Below, piece by piece: positions 1 through 64,000 of a stretch of 64,000 nucleotides of DNA. The number at the start of each line of letters is the position of its first letter. The first letter of the stretch is position 1. The notes below the pieces were generated by a model, which worked only from the letters and a program-made list of their open reading frames with translations, searched no databases and was not told the origin of the DNA. A program made the position numbers and the translations under genes. This stretch comes from Panopea generosa (lineage: Eukaryota > Mollusca > Bivalvia > Adapedonta > Hiatellidae), in NCBI GenBank assembly GCA_029582155.1, contig CM055907.1, positions 10,887,874-10,951,873 of the forward strand. Direction: 5' to 3'.

Positions 1-60
1 GGTATTTTTTGCCTAATACAATGTAATATATAAAAAAATATTGATTGATTGCTTGAATAT

Positions 61-330
61 TTAGCGTCATTTTTATGCAATCAAGGGCTACTAGACAATC
101 AGTAACCTAACCACTGTCTCATGTGAACATGGAAGGTTAACCCAGCACTCCCCACCTCTGCAAGTAACTGATTACTTTCCCACTTGAATCAGTGGTGAGA
201 GATGAATGATATTTAGACAATGTTGTATATCAGTCAACACAGAGACTGTTGCTGGGCGGGGATTCAAACTCACAACCCCTGGATTGATAGTCAGACGTGT
301 AACTGATTGAGCTAATCGGGCCCGGCAATA
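61..330 (-). mobile_element. tRNA-derived SINE, family A
   Basis: Read on the minus strand, the element starts GGGCCCGATTAGCTCAATCAG (tRNA A box) and has GTTTGAATCCCC (B box), then a non-tRNA body ending near AAAAATGACGC. Related copies occur near 2205, 17595, 36625, 38275, 50395 and 52815, which establishes a dispersed family. Confidence 0.75.
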
Positions 331-459
331 TAAAAAAATAAGAGGTTTTAGATGGTAGTTCTTTGACTTGTAATGTGTAGAAATATTGGTGTGATAAAAT
401 GAACATGAGTAAAATTGAATTAAAAGTTTTCGTGTCACCTCACATACTTTATACTTCAG

Positions 460-598
460 ACTGGACATACAGAAGGAATGTAGAAGACTGTTGTTTGGTT
501 TTAAGCGATCAGTTGGTGACTCAAAGTCAACTGTGACCCTACAGTCCATACAAGGGATGGTCAAGCCACCAGACTGGCAAATCCCAACATTCTGGCAG
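460..598 (+). CDS. FYVE-like gene, first visible exon
   Basis: Acceptor ...ACTTCAG before 460 and donor GTAAGT after 598. It encodes LDIQKECRRLLFGFKRS... through ...DWQIPTFWQ (46 codons plus one leading base). This is a basic, probably helical stretch preceding the zinc finger. No start methionine fits, so the exon is internal. Confidence 0.65.
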
Positions 599-3500
599 GT
601 AAGTGTATATGTACATACCAGTAGTATCAAATTCCATTTTCAACACATGACGGGTTATATCATTATGGTATATCCTGATTTATTGATGAAAGAAGACTTT
701 AGAATGAACCTGAGGACAAGCACCATTATTCCACAAGTAACTGGCAAACTTTCCAACATAAAGCTTTTAGACGGAGCTGGACTCAAACCAACAACCTCAG
801 CGGCGAGAGGTAAGTGATCATTAGACAACAACACTTTAGCCTACTTGGCCCCTCACAACACTCCAGCAATTATAACATTATTACACTCAACATTAGCTTC
901 ATGAGAACAACTATTTTCAAATGTCGTGCCAATAATTGTTCATTTTTATGCCCTCTCTTTATTGTTCATCCATGCATGTGTGCATCAACGGTCCATCAAT
1001 TGGTGTTTGATGAATAACTTCTGGAAGGGTCAAGGTCGGTATTTGTCAACATCAATCAAATTTTACAGGAGTTATGGCCCATTTTTGCTTGATTTTTTTA
1101 TTAATTTGCTAACGTATAGTGTGTAAAATCTGTTGGCTTTGCACTTTTCTAGTCTGGAAGCTTATGTAACAATGGGCATAGATGCTAATATCCAACTTTC
1201 ATATATCTATCTACTAATACTGCAACACATTTTTGCAAGGATTATGTTCTGGCACAAATTGCACATGAATACAGGCATATATGTGAATCACCGGTTAACA
1301 TACATGTTCAGTGAGATCTTTTATTTGCACTGGGTATGACTCCCTGTACACGGGCCAACTGCTTTAAATCCCCTCTGAAGGATTGCATGCTTCACAACAC
1401 CTTGCTAAAGAACAGTGGGAGTGCGTTTGAAATAGTCAGGATGAAATCCCACTGGGAATCGATCCAGGGACCTCTGGGTCTTGGAGCAAGCATGCTTAAC
1501 ACTAGACCAACGCAACTCATTTACAAACTATTACCGGTATACATGATTTAACTTTTTGGATATGAGATTTAACTAGTTTTAATACAAGATTTAACTTGTT
1601 TGATATGAGATTTAACTGGTTTTAATACAAAATTTAACTTGTTTTGATATGAAATTTAAATACTTTTGATATGAAATTGAACTAGTTTTGATATAAGATT
1701 TAACTAGTTTTGATATGAGATTAAACTAGTTTTAATACAAGATTTAACTAGTTTTGATACAAGATATAATTAGTGTTGATTTTGAGATTTAACTAGTTTT
1801 GATATGAAATTGAACTAGTTTTGATATAAGATTTAACTAGTTTTGTTATGAAATTTAACTTCTTTTTAATAAATATAACTTTAACAGATGGAAAAAATGT
1901 CCGACAACTGCAGATTGTGTAAACGAAGCCTTGGAGTACGTAAGAGCAAGCGTAGCTGTAAAGTATGTGGACTGGCATTGTGTAAGAAATGTTCCTTGAA
2001 CGAATTACTCATCTTCTACGATGATCAGGATACAGATGGTAAACGGGAGGCCAAACTTGCCATTATCAATGTACACGGGGTAAGGGTAGTTAAATATTAC
2101 TTATTTATAAAAGTATCATAAGATGCATTATATTATTAATGTTATTCTGTCTTGTCTCCCACTGGTTGTAAGATAGATGAAAAATTGTTTTTCTTTAAAT
2201 GTTAAGCATCATTTTTATGCCATCGAGGGCTTACCAATGATCAGTTAACCTAACCACTGTTTCCTGGGGTCCTGGAAGGTTTAACAGCACTCAAGCACAC
2301 CCCATCTCCATACGACCATTATAAATTAATTGCTAAATTATCATCCCAATTTGTCGTAACAACAAGGATGGTGGGAGGATTCTATTTTTTATTTTAATTA
2401 TTTGTTTTTTATGAAAATAAAAAAGGTCAGGCGGCATGAAAATTAGGGGGCGGGCAGGAATGATAATCTGACAATTAATTTATTATGGCCTAAGCAACTG
2501 ATAACTTTCCCACTTGAATCAGCAGTAAGAGACAAATGATATTGAGACACAATGTCATATATCAATCATCACTCAGAATGTAGGCAGGCGGGTATTCGAC
2601 CACACAACCCGTGGATTAATAGTCGAACACGCTACCAATTGAGCTAACTTGGCCCTTTATATTCACTAGTGAAATTCATCGTGTAGTATCCTTTTTTTTA
2701 AATTTGTAAATATATTAGACGTCCCTACCCACATATCTTCTGTATTGAGGTAAATATTAATGCTGCAGACATGTCACAAGCAAAATACCCTTACTAGTTC
2801 TTCTGTTAACATGTTTTTTATAACTCGTACATAATAATAGAAAAATTATATTAGTGAGATGACCATTCCAGTGGTGAACAAATGACATGTTAAATCAAAT
2901 CCCAAGTTAAGTTAATTCAGACTCCGCTTCCTGAGTAGAATTGTTACTAGTTGTTGTTTGTCTGGAGGCGAGCAGCCTCCACTACACTACCACACCGCTC
3001 AAAGTTAGGCACATATCACCAAAGGCACCACAAATGGCTATTTAAGCCATGGCACAAAGTTTGCAGGAAATTAAAATTTAAACTAAAGCACCATAAAAAA
3101 TTTCTTATCAATATAAATTATTGTAAGTTATGAATTACATTCTTTCTATGTAATATTTTAAAGTTTATTCTATTATTTGTTATTGTAATATGATGGCATA
3201 AAAGTAGCTGTTTAAAAATGTGTATTTAGTGTCCAGACATGGAACCCGTTGTATCATTGATGTTACGTGTGTGCAGAGACTGCAAGAAAAGTATCAGTGA
3301 CAGGCAAATACTCAATCCATCATGGTTCAAGCTGGCAGGAGGTCAGACTGGTCCGTTAGATGACTTGGTGTGGATGAACGATGTCTTCACACAGTTTCAA
3401 ATCACTATAACAGCTGCGGTATCTCAGGTAGACTACATGTATATATTTTCTGCCTACCAAATCAACGATACCATTTGAATGAATAACAACTTTTTTATTT

Positions 3501-6500
3501 ATCGAGGATGCCCCAATTAGTACAACAGCCAGTCGGTATAAGTACTAATCTATTTGATTATGATTCACATTTTTTGGCCCTTGATCAGATTGTATTTATA
3601 TAATTTTACACTTCAACTGATAATAGAATAAACATCAGGGACGGGTTTCACAAAAAAAACTTACAACAAAAATCATCATAAACGTAAACCAACACTTATT
3701 CATAGTATTTTTGATATTCATCAAAATGAATCCAAAATTGCTAAAACCATGTGGAAAATGATATATTTTCTGGAAATACAATCATTTCAAAGGTCCATCA
3801 ATGTTTAAAGGCTCATTAAACTTCCCGAGACAGTCTTTTTTAGTTTTAATTGGAGTGAATTTTACTTTTCCAGATGATAGAATACATGTTTATTTGATCT
3901 GACACTGAGAGACTTTGCAAATGAAAAAATAAATATAAAGCACATCATTAGTACATACATGTAATTAAGAACGGGTTTTGGTTCGTCTCTTTCCGATAAA
4001 CACCTTCACCAGAATACGGGGAGTTACTAAGCTTGTTCAGAAACACATCGGTCGGTAATATATGATCAATTCACTTCAGAGAAAATCATAGTATGGGGAA
4101 CTGTAGGGGGTGTGGTTAAAAATTGAATAACCGCTTGCGGTTAGGTAGTTTTTAAGAACATCCCCTTTATTCCTCTCAGTGTATTGATGAACTGGAACCA
4201 ACGAACAAGTAAGCAACGAATCGTTCATATAAAAACCAAAATAAAATTACTTTTCTAATTACTATACTTAACAAAACACCCTTGGTAGCCTCTCAATATT
4301 GACTGTGATAAAGTGATTTGTGACATACTGATGATAGCGTGTGCGATAGTATCACATGTATATGCAAGGGAGGATCCTGAGCAAGAGTTACTTCACTAAA
4401 CCAGTATTCAGTATTCTTTGTTTTTCAGTGCAAATAAAGTAATATAATGCGTACTACGTTCAATACAGTTTTATTGTAGACATCAATACATCTATTTTTA
4501 AAAAAAAAAAACCAATAACGATACATAATATAAGTGAAGCCATAACTTTTCTAATCTTGTTAATGAACCCCTTATCTGAGGGTCTTAATCTGCACACTAC
4601 CACTGCATTATTCATTTGTGTACTTCCAAACACTGGTGGAGGTACAGTTGGAAAGCAACCGAGTCATTACGGAATGACAAAAATATAAACAAAAGTAAAA
4701 AATTTGGTCCGCTCATCTAAGAAATACACATTTCGATCAAAGTTATTTTCTCGGTTTTTTAAAAATAGTCACTAAGGGGTAAACAGGAATTGTTTAAGCA
4801 ATACTATACACATTTAATTACAATCATTTTTGTTATTATCAAAAGGTGTACATTTCAGAAATTTAATGAGGCTTTAAACAAACAAGATGTAATTGTCAAA
4901 TTGACTTACAGCGATTTTTATAGTAAGTTTTTTGTGAAACGCAGCCCAGGAGTATTATTCAGGTCAATGATAGCATGTATACCAATTAGAACATTATTTA
5001 TGCAAGCTGCTATACCATCATGATCAACATTGTTTGGCTCTCAGTCACCAAGTTCTTACTAACACTTCTTGTAAATAATGATGGAATGATCCAAAAATTG
5101 TATATCTGGGTCAGTAAATTCTGATCAACGACCCTTGTAAACGATAATGGGATGATCCAAAATCTAAGATGGCAGAGTCCATTGTACAATATTAGGAATA
5201 AACACATTTAATTGCCTTGTACATATCGATGGCCAAGTGTGATTAATATAGATTTAAGTGTAGACTGTACATAAATGTAACAGCAAGTGTCCCAGGCCGC
5301 AGGTGTTGCTAACATGAATGTAAGAAACAGTATTTTTTGTCAATTTCTGCATCATGATTTTATCTCATTTTTTACCACTGTAGTGTGTCTAGTGGTAGAA
5401 CCACTTGTCTCACATACTGGAAGTTGTAGGTTCGAATCATGGCTCCTGTTTCGCCAACAGTTTCTCCTAGTTTTACTTAAATACCTTACCCAATGTTGAC
5501 TGGTAACTTTAATATTCTGTTATCAATGTCAATGAAGCCAAATGCAGTTTTTCTAAAACCAGTTTAAATCATGATCACATGGATGCTTTTCCCCATGAAA
5601 CAGAAACCTATCATTTTGTGTTCTCATTTAAAAAATAGTTGTAGAAAAAGTGTTGCCTGTATCTCAGTCTTGAGCATGATTAAAAGTGAAACCAAATACC
5701 ATACAACATGGTACTTGTTTTAGTTCGTGAATATTTATTTTTAACCAGGTTTTTCAAAATTGAAAACATGGTAATTAGATTGGCGAAGTTGGCGGGCAGA
5801 TGGTTTTTTCATTTCCGTTCAATAACTAGAGTATTTTTCATAAAGTGTGTACCTCTATAAAATCTAGGCCAAGTTTGATAACCAGCTAATACAGACCATT
5901 ATCTTCAGAGTTATGGCCCATTAATTAGTAAAAAATGCTAAAATTGCTCATTACTGCTCAATAATAAGAGTATTCTTTATCAGAACTGAAGCAAACTTAC
6001 ACAAAGAGTGAATCTCTATAAAATCTAGGCCAAGTTCAATAATCAGCCAATTCAGACTATTATCTTTAGAGTTACAGTTCTTTAATTAGTAAAAAATGCT
6101 AAAATTTACAGTTTCGGCTCAATAACTAGAGTATTCTTTATCTGAACTGAAGCAAACTTACACTTAGTGTGAATCTCTATAAAATCTAGGCCAAGTTCAA
6201 TAACCAGCCAAGTCAGACTATTATCTTTAGAGTTATGGCCCTTTAATTAGTAAAAAATGCTAAATTTACAGTTTCTCCTCAATAACCAAAGTAATCTTTA
6301 TCTGAACTGAAGCCACCTTACACAAAGTGTGTATTTCTATAAATTTGAGCCAAGTTCGTTAACCGGCCAATTCTGACCGTTATCTTCAGAGTTATGGCCC
6401 TTTAATTAGTCAAAAAATGCTAAATTGATTGTTTCCGCAACCACACTTATACAATTTTTCTAGCAGTAAAGTAAAAATAATATTTTTCTTTTGTTATTTT

Positions 6501-9223
6501 GATGAAGATACTAAAAAAGTTTGGATTGATGTACTGATATATATATGTATTAAAATGAAACTCCATTAACATGCACATTTTTATCTTTAAAATGGTTTGC
6601 AGTGCCCTTGCTCAATTGATAGCCATGAGGCAAAAAGTATTATAAAAATTACAAATGATTTATTAGAGAAATGTACAGGTCCATTTCAAAATTTTACAAC
6701 ACAGCTGAATTTCTCATAATGTTTGATGCATTTTGTAATATATTTGTAGAATCAAACATCATGTTTAAGAAATTGTTGCTATCAGTTGAGCATGTGTGAC
6801 TTACCTCCTATCGATGGGCTTTGGAAACGTTACAATACCACCACTTTAGCCTCAATGCAAAATGTGACAATATTGATGTACTATTTTATCAATATGCATG
6901 TTTGTTTCCAAGTATAATCACATTACATCTTTCATAATGTGAATTACAGAAGTAATATTTTAGCCAAACAAGACTTGGTGAATAGCACAGAAACAAGAGA
7001 GAAACTTTATTTCATGCTTTTTTAACAAAACTATTGCATCAATGTTAAACAAATAAAAAAAATTTGAATTGTATGCTTTTTTATTTTCTGCTTCAACGTA
7101 CATAAAATCTTGTTCATCTTTAATTTTATTACTATTGTTTTAATGGTACTGTCATAAAATGTATTCTTCCATATTATATTAGTAAGGAAAATATAACAAA
7201 TGTTGTGATTGAATTATATCTTGTTCCACAGTGTGAGCAAAGTTTAGAATCGTTGGAGGATTGTAGCGGACCTTCGGATAAAGAATTTCTCAATAAAATT
7301 CTGGTATGTGGTTAGAAATGAATTGTAAACCCTACATATTGTTGCCATTGGTCAAATGATAAATGCTGGCAGATTGTTAAAGTTGAATGCTTTTACATCA
7401 TTAATAGATACTGGACTTATTATATTTAAAAAACATGAATAGAGATAAATGGTTGAATGAGAGATGCTGGCAATTTGTAAAAAGTTAGACGATGGCAAGC
7501 CATATGAACATTATTTTCTTCAGCTTAATACTTATCCATATAACAATTGGACTAACGCAGGCTGTCAATCACACAATTCGATAATCCAATCAGCAATCGA
7601 TAATGGTTGCTATTCCACCATTTCCCTTAAACGAGCTATTTATGTCCATGTAAATAATGCCACATGGCCAGTCGGCAGAGTGATAGTCTTTCTATCATCA
7701 GGTCCATTATGGTCACCGTGTAAGTACAATTTGGGCTCCAATGCTGTATTTTCCTTGTACATGTTTTTGAATGTAAAGGTATCCCATAGATAAATAATTA
7801 TTATATTCTAAGAAAACTGAAACAATTTTTTTAAATGGAGTTTTTTTATTATACACATGACATATCCAGTTCATTTGTGGACGAAACCTTCCAAATCATT
7901 TTGAGTAATACCACTGTCGTTTCACAAACAGTCTCACATAAAAGTTTTGGATGGAGCAGGACATGAACTTACAATCTCAGCGGTGGCCAATAAGAGACCT
8001 TGAAATGGTACCTTAGATCACCGGACAATGGATGAGTCTTTCTAAGCAGACCACTGATACCTTGCGTTTTGAAGTAACTACATTTTCTTACATATATTGT
8101 ACTTATGTATACTTGTGTTTTTTTCCTGATTTAGGTCCTTCCAATTCCTCTTTATCGGACTCCTCAGTAGTGTCCTGCCCTTGGAGTGCATCTTCATGAT
8201 TTATTTTTATTAGTCTTCTACTGGTTTCACGGGAGGTTATAGGTTATAGGTTTACCCTCTGTCTGTCTTGTGTTCAGTCTTCATCCGTCGAGAAAGATTT
8301 CTAAAAAGTATCCAAGCTAGGTTTGTGAAACTTTACATGTGGATAGAGGGCAATAAGGAGATAAATTGTGGTTGCTATGGTAACAAAATTAGTAAATCAG
8401 TAGGGGACCAGTGTCTTGTTTACTTTTTTACTTGTTTATTATTTTTATAATCTGCTCATCAACATTTTATATTCTAGATGAAACTCGGTAAATATTTGGA
8501 CGAGTATGAGGAACAGTTTAAAAGGTTGAAATCCTTCCTGCCTAGAACTCGGACAAAAACTGAAAAAGTTTTTGTACAAAACTATACAAAGGTTTGTATT
8601 TTCTCCATGTTGATTTCTATACTAACCAACTTTTCCTTATAAGATTTATGCAGCTCTATCACCGTTTTTCCCTCCCTCAGGGGAAATAGACACAAAATGA
8701 ATTTCTGATATGAGGGAATTAAACAGATGACAACTCCGGGTGGTGAATTTGTGGAAACAGCGATTCTACTCTGACAAGTCAGGGCTGTAGTGCATTTGAT
8801 AGAATGTTGGCCACTAACACCAGAGGTCATGAGGTCAATCCAGGGCTTGACCTGATGGCCTCGCAAAAAATACTCAATTTTACAATGGAAACAGATTCAA
8901 GAGGGAGTTCTTTAAGCTCTGAACTTTCTTTGCAATCCAGCTTAAATTTAAATAATCTAATACTACTCAGATTTATTTTAAGATTTTCCTCCAATAAAAT
9001 GTAAGCCATATATAACATGAACTGTCTTGTTAAAGGCATATTTTGTAAATTATTCAAATGTAACAGCAGACATAATTTACAGCAGATGTGAACTCATGAG
9101 ATTTACAGCAGATGTGATTTACAGCAGACAAAATTTACATTACAGAGCAAGTACGACTTCTTCATGGAGAACAAGTACAGTTACAGGAGCTTCCAGAAAC
9201 AAAACCGGATAAAACGAGTTTAA
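460..9223 (+). CDS. FYVE-like zinc-finger protein, 5'-partial, spliced
   Basis: Six exons join without breaking frame: 460-598, 1888-2079, 3230-3427, 5284-5319, 7232-7303, 8478-8591, then a terminal exon from 9146. Every internal junction is in phase 0 with AG/GT borders. The product carries four CxxC pairs in FYVE order: CRLC, CKVC and CKKC in the second exon and CRDC in the third, where the chain reads INVHG-CPDMEPV across the junction, followed by LRVC. FYVE domains bind phosphatidylinositol 3-phosphate on endosomes, but the basic R(R/K)HHCR signature is absent here (KSKRSCKVCG instead), so lipid binding is doubtful. The downstream part is charged and probably helical. The first base of exon 460 completes a split codon, so at least one exon lies upstream of the window. 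I cannot name the orthologue; a rabenosyn-like endosomal protein is one possibility. Confidence 0.72.
640..830 (-). mobile_element. SINE-like fragment
   Basis: The minus strand contains GAGGTTGTTGGTTTGAGTCC, a B-box-like motif, next to sequence shared with 7890-7990. Its left part resembles the end of the 68-bp array near 39020. It lies in the intron after the first visible exon. Confidence 0.4.
1340..1527 (-). mobile_element. tRNA-derived SINE, family E
   Basis: The minus strand begins TGCGTTGGTCTAGTGTTAAG and contains GGATCGATTCCC, spaced as tRNA A and B boxes. There is no second clear copy in the window, so the body limit is uncertain. Confidence 0.5.
1545..1870. repeat. 22-bp tandem repeat
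   Basis: About 15 copies of a unit close to GATATGAGATTTAACTAGTT plus TT, with variants ATACAAGATT. It sits in an intron and ends next to the acceptor of the zinc-finger exon, so its T-rich units form that exon's upstream tract. Confidence 0.85.
1888..2079 (+). CDS. FYVE-like gene, zinc-finger exon
   Basis: Acceptor TTTAACAG and donor GTAAGG. The 64 codons begin MEKMSDNCRLCKRS and end LAIINVHG. The exon contains six of the eight zinc-ligand cysteines (CRLC, CKVC, CKKC). It could supply an alternative start because it opens with ATG, but the upstream exon reads into it in frame. Confidence 0.75.
2205..2660 (-). mobile_element. family A SINE split by a MITE
   Basis: Both halves match the SINE at 61-330: the body at 2205-2308 and the tRNA-like head at 2497-2660. 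Between them lies a short inverted-repeat element, so the SINE is the older insertion. Confidence 0.7.
2309..2496. mobile_element. MITE nested in SINE
   Basis: The ends are imperfect inverted repeats: CCATTATAAATTAATTGC...ATTATCATCCC on the left and GGAATGATAATCTGACAATT...ATTATGGCC on the right. The interior is T-rich and non-coding. The same termini make up the hairpin at 34619-34687. Confidence 0.65.
3230..3427 (+). CDS. FYVE-like gene, exon with last cysteine pair
   Basis: Acceptor TATTTAG, donor GTAGAC, 66 codons, phase 0. It reads CPDMEPVVSLMLRVCRDCKK, completing the zinc finger with CRDC, then a region rich in W, F and Q that ends ITAAVSQ. Confidence 0.75.
5284..5319 (+). CDS. FYVE-like gene, 12-codon micro-exon (probable)
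   Basis: Flanked by TGTAACAG and GTAAGA. It encodes QVSQAAGVANMN and keeps phase 0 with both neighbours. Its small size makes it the least certain exon; skipping it would not disturb the frame. Confidence 0.5.
5380..5470 (+). mobile_element. tRNA-like SINE head
   Basis: GTGTCTAGTGGTAGAACCAC (A-box-like) followed at tRNA spacing by GTAGGTTCGAATCATGG (B-box). It is intronic and the body limit is not clear. Confidence 0.45.
5815..6440. repeat. 160-bp tandem repeat, about four copies
   Basis: GAGTTATGGCCC or a close variant recurs at 5908, 6069, 6230 and 6389, so the period is 159-161. Each unit includes AATAACTAGAGTATTCTTTA and CTATAAAATCTAGGCCAAGT. It is intronic in the FYVE-like gene and no unit is open. 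Confidence 0.85.
7232..7303 (+). CDS. FYVE-like gene, 24-codon exon
   Basis: Acceptor TTGTTCCACAG with a good pyrimidine tract, donor GTATGT. It encodes CEQSLESLEDCSGPSDKEFL followed by NKIL, an acidic helical segment, and continues in phase 0 into the next exon. Confidence 0.68.
7320..8470. other. intron with no recognised gene
   Basis: A 109-codon open frame at 7464-7793 lacks splice context or recognisable domains. A SINE-like fragment lies around 7890-7990. Nothing else supportable is seen. Confidence 0.5.
8478..8591 (+). CDS. FYVE-like gene, 38-codon exon
   Basis: Acceptor TTATATTCTAG, donor GTTTGT, phase 0 at both ends. It encodes MKLGKYLDEYEEQFKRLKSF and then LPRTRTKTEKVFVQNYTK, an amphipathic, strongly charged helix. 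Confidence 0.7.
8775..8880 (+). mobile_element. SINE fragment, family C
   Basis: TTGATAGAATGTTGGCCACT...CCAGAGG resembles the head of the SINE at 55190-55380 (GGATAGAATGTTGGCCACTC). It is truncated or diverged after the B-box region. Confidence 0.45.
9018..9145 (+). promoter_or_regulatory. repeated acceptor-like motif before terminal exon
   Basis: The last 90 bases of the intron hold several near-copies of a TTTACAGCAGA block (TAACAGCAGAC, TTTACAGCAGATGTG twice, TTTACAGCAGAC), each containing one or two CAG acceptor cores, before the acceptor at 9145. A role in acceptor choice is inference only. Confidence 0.4.
9146..9223 (+). CDS. FYVE-like gene, terminal exon
   Basis: With the acceptor ...CATTACAG the frame reads SKYDFFMENKYSYRSFQKQN then RIKRV and stops at TAA 9221-9223. 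A second AG ends at 9147. If that were used, the exon would start at 9148 and read QVRLLHGEQVQLQELPETKP..., which stays open across the adjoining 66-bp repeats to 9942. Both options fit the phase of the previous exon. The short form is simpler; the long form would give a repetitive tail of about 264 residues. The last 36 bases of the short form and its stop lie in the first repeat unit. Confidence 0.5.
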   Translation, partial: SKYDFFMENKYSYRSFQKQNRIKRV

Positions 9224-10640
9224 GGGAATTTGTGTTGCTCCAACAGTTACAGGAGCTTCCAGAAACAAAACCGGATAAAACGAGTTTAAGGGAATTTGTG
9301 TTGCTCCAACAGTTACAGGAGCTTACAGAAACAAAACCGGATAAAACAAGTTTAAGGGAATTTGTGTTGCTCCAACAGTTACAGGAGCTTACAGAAACAA
9401 AACCGGATAAAACGAGTTTAAGGGAATTTGTGTTGCTCCAACAGTTACAGGAGCTTACAGAAACAAAACCGGATAAAACGAGTTTAAGGGAATTTGTGTT
9501 GGTCCAACAGTTACACGAGCTTCAAGAAACAAAACCGGATAAAACCAATTTAAGGGAATTGGTGTTGCTCCAACAGTTACACGAGCTTCCAGAAACAAAA
9601 CTGGATAAAACCAGTTTACGGGAATTTATGTTGCTCCAACAGTTCCAGGAGCTTACAGAAACAAAACCGGATAAAACGAGTTTAAGAGAATTTGTGTTGG
9701 TCCAACAGTTACAGGAGCTACCAGAAACAAAACCGGATAAAACCAGTTTACGGGTATTGTGTTGCTCCAACAGTTACAGGAGCTTCCAGAAACAAAACTG
9801 GATAAAACCAGTTTATGGGAATTTGTGTTGCTCCAGCAGTTGCACAAGCTTCCAGAAACAAAACCGGATAAAACCAGTTTACGGGAATTTGTGTTGCTCC
9901 AACAGTTCCAGGAGCTTCCAGAAACAAAACCGAATACAATGAGTTTAAGAGAATTTGTGTTGGTCCAACAGTTACAGGAGCTACCAGAAACAAAACCGGA
10001 TAAAACCAGTTTACGGGTATTGTGTTGCTCCAACAGTTACAGGAGCTTCCAGAAACAAAACTGGATAAAACCAGTTTATGGGAATTTGTGTTGCTCCAAC
10101 AGTTGCATAAGCTGCCAGAAACAAAACAGGATAAAACAAGTTTAAACGAATTTGTTTTGCTCCAACAGTAACAATAGCTTCCAGAACCAAAACCGGATAA
10201 AAACGTGTTTTAGGGAATTTGTGTTGCTCCAACAGTTACAGAAGCTTTCAGAAACAAAACCTGATAAAACCAGTTTAAGGGAATTTGTGTTGCTCCGACA
10301 GTTACACTAGCTTCCAAAAACAAACCAGATAAAAACGAGTTTAAGGGAATTTGTGTTGCTCCAACAGTTACATGAACTTCTAAAAACAAAACCAGTAAAA
10401 ACAAATTTAATGGGAATTTGCCATGTTCCGACAGTTACACGAGCTTCCAAATACAAAGCTGGTTAAAACGAGTTAAATGGGAATTTGCCATGTTCCAAAA
10501 GTTACACAAGCTTCCAAAAACAAAGCTGGTTAAAACGAGTTTAATGGGAATTTGCCATGTTCCAACAGTTACACAAGCTTCCAAAAACAAAGCCTGCTAA
10601 AAACAGTTTAATGGGAATTTTGCATTGCTCCAACAGGAAT
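9182..10640. repeat. 66-bp minisatellite derived from terminal exon
   Basis: About 22 units of 66 bp, each running TTACAGGAGCTTCCAGAAAC, AAAACCGGATAAAACGAGTT, TAAGGGAATTTGTGTTGCTC, CAACAG. The first unit contains the end of the coding exon and its stop. Since 66 is a multiple of 3, one forward frame is open over several units (LQELPETKPDKTSLREFVLL periodicity) while the gene's own frame stops in each unit. Units after about 10160 are more diverged and of irregular length. Confidence 0.92.
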
Positions 10641-11355
10641 GATACTAAAAGGACATACATCACAGACTTACCATTCGTGTGAAAAGAAATCCAAACAAAG
10701 TAACTGTTAATAGACTGGGATTATCCACAGTCACATTTTTAGTCAGGTACTTTGCATGCAGCTGTGACAGTATCCCATAACTAGTCTGTTAAAATTAATG
10801 TATTTATGTCTTAAAAATGACAGTACATGATGAAGATGATAATTTTATTTATTGTAGCCACCTGTTTCCCATATGGGCGACGCCTCCAGAAGAGTATTAG
10901 TAATTTTAGGATAGTGCAGATATATAGAGGACTCTATTGTAGCATCCATGGTTCTTTTACTTGTCTGGTGTTCAACATGGATACATAGTACCTCAAAAAA
11001 TTTTTGTTTGAGAAGTGGGAAATCGAACTTGGACTGTACATGTCAATCTCTACCAGGGTCAATTGAGCTACGCTCGAATGACCTCTGTCACAGTCTAAAC
11101 GTTTGAAAGATCGAAAGATTTTTCCAATATTAAACAGTCGCACAAAAAATTATGGTCACCCATGCATCAGACAAAAATAAGCTATGAGGAGTTCAACATT
11201 TTCCATTCAAATTGAATTTGTTTACTAGCATTTATTTTCGCACAAAATAATCCAACACATATAATTACAGTTTAGAAAAAATAACTTCAAACTGCCATGT
11301 CACAATTTGATAATAGAATAACAAGAATCTTGCAAAAGTTGAGACGTTGATAGAA
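10641..11355. other. intergenic, nothing recognised
   Basis: AT-rich sequence without an open frame of note, splice-supported exon or repeat match within the window. Confidence 0.5.
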
Positions 11356-11745
11356 GTTATGGAGCATAGCACAATGCACCCTGGGACAGATAACCAACCA
11401 CAATGTACCCTGGGACAGATTACCAACCACAATGCACCCTGGGACATAACCAACCACAATGCACCCTGGGACAGATTACCAACCACAATGCACCCTGGGA
11501 CAGATTTACTTACCACAATGCACTCTGGGACAGATTACCAACCAATGCACACTGGGACATGATTACCAAACACAATGACCCTGGGACAGATTACCAACCA
11601 CAATGCACCCTGGGACAGATTACCAACCACAATGCACCCTGGGACAGATTACTTACCACAATGCACTCTGGGACAGATTACCAACCAATGCACACTGGGA
11701 CATGATTACCAAACACAATGCACCCTGGGACAGATTACCAATCAG
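11356..11745. repeat. 29-bp minisatellite
   Basis: About 13 copies of ACCAACCACAATGCACCCTG plus GGACAGATT. A multi-unit block including ACTTACCACAATGCACTCTG and CCAATGCACACTGGGACATG occurs twice (about 11505-11580 and 11647-11722), showing larger-scale duplication. The open frames here follow from the period and are not genes. Confidence 0.9.
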
Positions 11746-11749
11746 TACT

Positions 11750-12990
11750 CTTAGATTTGTGGGTATCAAAAACTTAATAATAATACCGTCGGGGTAATTG
11801 CCACGTTTTCACATTTTATGTATTACTCTCAAGATCCCTCTAGATAGTTTCACTGATGTATGGCTTGTAGTTACTGAGATACGAATTAGTTTAAAGGGAC
11901 ATAATTCTGCCAAAAATCAAAATGGTGTGATCCATTTCATATGAAAGTCGAGCTTTCAAGCTAAAAACAATGTAATCAATAAATACGTTTTTTTATTTAA
12001 AATTAGGAAAAAAGAATCAACATTGTTGGATTAGATTCTGAACAAAACATTTTCAACCTAAAATATACAAACATGTAATGTAGTAATCTGTGATAATTCA
12101 TGTTTTTTTCCTCTTCTTCTTATCAAAAACCATATCTATATACTGTTACATGTGAACTAACAAAATTTTTTATTTTTTACGAACAAGGATTTTGCCGCAT
12201 GCAGAAAACTTTGTTGCCTCACATGCCTTCTGGTCCCCCAAATCATATCATATTATGTCATCAAAGCTCTCACATTTACATTTTAGTTATTTTTTAAATG
12301 TAGCTCAATACATTTTTACTTTTGATTGATTTTTTTCATTTTGTTCATGTGTTTGGTAAAAGCGAAGGCATAAGAAGACCACAAAATGTCGAATTTATCT
12401 GACTGGCCAGTTGGAAGAAAGACAGATTATGTGCTTCAAAATGATAAATTCAACGTATTTGGTGTTGTTTTATTGTGTTTAAAATTGTTGTTTGATTATT
12501 GCATTGGCAAGGCAAAAGAAAAACAACACAATGAATGTTTAACTAAACTGAATATTCATTTGTGGACATTTTGACATGCACAATGTATATATACACAATT
12601 GATAAGCCCTGCATTAAAAGACCACATTGTCACAATTCATATTCAGTGTTATAACCGAGCGGTTCGTTTATCCAGTGCCGTTAGAATAATATTTGTCAGG
12701 ATGACACTGTTTGCTAATAAATATATACTGGTAGGGTTAAAATAACTAAAACACTGGCTAGGGATTATAGATGGTTCATCATGTCTTGCAATTTCTTTCA
12801 GTAGAATATAGATTTAATAAATACATGTATTATGTTTCTGGACTTTATAATACATTAGTGAATATGTTTCTTGATATAGATTATGCTTATTTTGTATGTT
12901 GGATGAACTATAAATAAACCCAGTATCGCACCTCTATCCGGTGACAAAGTTCTCTCAAAGTTCGTAAAAGTCCAAGTGACATAAAATCGG
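11750..12990. other. intergenic, nothing recognised
   Basis: AT-rich DNA with short open frames only (up to about 65 codons). None has domain-like sequence or splice context. Confidence 0.5.
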
Positions 12991-13001
12991 CTGTTTATAT
13001 A

Positions 13002-13145
13002 CCCATCCCAACAAGGAAATGTTAAAATCCCAACCAACTGACAGATTCTTGTAGGGACCAGACATATTTGTTTGGCACCCGACAAGTAACCACCAGTTAC
13101 TGACAAAGTCGGTTGGGAGAATTACGAGATTTTGTTGGAATGGGA
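13002..13145. mobile_element. fold-back element, 143 bp
   Basis: CCCATCCCAACAAGG...AAATCCCAACCAACT on the left is answered by AAGTCGGTTGGGAGAATTAC...TTGTTGGAATGGG on the right. The arms are about 38 bases and imperfect, around a short non-coding loop. Confidence 0.55.
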
Positions 13146-13392
13146 GAAAACATCTGATGTTTTCCTGTTCCAATAATTCAAAATAAATACACTGATTTAC
13201 AATGATCTCAAAATAAATAATGTTATAAATTGTGAAAGCTGTTTATGATGAAAACTGTCCGATGAATTGAACTGTGACAATCTAAATATAAACATACACA
13301 AAAGAGCTCTCCCGAAAGGAGGTAATTTATATTGCAAACTAAAAAAAACTAACAGGTTGTCTGCTTTCTCAGATAAATATGACTAAATTTAA

Positions 13393-13830
13393 GTAATGAA
13401 TGAATAGGGTTTTACGGCGTACCAACACATTATAGGTTATTCGACACCAACAGGAAGGAAGATTCCAGGTTCACTCTACAAGTACAAAAACAACAAATTA
13501 ACATACAGATTTAAAAACAATACACCAATAAATGAATATGCAGAATGAACCTAGAACCTTGATACCTGCAGAACTGCAGAGTTTCAGCAAATTCTATCGT
13601 ATTACTCAAATTGTCGCTTCTTACAACATGCATGAACCACAGTGGTCCTATTCTTGCCATCACTCATATGGCTCCCTGAAACGACACAGGGGTTTATAAT
13701 TTAACCACAATAGTGAACACGACAAAAATGATAAAATGAACATGACACCCATTTGGAGGATTCCTACCCCTCTGCAGAGATTGGCAGTGATTCTATTCTT
13801 AACCGGAACCACACGGGCTTAAATTTAAGT
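13393..13830 (-). mobile_element. retroposon with (CATT)n tail, copy 1
   Basis: Read on the minus strand, it runs from AAGCCCGTGTGGTTCCGGTT to GTACGCCGTAAAACCC followed by an ATTC/CATT tail, as expected of a SINE or a LINE end. It is about 435 bp long. It is closely similar to 14110-14556 and 54318-54745 and to a split copy at 41185/42105. Confidence 0.72.
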
Positions 13831-14109
13831 AATAGAGAGTCTTAAAATGACTTTTAATAATGAACAATCAATGGATAAAATTCTCTACAATAGATATCAT
13901 CAATCTGAAGACAAAATGAGCTGATTTATAACAAGCTAGATGAATTACAGACAGATAAACATGTGAGTAAAATGCATCAAAGTTTCCACCAAGTTGTAAC
14001 GGTTATCTTTACCGTCAGTTGTAACTGTGATCACAAGCAGTAAATGGTCTTTATAAAAAGAAAATACTACTGTATAAATAATGCATTTAAATAACATGAG
14101 CTTAGAGCA

Positions 14110-14556
14110 GTATTTAACAATATGAATGAATGAATGAATGAATGGGGTTTTACGGTGTACCAACACATTATAGGTTATTCAACGCCAACAGGAAGGAAGA
14201 TTCCAGATTCACTCTACATGAACAAAAACAACAAATTAACATACATATTAAAAAAAAAAATACATCAACAAATGAATATGCAGAATGAACCTAGAACCTT
14301 GATACCTGCAGAGTTTCAGCAAATTCTATCGTATTACTCAATTTGTCGCTTCTTACGACATGCATGAGCCACAGTGATCCTATTCTTGCCATCACTCATG
14401 TGGCTCCCTGGAAACACACAGGGGTTCATAATTTAACCACAATAGTGAAAAAATGACAAAAAATGATAAAATGAATATGACACCCATTCAGAGGATTCCT
14501 ACTCCTCTGCAGAGATCGACAGTGATTCTATTCTTAGCCAGAACCACACGGGCTTT
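14110..14556 (-). mobile_element. retroposon with (CATT)n tail, copy 2
   Basis: Same family and orientation as the copy at 13393, only about 300 bp away. The tail on the plus strand is four clean GAAT repeats before GGGGTTTTACGGTGTACC. The 77-codon open frame inside is a by-product. Confidence 0.75.
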
Positions 14557-15130
14557 AACAATATGAAGCTATGATAGAATTGCTAAAATAATTTATCTAA
14601 ACAATGAAACTGGGGTTTACATTATGTTACTCCCCCTCCACTAAGCGAAATGTCCTCATGACCACGGGTTAACTAATTATCAATAATTATAATAATGGCA
14701 CATGTAAAACATTTACATAACAAATGGCATAAATAGTGAATTACAATCTATGTGCAGCTTTCAGTACTCTAAGTACTTTGATAATAATAAAAATATAACA
14801 ACTACTCCAACAAAATTTAACAACAACAACAATATCTTTCATACTACTATTTAACAATTCAAACTGCTTTGAATTTCTATTCAAGTATAAAGATACACAA
14901 TACTTTCCATTAAATATGAAATGGTGCAAAATGGCATTTATCATAAATAACATAAATAACATAAATAAGAGAAATTTGAAATTTAAATGTCACACCTTCA
15001 AACAATAATTAAACTACATTTATATGACACTCTTAGTACTTTTAGTACTTTTTTTTACATGAACTTTAATTACAATAATAATAAAAACATATGTTAGAAC
15101 CATACCTAACATGAACAACAGGGTGCCATT
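14557..15130. other. AT-rich spacer, no gene seen
   Basis: Contains ATAA microsatellite-like stretches. A short segment near 14625-14670 (TACTCCCCCTCCACTAAGCG) looks unlike its surroundings, but I cannot assign it. Confidence 0.4.
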
Positions 15131-15134
15131 TAGT

Positions 15135-15400
15135 GTGCCTAATGCTATGAAAGTTGGTCTAGGTGGTTGCTAATGTTGGTGCTCATAGAGTTGATGGCCT
15201 CGGCAACTACATTACCAGTTTCCAGCTGTTTAGTAGGAATAAACGTGGGTCCATCCGCCACTCAACCGGCTGGAACTTAAGGTGTGGGTGTGGTGGGCGT
15301 GACGGTAGGTGTAACAATTCCTTGTGTAGATGGTGTCACTTGGGTTGGCTGACCAACAAGTGTTTCACAACTTTACTTTATTTGTATTACCTTTGACCAC
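15135..15400 (-). other. possible decayed retroelement or gene fragment
   Basis: GC- and CpG-richer than its surroundings. The minus strand reads in part TLVGQPTQVTPSTQGIVTPT, a Pro/Thr/Gln-rich stretch, then is interrupted by stops, and further on reads GPTFIPTKQLETGNVVAEAI. This may be a broken exon or an ancient gag-like piece. I could not identify it. Confidence 0.3.
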
Positions 15401-15518
15401 GCACTAAAATCTGATGTTATCAATAAATGGCATAAATCTTGTATATTATTTACAGGTAATTCTCAGCCAAAATATGGTGAAAAGCAATTGCTGAATCTCT
15501 TATATTTAGAATTCAATA

Positions 15519-15674
15519 AGTCAAACCTGTCTTTAGCAGCCAGTCAAGGGAAGAAACAAGGCCTTTTAAAACAGGTTGTTGCTTAATACAGGTGAATTTG
15601 CACTGAAAGCAAAAGAATAGGATATAGCAAATTTGGCTGCTTAATAGACGTGAACGCTTACACAGATTTAACTG
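15519..15674. mobile_element. pogo/Tigger-like MITE, degraded copy
   Basis: AGTCAAACCTGTCTTTAGCA at the left and CACAGATTTAACTGTATT at the right. The interior matches the element at 18916-19091 (GGTTGTTGCTTAATACAGGT). Confidence 0.6.
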
Positions 15675-15679
15675 TATTA

Positions 15680-16815
15680 TTAAATGTCTGTTCCTTATCT
15701 AATGAAGTGTCATTTCAAAGTGCCTGTTTTGTTGGTCTGCACAAGTTTTTTAACTGCCCTGGTAATTGATAACACGGAGCCTTTTGTTGATGGTTGACTT
15801 CGCTCATCATACGTTAATCCGGCCATAAACTTTTTGACAACCTCCTGTAATGAATTGTGTTTTAAATGCACAAAATATAAATTGAGAGAAACTGACCGAA
15901 AGGATTATGCACATTAAGTTTGGTCAAGATTGAACAATGAGTACCAGAGATGGTGTTATAAAGTTTTGCAATGTTTTAGCAACCGCAATGAATTCATAAC
16001 TCTGTTAAAAACAACTACAGTAGATTTACTACAACATAATTTGACTAATGGGCTGTTCAAACCAAATATCATTCAACATCATACCATACATGTTCATATA
16101 TACAAAAAGGAATTTGGCCAGGACAAAACCAGTGGTTCAAGCTATATATGTTCCAGCCGTTCATGTTTGAACCAACGAAATTCTACTGTATGTGCTCCAC
16201 TTCCACTGAATGCTAATGGAGATCAGTAACTGTTGTCATTTTTAAACATTTTCCTAGAACTGGATATAAACTGTAAGTCGCTGTGAATATTCTGCGACTA
16301 CAAATATATATTTTTTGAAAGAACATATAATGTACATTAAGTTTTGCCAACATTAAATATAAGTAATTTCTGTGGAAATGATGTTTGAAATTCTATGAAA
16401 TTAAATCTATTTTTTAATAATGGTAGCCATATTAAATTATGAGCAGAGACTAAAAACAAAAATTTTGAAAGGAGATTACTAAAGGAACATCAGACAACTT
16501 CATAAGAATTGTATTCTTTCATTCTTATCCTTTATATTTTGAATATTACACTCATTTATCTGTAAATATTGGAAATAAAATATGTTTAAACCAAAGAGAC
16601 ATTGTGACCAAGTTTCATTAATTTAAAAAGATGTGTGTGGTTTCAGAGCAGAAGTAATTCAAAGAAACTTTAGACAGGAGTATCTTTGTCGAGTTTTATG
16701 CAGGTCAGCTATAAATTAGACAAGCAAGCTGTTGCACAGTTAAAGGGAATAATAATTATAGCTGGATTTTCAGAATTTGCTAAAAACATTTGTTTCCAAT
16801 TTAACATGCCTATAC
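15680..16815. other. intergenic, nothing recognised
   Basis: A 99-codon plus-strand open frame (15930-16229) has no recognisable features or splice context. Otherwise AT-rich. Confidence 0.45.
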
Positions 16816-16818
16816 ATA

Positions 16819-17047
16819 TTAACCCTTTACTCCATAGATACGCGTTTTACAGCACCAATCACAAAAGGCCTTTGAAAACAGTGCAGGAAGAGTTCAGATT
16901 GCTCGTAACGAGCAATCTGAACACTTCCTGCACTGTTTTCTACTCTGATAGTTAATATAAACATAATTCACCCATTGCTGATATGTGGTGAATTAATGCT
17001 TTCAATATTAGAGGTGTCAGAAGGCGTCTATATGAAGTAAAGGGTTT
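16819..17047. mobile_element. MITE with TTAA ends and internal palindrome, copy 1
   Basis: Begins TTAACCCTTTACTCCATAGA and ends CTATATGAAGTAAAGGGTTTA. It contains a near-perfect palindrome centred on GCTCGTAACGAGC with arms reading AACAGTGCAGGAAGAGTTCA. TTAA plus CCC termini resemble piggyBac-type elements; that class is inferred. A second copy is at 35374-35611. Confidence 0.7.
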
Positions 17048-17594
17048 ACTGACCCAGTATGCCAAACGGATAGCTATCTTTGGCTACACACCTAGGTTAG
17101 ACTAAATTTAAATGTAAGGTTTAAATGAGTCACACGATTTTATTTTGATTTTAATTTAATCTGTTACACAGGTTAAAATTATTTATCTTGGAGTCTGAAT
17201 GATGATGAAAAGGTAGTCAATCAGTATTTAAACGCTGTCTAATTTTAGAATAGGAATTTCATTTCAAGTTTACCACTTCAATTTAAATATCAGTTTTGTC
17301 AGGTTTTGGTGAATACGTACCAAACCATTGGGATTTTTTTTATTGATGCTTTTTGTCCATTTTAAAAATAATATTTTTTTAGACATTCATAGCTGTTTTT
17401 TTCCTCATACACTCCCTTCAAGGGATTTTTTTTCTCCATAATCGTGATAAACTACTACTCACCACAATAGGCCACATATAGTTCTGTTTTGTATGTGGAG
17501 TAAGTAGCTCAGCACACTGACCAAATGGTCTGAAAAGACAACAAATATACAGATTGCCTGATAGGACACAAGATCAAAATTAAAAGAGATTCTT

Positions 17595-17845
17595 TGTTAC
17601 ATCCAATCAGATTGCCATCTAGGGCTAATAGACAATCAATTAACCTACCATCTTTTTCCTGGGATCCTGGAAGCTTAAACAGTACGCCAACACACCCATC
17701 TCCACAAGAAACCAATAACTTTCCAGTTTGAATAAGAGGTGAAAGATAAATGATGAGACACAATGTTGTATATCAATCATCAAAGAGACTGGTCAGGCAG
17801 GGATTCGAACCCGCAACTCTAGGATTTATATCCAATCAGAGGATG
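17595..17845 (-). mobile_element. family A SINE, 5' head incomplete
   Basis: The body matches 61-330 (AACCTACCATCTTTTTCCTG... and GGGATTCGAACCCGCAACTC). The B box is present, but the A-box end is lost after about 17840. Confidence 0.65.
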
Positions 17846-17885
17846 ACCAAGACTTCACTTAACCAGTATGAAAATATATATATAT

Positions 17886-18107
17886 ATATATGGAGATACT
17901 TATTTGTGAATAACCAAGACATACAGTAAATGTACAGACCAGACTACAGCGAGTGCGCCTAGCTACAATGCAAACCATAGATACAATATCAAGGCCTCTG
18001 CCAAACCAATAAATTTGGTGTCGACCATGACTTATATACTATGGAATAACATGCAACACATCTGGACAGGGTGGACAAATTTACATACATGAAGTGATAG
18101 CTTTATA
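17886..18107. repeat. direct duplication, copy 1
   Basis: The block starting TATGGAGATACTTATTTGTG and ending GAAGTGATAGCTTTATAT recurs at 18306-18522 with about 95% identity by eye. A (TA)n tract precedes it. Confidence 0.8.
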
Positions 18108-18305
18108 TGAGTAGGATCCAGTTAAGGATTCATGACTACTCACATGCTATATAAAGGACAGATTTATAAACCCGTTGGATCATATAGATACAGTGAATTC
18201 ATATATATTTAGTTTCATAAAGGAAGATAATTAAATTCACAACAACGGAATTTACGATTTTTGGGATCTTTTCAGATGCTCATTCACAATGCATGATGTA
18301 TATAT

Positions 18306-18538
18306 ATATGGAGATACTTATTTGTGAATAACTAAGACATAAATGTACAGACCAGACTACAGCGAGTGCGCCTAGCTACAATGCAAACCATAGATACAAT
18401 ATCAAGGCCTCTGCCAAACCAATAAATTTGGTGTCGACCATGACTTATATACTATTGAATTACATGCAACACATCTGGACAGGGTGGACAAATTTACATA
18501 CATGAAGTGATAGCTTTATATATATATATATATATATA
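18306..18538. repeat. direct duplication, copy 2, plus (TA)n
   Basis: Second copy of the block at 17886-18107, offset by about 420 bases and ended by a (TA)n run at about 18517-18538. It has lost four bases around ACATAAATGT. Confidence 0.8.
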
Positions 18539-18639
18539 TCTTTTGTTATATAATTCACTGACATAAGTATTTCTATACATTTCTTACAATGCCTATTCCT
18601 AAATAACTACATTTTCTTCAAATAAAATTATCTTAGGGT

Positions 18640-18835
18640 ACTCTGTGACTGAGTGATCTAAGGTACTGTCATCCAATGATCATGCACCTCTTACAAATAA
18701 AGTTGTAGGTTCAAGCCCTGCTCAGCCCTATGTAAGATAGTTTTCCAATTATTTGCAGAAGGATGGTGGTTCTACTTGAATTCATACTAAGGTCCTCCAC
18801 CAAATAAACTGGATATGCCATAGATTAGCTATTGT
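18640..18835 (+). mobile_element. tRNA-derived SINE, family B
   Basis: GAGTGATCTAAGGTACTGTC (A box) and GTTGTAGGTTCAAGCCCTG (B box), then a body ending CTCCACCAAATAAACTGGAT. Matching copies are at 31450-31670 and 54945-55185. Confidence 0.7.
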
Positions 18836-18915
18836 GTTGAAAATGCCTTTGAACCCCATTAACATTTTTCCTTAATGGTTCTGCTGTAAAGGTGTGTCTT
18901 TTATATACGCATTTA

Positions 18916-19091
18916 CAGTAAAACCTGTCTTAAGCAGCCAGTCAAGGGAAGAAGTAAATGTGGTCTTTTAAGACAGGTTGTTGCTTAATACAGGTGAATT
19001 TGCTCTGAAAGCATAGAATGGGAACAGCAAATGTGGTTGCATTAAACAGGTGGCTACTTAATTGAGGTGACTGCTTACACAGGTTTGGCTG
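18916..19091. mobile_element. pogo/Tigger-like MITE
   Basis: Starts CAGTAAAACCTGTCTTAAGC and ends CACAGGTTTGGCTG, with TA at both sides. The inverted termini and TA target fit the pogo/Tigger branch of Tc1-mariner elements. The interior is non-coding; copies are at 15519 and 34979. Confidence 0.72.
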
Positions 19092-19191
19092 TATCTATAT
19101 ATATATAACATGTATATATAGAGAGAACTCAAGAACATCGTGACATAAATATACAGACAGGACACACCTATATTTGGAACTTACTCAACAA

Positions 19192-22100
19192 GACAACAAC
19201 AAGACTACGGTACAAACGAAGTTTACATGAATATCCATCCCATCATTACTGATGACCTATATTTGTACTTACTCTACAAGAAAAAACAATCAGACTACTG
19301 TACAAACCAAGTATACACAAGTATCCATCCCATCACTACTGATGACCTATATTTGTACTTACTCGACAAGACACAACAAGACTACTGTAGAAACCAAGCT
19401 GTACAAACCAAGTATACATCAGTATCCATCCCATCACTACTAATGACCTATATTTGTACTTACTCGATAAGACACAACAAGACTACGGTACAAACCAAGT
19501 ATACACGAGTATCCATCCCATCACTACTGATGACCTATACTTGTACTTACTCAACAAGACACAACCAGACTAAGGTACAAATCAAGTATACACGAGTATC
19601 CATCACATCACTACTGATGACCTATATTTGTACTTACTCGACAAGACACAACAAGACTACTGTAGAAATCAAGCTGTACAAACCAAGTATACATCAGTAT
19701 CCATCCCATCACTACTAATGACCTATATTTGTACTTACTCGATAAGACACAACAAGACTACGGTACAAACCAAGTATACACGAGTATCCATCCCATCACT
19801 ACTGATGACCTATATTTGTACTTACTCAACAAGACACAACCAGACTAAGGTACAAATCAAGTATACACAAGTATCCACCACATCACTACTGATGACCTAT
19901 ATTTGTACTTACTCTACAAGACACAATCAGACTACGGTACAAACCAAGTATACACGAGTATCCATCACATCACTACTGATGACCTATATTTGTACTTACT
20001 CTACAAGACACAACAATACTACGGTACAAACCAAGTATATACGAGTATCCATCCCATCACTACTGATGACATATATTTGTACTTACTCAACATGACTACG
20101 GTACAAACCAAGTATACATGAGTATCCATCCCATCACTACTGATGACCTATATTTGTACTTACTCTACAAAACACAACAAGACTACTGTACAAACCAAGT
20201 ATACATGAGTATCCATCCCATCACTACTGATGACCTACATTTGTACTTACTCTACAAGACACAACAACACTACAGTACAAACCAAGTATACATGAGTATC
20301 CATCCCATCACTACTGGATCTATATTTGTACTTACTCTACAAGACACAACAAGACTACAGTACAAACCAAGTATACATGAGTATCCATCCCATCACTACT
20401 GACGACCTACATTTGTACTTACTCTACAAAACACAACAAGACTACGGTACAAACCAAGTATACACGAGTATCCATCCCATCACTACTGATGACCTATATT
20501 TGTACTTAATCTACAAGACACAACAAGACTACAGTACAAACCAAGTATACATGAGTATCCATCCCATCACTACTAATGACCTATATTTGTACTTACTCTA
20601 CAAGACACAACAAGACTACAGTACAAACAAAGTATACACGAGTATCCATCCCATAACTACTGATGACCTATATTTGTACTTACTCTACAAGACACAACAA
20701 GACTACAGTACGAACCAAGTATACACGAGTATCCATCCCATCACTACTGATGACCTATATTTGTACTTAGTCTACAAGACACAACAAGACTACAGTACAA
20801 ACCAAGTATACATGAGTATCCATCTCATCACTACTAATGACCTATATTTGTACTTACTCTACAAGACACAACAAGACTATGGTACAAACCAAGTATACAC
20901 GAGTATCCATCCCATCACTACTGATGACCTATATTTGTACTTACTCAACAAGACTACGTTACAAACCAAGTATACATGAGTATCCATCCCATCACTACTG
21001 ATGACCTATAGTTGTACTTACTCTACAAGACACAACAAGACTACGGTACAAACCAAGTATACAAGAGTATCCATCCCATCACTACTGATGACCTATATTT
21101 GTACTTACTCTACAAGACACAACCAGACTACGGTACAAACCAAGTATACATGAGTATCCATCCCATCACTACTGATGACCTATATTTGTACTTACTCTAC
21201 AAGACACAATCAGACTACGGTACAAACCAAATATAAATGAGTATCCATCACATCACTACTGATGACCTATATTTGTACTTACTCTACAAGACACAACAAG
21301 ACTACTGTACAAACCAAGTATACACAAGTATCCACCACATCACTACTGATGACCTATACTTGTACTTACTCTACAAGACACAACAAGACTACTGTACAAA
21401 CCAAGTATACACGAGTATCCATCCCATCACTACTGATGACCTGTATTTGTACTTACTCTACAAGACACAACAAGACAACTGTACAAACCAAGTATACACG
21501 AGTATCTATCCCATCACTACTGATGACCTATATATGTATTTACTCTACAAGACACAACAAGACTACGGTACAAACCAAGTATACATGAGTATCCATCCCA
21601 TCACTACTAATAACCTATATTTGTACTTAAACAACAAGACTACGGTGCAAATCAAGTATACACGAGTATCCATCCCATCACTACTGATGACATATATTTG
21701 TACTTACTCTATATGACACAACCAGACTACAGTACAAACCAAGTATACATCAGTATCCATACCATCACTACTGATGACCTATATTTGTACTTACTCTACA
21801 AGACACAACAAGACTACTGTACAAACCAAGTATACACGAGTATCCATCCCATCACTACTGATGACCTATACTTGTACTTACTCTACAAGACACAACAAGA
21901 CTACTGTACAAACCAAGTATACACGAGTATCCATCCCATCACTACTGATGACCTGTATTTGTACTTACTCTACAAGACACAACAAGACTACTGTACAAAC
22001 CAAGTATACACGAGTATCCATCCCATCACTACTGATGACCTATATATGTACTTACTCTACAAGACACAACAAGACTACGGTACAAACCAAGTATACATGA

Positions 22101-25100
22101 GTATCCATCCCATCACTACTAATAACCTATATTTGTACTTAAACAACAAGACTACGGTGCAAATCAAGTATACACGAGTATCCATCACATCACTTGTGAT
22201 GACATATATTTGTACTTACTCGAAAAGACACAACCAGACTACGGTACAAACCAAGTATACATGAGTATCCATCCCATCGCTACTGGTGACTTATATTTGT
22301 ACTAACTCTACAAGACACAACAAGACTACGGTACAAACCAAGTATACATGAGCATCCATCCCATCACTACTAATGACCTATATTTGTACTTACACAACAA
22401 GACTAAGGTGCAAACCAAGTATACATGAGTATCCATCCTATCACTACTGATGACCTATATTTGTACTTACTCGACAAGACACAACAAGACTACTGTACAA
22501 TCCAAGTATACATGAGTATCCATCCCATCACTACTGATGACCTATATTTGTACTTACACAACAAGACTACGGTACAAACCAAGTGTACACGAGTATTCAT
22601 CCCATCACTACTGATGACCTATATTTGTAATTACTCAACAAGACTACGGTACAAACCAAGAATACATGAGTATCCATCCCATCACTACTGATGACCTATA
22701 TTTGTACTTACTCAATAAGATTACGGTACAAACCAAGTATACATGAGTATCTATCCCATCACTACTGATGACCTATATTTGTACTTACTCTACAAGACAC
22801 AACCAGACTACGGTACAAACCAAGTATACATGAGTATCCATTCCATCACTACTGATGACCTATATTTGTACTTACTCTACAAGACACAACAAGACCAGGG
22901 TACAAACCAAGTATACATGAGTATCCATCACATCACTACTGATGACCTATATTTGTACTTACTCTACAAGACACAACAAGACTATGGTACAAACCAAGTA
23001 TACATGAGTATCCATCCCATCACTACTGATGACCTATATTTGTACTTATTCTACAAGACACAACAAGACTACAGTACAAACCAAGTATACATCAGTATCC
23101 ATCCCATCACTACTGATGACCTTTATTTGTACTTACTCTACAAGACACAACAAGACTACTGTACAAACCAAGTATACACGAGTATCCATCCCATCACTAA
23201 TGATGACCTGTATTTGTACTTACTCTACAAGACACAACAAGACTACTGTACAAACCAAGTATACATGAGTATCCATCCCATCACTACTGATGACCTGTAT
23301 TTGTACTTACTCTACAAGACACAACAAGACTACTGTACAAACCACGTATACATGAGTTTCAATCCCATCACTACTGATGACCCATACTTGTACTTACTCT
23401 ACAAGACACAACAAGACTACGTTACAAACCAAGTATACACGAGTATCCATCCAATCACTACTGATGACCTATATTTGTACTTACTCTACAAGACACAACA
23501 AGACTACCGTACAAACCAAGTATACATGAGTATCCATCCCATCACTACTGATGACCTATATCTGTACTTACTCAACAAGACACAACGAGACTACGGTACA
23601 AACCATGTATATACACGAGTATCCATCCCATCACTACTGATGACCTATATCTGTACTAACTCAACAAGACACAACAAGACTACTGTACAAACCAAGTATA
23701 CACGAGTATCCATCACATCACTACTGATGACCTATATTTGTACTTACTCTACAAGACACAACCACACTACTGTACAAACCAAGTATACACGAGTATCCAT
23801 CACATCACTACTGATGACCTATATTTGTACTTATTCTACAAGACACAACCAGACTACTGTACAAACCAAGTATACACGAGTATCTATCCCATCACTACTG
23901 ATGACCTATATTTGTACTTACTCTACAAGACACAACCAGACTACTGTACAAACCAAGTATACACAAGTATCCATCACATCACTACTGATGACCTATATTT
24001 GTACTTACTCTACAAGACACAACAAAACTACTGTACAAACCAAGTATACACGAGTATCCATCACATCACTACTGATGACCTATATTTGTACTTACTCTAC
24101 AAGACACAACCAGACTACTGTACAAACCAAGTATACATGAGTATCTATCCCATCACTACTGATGACCTATATTTGTACTTACTCTACAAGACACAACAAG
24201 ACTACTGTACAAACCAAGTATACACTAGTATCCATCACATCACTACTGATGACCTATATTTGTACTTACTCTACAAGACACAACCAGACTACTGTACAAA
24301 CCAAGTATACATGAGTATCTATACCATCACTACTGATGACCTATATTTGTACTTACTCTACAAGACACAACAAGACTACTGTACAAACCAAGTATACACG
24401 AGTATCCATCACATCACTACTGATGACCTATATTTGTACTTACTCTTCAAGACACAACCAGACTACTGTACAAACCAAGTATACATAAGTATCTATTTCA
24501 TCACTACTGATGACCTATATTTGTACTTACTCTACAAGACACAACCAGGCTACAGTACAAACCAAGTATACACAAGTTTCCATCACATCACTAATGATGA
24601 CCTATATTTGTACTTACTCTACAAGACACAACCAGGCTACAGTACAAACCAAGTATACATGAGTATCCATCACATCACTAATGATGACCTATATTTGTAC
24701 TTACTCTACAAGACACAACCAGGCTACAGTTCAAACCAAGTATACATGAGTATCCATCCCATCACTACTGATGACCTATATTTGTACTTACTCTACAAGA
24801 CACAACAAGACTACTGTACAAACCAAGTATACACGAGTATCCATCCCATCACTACTGATGACCTATATTTGTACTTACTCTGCAAGACACAATCAGACTA
24901 CTGTACAAACCAAGTATACACGAGTATCTATCCCATCACTACTGATGACCTATATTTGTACTTACTCTACAAGACAAAACAAGACTACTGTACAAACCAA
25001 GTATACATGAGTATCCATCACATCACTACTGATGACCTATATTTGTACTTACTCTACAAGACACAACAAGACTACTGTACAAACCAAGTATACACGAGTA

Positions 25101-28100
25101 TCCATCCCATCACTACTGATGACCTATATTTGTACTTACTCTACAAGACACAACCAGACTAAGGTACAAACCAAGTATACACGAGTATCCATCCCATCAC
25201 TACTGATGACCTATATTTGTACTTACTCTACAAGACACAACCAGACTACAGTACAAACCAAGTATACATGAGTATCCATCCCATCACTACTGATGACCTA
25301 TATTTGTACTTACTCTACAAGACACAACCAGGCTACAGTACAAACCAAGTATACACAAGTATCCATCCCATCACTACTGATGACCTATATTTGTACTTAC
25401 TCGACAAGACACAACCAGGCTACAGTACAAACCAAGTATACATGAGTATCCATCCCATCACTACTGATGACCTATATTTTTACTCACTAAACAAGACACA
25501 ACAAGACCACGGTACAAACCAAGTATACACGAGTATCCATCCCATCACTACTGATGACCTATATTTGTACTCACTCAACAATACACAACAAGACTACGGT
25601 ACAAACCAAGTATACACGAGTATTCATCCCATCACTACTGATGACCTATATTTGTACTTACTCAACAAGACACAACCAGGCTACGGTACAAACCAAGTAT
25701 ACACGAGTATCCATCCCATCACTACTGATATCCTATATTTGTACTTACTCTACAAGACACAACCAGGCTACAGTACAAAGTATACACGAGTATCCATCCC
25801 ATTACTACTGATGACCTATATTTGTACTTACTCAACAAGACACAACCAGACTACAGTACAAACCAAGTATACACTAGTATCCATCCCATCACTACTGATG
25901 ACCTATATTTGTACTTACTCGACAAAACACAACCAGGCTACAGTACAAACCAAGTATACATGAGTATCCATCCCATCACTACTGATGACCTACATCTGTA
26001 CTTACTCTACAAGACACAACAAGACTACTGTACAAACCAAGTATACACGAGTATCCATCACATCACTACTGATGACCTATATTTGTACTTACTCTTCAAG
26101 ACACAACCAGACTGCTGTACAAACCAAGTATACATAAGTATTTATCTCATCACTACTGATGACCTATATTTGTACTTACTCTACAAGACACAACCAGGCT
26201 ACAGTACAAACCAAGTATACACGAGTTTCCATCACATCACTAATGATGATCTCTATTTGTACTTACTCTACAAGACACAACCAGGCTACAGTAGAAACCA
26301 AGTATACACGAGTATCCATCACATCACTAATGATGACCTATATTTGTACTTACTCTACAAGACACAACCAGGCTACAGTACAAACCAAGTATACACGAGT
26401 ATCCATCCCATCACTACTGATGACCTATATTTGTTCTTAATCTACAAGACACAACCAGACTACTGTACAAACCAAGTATACACGAGTTTCCATCACATCA
26501 CTACTGATGACCTATATTTGTACTTACTCTACAAGACACAACCAGACTACTGTACAAACCAAGTATACATGAGTATTCATCCCATCACTACTGATGACCT
26601 ATATTTGTACTTACTCTACAAGACACAACCAGACTACAGTACAAACCAAGTATACATGAGTATCCATCCCACTACTGATGACCTATATTTGTACTTACTC
26701 TACAAGACACAACAAGACTACTGTACAAACCAAGTATACATGAGTATCCATCCCATCACTACTGATGACCTATATTTGTACTTACTCTACAAGACACAAT
26801 TAGACTACTGTACAAACCAAGTATACACGAGTATCTATCCCATCACTACTGATGACCTATATTTGTACTTACTCTACAAGACACAACAAGACTACTGTAC
26901 AAACCAAGTATACACGAGTATCCATCACATCACTACTGATGACCTATATTTGTACTTACTCTACAAGACACAACAAGACTACTGTACAAACCAAGTATAC
27001 ATGAGTATCCATCACATCACTACTGATGACCTATATTTGTACTTACTCTAAAAGACACAACCAGACTAAGGTACAAACCAAGTATACACGAGTATCCATC
27101 CCATCACTACTGATTACCTGTATTTGTACTTACTCTACAAGACACAACCAGACTACAGTACAAATCAAGTATACATGAGTATCCATCCCATCACTACTGA
27201 TGACCTATATTTGTACTTACTCTACAAGACACAACCAGGCTACAGTACAAACCAAGTATACACAAGTATCCATCCCATCACTTCTGATGACCTATATTTG
27301 TACTTACTCGACAAGACACAACCAGGCTACAGTACAAACCAAGTATACATGAGTATCCATCCCATCACTACTGATGACCTATATTTGTACTCACTCAACA
27401 AGACACAACAAGACTACGGTAAAAACCAAGTATACACCAGTATCCATCCCATCACTACTGATGACCTATATTTGTACTCACTCAACAATACACAACAAGA
27501 CTACGGTACAAACCAAGTATACACGAGTATTCATCCCATCACTACTGATGACCTATATTTGTACTTACTCAACAAGACACAACCAGGCTATGGTACAAAC
27601 CAAGTATACACGAGTATCCATCCCATCACTACTGATATCCTATATTTGTACTTACTCTACAAGACACAACCAGGCTACAGTACAAACCAAGTATACACGA
27701 GTATCCATCCCATTCCTACTGATGACCTATATTTGTACTTAATCAACAAGACACAACCAGACTACAGTACAAACCAAGTATACACTAGTATCCATCTCAT
27801 CACTACTGATGACCTATATTTGTACTTACTCGACAAAACACAACAAGACTACAGTACAAACCAAGTATACATGAGTATCCATCCCATCACTACTAATGAC
27901 CTATATTTGTACTTACTCGACAAGACACAACCAGGCTACAGTACAAACCAAGTATACACAAGTATCCATCCCATCACTACTGATGACCTATATTTGTACT
28001 TACTCTACAAGACACAACCAGACTACAGTACAAACCAAGTATACATGAGTATCCATCCCATCACTACTGATGACCTATATTTGTATTTACTCTACAAGAC

Positions 28101-30884
28101 ACAACCAGGCTACAGTACAAACCAAGTATACACAAGTATCCATCCCATCACTACTGATGACCTATATTTGTACTTACTCGACAAGACACAAACAGGCTAC
28201 AGTACAAACCAAGTATACATGAGTATCCATCCCATCACTACTGATGACCTATATTTGTACTCACTCAACAAGACACAACAAGACTACAGTACAAACCAAG
28301 TATACACGAGTATCCATCCCATCACTACTGATGACCTATATTTGTACTCACTCAACAATACACAACAAGACTACGGTACAAACCAAGTATACACGAGTAT
28401 TCATCCCATCACTACTGATGACCTATATTTGTACTTACTCAACAAGACACAACCAGGCTACGGTACAAACCAAGTATACACGATTATCCATCCCATCACT
28501 ACTGATATCCTATATTTGTACTTACTCTACAAGACACAACCAGGCTACAGTACAAACCAAGTATACACGAGTATCCATCCCATTACTACTGATGACCTAT
28601 ATTTGTACTTACTCAACAAGACACAACCAGACTACAGTACAAACCAAGTATACACTAGTATCTTTCCCATCACTACTGATGACCTATATTTGTACTTACT
28701 CGACAAGACACAACCAGGCTACAGTACAAACCAAGTATACATGAGTATCCATCCCATCACTACTGATGACCTATATCTGTACTTACTCTACAAGACACAA
28801 CAAGACTACTGTACAAACCAAGTATACACGAGTATCCATCACATCACTACTGATGACCTATATTTGTACTTACTCTTCAAGACACAACCAGGCTACAGTA
28901 CAAACCAAGTATACACGAGTTTCCATCACATCACTAATGATGATCTATATTTGTACTTACTCTACAAGACACAACCAGGCTACAGTACAAACCAAGTATA
29001 CATGAGTATCCATCACATCACTAATGATGACCTATATTTGTACTTACTCTACAAGACACAACCAGGCTACAGTACAAACCAAGTATACACGAGTATCCAT
29101 CCCATCACTACTGATGACCTATATTTGTACTTAATCTACAAGACACAACCAGACTACTGTACAAACCAAGTATACACGAGTTTCCATCACATCACTACTG
29201 ATGACCTATATTTGTACTTACTCTACAAGACACAACCAGACTACTGTACAAACCAAGTATAGTTGAGTATCCATCACATCACTACTGATGACCTATATTT
29301 GTACTTACTCTACAAGACACAACCAGACTACAGTACAAACCAAGTATACATGAGTATCCATCCCATCACTACTGATGACCTATATTTGTACTAACTCTAC
29401 AAGACACAACAAGACTACTGTACAAACCAAGTATACATGAGTATCCATCCCATCACTACTGATGACCTATATTTGTACTTACTCTACAAGACACAATCAG
29501 ACTACTGTACAAACCAAGTAAACACGAGTATCTATCCCATCACTACTGATGACCTATATTTGTACTTACTCTACAAGACACAACAAGACTACTGTACAAA
29601 CCAAGTATACACGAGTATCCATCACATCACTACTGATGACCTATATTTGTACTTACTCTACAAGACACAACAAGACTACTGTACAAACCAAGTATACACG
29701 AGTATCCATCACAGCACTACTGATGACCTATATTTGTACTTACTCTACAAGACACAACCAGACTAAGGTACAAACCAAGTATACACGAGTATCCATCCCA
29801 TCACTACTGATGACCTATATTTGTACTCACTCAACAAGACACAACAAGACTACGGTAAAAACCAAGTATACACGAGTATCCATCCCATCACTACTGATGA
29901 CCTATATTTGTACTCACTCAACAATACACAACAAGACTACGGTAAAAACCAAGTATACACGAGTATTCATCCCATCACTACTGATGACCTATATTTGTAC
30001 TTACTCAACAAGACACAACCAGGCTACGGTACAAACCAAGTATACACGAGTATCCATCCCATCACTACTGATATCCTATATTTGTACTTACTCTACAAGA
30101 CACAACCAGGCTACAGTACAAACCAAGTATACACGAGTATCCATCCCATTACTACTGATGACCTATATTTGTACTTACTCAACAAGACACAACCAGACTA
30201 CAGTACAAACCAAGTATACACTAGTATCCATCCCATCACTACTGATGACCTATATTTGTACTTACTCGACAAGACACAACCAGGCTACAATACAAACCAA
30301 GTATACATGAGTATCCATCCCATCACTACTGATGACCTATATCTGTACTTACTCAACAAGACACAACAAGACTACAGTACAAACCAAGTATACATGAGTA
30401 TCCATCCCATCACTATTAATGACCTATATTTGTACTTACTCGACAAGACACAACCAGGTTACAGTACAAACCAAGTATACACAAGTATCCATCCCATCAC
30501 TACTGATGACCTATATTTGTACTTACTCGACAAGACACAACCAGGCTACAGTACAAACCAAGTATACATGAGTATCCATCCCATCACTACTGATGACCTA
30601 TATTTGTACTTACTCAACAAGACACAACAAGACTACGGTACAAACCAAGTATACACGAGTATCCATCCCATCACTACTGATGACCTATATTTGTACTTAC
30701 TCAACAAGACACAACAAGACTACGGTACAAACCAAGTATACACGATTATTCATCCCATCACTACTGATGACCTATATTTATACTTACTCAACAAGACACA
30801 ACAAGACTACGGTACAAACCACGTATACATGAGTATCCATCCCATCACTACTGATGACCTATATTTGTACTTACTCGACAAGAG
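19192..30884. repeat. 87-bp satellite array, about 134 units
   Basis: The unit on the plus strand is ACCTATATTTGTACTTACTC, TACAAGACACAACAAGACTA, CGGTACAAACCAAGTATACA, CGAGTATCCATCCCATCACT, ACTGATG. As 87 is a multiple of 3, two plus frames stay open for long stretches, which is not evidence of coding; host-gene transcription would run on the minus strand. On that strand each unit has CTTGT(A/C/T)GAGTAAGTAC, the same donor that ends the USP9X-like exon at 30875, and the last unit overlaps that exon's end by about 10 bases. Occasional units have lost the donor or carry small deletions. A larger order is visible from about 25.4 kb. Confidence 0.95.
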
Positions 30885-30990
30885 CTGCGATGACTGTAAC
30901 AGACAGAGGTGGGCCAGTAATGAATCTGTCTAACAAAATTTGAAACCCATCCAGTGATCCAAATCTGTTGATCAAGTCTACCAACCAACC
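30875..30990 (-). CDS. USP9X: USP9X-like exon at edge of satellite
   Basis: Acceptor TATATTTACAG, phase 0. It encodes [38 protein letters not shown], and ends GA|GTAAGTAC in phase 2. It aligns over its whole length to USP9[20 protein letters not shown]. The donor lies inside the last 87-bp satellite unit. No following exon was found on the minus strand before the window's start. Confidence 0.8.
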
Positions 30991-31206
30991 CTGTAAATAT
31001 AAAAGTATGCCGTTTAGAAAATTGATCAAAGAAAAACTTTACCCATAATTTACAGGTTTCATTTGGCAAGGAGTTACCTTACATAGATCACCTACAAAAG
31101 GATGGCTCTGCCTTTTATAATGTCAATAGAGCAATTCATTAATTTATTTGTAATCTCTGATTTTATAACTAATGTGTTTTGTTTGATCAAGTTTTAGTTT
31201 CTCCAT
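30991..31206. other. intron start, nothing recognised
   Basis: Short AT-rich stretch between the USP9X-like exon and the first MITE. Confidence 0.4.
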
Positions 31207-31450
31207 CTGGACCCAGTTGTTCAAAACTCTGTTAGCATGACTATCTGTTCGACAATTTTGTAACTTCAATAGTTTCTATACTTAATGGTTTTATGGCAAT
31301 TTAAGTGCATTTTCAGAAACAAAATGGCATATTTTCATAATTTTCAACCAAATTCTAGCCTAAAATGCTATAAATCTCAATATATCCTGATTTTAAAAAA
31401 TAACACTTTTCCCAGGGTTAAGCTAACCATGCTTTGAACAACTGGGTCCA
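31207..31450. mobile_element. MITE with CTGGACCCAG termini
   Basis: Left CTGGACCCAGTTGTTCAAAA and right TTTGAACAACTGGGTCCAG form about 30-base inverted repeats (also GTTAGC against GCTAAC) around an AT-rich core. Non-coding. Confidence 0.75.
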
Positions 31451-31670
31451 GAGAGTGGTCCAAGCCGCAGAAGTCTTATGACCACTTACCACTGAAGTTG
31501 TGGATTCCAGCCCAACTGGGTCCAAAAACTGAAAGAGTTTGCCAGTTACTTGCTGAAGGACTGTGATTCAACGCGGATTCATATTGAGGTCTTTTCCACC
31601 AATAAAACTGGATATACCATTACCTGTTGTGTGTTCCGAATTGAAAGTGCTAGAACATACATATGAAGTA
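31450..31670 (+). mobile_element. family B SINE
   Basis: AGTGGTCCAAGCCGCAGAAG near the start and GTGGATTCCAGCCC as a degenerate B box. The tail CTTTTCCACCAATAAAACTG matches 18640 and 54945 copies. It directly abuts the preceding MITE. Confidence 0.7.
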
Positions 31671-31854
31671 ATCGACAGCCAGAAACAGGATGATAAAAAT
31701 CAGCCCACTTTCAGTCTTCCACTACAGAGCAACTGAACAAACTTAACCGTAAATCAGACTGCTTTGGAAAAATATTTTGATACACCGTTCAAGTCACATG
31801 ATTAAAACAAGAAATTGTTTGTCAACAGCAGTTAACATTTTTTAAACTGACCAC

Positions 31855-34610
31855 AGATGGTTCTTGATAGATAATAGTTAACATTTTTAAACTGAACACA
31901 GATAATTCTTGTTAGTTAACATTTTTAAACTGAACAAAGATGGTTCTTGATAGATAATAGTTAACCTTTTTAAACTGTATACAGATGGTTCTTGATAGAT
32001 AATAGTTAACATTTTTTAACTGAATACAGATGGTTCTTGATAGATAATAGTTAACATTTTTAAACTGAACACAGATAGTTCTTGATAGTTAACATTTTTA
32101 AACTGAACAAAGATGGTTCTTGATAGATAATAGTTAACATTTTCAAACTGAACACAGATGGTTCTTGATAGATAATAGTTAACATTTTTAAACTGAACAC
32201 AGATAGTTCTTGATAGTTAACATTTTTAAACTGAACAAAGATGGTTCTTGATAGATAATAGTTAACGTTTTCAAACTGAACACAGATGGTTCTTGATAGA
32301 TAATAGTTAACATTTTTAAACTGAACACAGATAGTTCTTGATAGTTAACATTTTTAAACTGACCACAGATGGTTCTTGATAGATAATAGTTAACATTTTT
32401 AAACTGAACACAGATAGTTCTTGATAGTTAACATTTTTAAACTGACCACAGATGGTTCTTGATAGATAATAGTTAACATTTTTAAACTGAACACAGATAG
32501 TTCTTGATAGTTAACATTTTTAAACTGAACAAAGATGGTTCTTGATAGATAATAGTTAACCTTTTTAAACTGTATACAGATGGTTCTTGATAGATAATAG
32601 TTAACATTTTTTAACTGAATACAGATGGTTCTTGATAGATAATAGTTAACATTTTTAAACTGAACACAGATAATTCTTGATAGTTAACATTTTTAAACTG
32701 AACAAAGATGGTTCTTGATAGATAATAGTTAACCTTTTTAAACTGTATACAGATGGTTCTTGATAGATAATAGTTAACATTTTTAAACTGAATACAGATG
32801 GTTCTTGATAGATAATAGTTAACATTTTTAAACTGTATACAGATGGTTCTTGATAGATAATAGTTAACATTTTTAAACTGAACACAGATAATTCTTGATA
32901 GTTAACATTTTTAAACTGAACAAAGATGGTTCTTGATAGATAATAGTTAACCTTTTTAAACTGTATACAGATGGTTCTTGATAGATAATAGTTTACATTT
33001 TTAAACTGAATACAGATGGTTCTTGATAGATAATAGTTAACATTTTTAAACTGAACACAGATAGTTCTTGATAGTTAACATTTTTAAACTGAACAAAGAT
33101 GGTTCTTGATAGATAATAGTTAACATTTTCAAACTGAACACAGATGGTTCTTGATAGATAATAGTTAACATTTTTAAACTGAACACAGATAGTTCTTGAT
33201 AGTTAACATTTTTAAACTGAACAAAGATGGTTATTGATAGATAATAGTTAACATTTTCAAACTGAACACAGATGGTTCTTGATAGATAATAGTTAACATT
33301 TTTAAACTGAACACAGATAGTTCTTGATAGTTAACATTTTTAAATTGAACAAAGATGGTTCTTGATAGATAATATTTAACATTTTCAAACTGAACACAGA
33401 TGGTTCGTGATAGATAATAGTTAACATTTTTAAACTGAACACAGATAGTTCTTGATAGTTAATATTTTTAAACTGAACAAAGATGGTTCTTGATAGATAA
33501 TAGTTAACATTTTTAAACTGAACACAGATAGTTCTTGATAGTTAACATTTTTAAACTGAACAAAGATGGTTCTTGATAGATAATAGTTAACATTTTCTAA
33601 CTGAACACAGATGTTCTTGATAGATAATAGTTAACATTTTTAAACTGAACACAGATAGTTCTTGATAGTTAACATTTTTAAACTGAACAAAGATGGTTCT
33701 TGATAGATAATAGTTAACATTTTTAAACTGAATACAGATAGTTCTTGATAGATAAAAGTTAACATTTTTAAACTGAACACAGATGGTTCTTGATAGATAA
33801 TAGTTAACATTTTCAAACTGAACACAGATGGTTCTTGATAGATAATAGTTAACATTTTTAAACTGTATACAGATGGTTCTTGATAGATAATAGTTAACAT
33901 TTTTAAACTGAATACAGATGGTTCTTGATAGATAATAGTTAACATTTTTAAACTGAATACAGATGATTCTTGATAATTAACATTTTCAAACTGAACAAAG
34001 ATGGTTCTTGATAGATAAAGTTAACATTTTTAAACTGAACACAGATGGTTCTTGATAGATAAAGTTAACATTTTTAAACTGAACACAGATGGTTCTTGAT
34101 AGATAATAGTTAACATTTTTAAACTGAATACAGATGGTTCTTGATTGATAATAGTTAACATTTTTAAACTGAATACAGATGGTTCTTGATAGTTAACATT
34201 TTCAAACTGAACAAAGATGGTTCTTGATAGATAATAGTTAACCTTTTTAAACTGAACACAGATGGTTCTTGATAGATAAAATTAACATTTTTAAACTGAA
34301 CACAGATGGTTCTTGATAGATAAAGTTAACATTTTTAAACTGAACACAGATGGTTCTTGATAGATAATAGTTAACATTTTTAAACTGAATACAGATGGTT
34401 CTTGATAGTTAACATTTTCAAACTGAACAAAGATGGTTCTTGATAGATAATAGTTAACCTTTTTAAACTGAACACAGATGGTTCTTGATAGATAAAGTTA
34501 ACATTTTTAAACTGAACACAGATGGTTCTTGATAGATAAAGTTAACGTTTTTAAATTCAACACGGATGGTTCTTGATAGATAATAGTTAACATTTTTAAA
34601 CTAAACACAA
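31855..34610. repeat. 45/38-bp satellite in USP9X-like intron
   Basis: Roughly 65 units. The long form is GTTCTTGATAGATAATAGTT, AACATTTTTAAACTGAACAC, AGATG (45 bp). A short form lacks GATAATA (38 bp). Long and short units alternate in runs, e.g. 32060-32530 and 33050-33560, giving a composite period. Minus-strand open frames of 76-101 codons follow from the 45-bp period. Confidence 0.93.
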
Positions 34611-34618
34611 ATCTTTCT

Positions 34619-34687
34619 TAAGGCCATAATAAATTAATTGCTAGATTATCATCCCCGATAATCTAGCAATTAGTTTATTATGGCCTA
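34619..34687. mobile_element. palindromic mini-MITE inside satellite
   Basis: TTAGGCCATAATAAATTAAT...GATTATCATCCCC is followed at once by its near-perfect complement CCGATAATCTAGCAATTAG...ATTATGGCCTAA. This is a hairpin with about 33-base arms and almost no loop, with the same termini as the MITE at 2309-2496. It interrupts the satellite, which resumes at 34688. Confidence 0.75.
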
Positions 34688-34835
34688 ATAGATAATAGTT
34701 TAACATTTTTAAACTGAACACAGATTGTTCTTGATAGATAATACATGTAATTAACATTTTTAAACTGAACACAGATGGGTCTTGATAGATAATAGTTTAA
34801 ACAGAACACAGATGGTATTTGATAGATTATCTTAG
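34688..34835. repeat. degenerate end of 45-bp satellite
   Basis: Three diverged units after the palindrome (e.g. AGATTGTTCTTGATAGATAA), then loss of the pattern. Confidence 0.7.
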
Positions 34836-34849
34836 TTTACACAATAAAC

Positions 34850-34935
34850 ATTTTGAGGGGTGAATGCGGAAAAGGTATAAGTGCATATAAATAAATAAGC
34901 ACTTAGACCTTTTTTGCTTTCACCCCCTCGATTTG
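34850..34935. mobile_element. short hairpin element
   Basis: GAGGGGTGAATGCGGAAAAG and CTTTTTTGCTTTCACCCCCTC are inverted, with GTGCATAT against ATAAGCAC inside. Total about 80 bases, apparently a terminal-repeat-only MITE. Confidence 0.55.
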
Positions 34936-34978
34936 CAGTTACTGAACCCAGTTCCATGATTCATAACATTTCCTAAAA

Positions 34979-35172
34979 CAGTCAAACCTGTGCAAGTGGT
35001 CACCTCTATTGAGCAGCCATTTGTCTCAAGTAGCCACATTTGCTATTTCCAATGTTTATGCTTTCAGAGCAAATTAACATACTTTCAGAGCAAATTAACC
35101 TTAAGCAACAACCTGCCTTAAAAGGCCACTTTTGCTGCTCCCTTGATTGGCTGCTCAAGACGGGTTTGACTG
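34979..35172. mobile_element. pogo/Tigger-like MITE, reverse copy
   Basis: Starts CAGTCAAACCTGTGCAAGTG and ends AAGACGGGTTTGACTG with TA after it. The body is the complement of the copy at 18916-19091. Confidence 0.75.
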
Positions 35173-35373
35173 TATTATATTGAACTTTATAAAAAACAGA
35201 TTAATAAGGTATATTCAAACCTACATAAGGGGTTTCACATTTCAGTGACTTTGCACTGAGGCCTTCATCGTATTGAACTGTCTTTGATTGACGCTCTTTA
35301 TTGCATGCATGGAAACTGAAAAATAACTTCATAGTGTAAGTTTAATCATCTTTATAACATTTAAACTAATCAT

Positions 35374-35611
35374 TTAACCCTTTACTTCATATAGACACCT
35401 TTTCCTGCACCAATCACAGAAGGCCTTTGAAAACAGTGCAGGAGGAGTTCAGGTTGCTCGTAACGAGCAATCTGAACACTTCCTGCACTGTTTTCCACTC
35501 TGTCGGTTAATATAAACATAATTCACCCAATAATTCAAAGCCTTCTATATTAGGTGTCCAAAGGCGTCTATATTAGGTGTCCAAAGGTGTCAATGTGAAG
35601 TAAGGGGTAAT
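35374..35611. mobile_element. MITE with TTAA ends and internal palindrome, copy 2
   Basis: TTAACCCTTTACTTCATATA at the left and GTGAAGTAAGGGGTAA at the right. The internal palindrome GCTCGTAACGAGC is identical to that in 16819-17047. One inner segment (GGTGTCCAAAGGCGTCTATA) is duplicated. Confidence 0.72.
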
Positions 35612-35754
35612 CTAGTATGGGTAACATAAAATCAAATCAAAATTTTCAAAATAACAATAACAAAATACAGAAAAGGAGACAAATTCAACCCAACCGGATA
35701 CATTGTGATAACATTCACATCAAATTTAATGTAAACTCAAGAAATATTTTCATT

Positions 35755-36250
35755 CTTTAACTTAATCAAGGACTTGTATAGAAGGATAGGAAACTTGTAT
35801 CTCCTGACTGAATGTTGAAGAAATAGCACAAGAAGGTTTCATAATTTAACTAATCATTCCTAATTCAAAGGCAACTGATTTCTTTTACATACACTGTAAG
35901 TTGTATGTAATCTTTGAGGTTAAAACATGTGCCAATCACGCAAAATGATCTTGAATTAAAGATATTGAGGTTTGAAGGAAAAATTATCCTAATTTATTGT
36001 TATTTTAGCTGCAGTACACAAATTTTGTAATCCCAAATACTTCAACAATTTTAAACATAAATTTCTGGGAATGGTATTGTTTTGATGAGAATTTCATTCT
36101 GCAATGTAAGAATTTTGATTTCTGTTCATGAGATGATGGAAGTTAAGATAATTGAAAACGAGATATTGCGAGATTTTGCGTAGATATGCGAGCGTTCACA
36201 AAATTTCAATCATTTGCCTTTCCTTCTCTATATAATTCCTTGACTAAATT
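35755..36250. repeat. dispersed repeat block, copy 1
   Basis: Matches 59835-60302 over about 470 bases (e.g. CTGTAAGTTGTATGTAATCT, GAGATTTTGCGT, CTCTATATAATTCCT) at roughly 85% by eye. No coding frame or inverted ends seen. Confidence 0.75.
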
Positions 36251-36624
36251 GGTATTGAATAAGTTATTATCAGATGATACAATGGGGAAAATTTTTCAAA
36301 TTCTTGTTGTTGGTCAAAATGGATTATTGCTGCCAACATTTGAAAGAACAACTGGATTAAATACCATTTTCAACAAATTTCAGGTTATATATATATATGG
36401 GTTACCAGTACTCTTGGTGAATGAATCTCAGTAGAACCGTTATCCTTTGGCAAGTAATCCTTCCCTCCCCGCCCCCACCCCCTGAAGCTCTTGACTGAGA
36501 TTAAAGTAGATAAAAATGCTTATATATCTGCTGGATTTTGCATAAAAACTGACATTCATACATAGCCATTAATATAATATTAATAGTAGAAAAAATTCAT
36601 GAGAAATTTAATTGCTTGATTGAT

Positions 36625-36905
36625 TGGAATTTTAGCATCATTTTTATGCCATCGAGGCTAACAGACAATCAGTTAACCTAACCACTGTTTCCTGGGATCC
36701 CGGAAGGCTAACCAGTACCCAAGCACACCCATCTCCACAAGTAACTGACAACTTTCTCATTGGAATCAGTGGTGAAAAACAAATGATAATGAGATGAAAT
36801 GTTGTATATCAATCATTACGGAGACTGTGGACGAATGGGCATTCAAACTCACGACCCTTGGATTGATAATCAGACACGCTAACGACTGAACTAATTGGGC
36901 CCGGA
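36625..36905 (-). mobile_element. family A SINE, full length
   Basis: Minus-strand head GGGCCCAATTAGTTCAGTCG and B box near GAGTTTGAATGCCC. The body ends at AAAAATGATGCTAAAATTCC. It lies in the USP9X-like intron. Confidence 0.75.
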
Positions 36906-37119
36906 TTATAGAAATTTAATAACATGTGACTCACTTGCAACGAGGATTAAACACCAAGGCCAGCAACTTCAGTAACGGTAAGCAATCTTGTGACAATTTG
37001 GTAACACAAAGCTCTACCAACTTCTCTGCATTCATTAATATACCTTTCTGGAGATAAGATAAATATTCTGAATAAAACTGGTCATATAAAGATGGTCACA
37101 AATAAGAAGATTTATTATG

Positions 37120-37310
37120 TGGAGCATGTGGTCCAGTGGTAGAGCACCTGCCCTATGATCGATAGGTCATGGATGCTATCCTTCACCACTGCTTTGTATT
37201 GTTTCTTTGATACAAGACATTTTTTCTGCATATATATGCTTAGTACTGATTTTTCTCAGGAAGACTTTGAGAGCATGAATTGCATACATTGTAATAACTT
37301 ATTTCACAAT
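37120..37310 (+). mobile_element. tRNA-derived SINE, family D
   Basis: ATGTGGTCCAGTGGTAGAGC is a clear A box; the B box is degraded (GGTCATGGATGC). The body TTAGTACTGATTTTTCTCAG plus GAAGACTTTGAGAG matches the copy at 50770-50945. Confidence 0.65.
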
Positions 37311-37369
37311 CGAAGTAAAATAAATAAGTTTAAAATAAATAAGACGTTTTTATAATCACACACATTTCA

Positions 37370-38135
37370 TTTGGTATGGTAGACATTAGGCTATCCTTAA
37401 AGAATGAATTATTTGCAGTGCTCCTACCTATTCACTCGAAATTGCCGCTACCCTAACCTTTTTAATGAATTTCTAAGTATTTATTTTTTTTCAAGATTTC
37501 TGTCCATATTTCTTTAAAATTTCTATGCAATTCAAAATTTAACCCAAAAAAATAATATAGCTACCTACCTACCTACATGAAAAATAATGGGTCGGAGCAC
37601 AGCAAACAAATATTTGTTTAAGGATGGCCTTATCCTATAATAACATGTCATAAATCTTTAACCTAATTTTTCTGAAGTATAAAAAGGAACATAACTGTTG
37701 TTGTTTTTTTGAATGGGTTTAAAGAGAATTTATCAGGATTTTCAAACTTCCAAAATTGGCTAAAATATATTTTTTCCAATATATCGTAAAACTTGAACCA
37801 AATGTTCTATGTAAAAAATTTCACTTACTGAACAAAGTTCCTTTAAAAGATCAAAAAACTTTTTTGGCTTAACAATGCAAATTATATCTGAAGATGATAA
37901 AATTCATTGATGAAATAAATGAGAAAATGAGAATGTTGTTATCCCATAGTATTCTTATGCAAAAATCATAGTCTTGGTACAAACTGTTTTTTTGACTTGT
38001 TGAATAAAAAGATAAACCCATCTGTGGTAATTGCTCAGATAAGCTAACAGTTCACCCGTGCAGAAGCTATCCATAGTTATGAGTTATATTTCTGGTAGCA
38101 ATATTTATGTAAACTTATGTTGCCTGTATTCATCC
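37370..38135. other. intron, nothing recognised
   Basis: Searched by eye for the USP9X segment expected between the second and third exons; no open, splice-bounded match was found here or at 35.6-37.1 kb. Confidence 0.45.
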
Positions 38136-38139
38136 TCAC

Positions 38140-38252
38140 CTGGACGTCGTCTGTCCAGACTTGAACTGCCTTATTTTTCATGATCTTTGTGAATGCAGAT
38201 GTCAGACCCTCATTGAAAAAATGCTGACATGCCTCACTTCTAATATCTTGGC
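38140..38252 (-). CDS. USP9X: USP9X-like second coding exon
   Basis: Acceptor TTAATTTCAG, donor GTGAGG. Joined in phase 1 it reads GQDIRSEACQHFFNEGLTSA, FTKIMKNKAVQVWTDDVQ, clearly alignable to the USP9X segment DVKSEACQRFFRDGL. It ends in phase 0 and is open. Confidence 0.78.
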
Positions 38253-38274
38253 CTGAAATTAAGAAATAAATATG

Positions 38275-38535
38275 CCATTTTTATGCTATCTACGGCCAAC
38301 AGACAATCAGTTAACCTTACCACTCTTTCCTGGGACCCTGGAAGATTAACCAGTACTAAAACACACCTATCTCTGCAAGTAACTGATAATTTTTGCACTT
38401 GAATCAGCCATGAGGGACAAATGACAATGAGACACAATGTTGTAAATCAGTCATCATGGAGACTGTGGACAGGCACAGATTCGAACTTACAATCTCTAGA
38501 TCAATAGTCACACTACCAACTGATTTGACCTGGGC
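38275..38535 (-). mobile_element. family A SINE
   Basis: Minus-strand head CCCAGGTCAAATCAGTTGGT and B box GTAAGTTCGAATCTGTGCC. Inserted 22 bases upstream of the second USP9X-like exon, next to its polypyrimidine tract. Confidence 0.7.
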
Positions 38536-38611
38536 TGGTGCCAGTATGAGTACAGACCCTTTATTACTTCTAGTTTGGAAACAATCATAACAGTTGATGT
38601 TGTTTAACAAT

Positions 38612-39045
38612 GTTTTCAACACATGTGAGATATGTGTGGCATATCCAGCTGTGTTAGTCTAAGAATGGTGTTCAATGCCATTTTCAACACATGTGAGATA
38701 AGTGTGGCATATCCAGCTGTGTTAGTCTAAGAATGGCGTTCAATGCCATTTTCAACACATGTGAGATATGTGTGGCATATCCAGCTGTGTTAGTCTAAGA
38801 ATGGTGTTCAATGCCATTTTCAACACATGTGAGATATGTGTGGCATATCCAGCTGTGTTAGTCTAAGAATGGTGTTCAATGCCATTTTCAACACATGTGA
38901 GATATGTGTGGCATATCCAGCTGTGTTAGTCTAAGAATGGCATTCAATGCCATTTTCAACACATGTGAGATATGTGTGGCATATCCAGCTGTGTTAATCT
39001 AAGAATGGTGTTCAATGCCATTTTCAACACATGACAGGTTATATA
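38612..39045. repeat. 68-bp tandem repeat, about six copies
   Basis: CACATGTGAGATATGTGTGG, CATATCCAGCTGTGTTAGTC, TAAGAATGGTGTTCAATGCC, ATTTTCAA. Successive copies start at 38620, 38688 and so on, and are nearly identical. It is intronic. A single diverged relative occurs near 640-680. Confidence 0.92.
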
Positions 39046-39772
39046 TGGCATATCCAGTTTGATTAGTGGAAAGAATGTCAGAAGAACCACCATAGCTCCT
39101 TTATTTGAACAAACTTGAAACCCCTACACATAGGAATCATTTATATCAAAACAGAACAAATTTGGCTGGTTGGTTAGTTCTTGAGAAGATCTGTAAACAG
39201 ACAAGGCCTGGGTCAATTATCATTTATGACCCTAGTGTTATGGCTTGAATAAACCTTTGACAAAAAGGTTTAGGTTATACAACATGGTACATGCAAAATA
39301 TCAAAGCACCAGGCCTTATATTTTTAAAAAATATAACTGATCAGCCACTAGAACTTGGCCAAATTTGACCCCAGGGTCATGAAGTTCCATGTAATTATGC
39401 TTCACGTAAATTTTAATGTAAAATCTGTCAAGCTAAAGTTAATGACAGAAGGATGACCTGAAACATGTGATTACAAATGCTCTTAGGCTCAGTAGAGCTA
39501 AATATACACATTTCAAATGAAGTTCTTTATTGATTACTCTTTTTAGTAAGGGTTTATCAGAATGGTTTTAACAATATTACACCTCTGTCCTGTAAGATAA
39601 CTGTTAAATACTTACATGAAAACCAACAGACTGAATTTAAAATGTGAAATAAGAGAGAAAAACTTCTGTTCAGTCTATTTCCATTAAAAACACAATTTCC
39701 TTCTAAGGTGTTTAAAACCAACATTAAATTAAGATTAAATGTAGCCTTGAGTGAAAAACTTCAAACACCTAC

Positions 39773-40133
39773 CTGCCTTGCATAGCTTGATAAAAGCATC
39801 TAGAAGAATTTGTAACTCACAGTTAGGCAAGATTAGGACATACCCTCTCTGGACGTTCAACATCTTATCTAACCTGCCCCAACTCTTGAACTGGGAAATC
39901 TGGCTCACCACCTTCTAGCAGCTCTGCAATGTCATCTGCTTGTCCATGCTCCTTGGCATGTGTCACTGTTCCCTTGGCAGCAGCTTGCTGTGGAGTAGGT
40001 AAAGCAGATGACATTGCAGAGCCTGCTTGTGTGGGACCAGCAACTGCAGGCATCGGGACAGGGGAAGAGAGTTGAGGGTTCTCTTTTGGGGAGTCGCAAC
40101 CTGCTGGACTTCCTCCCATTGCAGTTGTCATGC
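39773..40133 (-). CDS. USP9X: USP9X-like first coding exon (frameshifted)
   Basis: Acceptor TATTATTTTCAG, then two untranslated bases and ATG at 40131, so an upstream non-coding exon is implied, as in vertebrates. It encodes MTTAMGGSPAGCDSP..., a Pro/Ala/Gln-rich disordered start, then DDIAELLEGGEPDFPVQELG. With one base fewer in the G run at 39877-39880 it continues RLDKMLNVQRGYVLILPNCE up to the donor GTAGGTG in phase 1. As given, translation stops at 39865. Confidence 0.7.
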
Positions 40134-40334
40134 CTGAAAATAATACAAATGAGAAATACAAACTAAATCCATGGCTGCCAATCAATCAAGTGTTTCTAAA
40201 TGCATGGGGACAAGAATGAAGGATGCATATAATAATGACAGCATATAAAATAAATGTCCATAAAGGTCCTTTAGAAGAGTTTCCAATAATCTCTGAGTTT
40301 GATATATTACATGTATAAGAAAATCCAAACTTGA

Positions 40335-41147
40335 AACAAGAAACGTCACTGTTTAGTGTCACATGCCCCCCAACATGTCATGATGTTATGTTGATCATTT
40401 GTAGCAAGTATCATTAAAATTCATCTATGCATGACAAAGTTACAGACCAGAAACGAAATCTCATAAACTCAAAATGTTGTCAAACAAACTCAAATTGTGA
40501 CAGTGACCTTTGAGGTACGGGTGTGGGTCTTACTTGCGACACGTCGTCATGTTCTGTTGATCATTTGTATCAACAAAATCCATCTATGCATGACAAAGTT
40601 ACAGGCCGAAACGAAATACCGTATGGAAGGACGGACGTTCTCACGAATGGGTATTTAAGTGGCTTCTTTGCGTCAATCGTATTACTTGTGTGGCTATATT
40701 TCAGCCACATAAGGGAAAAAAGCCACCTAAGAGCTGTTTTTAAGTGTCTAGAAACAGCCACGTAATTATTTTTCAACTGCTTTTCAGCTGTCCATAAAAA
40801 TTACTAACCCTAAACCCTAGACACTTAACTACCCATTTGTGTGCCCGGAAGGACGGACGGACAGATGGACGGACGTTCTCACAAATGGGTATTTAAGTGG
40901 TTTCTTTGCATCAATCGTATTTGTGTGGCTAAATTTTAGCCACGTAAGAGAAAAAAAGCCACCTAAGAGCTGTTTTTAAGTGTCTAGAACAGTCACGTAA
41001 TGTTTTTTCAACAGGTTTTTAACTGTCCATAAAAATTACTAACCCTAAACCCTAGACACTTAAATACCCATTTGTCCGCCCGGACAGACGGAAGGACTAA
41101 CTCTGCGATTACTATATGCCACCCCAAAAATTTTTGGGGGGCATAAA
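40335..41147. mobile_element. dispersed element with 3' hairpin, copy 1
   Basis: Begins near ACAAGAAACGTCACTG and ends with GGACGGAC runs then CTATATGCCACCCCAAAAAT, TTTTGGGGGGCATAAAA, a hairpin. Contains CTATGCATGACAAAGTTACA repeats of about 190 bp and a 230-bp internal duplication (40625-40860 and 40860-41095). A nearly equal-length relative is at 41311-42117. Class unknown. Confidence 0.65.
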
Positions 41148-41184
41148 AAGTTGGTCAAGAAAGGTGAGAAAGTGTCTTATCTTA

Positions 41185-42350
41185 GCAATGAATGAATGAA
41201 TGACTGAATAGGGTTTTATGGTGTACCAACACATCGTAGGTTATTCAACAGGAAGGAAGATTCAAGGTCCACTCTTCATGTACAAAAACAACAAATTAAC
41301 ATACAGATTAAGACAAGAAATGTCACTGGTATGTTTCGCATGTCCCCCCAAATGGTCTGTGAAAATAACAATATATGTTATAATAGTTAGCAATGTATCC
41401 ATGAATATCAAAATTCATGGTCTGACATTTCCGACTTAACTCACAATTTCTTGTTTTTTTAACATAAAGTGTGACCTTGACTTTTGAGTAACTTTGACAT
41501 TAACATCTGATGTGAAGTTCTAGGTATTTCTACAGGTAAATGCAGGTGACGAAATCTCACATAGGCTCAGTGTTGTCAAACAAATAAAAGTGTAAACTTG
41601 ACCTTTAAAGTATGGGTATGGGTCTTACGCACGACACGTCATGTCATGTTGATGAATTGAGCTACATGTTTTTGAAATTAATCCATAGGTGACAAACTTA
41701 CAGACCAAACAGACTGAAAGTGTTGTCAAACAAAGTTAAATTGTGACCTTGACCTTTGAAGTGGGAGTCTGGATTTATGCACAACATGTCATCATGTTAC
41801 GTTGATCATATGTAGCAAGTATTTATTAAATCCATCTATGCATGACAAAGTTACAGGCTAGACACAAAATCTCGCACAGATTCAATGTTGTCCAACAAAC
41901 TAAAAGTGTGACTTTGACATTTGAGGTACGGGTGTGGGTCTTACTCATGACACATCGTCATGTTATGTTGATAATTTGTAGCAAGTTTTAACATAATCCA
42001 TCTATGCATGACAAAGTTACAGGTCGAACAGGAAATACCGGATGGAAGGACGGACGGACATACGGACACTGTCATTACTATATGCCACGCCAAAAATTTT
42101 GTGGGGAGCATAAAAAATGCATCAACATATGAATATGCAGAACCTTATACCTGCAGAGTTTCAGCAAATTCTATCATATTACTCAAAATGTCACTTCCTA
42201 TGACATGCACGAGCCACAGTGATCCTATTCTTGCCATCACTCATATGGCTCCCTGGAACCACACAGGGGTTGGTAATTAAACCACAATAGTGAACATGAC
42301 AAAAAATGATAAAATGAACATGACAGTGATTTTCTTCTTAGCCGAACAAT
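41185..42350 (-). mobile_element. (CATT)n-tailed retroposon split by another element
   Basis: The two parts 41185-41310 and 42118-42350 rejoin into the family seen at 13393. The interruption falls at the point ACATACAGATT | ATCAACATATGAATATGCAG. The tail-side part retains GAATGAATGA. Confidence 0.7.
41311..42117. mobile_element. dispersed element with 3' hairpin, copy 2
   Basis: Starts AGACAAGAAATGTCACTGG and ends GCCACGCCAAAAATTTTGTG, GGGAGCATAAAA. Contains about four 190-bp subunits with CTTTGACATTTGAGGTACGG and CTATGCATGACAAAGTTACA. It is inserted in the retroposon at 41185-42350, so it is younger than that copy. Confidence 0.68.
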
Positions 42351-42575
42351 GAAGTTGTTTTTTAAAACACTAAACTTTTTAAAATGGATTAATCATTTAT
42401 AGGAACAAAATTTATCAATTGTATCTCTGGGAAATAGAAGCCTATGGGCAATTTTTTATGAATTTTGTGAAAAAATGTTAGAGATACAGAATTCAAATTG
42501 TAACTTACATGTACATTAATTTATTTTTCTGTAAAGTGTGATATAAAAAATGATGTGATTGCATTAACACATGTA

Positions 42576-42586
42576 TTTATTTTATT
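42576..42586 (-). promoter_or_regulatory. poly(A) signals of TRIM-type gene
   Basis: Two overlapping AATAAA hexamers on the minus strand, about 45 bases after the stop codon at 42630-42632, supporting the short 3' end. Confidence 0.5.
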
Positions 42587-42629
42587 GTTTTAAAAAATAG
42601 CTGGGCATAGATAAGATTCTGCAGATTAA

Positions 42630-43832
42630 TTATAATTCACCTGATTCATTTGTATATATCACACTGACAACACCTATTTTTGTTGATGGATCAACAAATG
42701 TTTTTATGTTGTTTTCTATTTTCAGACTTATCTCCACTGACTCTAGTTTAGATGAAGTTTCTCCAGACGACTGTTCGTAACCTATTAGCTGTTCTTCTAG
42801 TTTGTGCATGACAATGAATAGCTGAGATGCTGAGCCATGTTCAAGTACTGCCTTGTGTGTACATAAAGAACTTTCCAATGCAGCTTGTAATTTTTGGCAG
42901 AGTGCTCTTCCTTCGTCTACTTTAGTGGATGCTTGTTTCTTAATTGCAAAAGTTTCTGCCAAAACTTTTTGTTCAAAATCATCAATGGCTTTATTCACAT
43001 CAACACGTATGCCTTTTACCTGGCCAGTTATATAATCTATTTGACTGTCTGTTTCTTTTTCATTCAATTCAAATTTCTTTAAGGTGGTTCCCAAATGGTC
43101 TCTTAGTTCTATTAATTTAGTTTTCACCGACTCTGTTCTGTTATTTTCTTTGACATCTGCAATTTCATTAATTTCTACAACATTCTGGCAGCCTCTGTGT
43201 TTTGTAATGGCACAAGCACTACAACATAGTTTCATCTCATCTTTACAGATGTATTTAATTCGTTTGCAATGAGTCTCACATTGCTCAAACCTTGCCATTA
43301 TAACAGACGCATTGGTCTGACTCAAGGATTCGGTTATATTTTCAAGTTGACACATATTATGACCTTTCATGTATGTATAAATATCATGCACTTTTGTACA
43401 TTTATTACACTGATATTCACCACAAGTACCGCAATATAAAGTTGCTTTTTCAGATTTATTTCTCTTCTGACATGGTCCACACATAATTATTTGAGGTTCG
43501 ACTTCTTGTTTAGTCACCGAAACTGCTTCCATTACTGCTACTATTGCATAGTTAGCTGGTAGAGTTTCAGTCCAGTTTTCTGGTGGCATCTGACCTTGAC
43601 CTACAGTTGTCAATTTCCTACATAACGGACATTGAATTCCAGTCTTTAAATTTAGTGTGCCGTTGTCCTTCATTTTCATCACGAATGCATGAATACACGA
43701 TTTACAAAACGTATGCAAACATACGAGGGATTTCGGTTCGTTATATACTTCCAGGCATATGGGGCAGGTTAGTCCCATCTGATCTCCTGTTTCTGCTCTC
43801 GTATCAACGTCTCCAAGTAATTTAGAAGCCAT
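42630..43832 (-). CDS. TRIM-type RING/B-box/coiled-coil protein
   Basis: An uninterrupted 400-codon frame starts at ATG 43832. The RING finger spans residues 23-71: CPIC at 23-26, CLH...CKSC at 38-46, CPLC at 68-71. Two B-box regions follow: 118-158 (CGPC, CGTC, CNKC, H149) and 185-215 (CETH, C204, C207, KHRGC). A coiled coil of about 140 residues begins near 225 (NNRTESVKTKLIELRDHLGT). No NHL, filamin or SPRY domain follows; the chain ends VVSVIYTNESGEL. RING proteins of this layout are E3 ubiquitin ligases; all expected zinc ligands are visible, so activity is plausible. Single-exon TRIM genes are typically multicopy in bivalves (general knowledge). The start was chosen because it gives 22 residues before the RING, usual for the family. 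Confidence 0.9.
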   Translation of the reverse strand: MASKLLGDVDTRAETGDQMGLTCPICLEVYNEPKSLVCLHTFCKSCIHAFVMKMKDNGTLNLKTGIQCPLCRKLTTVGQGQMPPENWTETLPANYAIVAVMEAVSVTKQEVEPQIIMCGPCQKRNKSEKATLYCGTCGEYQCNKCTKVHDIYTYMKGHNMCQLENITESLSQTNASVIMARFEQCETHCKRIKYICKDEMKLCCSACAITKHRGCQNVVEINEIADVKENNRTESVKTKLIELRDHLGTTLKKFELNEKETDSQIDYITGQVKGIRVDVNKAIDDFEQKVLAETFAIKKQASTKVDEGRALCQKLQAALESSLCTHKAVLEHGSASQLFIVMHKLEEQLIGYEQSSGETSSKLESVEISLKIENNIKTFVDPSTKIGVVSVIYTNESGEL

Positions 43833-44320
43833 CCCAAGTTCTTTAATTTATTGGTTACTTAGGAATCTCCCGGAAATAATTTCGATGCCGTATAATTTAC
43901 ACATACGTAATAATAACACATTTGCAATGGTAACGTTCGACTCTACGATGCATGTCAATTTAATTATATATTCCTACCAAATTTCGTGCGTTAATATACA
44001 ATTGTAATATGCCTGTGATGGAAATTTATTAATTAAAACAATCTGTAAATCGTTTGTAGTAAATTATATATAGGATATTAGAGGTCATTCGTATATACAT
44101 GTGAACCAAGAGCCAACAAATTGAAACTTCGATGAGGATAACAAAGCCAACTAGAGCTTAATAGTTCCCCTACACTCAAGAAGAGGCAGTGGAGTTGTAG
44201 CCGTCAGGCATCATATATTAGTCATTAGTATAAAGGACTTCTATATTTAGTTCTTGTTTGTATATAGATTAAGTTTTATCATGCGATATAATTGTTGTCA
44301 TTTGAATACAGTTTGTAGTC
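43833..44320. other. upstream region of TRIM-type gene
   Basis: Mildly CpG-richer just upstream of the start (e.g. CCCGGAAATAATTTCGATGC). No TATA box or other site that I would defend. Confidence 0.35.
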
Positions 44321-44690
44321 AATGTGATATATTCTGTAATCATTTGTATCTTGTGATGTAGTTTGTTGTCAATGTGATGTAGTTTGCAATCATTTGTATC
44401 TTGTGATGTAGTTTGTAGTCAATGTGATATAGTTTGTAATCATTTGTATCTTGTGATGTAGTTTGTAGTTAATGTGATGTAGTTTGCAATCATTTGTATC
44501 TTGTGATGTAGTTTGTAGTCAATGTGATATAGTTTGTAATCATTTGTATCTTGTTATGTAGTTTGTAGTCAATGTGATGTAGTTTGTAATCATTTGTATC
44601 TTGTGATGTAGTTTGTAGTCAATGTGATATAGTTTGTAATCATTTGTATCTTGTTATGTAGTTTGTAGTCAATGTGATGTAGTTGGAGTA
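44320..44690. repeat. 50-bp tandem repeat
   Basis: About seven copies of GTGATGTAGTTTGTAGTCAA, TGTGATATAGTTTGTAATCA, TTTGTATCTT. The composite contains two GTGATATAGTTTGTA half-units related to the array that follows. Confidence 0.88.
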
Positions 44691-44859
44691 TTTAAGCACT
44701 GAAATTTCTGGGGGAAAAACATTGACATTTAAATTAAGGGGTAAAATAAACATTGGTTATTCTCAATTTCAGTGTTGATTAGTTTGTTTTAAATGGCGAT
44801 TTGAGAAGAATGTTCATTTTTACCCATAACCTTTTGAAGAAAAGCTTATCTGGAGCACT

Positions 44860-47800
44860 GATGTGATATAGTTTGTAGTCATGTTTATATAGTTTTAGTC
44901 ACGTGGCATAGTTATATCATGTGATATAGTTTGTAGCCATGTGAAATAGCTTGTAGTCATGTGTATATAGTTTGTATTCATGTGTGTATAGTTGTATTCA
45001 TGTGCATATAGTGTGTGGTCATGTGTATATAGTTTGTGGTCATGTGTATATAGTTTGTATTCATGTGTATATAGTTGTATTCATATGCAAATAGTGTGTG
45101 GTCATGTGTATATAGTTGTATAATGTTATATAGTTTGTAGTCATGTGTATATAGCTTGTAATCATGTGATATAGTGTGTAGTCAGGTGATATAGTTTGTG
45201 GTCATGTGTATATAGTTGTTGTCATGTGATATAGTTGTAGTCAGGTGATATAGTGTGTGGTTATGTGTATATAGTGTGTGATCATGTGTATGTAGTTTGT
45301 AGCCATGTGATATAAAATTGTAGTTATGTGATATAAGTTGTAATCATATGTATATAATTTGTAGTCATGTGTATATAGTTTGTAGTCATGTGTATATAGA
45401 GTGTGTAGTCATGTGCATATAGTGTGTGATCATGCGTATATAGATGAAGTCATGCATATAAAGCTGTAGTCATGTGTATATAGCTGTAGTCATGTGTATG
45501 TGTGTGTGTGTATAGTGTGTGATCATGTGTATATAGTGTGTAGTCATGTGATATAGTGTGTGGTCATGTGCATATAGTGTGTAGTCTAGCCATGTGTATA
45601 TAGTTTGTAGTCATGTGATATAGTGTTTAAGTCATGTGTATATAGTTGTAGTCATGTGTATATAGTTGTAGTCATGTGATATAGTGTGTAGTCATGTGCA
45701 TATAGTGTGTAGTCTAGCCACGTGTATATAGTTTGTAGTCATGTGATATAGTGTGTAGTCATGTGCATATAGTGTGTAGTCAAGCCATGTGTATATAGTT
45801 TGTAGTCATGTGATATAGTGTTTTAGGCATGTGTATATAGTTGTAGTCATGTGTATATAGTTGTAGTCATGTGAATATAGTGTGTGGTCATGTGTATATA
45901 GTTGTAGTCATGTGCATATAATTTGAAGCCATGTGAATATAGTGTGTGGTCATGTGTATATAGTTTTAGTCATGTGCATATAATTTGAAGCCATGTGCAT
46001 ATAGTTTGTAGTCATGTGTATATAGTGTGTGGTCATGTGTATATAGTTGTTGTCATGTGTATATAGTGTGTGGTCATGTGTATATAGTTGTTGTCATGTG
46101 TATATAGTGTGTGGTCATGTGCATATAGTTGTAGTCATGTGCATATAGTTTGAAGCCTTGTGCATATAGTTTGTAGTCATGTGTATATAGTGTGTAAGTC
46201 ATGTGTTTATAGTTGTAGTCATGTGTATATAGTTGTAGTCATGTGTATATAGTGTGTGGTCATGTGTATATAGTTGTAGTCATGTGCATATAGTTTGAAG
46301 TCATGTGCATATAGTTTGTAATCATGTGTATATAGTGTGTAGTCATGTGTTTATAGTGTGTAGTCATGTGTATATAGTGTGTGGTCATGTGTATATAGGT
46401 GCATATAGTGTTGTAGTCATGTGCATATAGTTGTAGTCATGTGCATATAGTTTGTAGTCATGTGCATATAGGTGTAGCCATGTATATATAGTGTGTGGTC
46501 ATGTGTATATAGGTGTAGTCATGTGTATATAGTGTTTGGTTATGTGTATATAGTTGTCTAGCCATGTGTATATAGTTTGTAGTCACGTGTATATAGGTGT
46601 AGTCATGTGTATATAGTGTTTGGTTATGTGTATATAGTTGTCTAGCCATGTGTATATAGTTTGTAGTCATGTGATATAGTGTGTAAGTCATATGTATATA
46701 GATGTAGTCATGTTATATAGTTTGTAGTGATGTGCATATAGTGTGTAGTCATGTGATATAGGTGAAGTCATGTGTATAAAGTGTGTGGTCATGTGTATAT
46801 AGTTGTGGTCATGTGTATATAGTGTGTAGTCATGTGTATATAGTGTGTGGGCATGTGATATAGTGTGTGGACATGTGTATAAAGTGTGTGGTCATGTGTA
46901 TAAATTGTGTGGTCATGTTAAATAGTGTGTAGTCAATAGATATAGTGTGTAGTCCTGTGCATATAATGTGTGCTATAGTGTGTGGTCATGTGTATATAGT
47001 GTGTGGTCATGTGTTTATAGTTGTAGTCATGTGTATATAGTATGTAGTCATGTGAATATAATTGTAGTCATGTGTATATAGTTTGTAGTTATTTGATATA
47101 GTGTGTAGTCATGTGCATATAGTTGTAGTCATGTGTATATAGTGTGTGGTCATGGTCATGTGATACAGTGTGTGGTCATGTGTATATAGTTATAGTCATG
47201 TGCATATAGTGTGTGGTCATGTGTTTATAGTTATAGTCATGTGCATATAGTGTGTGTTCATGTGCATATAGAGTGTGGTCATATGTGTGGTCATGTGATA
47301 TAGTGTGTGGTCATGTGTTTATAGTTATAGTCATGTGCATATAGTGTGTGGTCATGTACATATAGAGTGTGGTCATGTGATATAGTGTGTGGTCATATGT
47401 ATATAGTTATAGTCATGTGCATACAGTGTGTGTTCATGCGCATAAAGTGTGTGGTCATGCGCATATATAGTGTGTGGTCATGCGCATATAGTTTGTAGTC
47501 ATGCGCATAAAGTGTGTGGTCATGTGCATATAGTGTGTGGTCATGTGTATATAGTTTATGGTCATGTGATAAAGTGTGTAGTCATGTGTATATAGTTGTA
47601 GTCATGTGATAGTGTGTAGTCATGTGCATATAGTGTGTGGTCATGGTCATGTGATACAGTGTGTGGTCATGTGTATAAAGTGTGTGGTCATGCGCATATA
47701 GTGTGTGGTCATTTGATATAGTGTGTAGTCATGTGCATATAGTGTAGTCATGTGCATATAGTGTGTAGTCATGTGTATATAGTTGTAGTCATGTGTATAG

Positions 47801-49325
47801 TGTGTGATCATGTGATATAGTGTGTAGTCATGTGATATAGTGTGTAGTCATGTGCATATAGTGTGTGGTCATGGTCGTGTGGTCATGTGTATATAGTGTG
47901 TGGTCATGTGTATATAGTGTGTGGTCATTTGATATAGTGTGTAGTCATGTGCATATAGTGTGTAGTCATGTGTATATAGTGTGTGGTCATATGCATATAG
48001 TGTGTAGTCATGTGTATATAGTGTGTGATCATGTGCATATAGTGTGTATATAGTTGTATCCATTTGTATACAGTTGTAGTCACGTGTTTATGGTTGTAGT
48101 CATGTGCATATAGTGTGTATTCATGTGCATTTAGTGTGTGGTCATGTGTATATATTTGTATCCATGTGTATATGGTTTGTAGTCATGTGTATATAATGTG
48201 TGGTCATGTGATATAGTGTGTAGTCATGTGCATAGTGTACGGTCATGTGTATATAGTTATAGTCATGTGCATATAGTGTGTGGTCACGTGCATATAGTGT
48301 GTGATCATGTGCATATAGTGTGTATATAGTTGTAGTCATGTGTTTATAGTGTGTGGTCATGTGTATAAAGTTGTATCCATTTGTATATAGTCGTAGTCAT
48401 GTGTATATGGTCGTAGTCATGTGTGTATATCGTGTTTAGTCATGCGCATTTAGTGTGTAGTCATGTGCATAAAGTGTACGGTCATGTGCATATAGCGTAC
48501 AGTCATGTGTATATAGTTTTTGGTCATGTGATATAGTGTGTGGTTATGTGCATATAGTGTGTGGTCATGTGCATATAGTGTGTAGTCATGTGCATATAGT
48601 GTGTGATCATGTGCATATAGTGTGTAGTCATGTGTTAATAGTGTGTGGTCATGTGTATATAGTTGTATCCATGTGTATATGGTTGTAGTCATGTGTGTAT
48701 ATAGTATTTAGTCATGCGCATATAGTGTGTAGTCATGTGCATAAAGTGTGTAGTCATGTGCATATAGTGTGTGGTCATGTGTATATAGTTTGTGGTCATG
48801 TGATATAGTGTGGTCATTTGTATATAGTGTGTGGTCATGTGTATATAGTTGTAGTCATGTGTGTAAATAGTGGGTAGTCATATTATGTATATAGTGTGTG
48901 GTCATGTGCATATAGTGTGTAGTCATGTGATATAGTGTATAGTCATGTGTTTATAGTTGTAGTCATGTATAAATAGTGTGTGGTCATGTGCATAGTGTGT
49001 AGTCATGTACATATAGTGTGTGTTTATGTGGTCATGTGTATATAGGTGCATATAGTGTTGTAGTCATGTGCATATAGTTGTAGTCATGTGCATATAGTTT
49101 GTAGTCATGTGCATATAGTGTGTGGTCATGTGTATATAGTGTGAGGTCATGTGTATATAGTTGTATTCATGCGTATATAGTTTGTAGTCATTTGCATATA
49201 GTGTGTAGTCATGTGTATATAGTGTACGGTCATGTGTATATAGTTTGTAGTCATTTGCATATAGTGTGTAGTCATATGTATATAGTTGTAATTATGTGTA
49301 CATAGTTTGTAGTCATTTATATAGG
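44860..49325. repeat. 19-21-bp satellite, about 4.4 kb
   Basis: Over 200 short units near TAGTCATGTGTATATAGTGT plus G, with variable arms (TTGTAG, GTGTGG, GTGATATAG, GTGCATATAG). The alternating purine-pyrimidine GTGTATATA blocks are prone to non-B DNA. Some blocks of several hundred bases repeat (45580-45700 and 45700-45830; 46380-46450 and 49035-49105). Confidence 0.93.
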
Positions 49326-49329
49326 GAGT

Positions 49330-50390
49330 ATGAGTATTTTACCACAGACATATTACACAGATATATGTAATTAAGTCACTAGGTGGTCTAACCAAAGAAG
49401 TATGTAGTCATTTGGATATAGGTTGTACAAGTGTCTGACCAAAGATAGGATTCTGGATTATTAGTTGTATACTAAACTGTCAGATCTAACTCCACATAAC
49501 TAATTAAGTATCCAATTTGGCTTGTTGAAGCACTTGTTCGAGATATTGTAGATATATAACTACTCTGTAAGTTAATGTGAATCAAATGAAAATCGAGAAT
49601 ACTAAGAGTGCACACATCAAGTAGCAAAATTTTTGATGATTCAAGTGCAGTCTCTCTCTAGTATACTAGTATATAGAACCTGACATCTCCCAAATTAGGT
49701 CTATTGCCCTCAAAGTAAAAGCAGGGAAATCCAAGCCTGTCCGCACTTAATTGCTATTGAACGCTAACTCAACTGTGACCCATTAAAACTTTCCCTGAAG
49801 CAATTATACCCATTCAATGTGCTCAAATGTTGCTTTCCAAATGTCAAATTCACTGACCAATCAGCATGCTCAAACTATATTGCTAGATGATAGCGTGCTC
49901 GTAACAATTGCTATGTAATGAACCCAATTGGGAGAGTCTACAGACTAATTCAAGGGTCATTCCTCCAAAATTAATTACCAGATTTGGCAAGTCCAAGAAC
50001 CTGTCAAATTTGAAAGGTGATCAGAATAGCAGGTCACCTTTAAGTTTTGCGTAAATAAAGCTTAAAATGTAAAGTTCATGGAAATGTCATCACTTTAAGT
50101 GTTGCTGTCGGATAAACATTCCTTCCTTCCATAATTAAACAAAAAAAAAACATAGGAAAAATACTCTTTGTTTTGAAATGTATGATTCTTGCAACATGCC
50201 AATACCCTATCCTGATTATCCGTTGTTTTCAAAGAATATTTATGTATGTATCAAACAATAAAACTAATATTAAATGAATTTTATTGTAATTAATATTGCT
50301 ATGCATTCAGTAATGGTATACCATAGTCTTTGAAATTGTTGATTAAACACTTGGTTATTTGGAGTGAATATACATTAAATATCTGTTTAG
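49330..50390. other. intergenic, nothing recognised
   Basis: AT-rich sequence without open frames of note or repeats detectable within the window. Confidence 0.5.
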
Positions 50391-50394
50391 AAGC

Positions 50395-50500
50395 AAGTTG
50401 TTTATCAATCATCTTGAAGACTGTGGCCTAGCTGGAATTGTAACTCATGACCCCTGGATTAGATATACATGCTAGCAACTCAGCTAACCGGGACCAACAT
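50395..50500 (-). mobile_element. family A SINE, head fragment
   Basis: The minus strand reads GGTCCCGGTTAGCTGAGTTG...GAGTTACAATTCC. The body is missing beyond about 50395. Confidence 0.55.
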
Positions 50501-50769
50501 CGCCAACAGAACAGCTACACATAATTCTACTTTTTTCTTTAAAAGACGAGCCATATGATTTCTCTTTCACAACTTCTTGCATCAACCAAAGCTGTTGTTT
50601 GTAAACCATCTCAAATTGAAATTTTCATAAAAAAAAATCTCATTTTTTATCAACTTACCAGTAAGCTTCACAAAACAATACTCAAAACTGAAAATGAATG
50701 AATGTCATGAAAGCATTAAAATGTACGTTTGAAAACAAAGACAACTTCCAAGTCAAGCCATGTCAAGAT

Positions 50770-50945
50770 TTTACGGGTGGTCCAATGGTAAAGCATCTGA
50801 CCAAAGATCTGAGGGTCGATGGTTTGATTTGTTCTTAAGTATTTGGATACTTTATAACTGTATGTTTAGTACTGGTTCCACCCAGGAAGACTTCGAGAGT
50901 GATTTGTCCAAGTTGAAACTCCTTTCACAATTAATATAAAATAAA
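50770..50945 (+). mobile_element. tRNA-derived SINE, family D
   Basis: GGGTGGTCCAATGGTAAAGC (A box) and GGGTCGATGGTTTGATTTG (B-box-like), then TTAGTACTGGTTCCACCCAG and GAAGACTTCGAGAGTGATTT, as in 37120-37310. Confidence 0.68.
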
Positions 50946-50999
50946 TAATATTAAAACAATCAAGATTTTATGTAACAAGCTTTATAAATAAGATCCAAG

Positions 51000-51275
51000 G
51001 TAGGTCCACACAAGGTAGGATCACACAAGGTCGGTTCACACAAGGTCGGTCCACACAAGGTCGGATCACACAAGGTCGGTCCACACAAGGTCAGTTCACA
51101 CAAGGTCGGTCCACACAAGGTCGGTTCACACAAGGTCGGTCCACACAAGGTCGGATCACACAAGGTCGGTCCACACAAGGTCTGTTCACACAAGGTCAGT
51201 CCACACAAGGTCGGTCCACACAAGGTTGGTTCACATAAGGTCGGTCCACACAAGGTCGATTCACACAAGGTCGTC
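51000..51275. repeat. 15-bp minisatellite
   Basis: About 18 copies of CACAAGGTCGGTCCA with TTCA/ATCA variants. The minus-strand open frame of CGPTL/CEPTL pentamers is a by-product of the period. Confidence 0.92.
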
Positions 51276-51480
51276 TAATTTACATTTCTTAGAATCACAA
51301 AACTGTCAAGATCCCATAAATTGTAAACACAACAGCATCGTTATTTTTTCATCTCGCGTCAAACATTCCGAAATGATCAACTTACATAGCATTTCAAACA
51401 ATTACCTTAGACAGGCTGTTCTTAAAAAAAATGTTTGTTTGCCGTGCTCGTATCTATCCACGCAAATAAAACCAAACATT

Positions 51481-51486
51481 TTTATT
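51481..51486 (-). promoter_or_regulatory. candidate poly(A) signal
   Basis: AATAAA on the minus strand about 170 bases after the stop of the 391-residue gene. Distance is acceptable; no other support. Confidence 0.35.
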
Positions 51487-51655
51487 GACTATCAAAGCGT
51501 TATCTTTTAAAGATAATTTCTGACAACATTTTTTTTCAAAATGACATTAAAAAAAAAAATCTGGGAAAAGAATAAGCCATTGACCTACCCACAAGAAAAA
51601 ATATGGTTTGGAACACAGCAAACAAACATTTCATTCAAGGATGACCTTGGTCACA

Positions 51656-52254
51656 TTACTTTTCTGCTGGATTGGACCATTTCAAAGGTCTTTCAATCTT
51701 CACAATACAATCAGTTCGATATCTAACACTTTTCTCGTCTGCTGCTCCAGTATGACAACTTCCAAACTGAAGACAGTTTTCATAAATTTCTTGGGCATCT
51801 TTATTTATCATTTTAAATAAGTTTGCTGTTGAACTTTCCATAGAAGGAGTAATACCTGTGCAAAAGTATTGATAATTGATAGCCAACCACAGAGTAACTA
51901 TTGCCGTAAATGATATCTTTGTATTTCCCAACTGAAACAACTCTATCGGTCCACTTTCAAGAAGAATGTCACGTTCTGGGTCATACAAATGAACAACAAC
52001 ATCTTGTTTCGAAATTCCAATTGTTGGAATTAAAAAGTTTTCATAATGAGGATGAGCCTTCTTCTGCAAGAAGGCAAAAACTATTGTTTCCGCAATGTTC
52101 CGATGCCTTTTGTCTTTGTACGCACTATCATCTTGTATTTCAACTGAGGATGTATTGCCTCTTGTAGATGTTTCTTCAGTTGCCTCTTCAACTCTCACAG
52201 CCACACTTTGTTCCATCAAAATATTCATGGATCCATGCCAGACATTTTCATTAC
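51656..52254 (-). CDS. uncharacterised gene, exon 3
   Basis: Acceptor TAATTTTCAG. Reads GNENVWHGSMNILMEQSVAV through WSNPAEK and stops at TAA 51656-51658. Contains the globular C-terminal domain. Confidence 0.78.
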
Positions 52255-55200
52255 CTGAAAATTAGAGTCCAAAACGTAATTATAAATGAATCAACCAGAT
52301 ACCGTTGAAATAGGTATCGCCTACCAGATCCATATATTGGAAGTTAATGTCTTGGTTGGTTGTTGTCTGCATGGTGTTGCTTTTAACTATTATTCAGCTA
52401 TATTGCGACAGAGTCCATTTGAAATGGTATTCTAAGTGCTGCCACACTGGAGTATCATGCCGCAGACACATGGTATGATACCCCACCTAGTAACATGCCA
52501 CAACCAGGCTGACCTGACCTAGGACTATCTTCTACATGCTGGGGGCCAAGGATGGAGGAAGCTTTTAGTACACCTTTTCAAGTCTTTGGTACGGCCTGGC
52601 CAGGGATCAATCCCATAACCTGACTTTTTTACAACTCGACAAATTTTCCTGACCGATTTCAAAATTCCCTGATATTGCATAAAACAAGAAACTAATTTTG
52701 ACTTTCAATTGACACCTGGTTCAATATCAAATGCTACAAAATTAACAGAAACACAAACCAATCAAGTAATCATGAGTGTGAGCGATTACATTGCCTCACA
52801 TTGTTATTCATCTCTCTCCGTGATGATTGATATATGACATTGTGTCCCATTATCATTCATCTCTCACCGCTGATTCAAGTGGGAACATTATCAGTGACAT
52901 GCGGAGATGGTTGTGCTGGAGTACTGGTTAACTTTCCAGGATCCCAGGAAAGAGTGGTTAAGTTAACTGATCATCTGTTAGCCCTCGATGGCATAAAATG
53001 ATGCTGAATATTGAAATTGAGTAAACACATTTTCCATAGACACTGAGTTCAATATCAAATGCTACAGTATTAGCATATACAGTAACACAAAAATGACATG
53101 GGTTTTCCATGTCCCTCAAATTTTGTTTTTGACATATTTTAATCAAATATTTCTAAAAATTCTCCAATCTGTCAATAAAGTCTCATTATATGGGGAATAA
53201 ATAATTCCCATTTGCACTGCAAAGATAATGACCAATGATATGACATGACATTACCTATACTGGTGTCACCATATCTCCCAGTGAGTGTTTCAGAACAGCA
53301 AGGACATCTATCTGTTTGGTTCCCTGAGTAACTGTCTATGATATATGATTGGTCGACTGCTAATTCTTTCAACAAATGATGTGCAACCTGTACAGTCCAG
53401 TTATTTTCCCTCTTTTTCTTGCCAGAAAGTTTCCCATTACCAGCACTTAGTTTTCCTCCATTCTCTAAAACAAAACAAGAAATCAGTAAAAACAACAGAT
53501 AAAATCATTATAACAGAAAACATAATCTTGTATATTGTTTAAAGGGAGTATATCGGGATAAAACGCTCTTAAAAGATAAAATAATTATCAAAATGGATAA
53601 AAAATATCTCATTATCATAAATATAATTTATAATAAACAAATGGTTTGGTAAGTCAAATCCACCAAAACGTGACAAAATCAGTATTTAAATCCCCATTCT
53701 GAAAATAGAAAGCACATATACACACCTTGGTGACCTTCGCATCGTCATTCTGACTTTTTCTAAGATGAAACAATTTTGACTATGTGTAAATCAGTATAAC
53801 AGATCAAATTCAAACCAAAATGAATTCATGCGACTCATTTAATACGTCACAAACTATGTTGCAATTTTAAGCCAGAAATCTAAGTCTAACCTAGGTTCAT
53901 AGCCCAAGTTAGGAAATCCCTTTTCAACATTTTATTTTGGCTTGTTTAAATATATATCCTTTATGCATTACAGAGTGAGTAGAGTGAGTATATATAAGCA
54001 CAAGATATTGGATAAAATGTTTTAGCCAATTTTAAAATTTTGAAAATTCCTGATATATTCCCTTTTAAATAAAAGTAAGAATCAACAGCGAAAAAAAAGT
54101 AGAATAATTCAATGGCAGGGGACTTCGTTCAATTGAAATGTTGTGCCAATATTCATATACATGTCCTCTTTATATTGATCCTGTGTAGTAACTTTTATGC
54201 CAATGAAAACTGGGGGAGGAATTGTCTGGAAACCAAAAAGAGACAAACTAAAAAAGTGATGTAACTCCAGGAAAAATCATCCAACCAGATTGCCGTGACA
54301 ACATCTTCATATTGATGAAGCCCATGTGGTTCCAGCTTAGAATAGAATCACTGCCGATCTCTGCAGAGGGATAGGAATCCTCCGAATGGGTGTAATGTTA
54401 TTTTATCATTTTTTGTCATTTTCACTATTGTGGTTAAATTATCAACCCCTGTGTGGTTTCAGTGAGCCATATGAGTGATGGCAAGAATAGGACCACTGTG
54501 GCTCATGCATGTCGTAAGAAGCGACAATTTGAGTAATATGATAGAATTTCTGAAACTCTGCATTTCTGCAGGTATCAAGGTTCTTGGTTTATTCTGCATA
54601 TTAATTTGTTGGTGTATTTTTGTTTAAATCTGTATGTTAATTTGTTGTTTTTGTACATGTAGATTGAACCTGGAATCTTCCTTCCTGTTGGCGTCGAATA
54701 ACCTATAATGTGTTGGTATGCCATAAATCCCCATTCATTCATTCATATTGATGATACCTTTCTTCCATTTCTGAAATGATTTTGTCAATAACAATGAAAT
54801 ACCTATATATATACTTACATATATATTATTAAACTGTAAATATTGCTTACAACAGTGCGATAATGTGGCTCTGAAATTTACTCGGCATTTCTTTTCCCTT
54901 TCAGTAAAGTATTTTTGACAACTAATAACATGGTTCTACACGGACGAGTGGTCTAAGGTACGGTCACCTTATGATCATTTACTTATCACCACTGAGTTTG
55001 TGGACTCAAGCCCTTTTAGCCTGGTCAAAAACCTTTAAAAATGTGACAAAGTTTGCCAGTTACTAAGAAAAAAATACTGTGGTTTTTCTCAGACCATTCA
55101 TTATGATGCCTTTCCACCAATAAAACTGAATATTTGCCATATATAACATGTCATGTGTTGATAATGACGTTAAATATGAACAAGGGGGGGCAGTAGTCTA

Positions 55201-56484
55201 ATGGATAGAATGTTGGCCACTCATGCCAGAGGTTGCGGGTTCTATCCCCCGGCCAACCCAATGCCTCTCATAAAACAACACTCAGTACTAGTTCTACCCA
55301 GGAAACGGACTCGCATATAACCTCTGAGCTTTCATCACAATCAAGTTAAAATAAATTAGTATAAACTAGATCCGAACAAGAAGAACACATCTCCGTCGAA
55401 CCCATTTAACATACAAGTTAAAACTGCAAATCAGTAATAACTATAGGGTCAGGACTCAAATTTTTATGGTAGAGCCAGGGGGGTAAATAACTTAAAAAGT
55501 TTTCTTACAATTAAGGGCTATAACTCCGTTTTTTACTACTTTTTACAAATACATATTTATTATGAAGAAAATTCAAAGCTTATATGAACCACTCTCAAGT
55601 CCTATTCCTGGGTAGAATCAGTACTGAGTGTTGTTTTATAAAAGGCAACGGGTCAAACTGGGGATTTAACCCACAACCTCTGGTTTGAGCTCCAGCCTCT
55701 ATCCTCTACATTTATTTCATTCTTGGCAATTCTGAACATCAGATTTGTTCAAGTGTTTTGGACATTCAATGATACATGGTCGAGGTATTAACAAGGTGCA
55801 AATGGCAAGCTTTATATGCCATACTGTCAATTCTCGAGACTAATAAAAAATTGTCAAAAGGCTTTTTAGAGACATGCAATATATCACGTTACCTGGGCTG
55901 TGTTCAGTTCGTTTAAATGTAAATGTTTGTTAATAGTAAATGCCTCCATGAGCTGTTTGCAAGTGGTTTAATCACACGACTTAAAGAGAAATGTAGGAAC
56001 AGTGCTGATGTAGTCTGATTTCCATTTACTTCAAGTTTGTTTGGTCACCGTTCGCGTTTATAAACAGAGTAAACATGTTTAACCAGGCTAATCACAGCCC
56101 TGGCCTTATATACTTACTTTCTAAAGTATGAAGGCACGTCATCAGCCTTTCAATAGCAAGTCTTGATCCCTTTCCTTCTGGCAAAGAGTTTTCGTCTGAT
56201 AAATATGCTTTCAGAATGTTTACTCCATGTTGAAATATACTAGTGAAACCATAAACTGCGTGAGGAGGCGCCGTTTCACGAACACTTTCTTGTACATGAC
56301 AAGTCGCGTCCGAAAACGAGGTGTTGAATTCTGCATCACAATTTTTAATTGTCAACAGCACCAGGCTTGCAATTTGTGACGTTTCCAAAAAGAATATCGT
56401 TTGACTTATCGACTCTTTCCAGTTTTTATCAATTGCATTAGATAATTTGCTTATTTTGGAAGAAGGATAACCACCTTCAGCCAT
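51656..56484 (-). CDS. uncharacterised 391-residue protein, three exons
   Basis: Exons 56484-56118, 53464-53255 and 52254-51656 splice in phase 1 both times, with borders GTAAGT/TTTTAG and GTAATG/TTTCAG, into one complete frame of 392 codons including the stop. Residues 1-122 form a helical N-terminal region (MAEGGYPSSKISKL...). Residues 123-150 form a Gly/Lys-rich linker. CPCC lies at 176-179 in a small cysteine motif. From 194 there is a globular domain with NENVWHGSMNIL, a Glu/Ser/Thr-rich loop, then RNIAETIVFAFLQKK at 244-258, hydrophobic strands (ENFLIPTIGI, DVVVHLYD, DILLES) and TLWLAINYQYFC. There is no signal peptide or membrane segment. I do not recognise the family. The arrangement WHG...(loop)...IAETIVFAFLQ recalls PD-(D/E)XK-type folds, but a clear catalytic E-x-K is not visible. 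Confidence 0.78.
52320..52640. other. intron segment, probable dispersed repeat
   Basis: GC-richer than the flanks, with stretches such as CACCTAGTAACATGCCACAA and GCTGACCTGACCTAGGACTA. No second copy in the window, so its nature as a repeat is a guess. Confidence 0.3.
52815..53015 (+). mobile_element. family A SINE, 5'-truncated
   Basis: Body only: CTCACCGCTGATTCAAGTGG through TTAGCCCTCGATGGCATAAA. This is the complement of the body at 61-230. Intronic; the tRNA head is absent. Confidence 0.7.
53255..53464 (-). CDS. uncharacterised gene, exon 2
   Basis: Acceptor TTGTTTTAG. Reads (K)NGGKLSAGNGKLSGKKK... to RCPCCSETLTGRYGDTSI, with donor GTAATG in phase 1. 210 bases, so skipping it would keep frame. 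Confidence 0.75.
53540..54070. mobile_element. inverted-terminal-repeat element, copy 1
   Basis: Left TTTAAAGGGAGTATATCGGG, right CCTGATATATTCCCTTTTAAA. The interior matches 62010-62722 (e.g. GTCAAATCCACCAAAACGTG). It is intronic in the 391-residue gene. Non-coding. Confidence 0.75.
54318..54745 (+). mobile_element. retroposon with (CATT)n tail, copy in plus orientation
   Basis: Runs from AGCCCATGTGGTTCCAGCTT to CCATAAATCCCCATTCATTCATTCAT. Complement of 13393-13830. The tail at the right end fixes the orientation. Confidence 0.78.
54945..55185 (+). mobile_element. family B SINE
   Basis: GAGTGGTCTAAGGTACGGTC (A box), GTTTGTGGACTCAAGCCC (B box), tail CTTTCCACCAATAAAACTGA. Confidence 0.75.
55186..55385 (+). 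mobile_element. tRNA-derived SINE, family C
   Basis: GCAGTAGTCTAATGGATAGAATG (A box within), GCGGGTTCTATCCCCCG (B box), then CAACACTCAGTACTAGTTCTA and TCATCACAATCAAG. Head-to-tail with the preceding SINE. Confidence 0.72.
55595..55715 (-). mobile_element. SINE fragment, family C
   Basis: Minus strand: GTAGAGGATAGAGGCTGGAG, GGTTGTGGGTTAAATCCCC, then CACTCAGTACTGATTCTACC, the complement of the 55186 copy. Confidence 0.62.
56118..56484 (-). CDS. uncharacterised gene, exon 1
   Basis: Starts at ATG 56484 (MAEGGYPSSK); an in-frame ATG six codons earlier (56502) gives MFFFWK and is less likely. Ends ...MTCLHTLE plus one base before GTAAGTAT. 122 codons plus one base. Confidence 0.78.
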
Positions 56485-56632
56485 TTTCCAGAAAAAAAAC
56501 ACGAAGAATTTTAAGTTTATTTACTTTTGTCGAAATGGCGCGGATCAAACCGGTGCTCGTAAGATTTTAATATATGTAATAATGACTTTAATGGGCTAGG
56601 TCTATTCCCCGGAACCCTCCTGAACACTACAC

Positions 56633-59537
56633 GGTCAGGGAACCCGAGGGAACATAGAGTGATTCGCGTCGACAGTTTGCCACAGATTCACGTCGACAGT
56701 ATTACTTTTTCATAAATATTGTCACAGTTTCTAGTCGATAGCGCGAACATCACCACGGATGTTTTGAATATGTTAGATATATCTAAACATATGAAGTATA
56801 TTTTTTACATTCGGGGGAATGTTGTTTATCATTAGGAAAATGCGATCAAATTTAACATTTGATTGTGACTATTTCTTCAGATTTAAAAGCAATTTAATTG
56901 CATTTCTCTGTCATTGGTGCTTTTTTAATATATGTTAATAACTGACACAACTACCACATCAAATCACGACCAGCATGATAAATAATAAATTTAATAAATG
57001 TAGTCACTTTTATCTGCTAAGTTTTGGTGATGTCAGAACACGCATTTATCCGTTTATATAAAATTCTAACAGCTTTGTGACGACAACGTAACGGAGGCGT
57101 GCCGATCCCTATTTCAATGTCACGGATTCAGTTACGATAGCTTTAACATTGTAGAACTGCCATTTCGCACAGAGGCTGTCCGGCATATAATACTAGATCT
57201 TCAAAAAGGAAAGTTGTCGTTACGTTACGGACTAAGTCGATGAAAGTTAGAACCGACACTGAAGCAAAAAAATACCTTGGTACATTCATCCAAAAAGCAA
57301 TATTTGTGTTTCGTGAGACTTCCGCTGGCAGTTTAAAACTATACATAATTATAACGAATCATTTTTGGGACAAATTGACACTTTTTTACGTATTCCCCTA
57401 TTTACATTTTGAGTGATGTATTTATCCTTTATCCAGCCCATCGTCTTGTTCTCAATCAACTGCCCAAGTTGGAGATTCGGAGTTCAAATTTCTCGGGATT
57501 AATAAAACACAACACATCTGGTAACGTTATATTTGTTTTTATGAAATAATAAAACAAAATGCATACACTTCAGGGAAAACACGAAAGATAAGTAAGTGTT
57601 ACATGATTACCCGCAAGTATTTTTGGGGTTGTGGAGATGCGCCTATTTACACAGGTGAAAGTATTGTACCTTCGACCCACCCTACCCTACCCACACACAC
57701 AAAAAAAAACAAATTGTATGTATGTGTTTTATGGGATTATATGTTCATTTGAAGAAAGAAAAAAGAGGTCATAATAATATCTTATATATATATAATATTT
57801 CAAATGAACATCAAACACACACATACAAGATTTGTGTTTATATTTTTGTGCATAGGGTGGGTGTTGTCGGTCCAAGTTACAATACTTTGACCTGTGCATA
57901 TTTAAAGGCTGCCATAAAGTAATTGACCTTTCACATATCATCTGAGTATTTGTAGATGTTGTGAACGATTGTCTTTTTTAAAACAAACAGTGCGCTATAC
58001 TTTAGACTTTAAGACTTCAATATTTTATTTGAGTGTCACATATAAAAGTAACATCAAGTAAATTCAAGTATATGTACATTTAAACTTCTATATCCGGCCG
58101 TTTATTTCGACCTACGAGACACTAAAACATTATTATCACTTCATGTTACTATAAAAATAAACATACACAATATATTATTATCATTGTGTCATATATACAC
58201 TCAACAACTAAAATATAAGAATATCACAGAAAATATAAATTTCAATCAAACATTAGCTATATAAATTAGAAACAATAATTAAAATGAGCTCAGCCAATGT
58301 TAATCGCAATAAACGTTACATTGTCATTTAGAAAATAGCAATGCAACTTTTATCATAAATCTCATTAAGATAATTATTATTACTTCTCTGATAATATGTA
58401 TGTGCATTGCAGTAGGGCGTTGATAAGAAATGTCTTAAAATATCGAGTATCAACCACGAATCAGATTCGTAATGAACTGATTAACACTGGCTGCACTATG
58501 TTTTTACTAAAATTTTCAATAATATAGTATATAAATTGTTACATTAAGAATAAAATACTTTAAAAATAATAATACAATATTGATAATGATCACTTCACAA
58601 ATACTGTTGATGATTAAAATATATTGAATCTAAATATATACTTGCGGTCGCACGAGTGACCGGAATATGTCCATGCCTACTACATTAATATATACTGTTC
58701 TTGCTCTTTGATACGGTTTTGGAACATGCCTTATTTCAATTTTCGTCCAAAAAAACATGTATAGGTTAGAAATTACTTGGCTGGAAGAAAATTCCATGTA
58801 CAACATCTAACCGGTTTAGTTGTTGATCTACTTTCTTTTCCTGGAACGATTTCATCGGCTTAGGAAAGAGGTCAACATCTACTGACGGTGATGACATTCT
58901 ATGTAAAATGGAATGTTCTATTTTGAAAAATATGACCGATTTTATTGGCTGAGAAAATAGGGCATACTATCAATGATAAGGGTACATCCAGATCACAATA
59001 CAACGAGGAATCTTCGACAGAAGATACGTCTAGTCCTGCCAATAGTGTCGACTAGAAGCTGTGACCATGTAGGGGAGAATCCGTGGCATTTAAATCAACA
59101 TCGACACAAACCTGTGACACATGACGCTTTTTCTTCAAACGGTATTTCTCACTTAGTATAAGTAAAAAGCCAATTTATAATAACCCTTTACAAACAAATT
59201 TACTTATACAACAGTTATCATTGGTATTCTGGGCTGATTAATGTTTTTATTGACAATTTCACTCTTACTTTCGTTTTACACACATATTCAGCGAGGATTT
59301 GTTAATTCGTGCGTTTTAAACCTCTACTAACACACTGATCGGTCGGAGCTTTGAAAATACTAATTTATATTAGGTGAAACTCAATCATGTAAAAAAGGTT
59401 TTAAATTTATAGCTGTGTCCAGTAAATAATCGACTATAGACATCAAAGTATGCCGTGTTTTCCAGCATCAGATCGACGTGAATCTGTGACAAACTACCGA
59501 CGCCAATGACTCCAGTTTGTGACAAAGTTCCCTGACC
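56633..59537. mobile_element. 2.9-kb terminal-inverted-repeat element
   Basis: Left end GGTCAGGGAAC, GTGATTCGCGTCGACAGTTT, GCCACAGATTCACGTCGAC. The right end on the minus strand reads GGTCAGGGAAC, GTCATTGGCGTCGGTAGTTT, GTCACAGATTCACGTCGAT. The arms are about 75-100 bases and imperfect. No transposase-length frame lies between (longest about 67 codons), so it is non-autonomous or decayed. It lies about 150 bases upstream of the start of the 391-residue gene. No target duplication was found. Confidence 0.6.
57074..57244 (+). other. CpG-rich open stretch inside the element
   Basis: After an AG (CTAACAG), the plus strand reads LCDDNVTEACRSLFQCHGFS and on to SLRYGLSR and a stop, 56 codons without ATG; the minus strand is also open (67 codons). 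CpG is high compared with the flanks. It could be an exon remnant or unmethylated regulatory DNA; I cannot decide. Confidence 0.25.
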
Positions 59538-59834
59538 ATATTATTGATAAGAAAAACTCGGAACCCACTTTAATCTCACATAGCGTATAATAAATCGTGA
59601 TTCAAAGTAGTGTTGTCATGCACGAGATATATACACAACGTCAAACAAAACAACCCTAAATACTGTACGAACAGATAAACGTGCCATTATAATATCAATA
59701 AACATCGAACGAGTTTATTTGAACCAATATATTCACTCGGACCTCTGCCAGTCATTTCTGTTTTAAAGGGACGCTCGACAAATTTGTTATGTTGCACGCA
59801 ATACTATTTGTAAAAAATATTTCTATATTATTAA

Positions 59835-60302
59835 AGACTTGTATATCAGGAACACTTACATCTCCTGACTAAATGTTGATGAAATAACACACGAAGGATA
59901 CATAATTTGTAAAGTAATCGCTCATAATTCACAGGCAACTGTTCTTTTTTTTACATAATCTGTAAGTTGTATGTAATCTTAGATGTTCAAACATGTTTCG
60001 ATCATACTAAATGATCATGCATTAAATATATTGAGGTTTGATGAAAATTTCTTGTAATTTATCGTTATTTTAGCTGCAGTATACATATTTTGTAATCACA
60101 TGTATGTCAACAAATATAAACACAATTTTCTGGAAATGGTATTGTTTTGATAACAATTTCGTTTTGCAATGTATGAATTTTGGTTTGTGTTTCTGAGATG
60201 AACAGAAGTTAAGATTAATGAAATAGAGATATTACGAGATTTTGCGTGAATACATGAGCGTTCACAAAATCTCAATCAGTTCGTTCTCTATATAATTCCT
60301 AG
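59835..60302. repeat. dispersed repeat block, copy 2
   Basis: Matches 35755-36250. Immediately followed by the 44-bp satellite, unlike copy 1. Confidence 0.75.
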
Positions 60303-60324
60303 TTAAGATTGACATTTGAAATTA

Positions 60325-61630
60325 TATAATCTCGTATATCTGCATGACGGAGATACGAAACTGATTTAACCTAGTTGGTATATCTACAAGACAGAGATAC
60401 GAAACTGATATAATCAAGTTGGTACATATACCTGAAGGTGATATGAAACTGATATAACCAAGTTGGTACATATATCTGACGGTGATATGAAACTGATATA
60501 ACCAAGCTGGTATATCTACATGGCGGAGATATGAAACTGATATAACCAAGTTCGTATATCAACATGGCGGAGATATGCAACTGATATAACTAAGTTGGTA
60601 TATCTACATGACGGAATATGCAACTGATATAATCAAGTTGGTACATCTACATGGCGGAGATATAAAACTGATATAACCAAGTTCGTGTATCTACATGATG
60701 GAGTTATGAAACTGATATAACCACGTTCGCACATCTACATGGCGGAGATATGAAACTGATATAACCAAGTTCGTGTATCTACATGATGGAGTTATGAAAC
60801 TGATATAACCACGTTCGCACATCTACATGGCGGAGATATGAAACTGATATAACCAAGTTAGTATATCTGCATGACAGAGCGGTGTAACTGATACAATCAA
60901 GTTGGTATATCTACATGGTGGAGATATAAAACTGATACAACCGAGTTTGTACATCTACATGACGGAGTTATGAAACTGATATAACCAAGTTGGTATATCT
61001 GCATGGTGGAGATATGAAACTGATATAACCAAGTTGCCATATCTACATGGTGGAGATATGAAACTGATATAACCAAGTTGCCATATCTACATGGTGGAGA
61101 TATGAAACTGATATAACCAAGTTGCCATATCTACATGGTGGAGATATGAAACTGATATAACCAAGTTGCCATATCTACATGGTGGAGATATGAAACTGAT
61201 ATAACCAAGTTGCCATATCTACATGGTGGAGATATGAAACTGATATAACCAAGTTGGTATATGTACATGACAGAGATATGAAACTGATATAACCAAGTTG
61301 CCATATCTACATGGTGGAGATATGAAACTGATATAATCAAGTTGGTATGTCTACATGACTGAGATATAAAACTGATACAACCAAGTGTGTACACCTACAT
61401 GACGGAGTTATGCAACTGATATAACCAAGTTGCCATATCTACATGGTGGAGATATGAAACTGATATAACCAAGTTGACCAAGTTGGTATATGTACATGAC
61501 AGAGATATGAAACTGATATAACCAAGTTGCCATATCTACATGGTGGAGATATGAAACTGATATAATCAAGTTGGTATATCTACATGACAGAGATATGAAA
61601 CTGATACAACCAAGTTTGTACCTCTCCAAA
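60325..61630. repeat. 44-bp satellite
   Basis: About 29 copies of GATATGAAACTGATATAACC, AAGTTGCCATATCTACATGG, TGGA. A run of six or so identical units at 61000-61250 shows recent amplification; the left third is more diverged. Minus-strand frames of 70-87 codons are by-products. Confidence 0.92.
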
Positions 61631-62007
61631 CAGCATATTGCTGTACTTCCCTGCTAATATTGAATGATTGGCTATAGGCCTATATATTCAACTTTTATTT
61701 TATTTCAGACCTAGTATAAAGGTAGTTTTATCAGTGACATATCCACCTCCTAAGTCACCGGTTTTGTACACAACAGCTTATCATTTAAGCGTGTCACTCG
61801 ACACATATTTTATGTCAGTGCTTTACAAATAGGTTTTTATATCGGGTTTTCTCTATTTTTCTACTGTTTAACAAGTCACGAATCGTGCTATGTTAAAATG
61901 TAGTTAAATAGCAGGCCACTGCGAAGGTCGTGAACACAGTGATTATGACGCAAGCAGCATAGCGTGACTAAGCTCATATTTCACGAACGTGTTCCGAAGT
62001 TTTACTC

Positions 62008-62722
62008 AGTTTTAAAGGGAGTATATCAGGAAAACATGCTGGAAATGTCTTCAAGATAGAAAACATATTAAAATGGATAAAAAACATCTCATTATAATCA
62101 ATTAATCAAATCCGAATGGTTTGGTATGTCAAATCCACCAAAACGTGACAATATCAATATTTGAATTGGAGCGGGAAACTTGAAACAAAATCCCCATTCT
62201 AAAAATAGACAGTATTTTACTACTACATGACGTCCTTCGGACTCTTTCTACGACGAAACCATTTTTACTACGTGTAAACCTGTACCAATGGTGGATCTAC
62301 TCTTTAAAAAAATTCGACGTACGCCCCCTTCCACCTAAACTCCCATATGTTATTAAAGTGCATTATAGTTCTACTGACAAAAAAAACGTGTTTGCCCGTT
62401 CAGATGTTGTGTTGCGCCCCACCCCCTCTTAACTGAAATTAATTCTGGATCCACGACTGTGAATAACGGATCAATTTGAAATCAAAATGAAATCACGTAA
62501 CTCAATTAATACATCACAAAATATGTTGCACTTTTAAGCGGGAAACTGTTTAGTGTAATCTAGGCGCATAGCACAAGTTAGGAAATACCTTTTTAATATT
62601 TTATTTTGACAGGATTAATTATATATATTTGGCAATACGGGCTCAGTGAGTATGCTATATTGGAAATATATATATTTCAGCCAACTTTAAAAGTTTGAAA
62701 AATCTTGATAGACTCCCTTTAA
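62008..62722. mobile_element. inverted-terminal-repeat element, copy 2, with insertion
   Basis: Left TTTAAAGGGAGTATATCAGG, right CTTGATAGACTCCCTTTAA. Relative to 53540-54070 it carries an extra block of about 180 bases (62285-62465) with CGCCCCCTTCCACC and GCGCCCCACCCCCTC, probably another insertion. Confidence 0.75.
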
Positions 62723-63165
62723 CCTGGTTTTGCTTAATTAAATACTTTAAAACTGAACACAATTTTGACTGGTTACACTACTATTCTTTACTCACCGTCA
62801 GTGGAACCGAATGTTAAAATCATGACCACTCGGATGATTTTCTTTGATTGAAGCATTTAAGTATACAAGTATATGACAGGGGTCAGAAACAGACATATAA
62901 AACTGGCATCTGTTTCATCAAAACATTAATGTATATACTCGAGTACCTGAAAACTAAAATCGAAGAAAAAAACAGCCAGGTGATCATGATTTCAGACTGG
63001 TTCTAGTAATACTGCATTATTATGGTATCATTGATATTGTTAATATAATATATTAATAACCAGTCCAGTCAAAATTAAACACACAGGCACACACACACGC
63101 ACCCACACTACCCAACCCGACGCATGCACGTACGTCCAACCCCTTTCTTCACTCAACATGGACAT
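62723..63165. other. intergenic, nothing recognised
   Basis: AT-rich, with a short CA microsatellite near 63080-63100. Confidence 0.45.
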
Positions 63166-63171
63166 AACAAT

Positions 63172-63805
63172 GGAAAGTGTAATTGGTGCTTCTGCGAAGT
63201 GTAGCGGGTGCTTCTGCAAAGTGTAACGGGTGCTTCTGCAAAGTGTAAGGAGTGTGTCTGCAAAGTGTAAAGGGTGCTTCTGCAAAGTGTAACGGGGGCT
63301 TCTGCAAAGTGTAACGGGGGCTTCTGCAAAGTGTAATGGGTGCTCCTGCAAAGTGTAACGGGTGTTTCTGCTAAGTGTAATGGGTGCTCCTGCAAAGTGT
63401 AACGGGTGTTTCTGCAAAGTGTAACGGGTGCTTCTGCAAAGTATAACGGGTGCTCCTGCAAAGTGTAACGGGTGTTTCTGCTAAGTGTAATGGGTGCTCC
63501 TGCAAAGTGTAACGGGTGTTTCTGCAAAGTGTAACGGGTGCTTCTACAAAGTGTAACGGGTGTTTCTGCAAAGTGTAACGGGTGCTTCTGCAAAGTGTAA
63601 CGGGTGTTTCTGCAAAGTGTAACGGGTGTTTCTGCAAAGTGTAACGGGTGCTTCTGCAAAGTGTAATGGGTGCTCCTGCAAAGTGTAACGGGTGCTTCTG
63701 CAAAGTGTAACGGGTGTTTCTGCAAACTTTTACGGGGGCTTCTGCAAGGTGTAATGGGTGCTTCTGCAAAGTGTTATGGGTGTTTCTGCAAAGTATAATG
63801 GAAAT
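63172..63805. repeat. 22-bp minisatellite
   Basis: About 29 copies of TGCTTCTGCAAAGTGTAACG plus GG, with alternate TGTTTCTG and TGCTCCTG variants. Three minus-strand frames are open because 3 units make 66 bases; not genes. Confidence 0.93.
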
Positions 63806-64000
63806 AACCACTGGCAGGAGTAATGAACCTTGGTTAGTTCCCCCACCCCATCTGAGTACTGATATCAATTTTGTTTAACGGCTTTTAATTAAATAGTTTT
63901 TAGTACAACAGTTTTTTATGTTTTCTTATGCAAAATATCTTCCTCGGAAATCGGTAAATAACCCAAATTAGAGTGAATTGTAATATCAATTAAAGATGAA

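Follow-up and report, generated by a model that had tools for sequence, protein, structure and literature searches.

An 87-bp tandem array in exact register with the 5′ splice site of a USP9X-like exon

When tandem copies of a splice donor occupy most of an intron, and the donor of the preceding exon lies in step with them, two questions arise: whether the array grew out of that exon-intron junction, and whether its many donors do anything for the gene. Both are raised by the window analysed here, by which we mean the whole stretch of 64,000 bases. The junction belongs to a USP9X-like gene copy with the following parts (a slash marks an exon edge).

39773..40133, minus strand: exon AB, in which the first part, with the ATG, is in a different frame from the second, which fits the phase of exon C (frame analysis)
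38140..38252, minus strand: exon C (human USP9X match, together with exon D)
36935..37047, minus strand: exon D (human USP9X match, together with exon C)
35225..35315, minus strand: exon E, weakly similar (aligned jointly with exon F)
30875..30990, minus strand: exon F, open, ending in phase 2 at GTCGA/GTAAGT (human USP9X match, splice signals)
17530..30874, minus strand: intron F-G, 13,345 bp, of which the array fills 11.7 kb (exon boundaries)
17463..17529, minus strand: exon G (PFGQCAELLTPHTKQNYMWPIV), acceptor TTTTCAG, donor GTGAGT (human USP9X match)
15710..15844, minus strand: exon H, open until an in-frame TGA at a point where human USP9X goes on (human USP9X match)

The USP9X-like exon of the original prediction is real and lies at 30990-30875, as its splice signals (acceptor TTTACAG, donor GTAAGTAC), its phase and its match to human USP9X agree in showing. 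The translation of exons F-G-H matches human USP9X (FAF-X, 7yxx) with an E value of 6.5e-25, that of exons E-F with 5.7e-13 and that of exons C-D with 1.4e-21, while a joined exon query, which includes a few non-exon residues, reaches 1.6e-57. Exon F is in phase with exon G, the codon GA/A giving E-P-F-G. Splice signals are canonical at all seven exons, and the phases are consistent downstream of the first part of exon AB; the seventh exon, H, terminates in a stop and not in a donor. Its TGA is met after 44 codons; at that point more than 2,000 of the 2,579 residues of the human chain are still to come, and the gene copy may end early at this exon, barring a splice site inside exon H or exons beyond it.

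The upstream end of the gene is less clear. The second part of exon AB, searched alone, aligns at the expected place (7yxx residues 92-124) with an E value of 0.31, and the first part alone has no match in the PDB. A frameshift in the host copy is likely without being secure; taken from the frame difference inside exon AB it is a possible reading with a weak basis, and, alternatively, translation may not cover the first part, or a GGGG run there may be an assembly error. The simplest reading, short of proof, is that the host copy is a truncated and perhaps decaying duplicate, for which added donors would cost little.

Intron F-G stands out by its length, the other five introns measuring 1,092 to 4,234 bp. 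Two introns of the gene contain further arrays detected by Tandem Repeats Finder (TRF), at 31830-34609 (45 bp, 64.6 copies) and at 38613-39057 (68 bp, 6.5 copies), neither of which adjoins an exon edge. Elsewhere in the window, TRF finds a 66-bp array at 9177-10636, where a plus-strand open frame of 274 aa occupies 9118-9942, and a large 21-bp array with strong GC skew at 44861-49324 (214.6 copies). Pfam recognises a RING finger and a weak B-box in a TRIM-like open frame of 405 aa at 42630-43847 (minus strand), and a FYVE zinc finger in an open frame at 1885-2121 (plus strand; E 1.1e-07). A palindromic element that resembles a MITE was seen by eye twice on the minus strand, at about 16860-16990 and at 35400-35520.

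The array itself, with its overlap into the exon and one stretch of unusual units, is laid out as follows.

19167..30874, minus strand: 87-bp tandem array of 136 donor-starting units, the last of them partial (TRF, wrap-around alignment, motif counts)
30875..30883, minus strand: last 9 exon bases, TCTTGTCGA, common to the unit (exact suffix match)
20087..22788, minus strand: stretch with eight short units of 77-78 bp, with 9-10 gapped positions (wrap-around alignment)

TRF reports 132.8 copies between 19401 and 30883, and wrap-around alignment on the minus strand counts the 136 units from 30874 down to 19167, so that an earlier estimate of about 134 units of 87 bp holds well. An array was also rightly noted from position 19192, but it reaches slightly further, to 19167; with the shared exon bases the whole runs from 30883 to 19167, or 11.7 kb. 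The unit counts given below rest on the 135 complete units. Windows of 800 bp within the array are 97-98% identical to the sequence at offsets of 870, 1,907 and 2,777 bp, and the uniformity of the units is explained by these near-identical blocks, the mark of recent amplification and homogenisation. Most of the eight short units have one 10-bp internal repeat fewer than the others, and the eight may represent an older form of the unit. Matches to known elements were not found: one exact 28-base core of the unit gave 0 matches in the viral collection and 0 in the prokaryote collection, Rfam at gathering score gave 0 matches across 17000-35500, and a tRNA search found none. Three units, folded as RNA, show no unusual structure (z 0.85).

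From the real donor, at 30874, it is exactly 87 bp to the start of the next unit (30787), and 87 bp again to the one after it (30700). Therefore, the real donor is the first member of the array, and the placement of the exon's donor inside the terminal 87-bp unit, as originally proposed, is exact in register. The shared sequence does continue into the exon, as had also been proposed, although for 9 bases and not for about 10: the final 9 exon bases match the unit exactly. Outside the array, only 1 of 6,716 GT sites is preceded by a match of 9 or more bases, and the longest such match at any of 81 GTAAG sites does not exceed 5; at positions of any kind a 9-base match occurs 15 times in 104,162. 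A looser, gapped test against 26 unit variants is less severe, since equally high scores are reached by 62 of 1,500 sampled GT sites and, among shuffled exons, by 30 of 1,500 (2-4% overall). It is thus unlikely that the overlap between exon and unit is due to chance, short as it is and weaker under the liberal gapped test. A longer overlap with the exon by way of the 77-bp units (CGTAG-TCTTGTTGA against CGCAGCTCTTGTCGA) was spotted by eye. It is not claimed, because the best anchored score is the ungapped 9, the score that those GT sites and shuffled exons equal.

The overlapping bases also help to tell the direction of copying. They encode A-L-V-E beside P-F-G-Q-C, where human USP9X has A-L-I-K-P-F-G-Q-C; exon G completes the split codon, so that the overlap reads L-V-E before the P-F-G-Q-C shared with the human protein. 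Since these residues align with the human chain, the exon bases are probably old, and it was probably the array that copied them.

Given the exact donor register and the 9-base overlap, growth of the array from the exon-intron junction, the central claim of the original prediction, is likely as judged by sequence comparison within this locus. We think it probable, with some room for doubt, that the array is a neutral intronic minisatellite, born by tandem duplication across the 5′ splice site of what is probably a decaying gene duplicate. The founding duplication would have taken in at least 9 bases from the end of exon F, together with roughly 78 bases from the start of the intron of the USP9X-like copy, and unequal exchange together with block duplication would then have carried the array to about 135 units. 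Most units would bear a donor because the founding segment had one and the units were homogenised, and not because of selection on donors. The cell would most likely splice at the real exon edge, or would mis-splice cheaply if the copy is decaying. Growth of arrays is in any case common in this window, where tandem arrays (intervals picked by hand from TRF output) cover 25,273 of the 64,000 bases.

The best-surviving alternative, which we consider improbable but worth keeping in mind, is that a pre-existing satellite was inserted, or spread, into the intron at the 5′ splice site by way of a few short matching bases, and that it now supplies the donor. Satellites can move, the window is rich in arrays, and the gapped overlap test is just modestly significant, all of which would suit an insertion. 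However, the rest of the 64-kb window contains no convincing copy of the unit (the best match is of 18 bases, E 0.36), and insertion would require that both the 9-base exact match and the exact donor register be coincidences.

Does the array, however it arose, keep its donors because they are used? If so, the donor should be better preserved than the rest of the unit, and the original prediction had in fact stated that almost every unit keeps CTTGT(A/C/T)GAGTAAGTAC. The motif is frequent, with 94 exact occurrences (and 109 of GAGTAAGTAC), but "almost every" overstates it. GTAAGT is perfect in 112 of the 135 units; the sense strand of the array contains it 113 times and the opposite strand not once. 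Of the 135 units, 126 have an intact GT, which places it 53rd among the 87 dinucleotides of the unit; in the other 9 the +1 G is changed or missing. Among the 87 six-base windows, GTAAGT ranks 46th by intactness and 37th by mean mismatch. The mean mismatch is 0.024 at GTAAGTAC, against a median of 0.022 and a mean of 0.058 for positions outside GAGTAAGTAC, that mean exceeding the median because of a few hypervariable positions. For the octamer, the 8-base donor window, the rank out of 87 is 22 by mean mismatch and 32 by intactness (36 when the test is repeated without the 10 units that have 9 or more mismatches, leaving 125), and for the 10-base donor window it is 16-25 of 87. Both windows do somewhat better than the median because they avoid the hypervariable positions. 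In the 125-unit set, random sets of eight positions are as conserved as the octamer in 36% of cases, and in 78% when the eight most variable positions are left out; the variant types per position number 1.25 in the octamer and 1.30 in the rest. The octamer is therefore, in the main, as variable as the remainder of the unit, the very outcome that the original prediction had named as counting against it, and conservation specific to the donor is not borne out.

These figures weigh on the proposal that the array works as a set of decoy donors, with U1 snRNP bound to many units tuning splicing or shielding the long intron from early polyadenylation. In its favour, GTAAGT is confined to the sense strand, and 117 of the 135 array donors equal or exceed the real donor in calculated U1 pairing energy, so that an effect on splicing is physically plausible, at least as a modelled possibility. 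Predicted accessibility separates the sites little, 9 of the 136 donors being more open than the real one, a weak difference. Against it, donor positions vary as others do, with the +1 G lost at the frequency given above, and there is little in the intron to shield. The array has 1 AATAAA and 0 ATTAAA in 11,707 bases, and the last 1,636 bases of intron F-G have no polyadenylation signal, compared with 217 AATAAA or ATTAAA in 104,202 bases (both strands) outside the array; there is thus almost nothing for U1 to protect. When the frame of exon F is read past the real donor, a TAA follows directly after the junction, and therefore any use of a decoy gives a truncated product, in a host copy that seems to stop early in any event. 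We accordingly regard a functional decoy array as quite unlikely, and the suggested binding of U1, shifting of the splice site and blocking of polyadenylation find no support. Recursive splicing was considered as well. The consensus of a recursive splice site, or ratchet point, has AG directly before GTAAG; AGGTAAG occurs 0 times in the array, where TTGTAGAGTAAG occurs 70 times, and a recursive splice site is ruled out.

A slightly poorer candidate reverses the direction of copying, the end of the exon having been overwritten by conversion from the array. In favour of this, GA, the pair that closes the exon, agrees with the unit and yields E at a residue that is K in the human chain; yet the preceding bases give A-A-L-V, which corresponds to A-A-L-I in human, and we hold such a conversion to be improbable indeed. 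Less probable again is a working splicing rheostat, in which U1, bound to about 120 good sense donors, would keep the transcript in splice forms that contain a stop and are unproductive. If this very doubtful reading were true, the number of repeats would control how much full transcript is formed. The weakest proposal, that the array is a coding repeat of the plus strand, can virtually be set aside: 87 bp is a multiple of three and there are open frames of 500 and 730 aa, but the synonymous, nonsynonymous and stop variants are near expectation in both open plus frames (32/65/7 observed against 28.7/70.5/4.8 expected in one, and 28/69/7 against 25.1/72.9/6.0 in the other), no clear coding selection appears in any of the six frames by variant-type counts in 122 ungapped units, and the one Pfam match is weak and under the cut-off (18 against 25 bits).

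A neutral minisatellite born at the splice junction would still be of some value to the study of splicing. The locus is a very large natural competition series, in which one real 5′ splice site is followed, every 87 bp, by well over 100 equally good donors. Provided that the gene is transcribed, it would reveal on what basis the spliceosome picks one of many equal donors, and whether the choice is limited by exon length. It would also show how a functioning splice junction can give rise to an array of satellite size, perhaps after duplication has released a gene to decay.

How new is such an array? The repeat unit of the human gene IFI6 is short. In this gene, also known as 6-16 or G1P3, a minisatellite gives multiple splice donors (Turri, Cuin and Porter 1995, NAR 23:1854, as described in PMC4526556; the title is also given in PMC2572611). 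Going by the portions of these sources available to us, the likeness is close: the IFI6 minisatellite adjoins an exon and its units hold a donor, as here, where the real donor is in register and most units keep an intact GT. The differences are that downstream units are reported to be used as donors in IFI6, whereas the donors here are candidates, and that here an in-frame stop follows the real donor and there are about 135 units of 87 bp. A second relative is a group of tandem repeats found where exon meets intron in human segmental-duplication paralogs, which have on average four 30-bp units, or 160 bp (PMC2812944). From what is available of that report, this too is minisatellite expansion over an exon-intron boundary in duplicated gene copies; there, however, it covers 160 bp and comes with transcript evidence, and here it extends over 11.7 kb and is read from DNA. 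In light of both cases (PMC4526556, PMC2812944), the statement that no satellite of this kind had been described was too strong. The kind is already known; it is the size that is unusual, and unmatched in the open-licence literature searched. Finally, tandem duplication of genomic segments can alter introns (Rogers 1989; Hellsten 2011; both as described in PMC4974935). As far as the accessible part of that source goes, such duplications likewise carry splice signals, and the case in potato spans an intron-exon boundary; the outcome there is a new intron, whereas here an existing 5′ junction would have been multiplied within its own intron.
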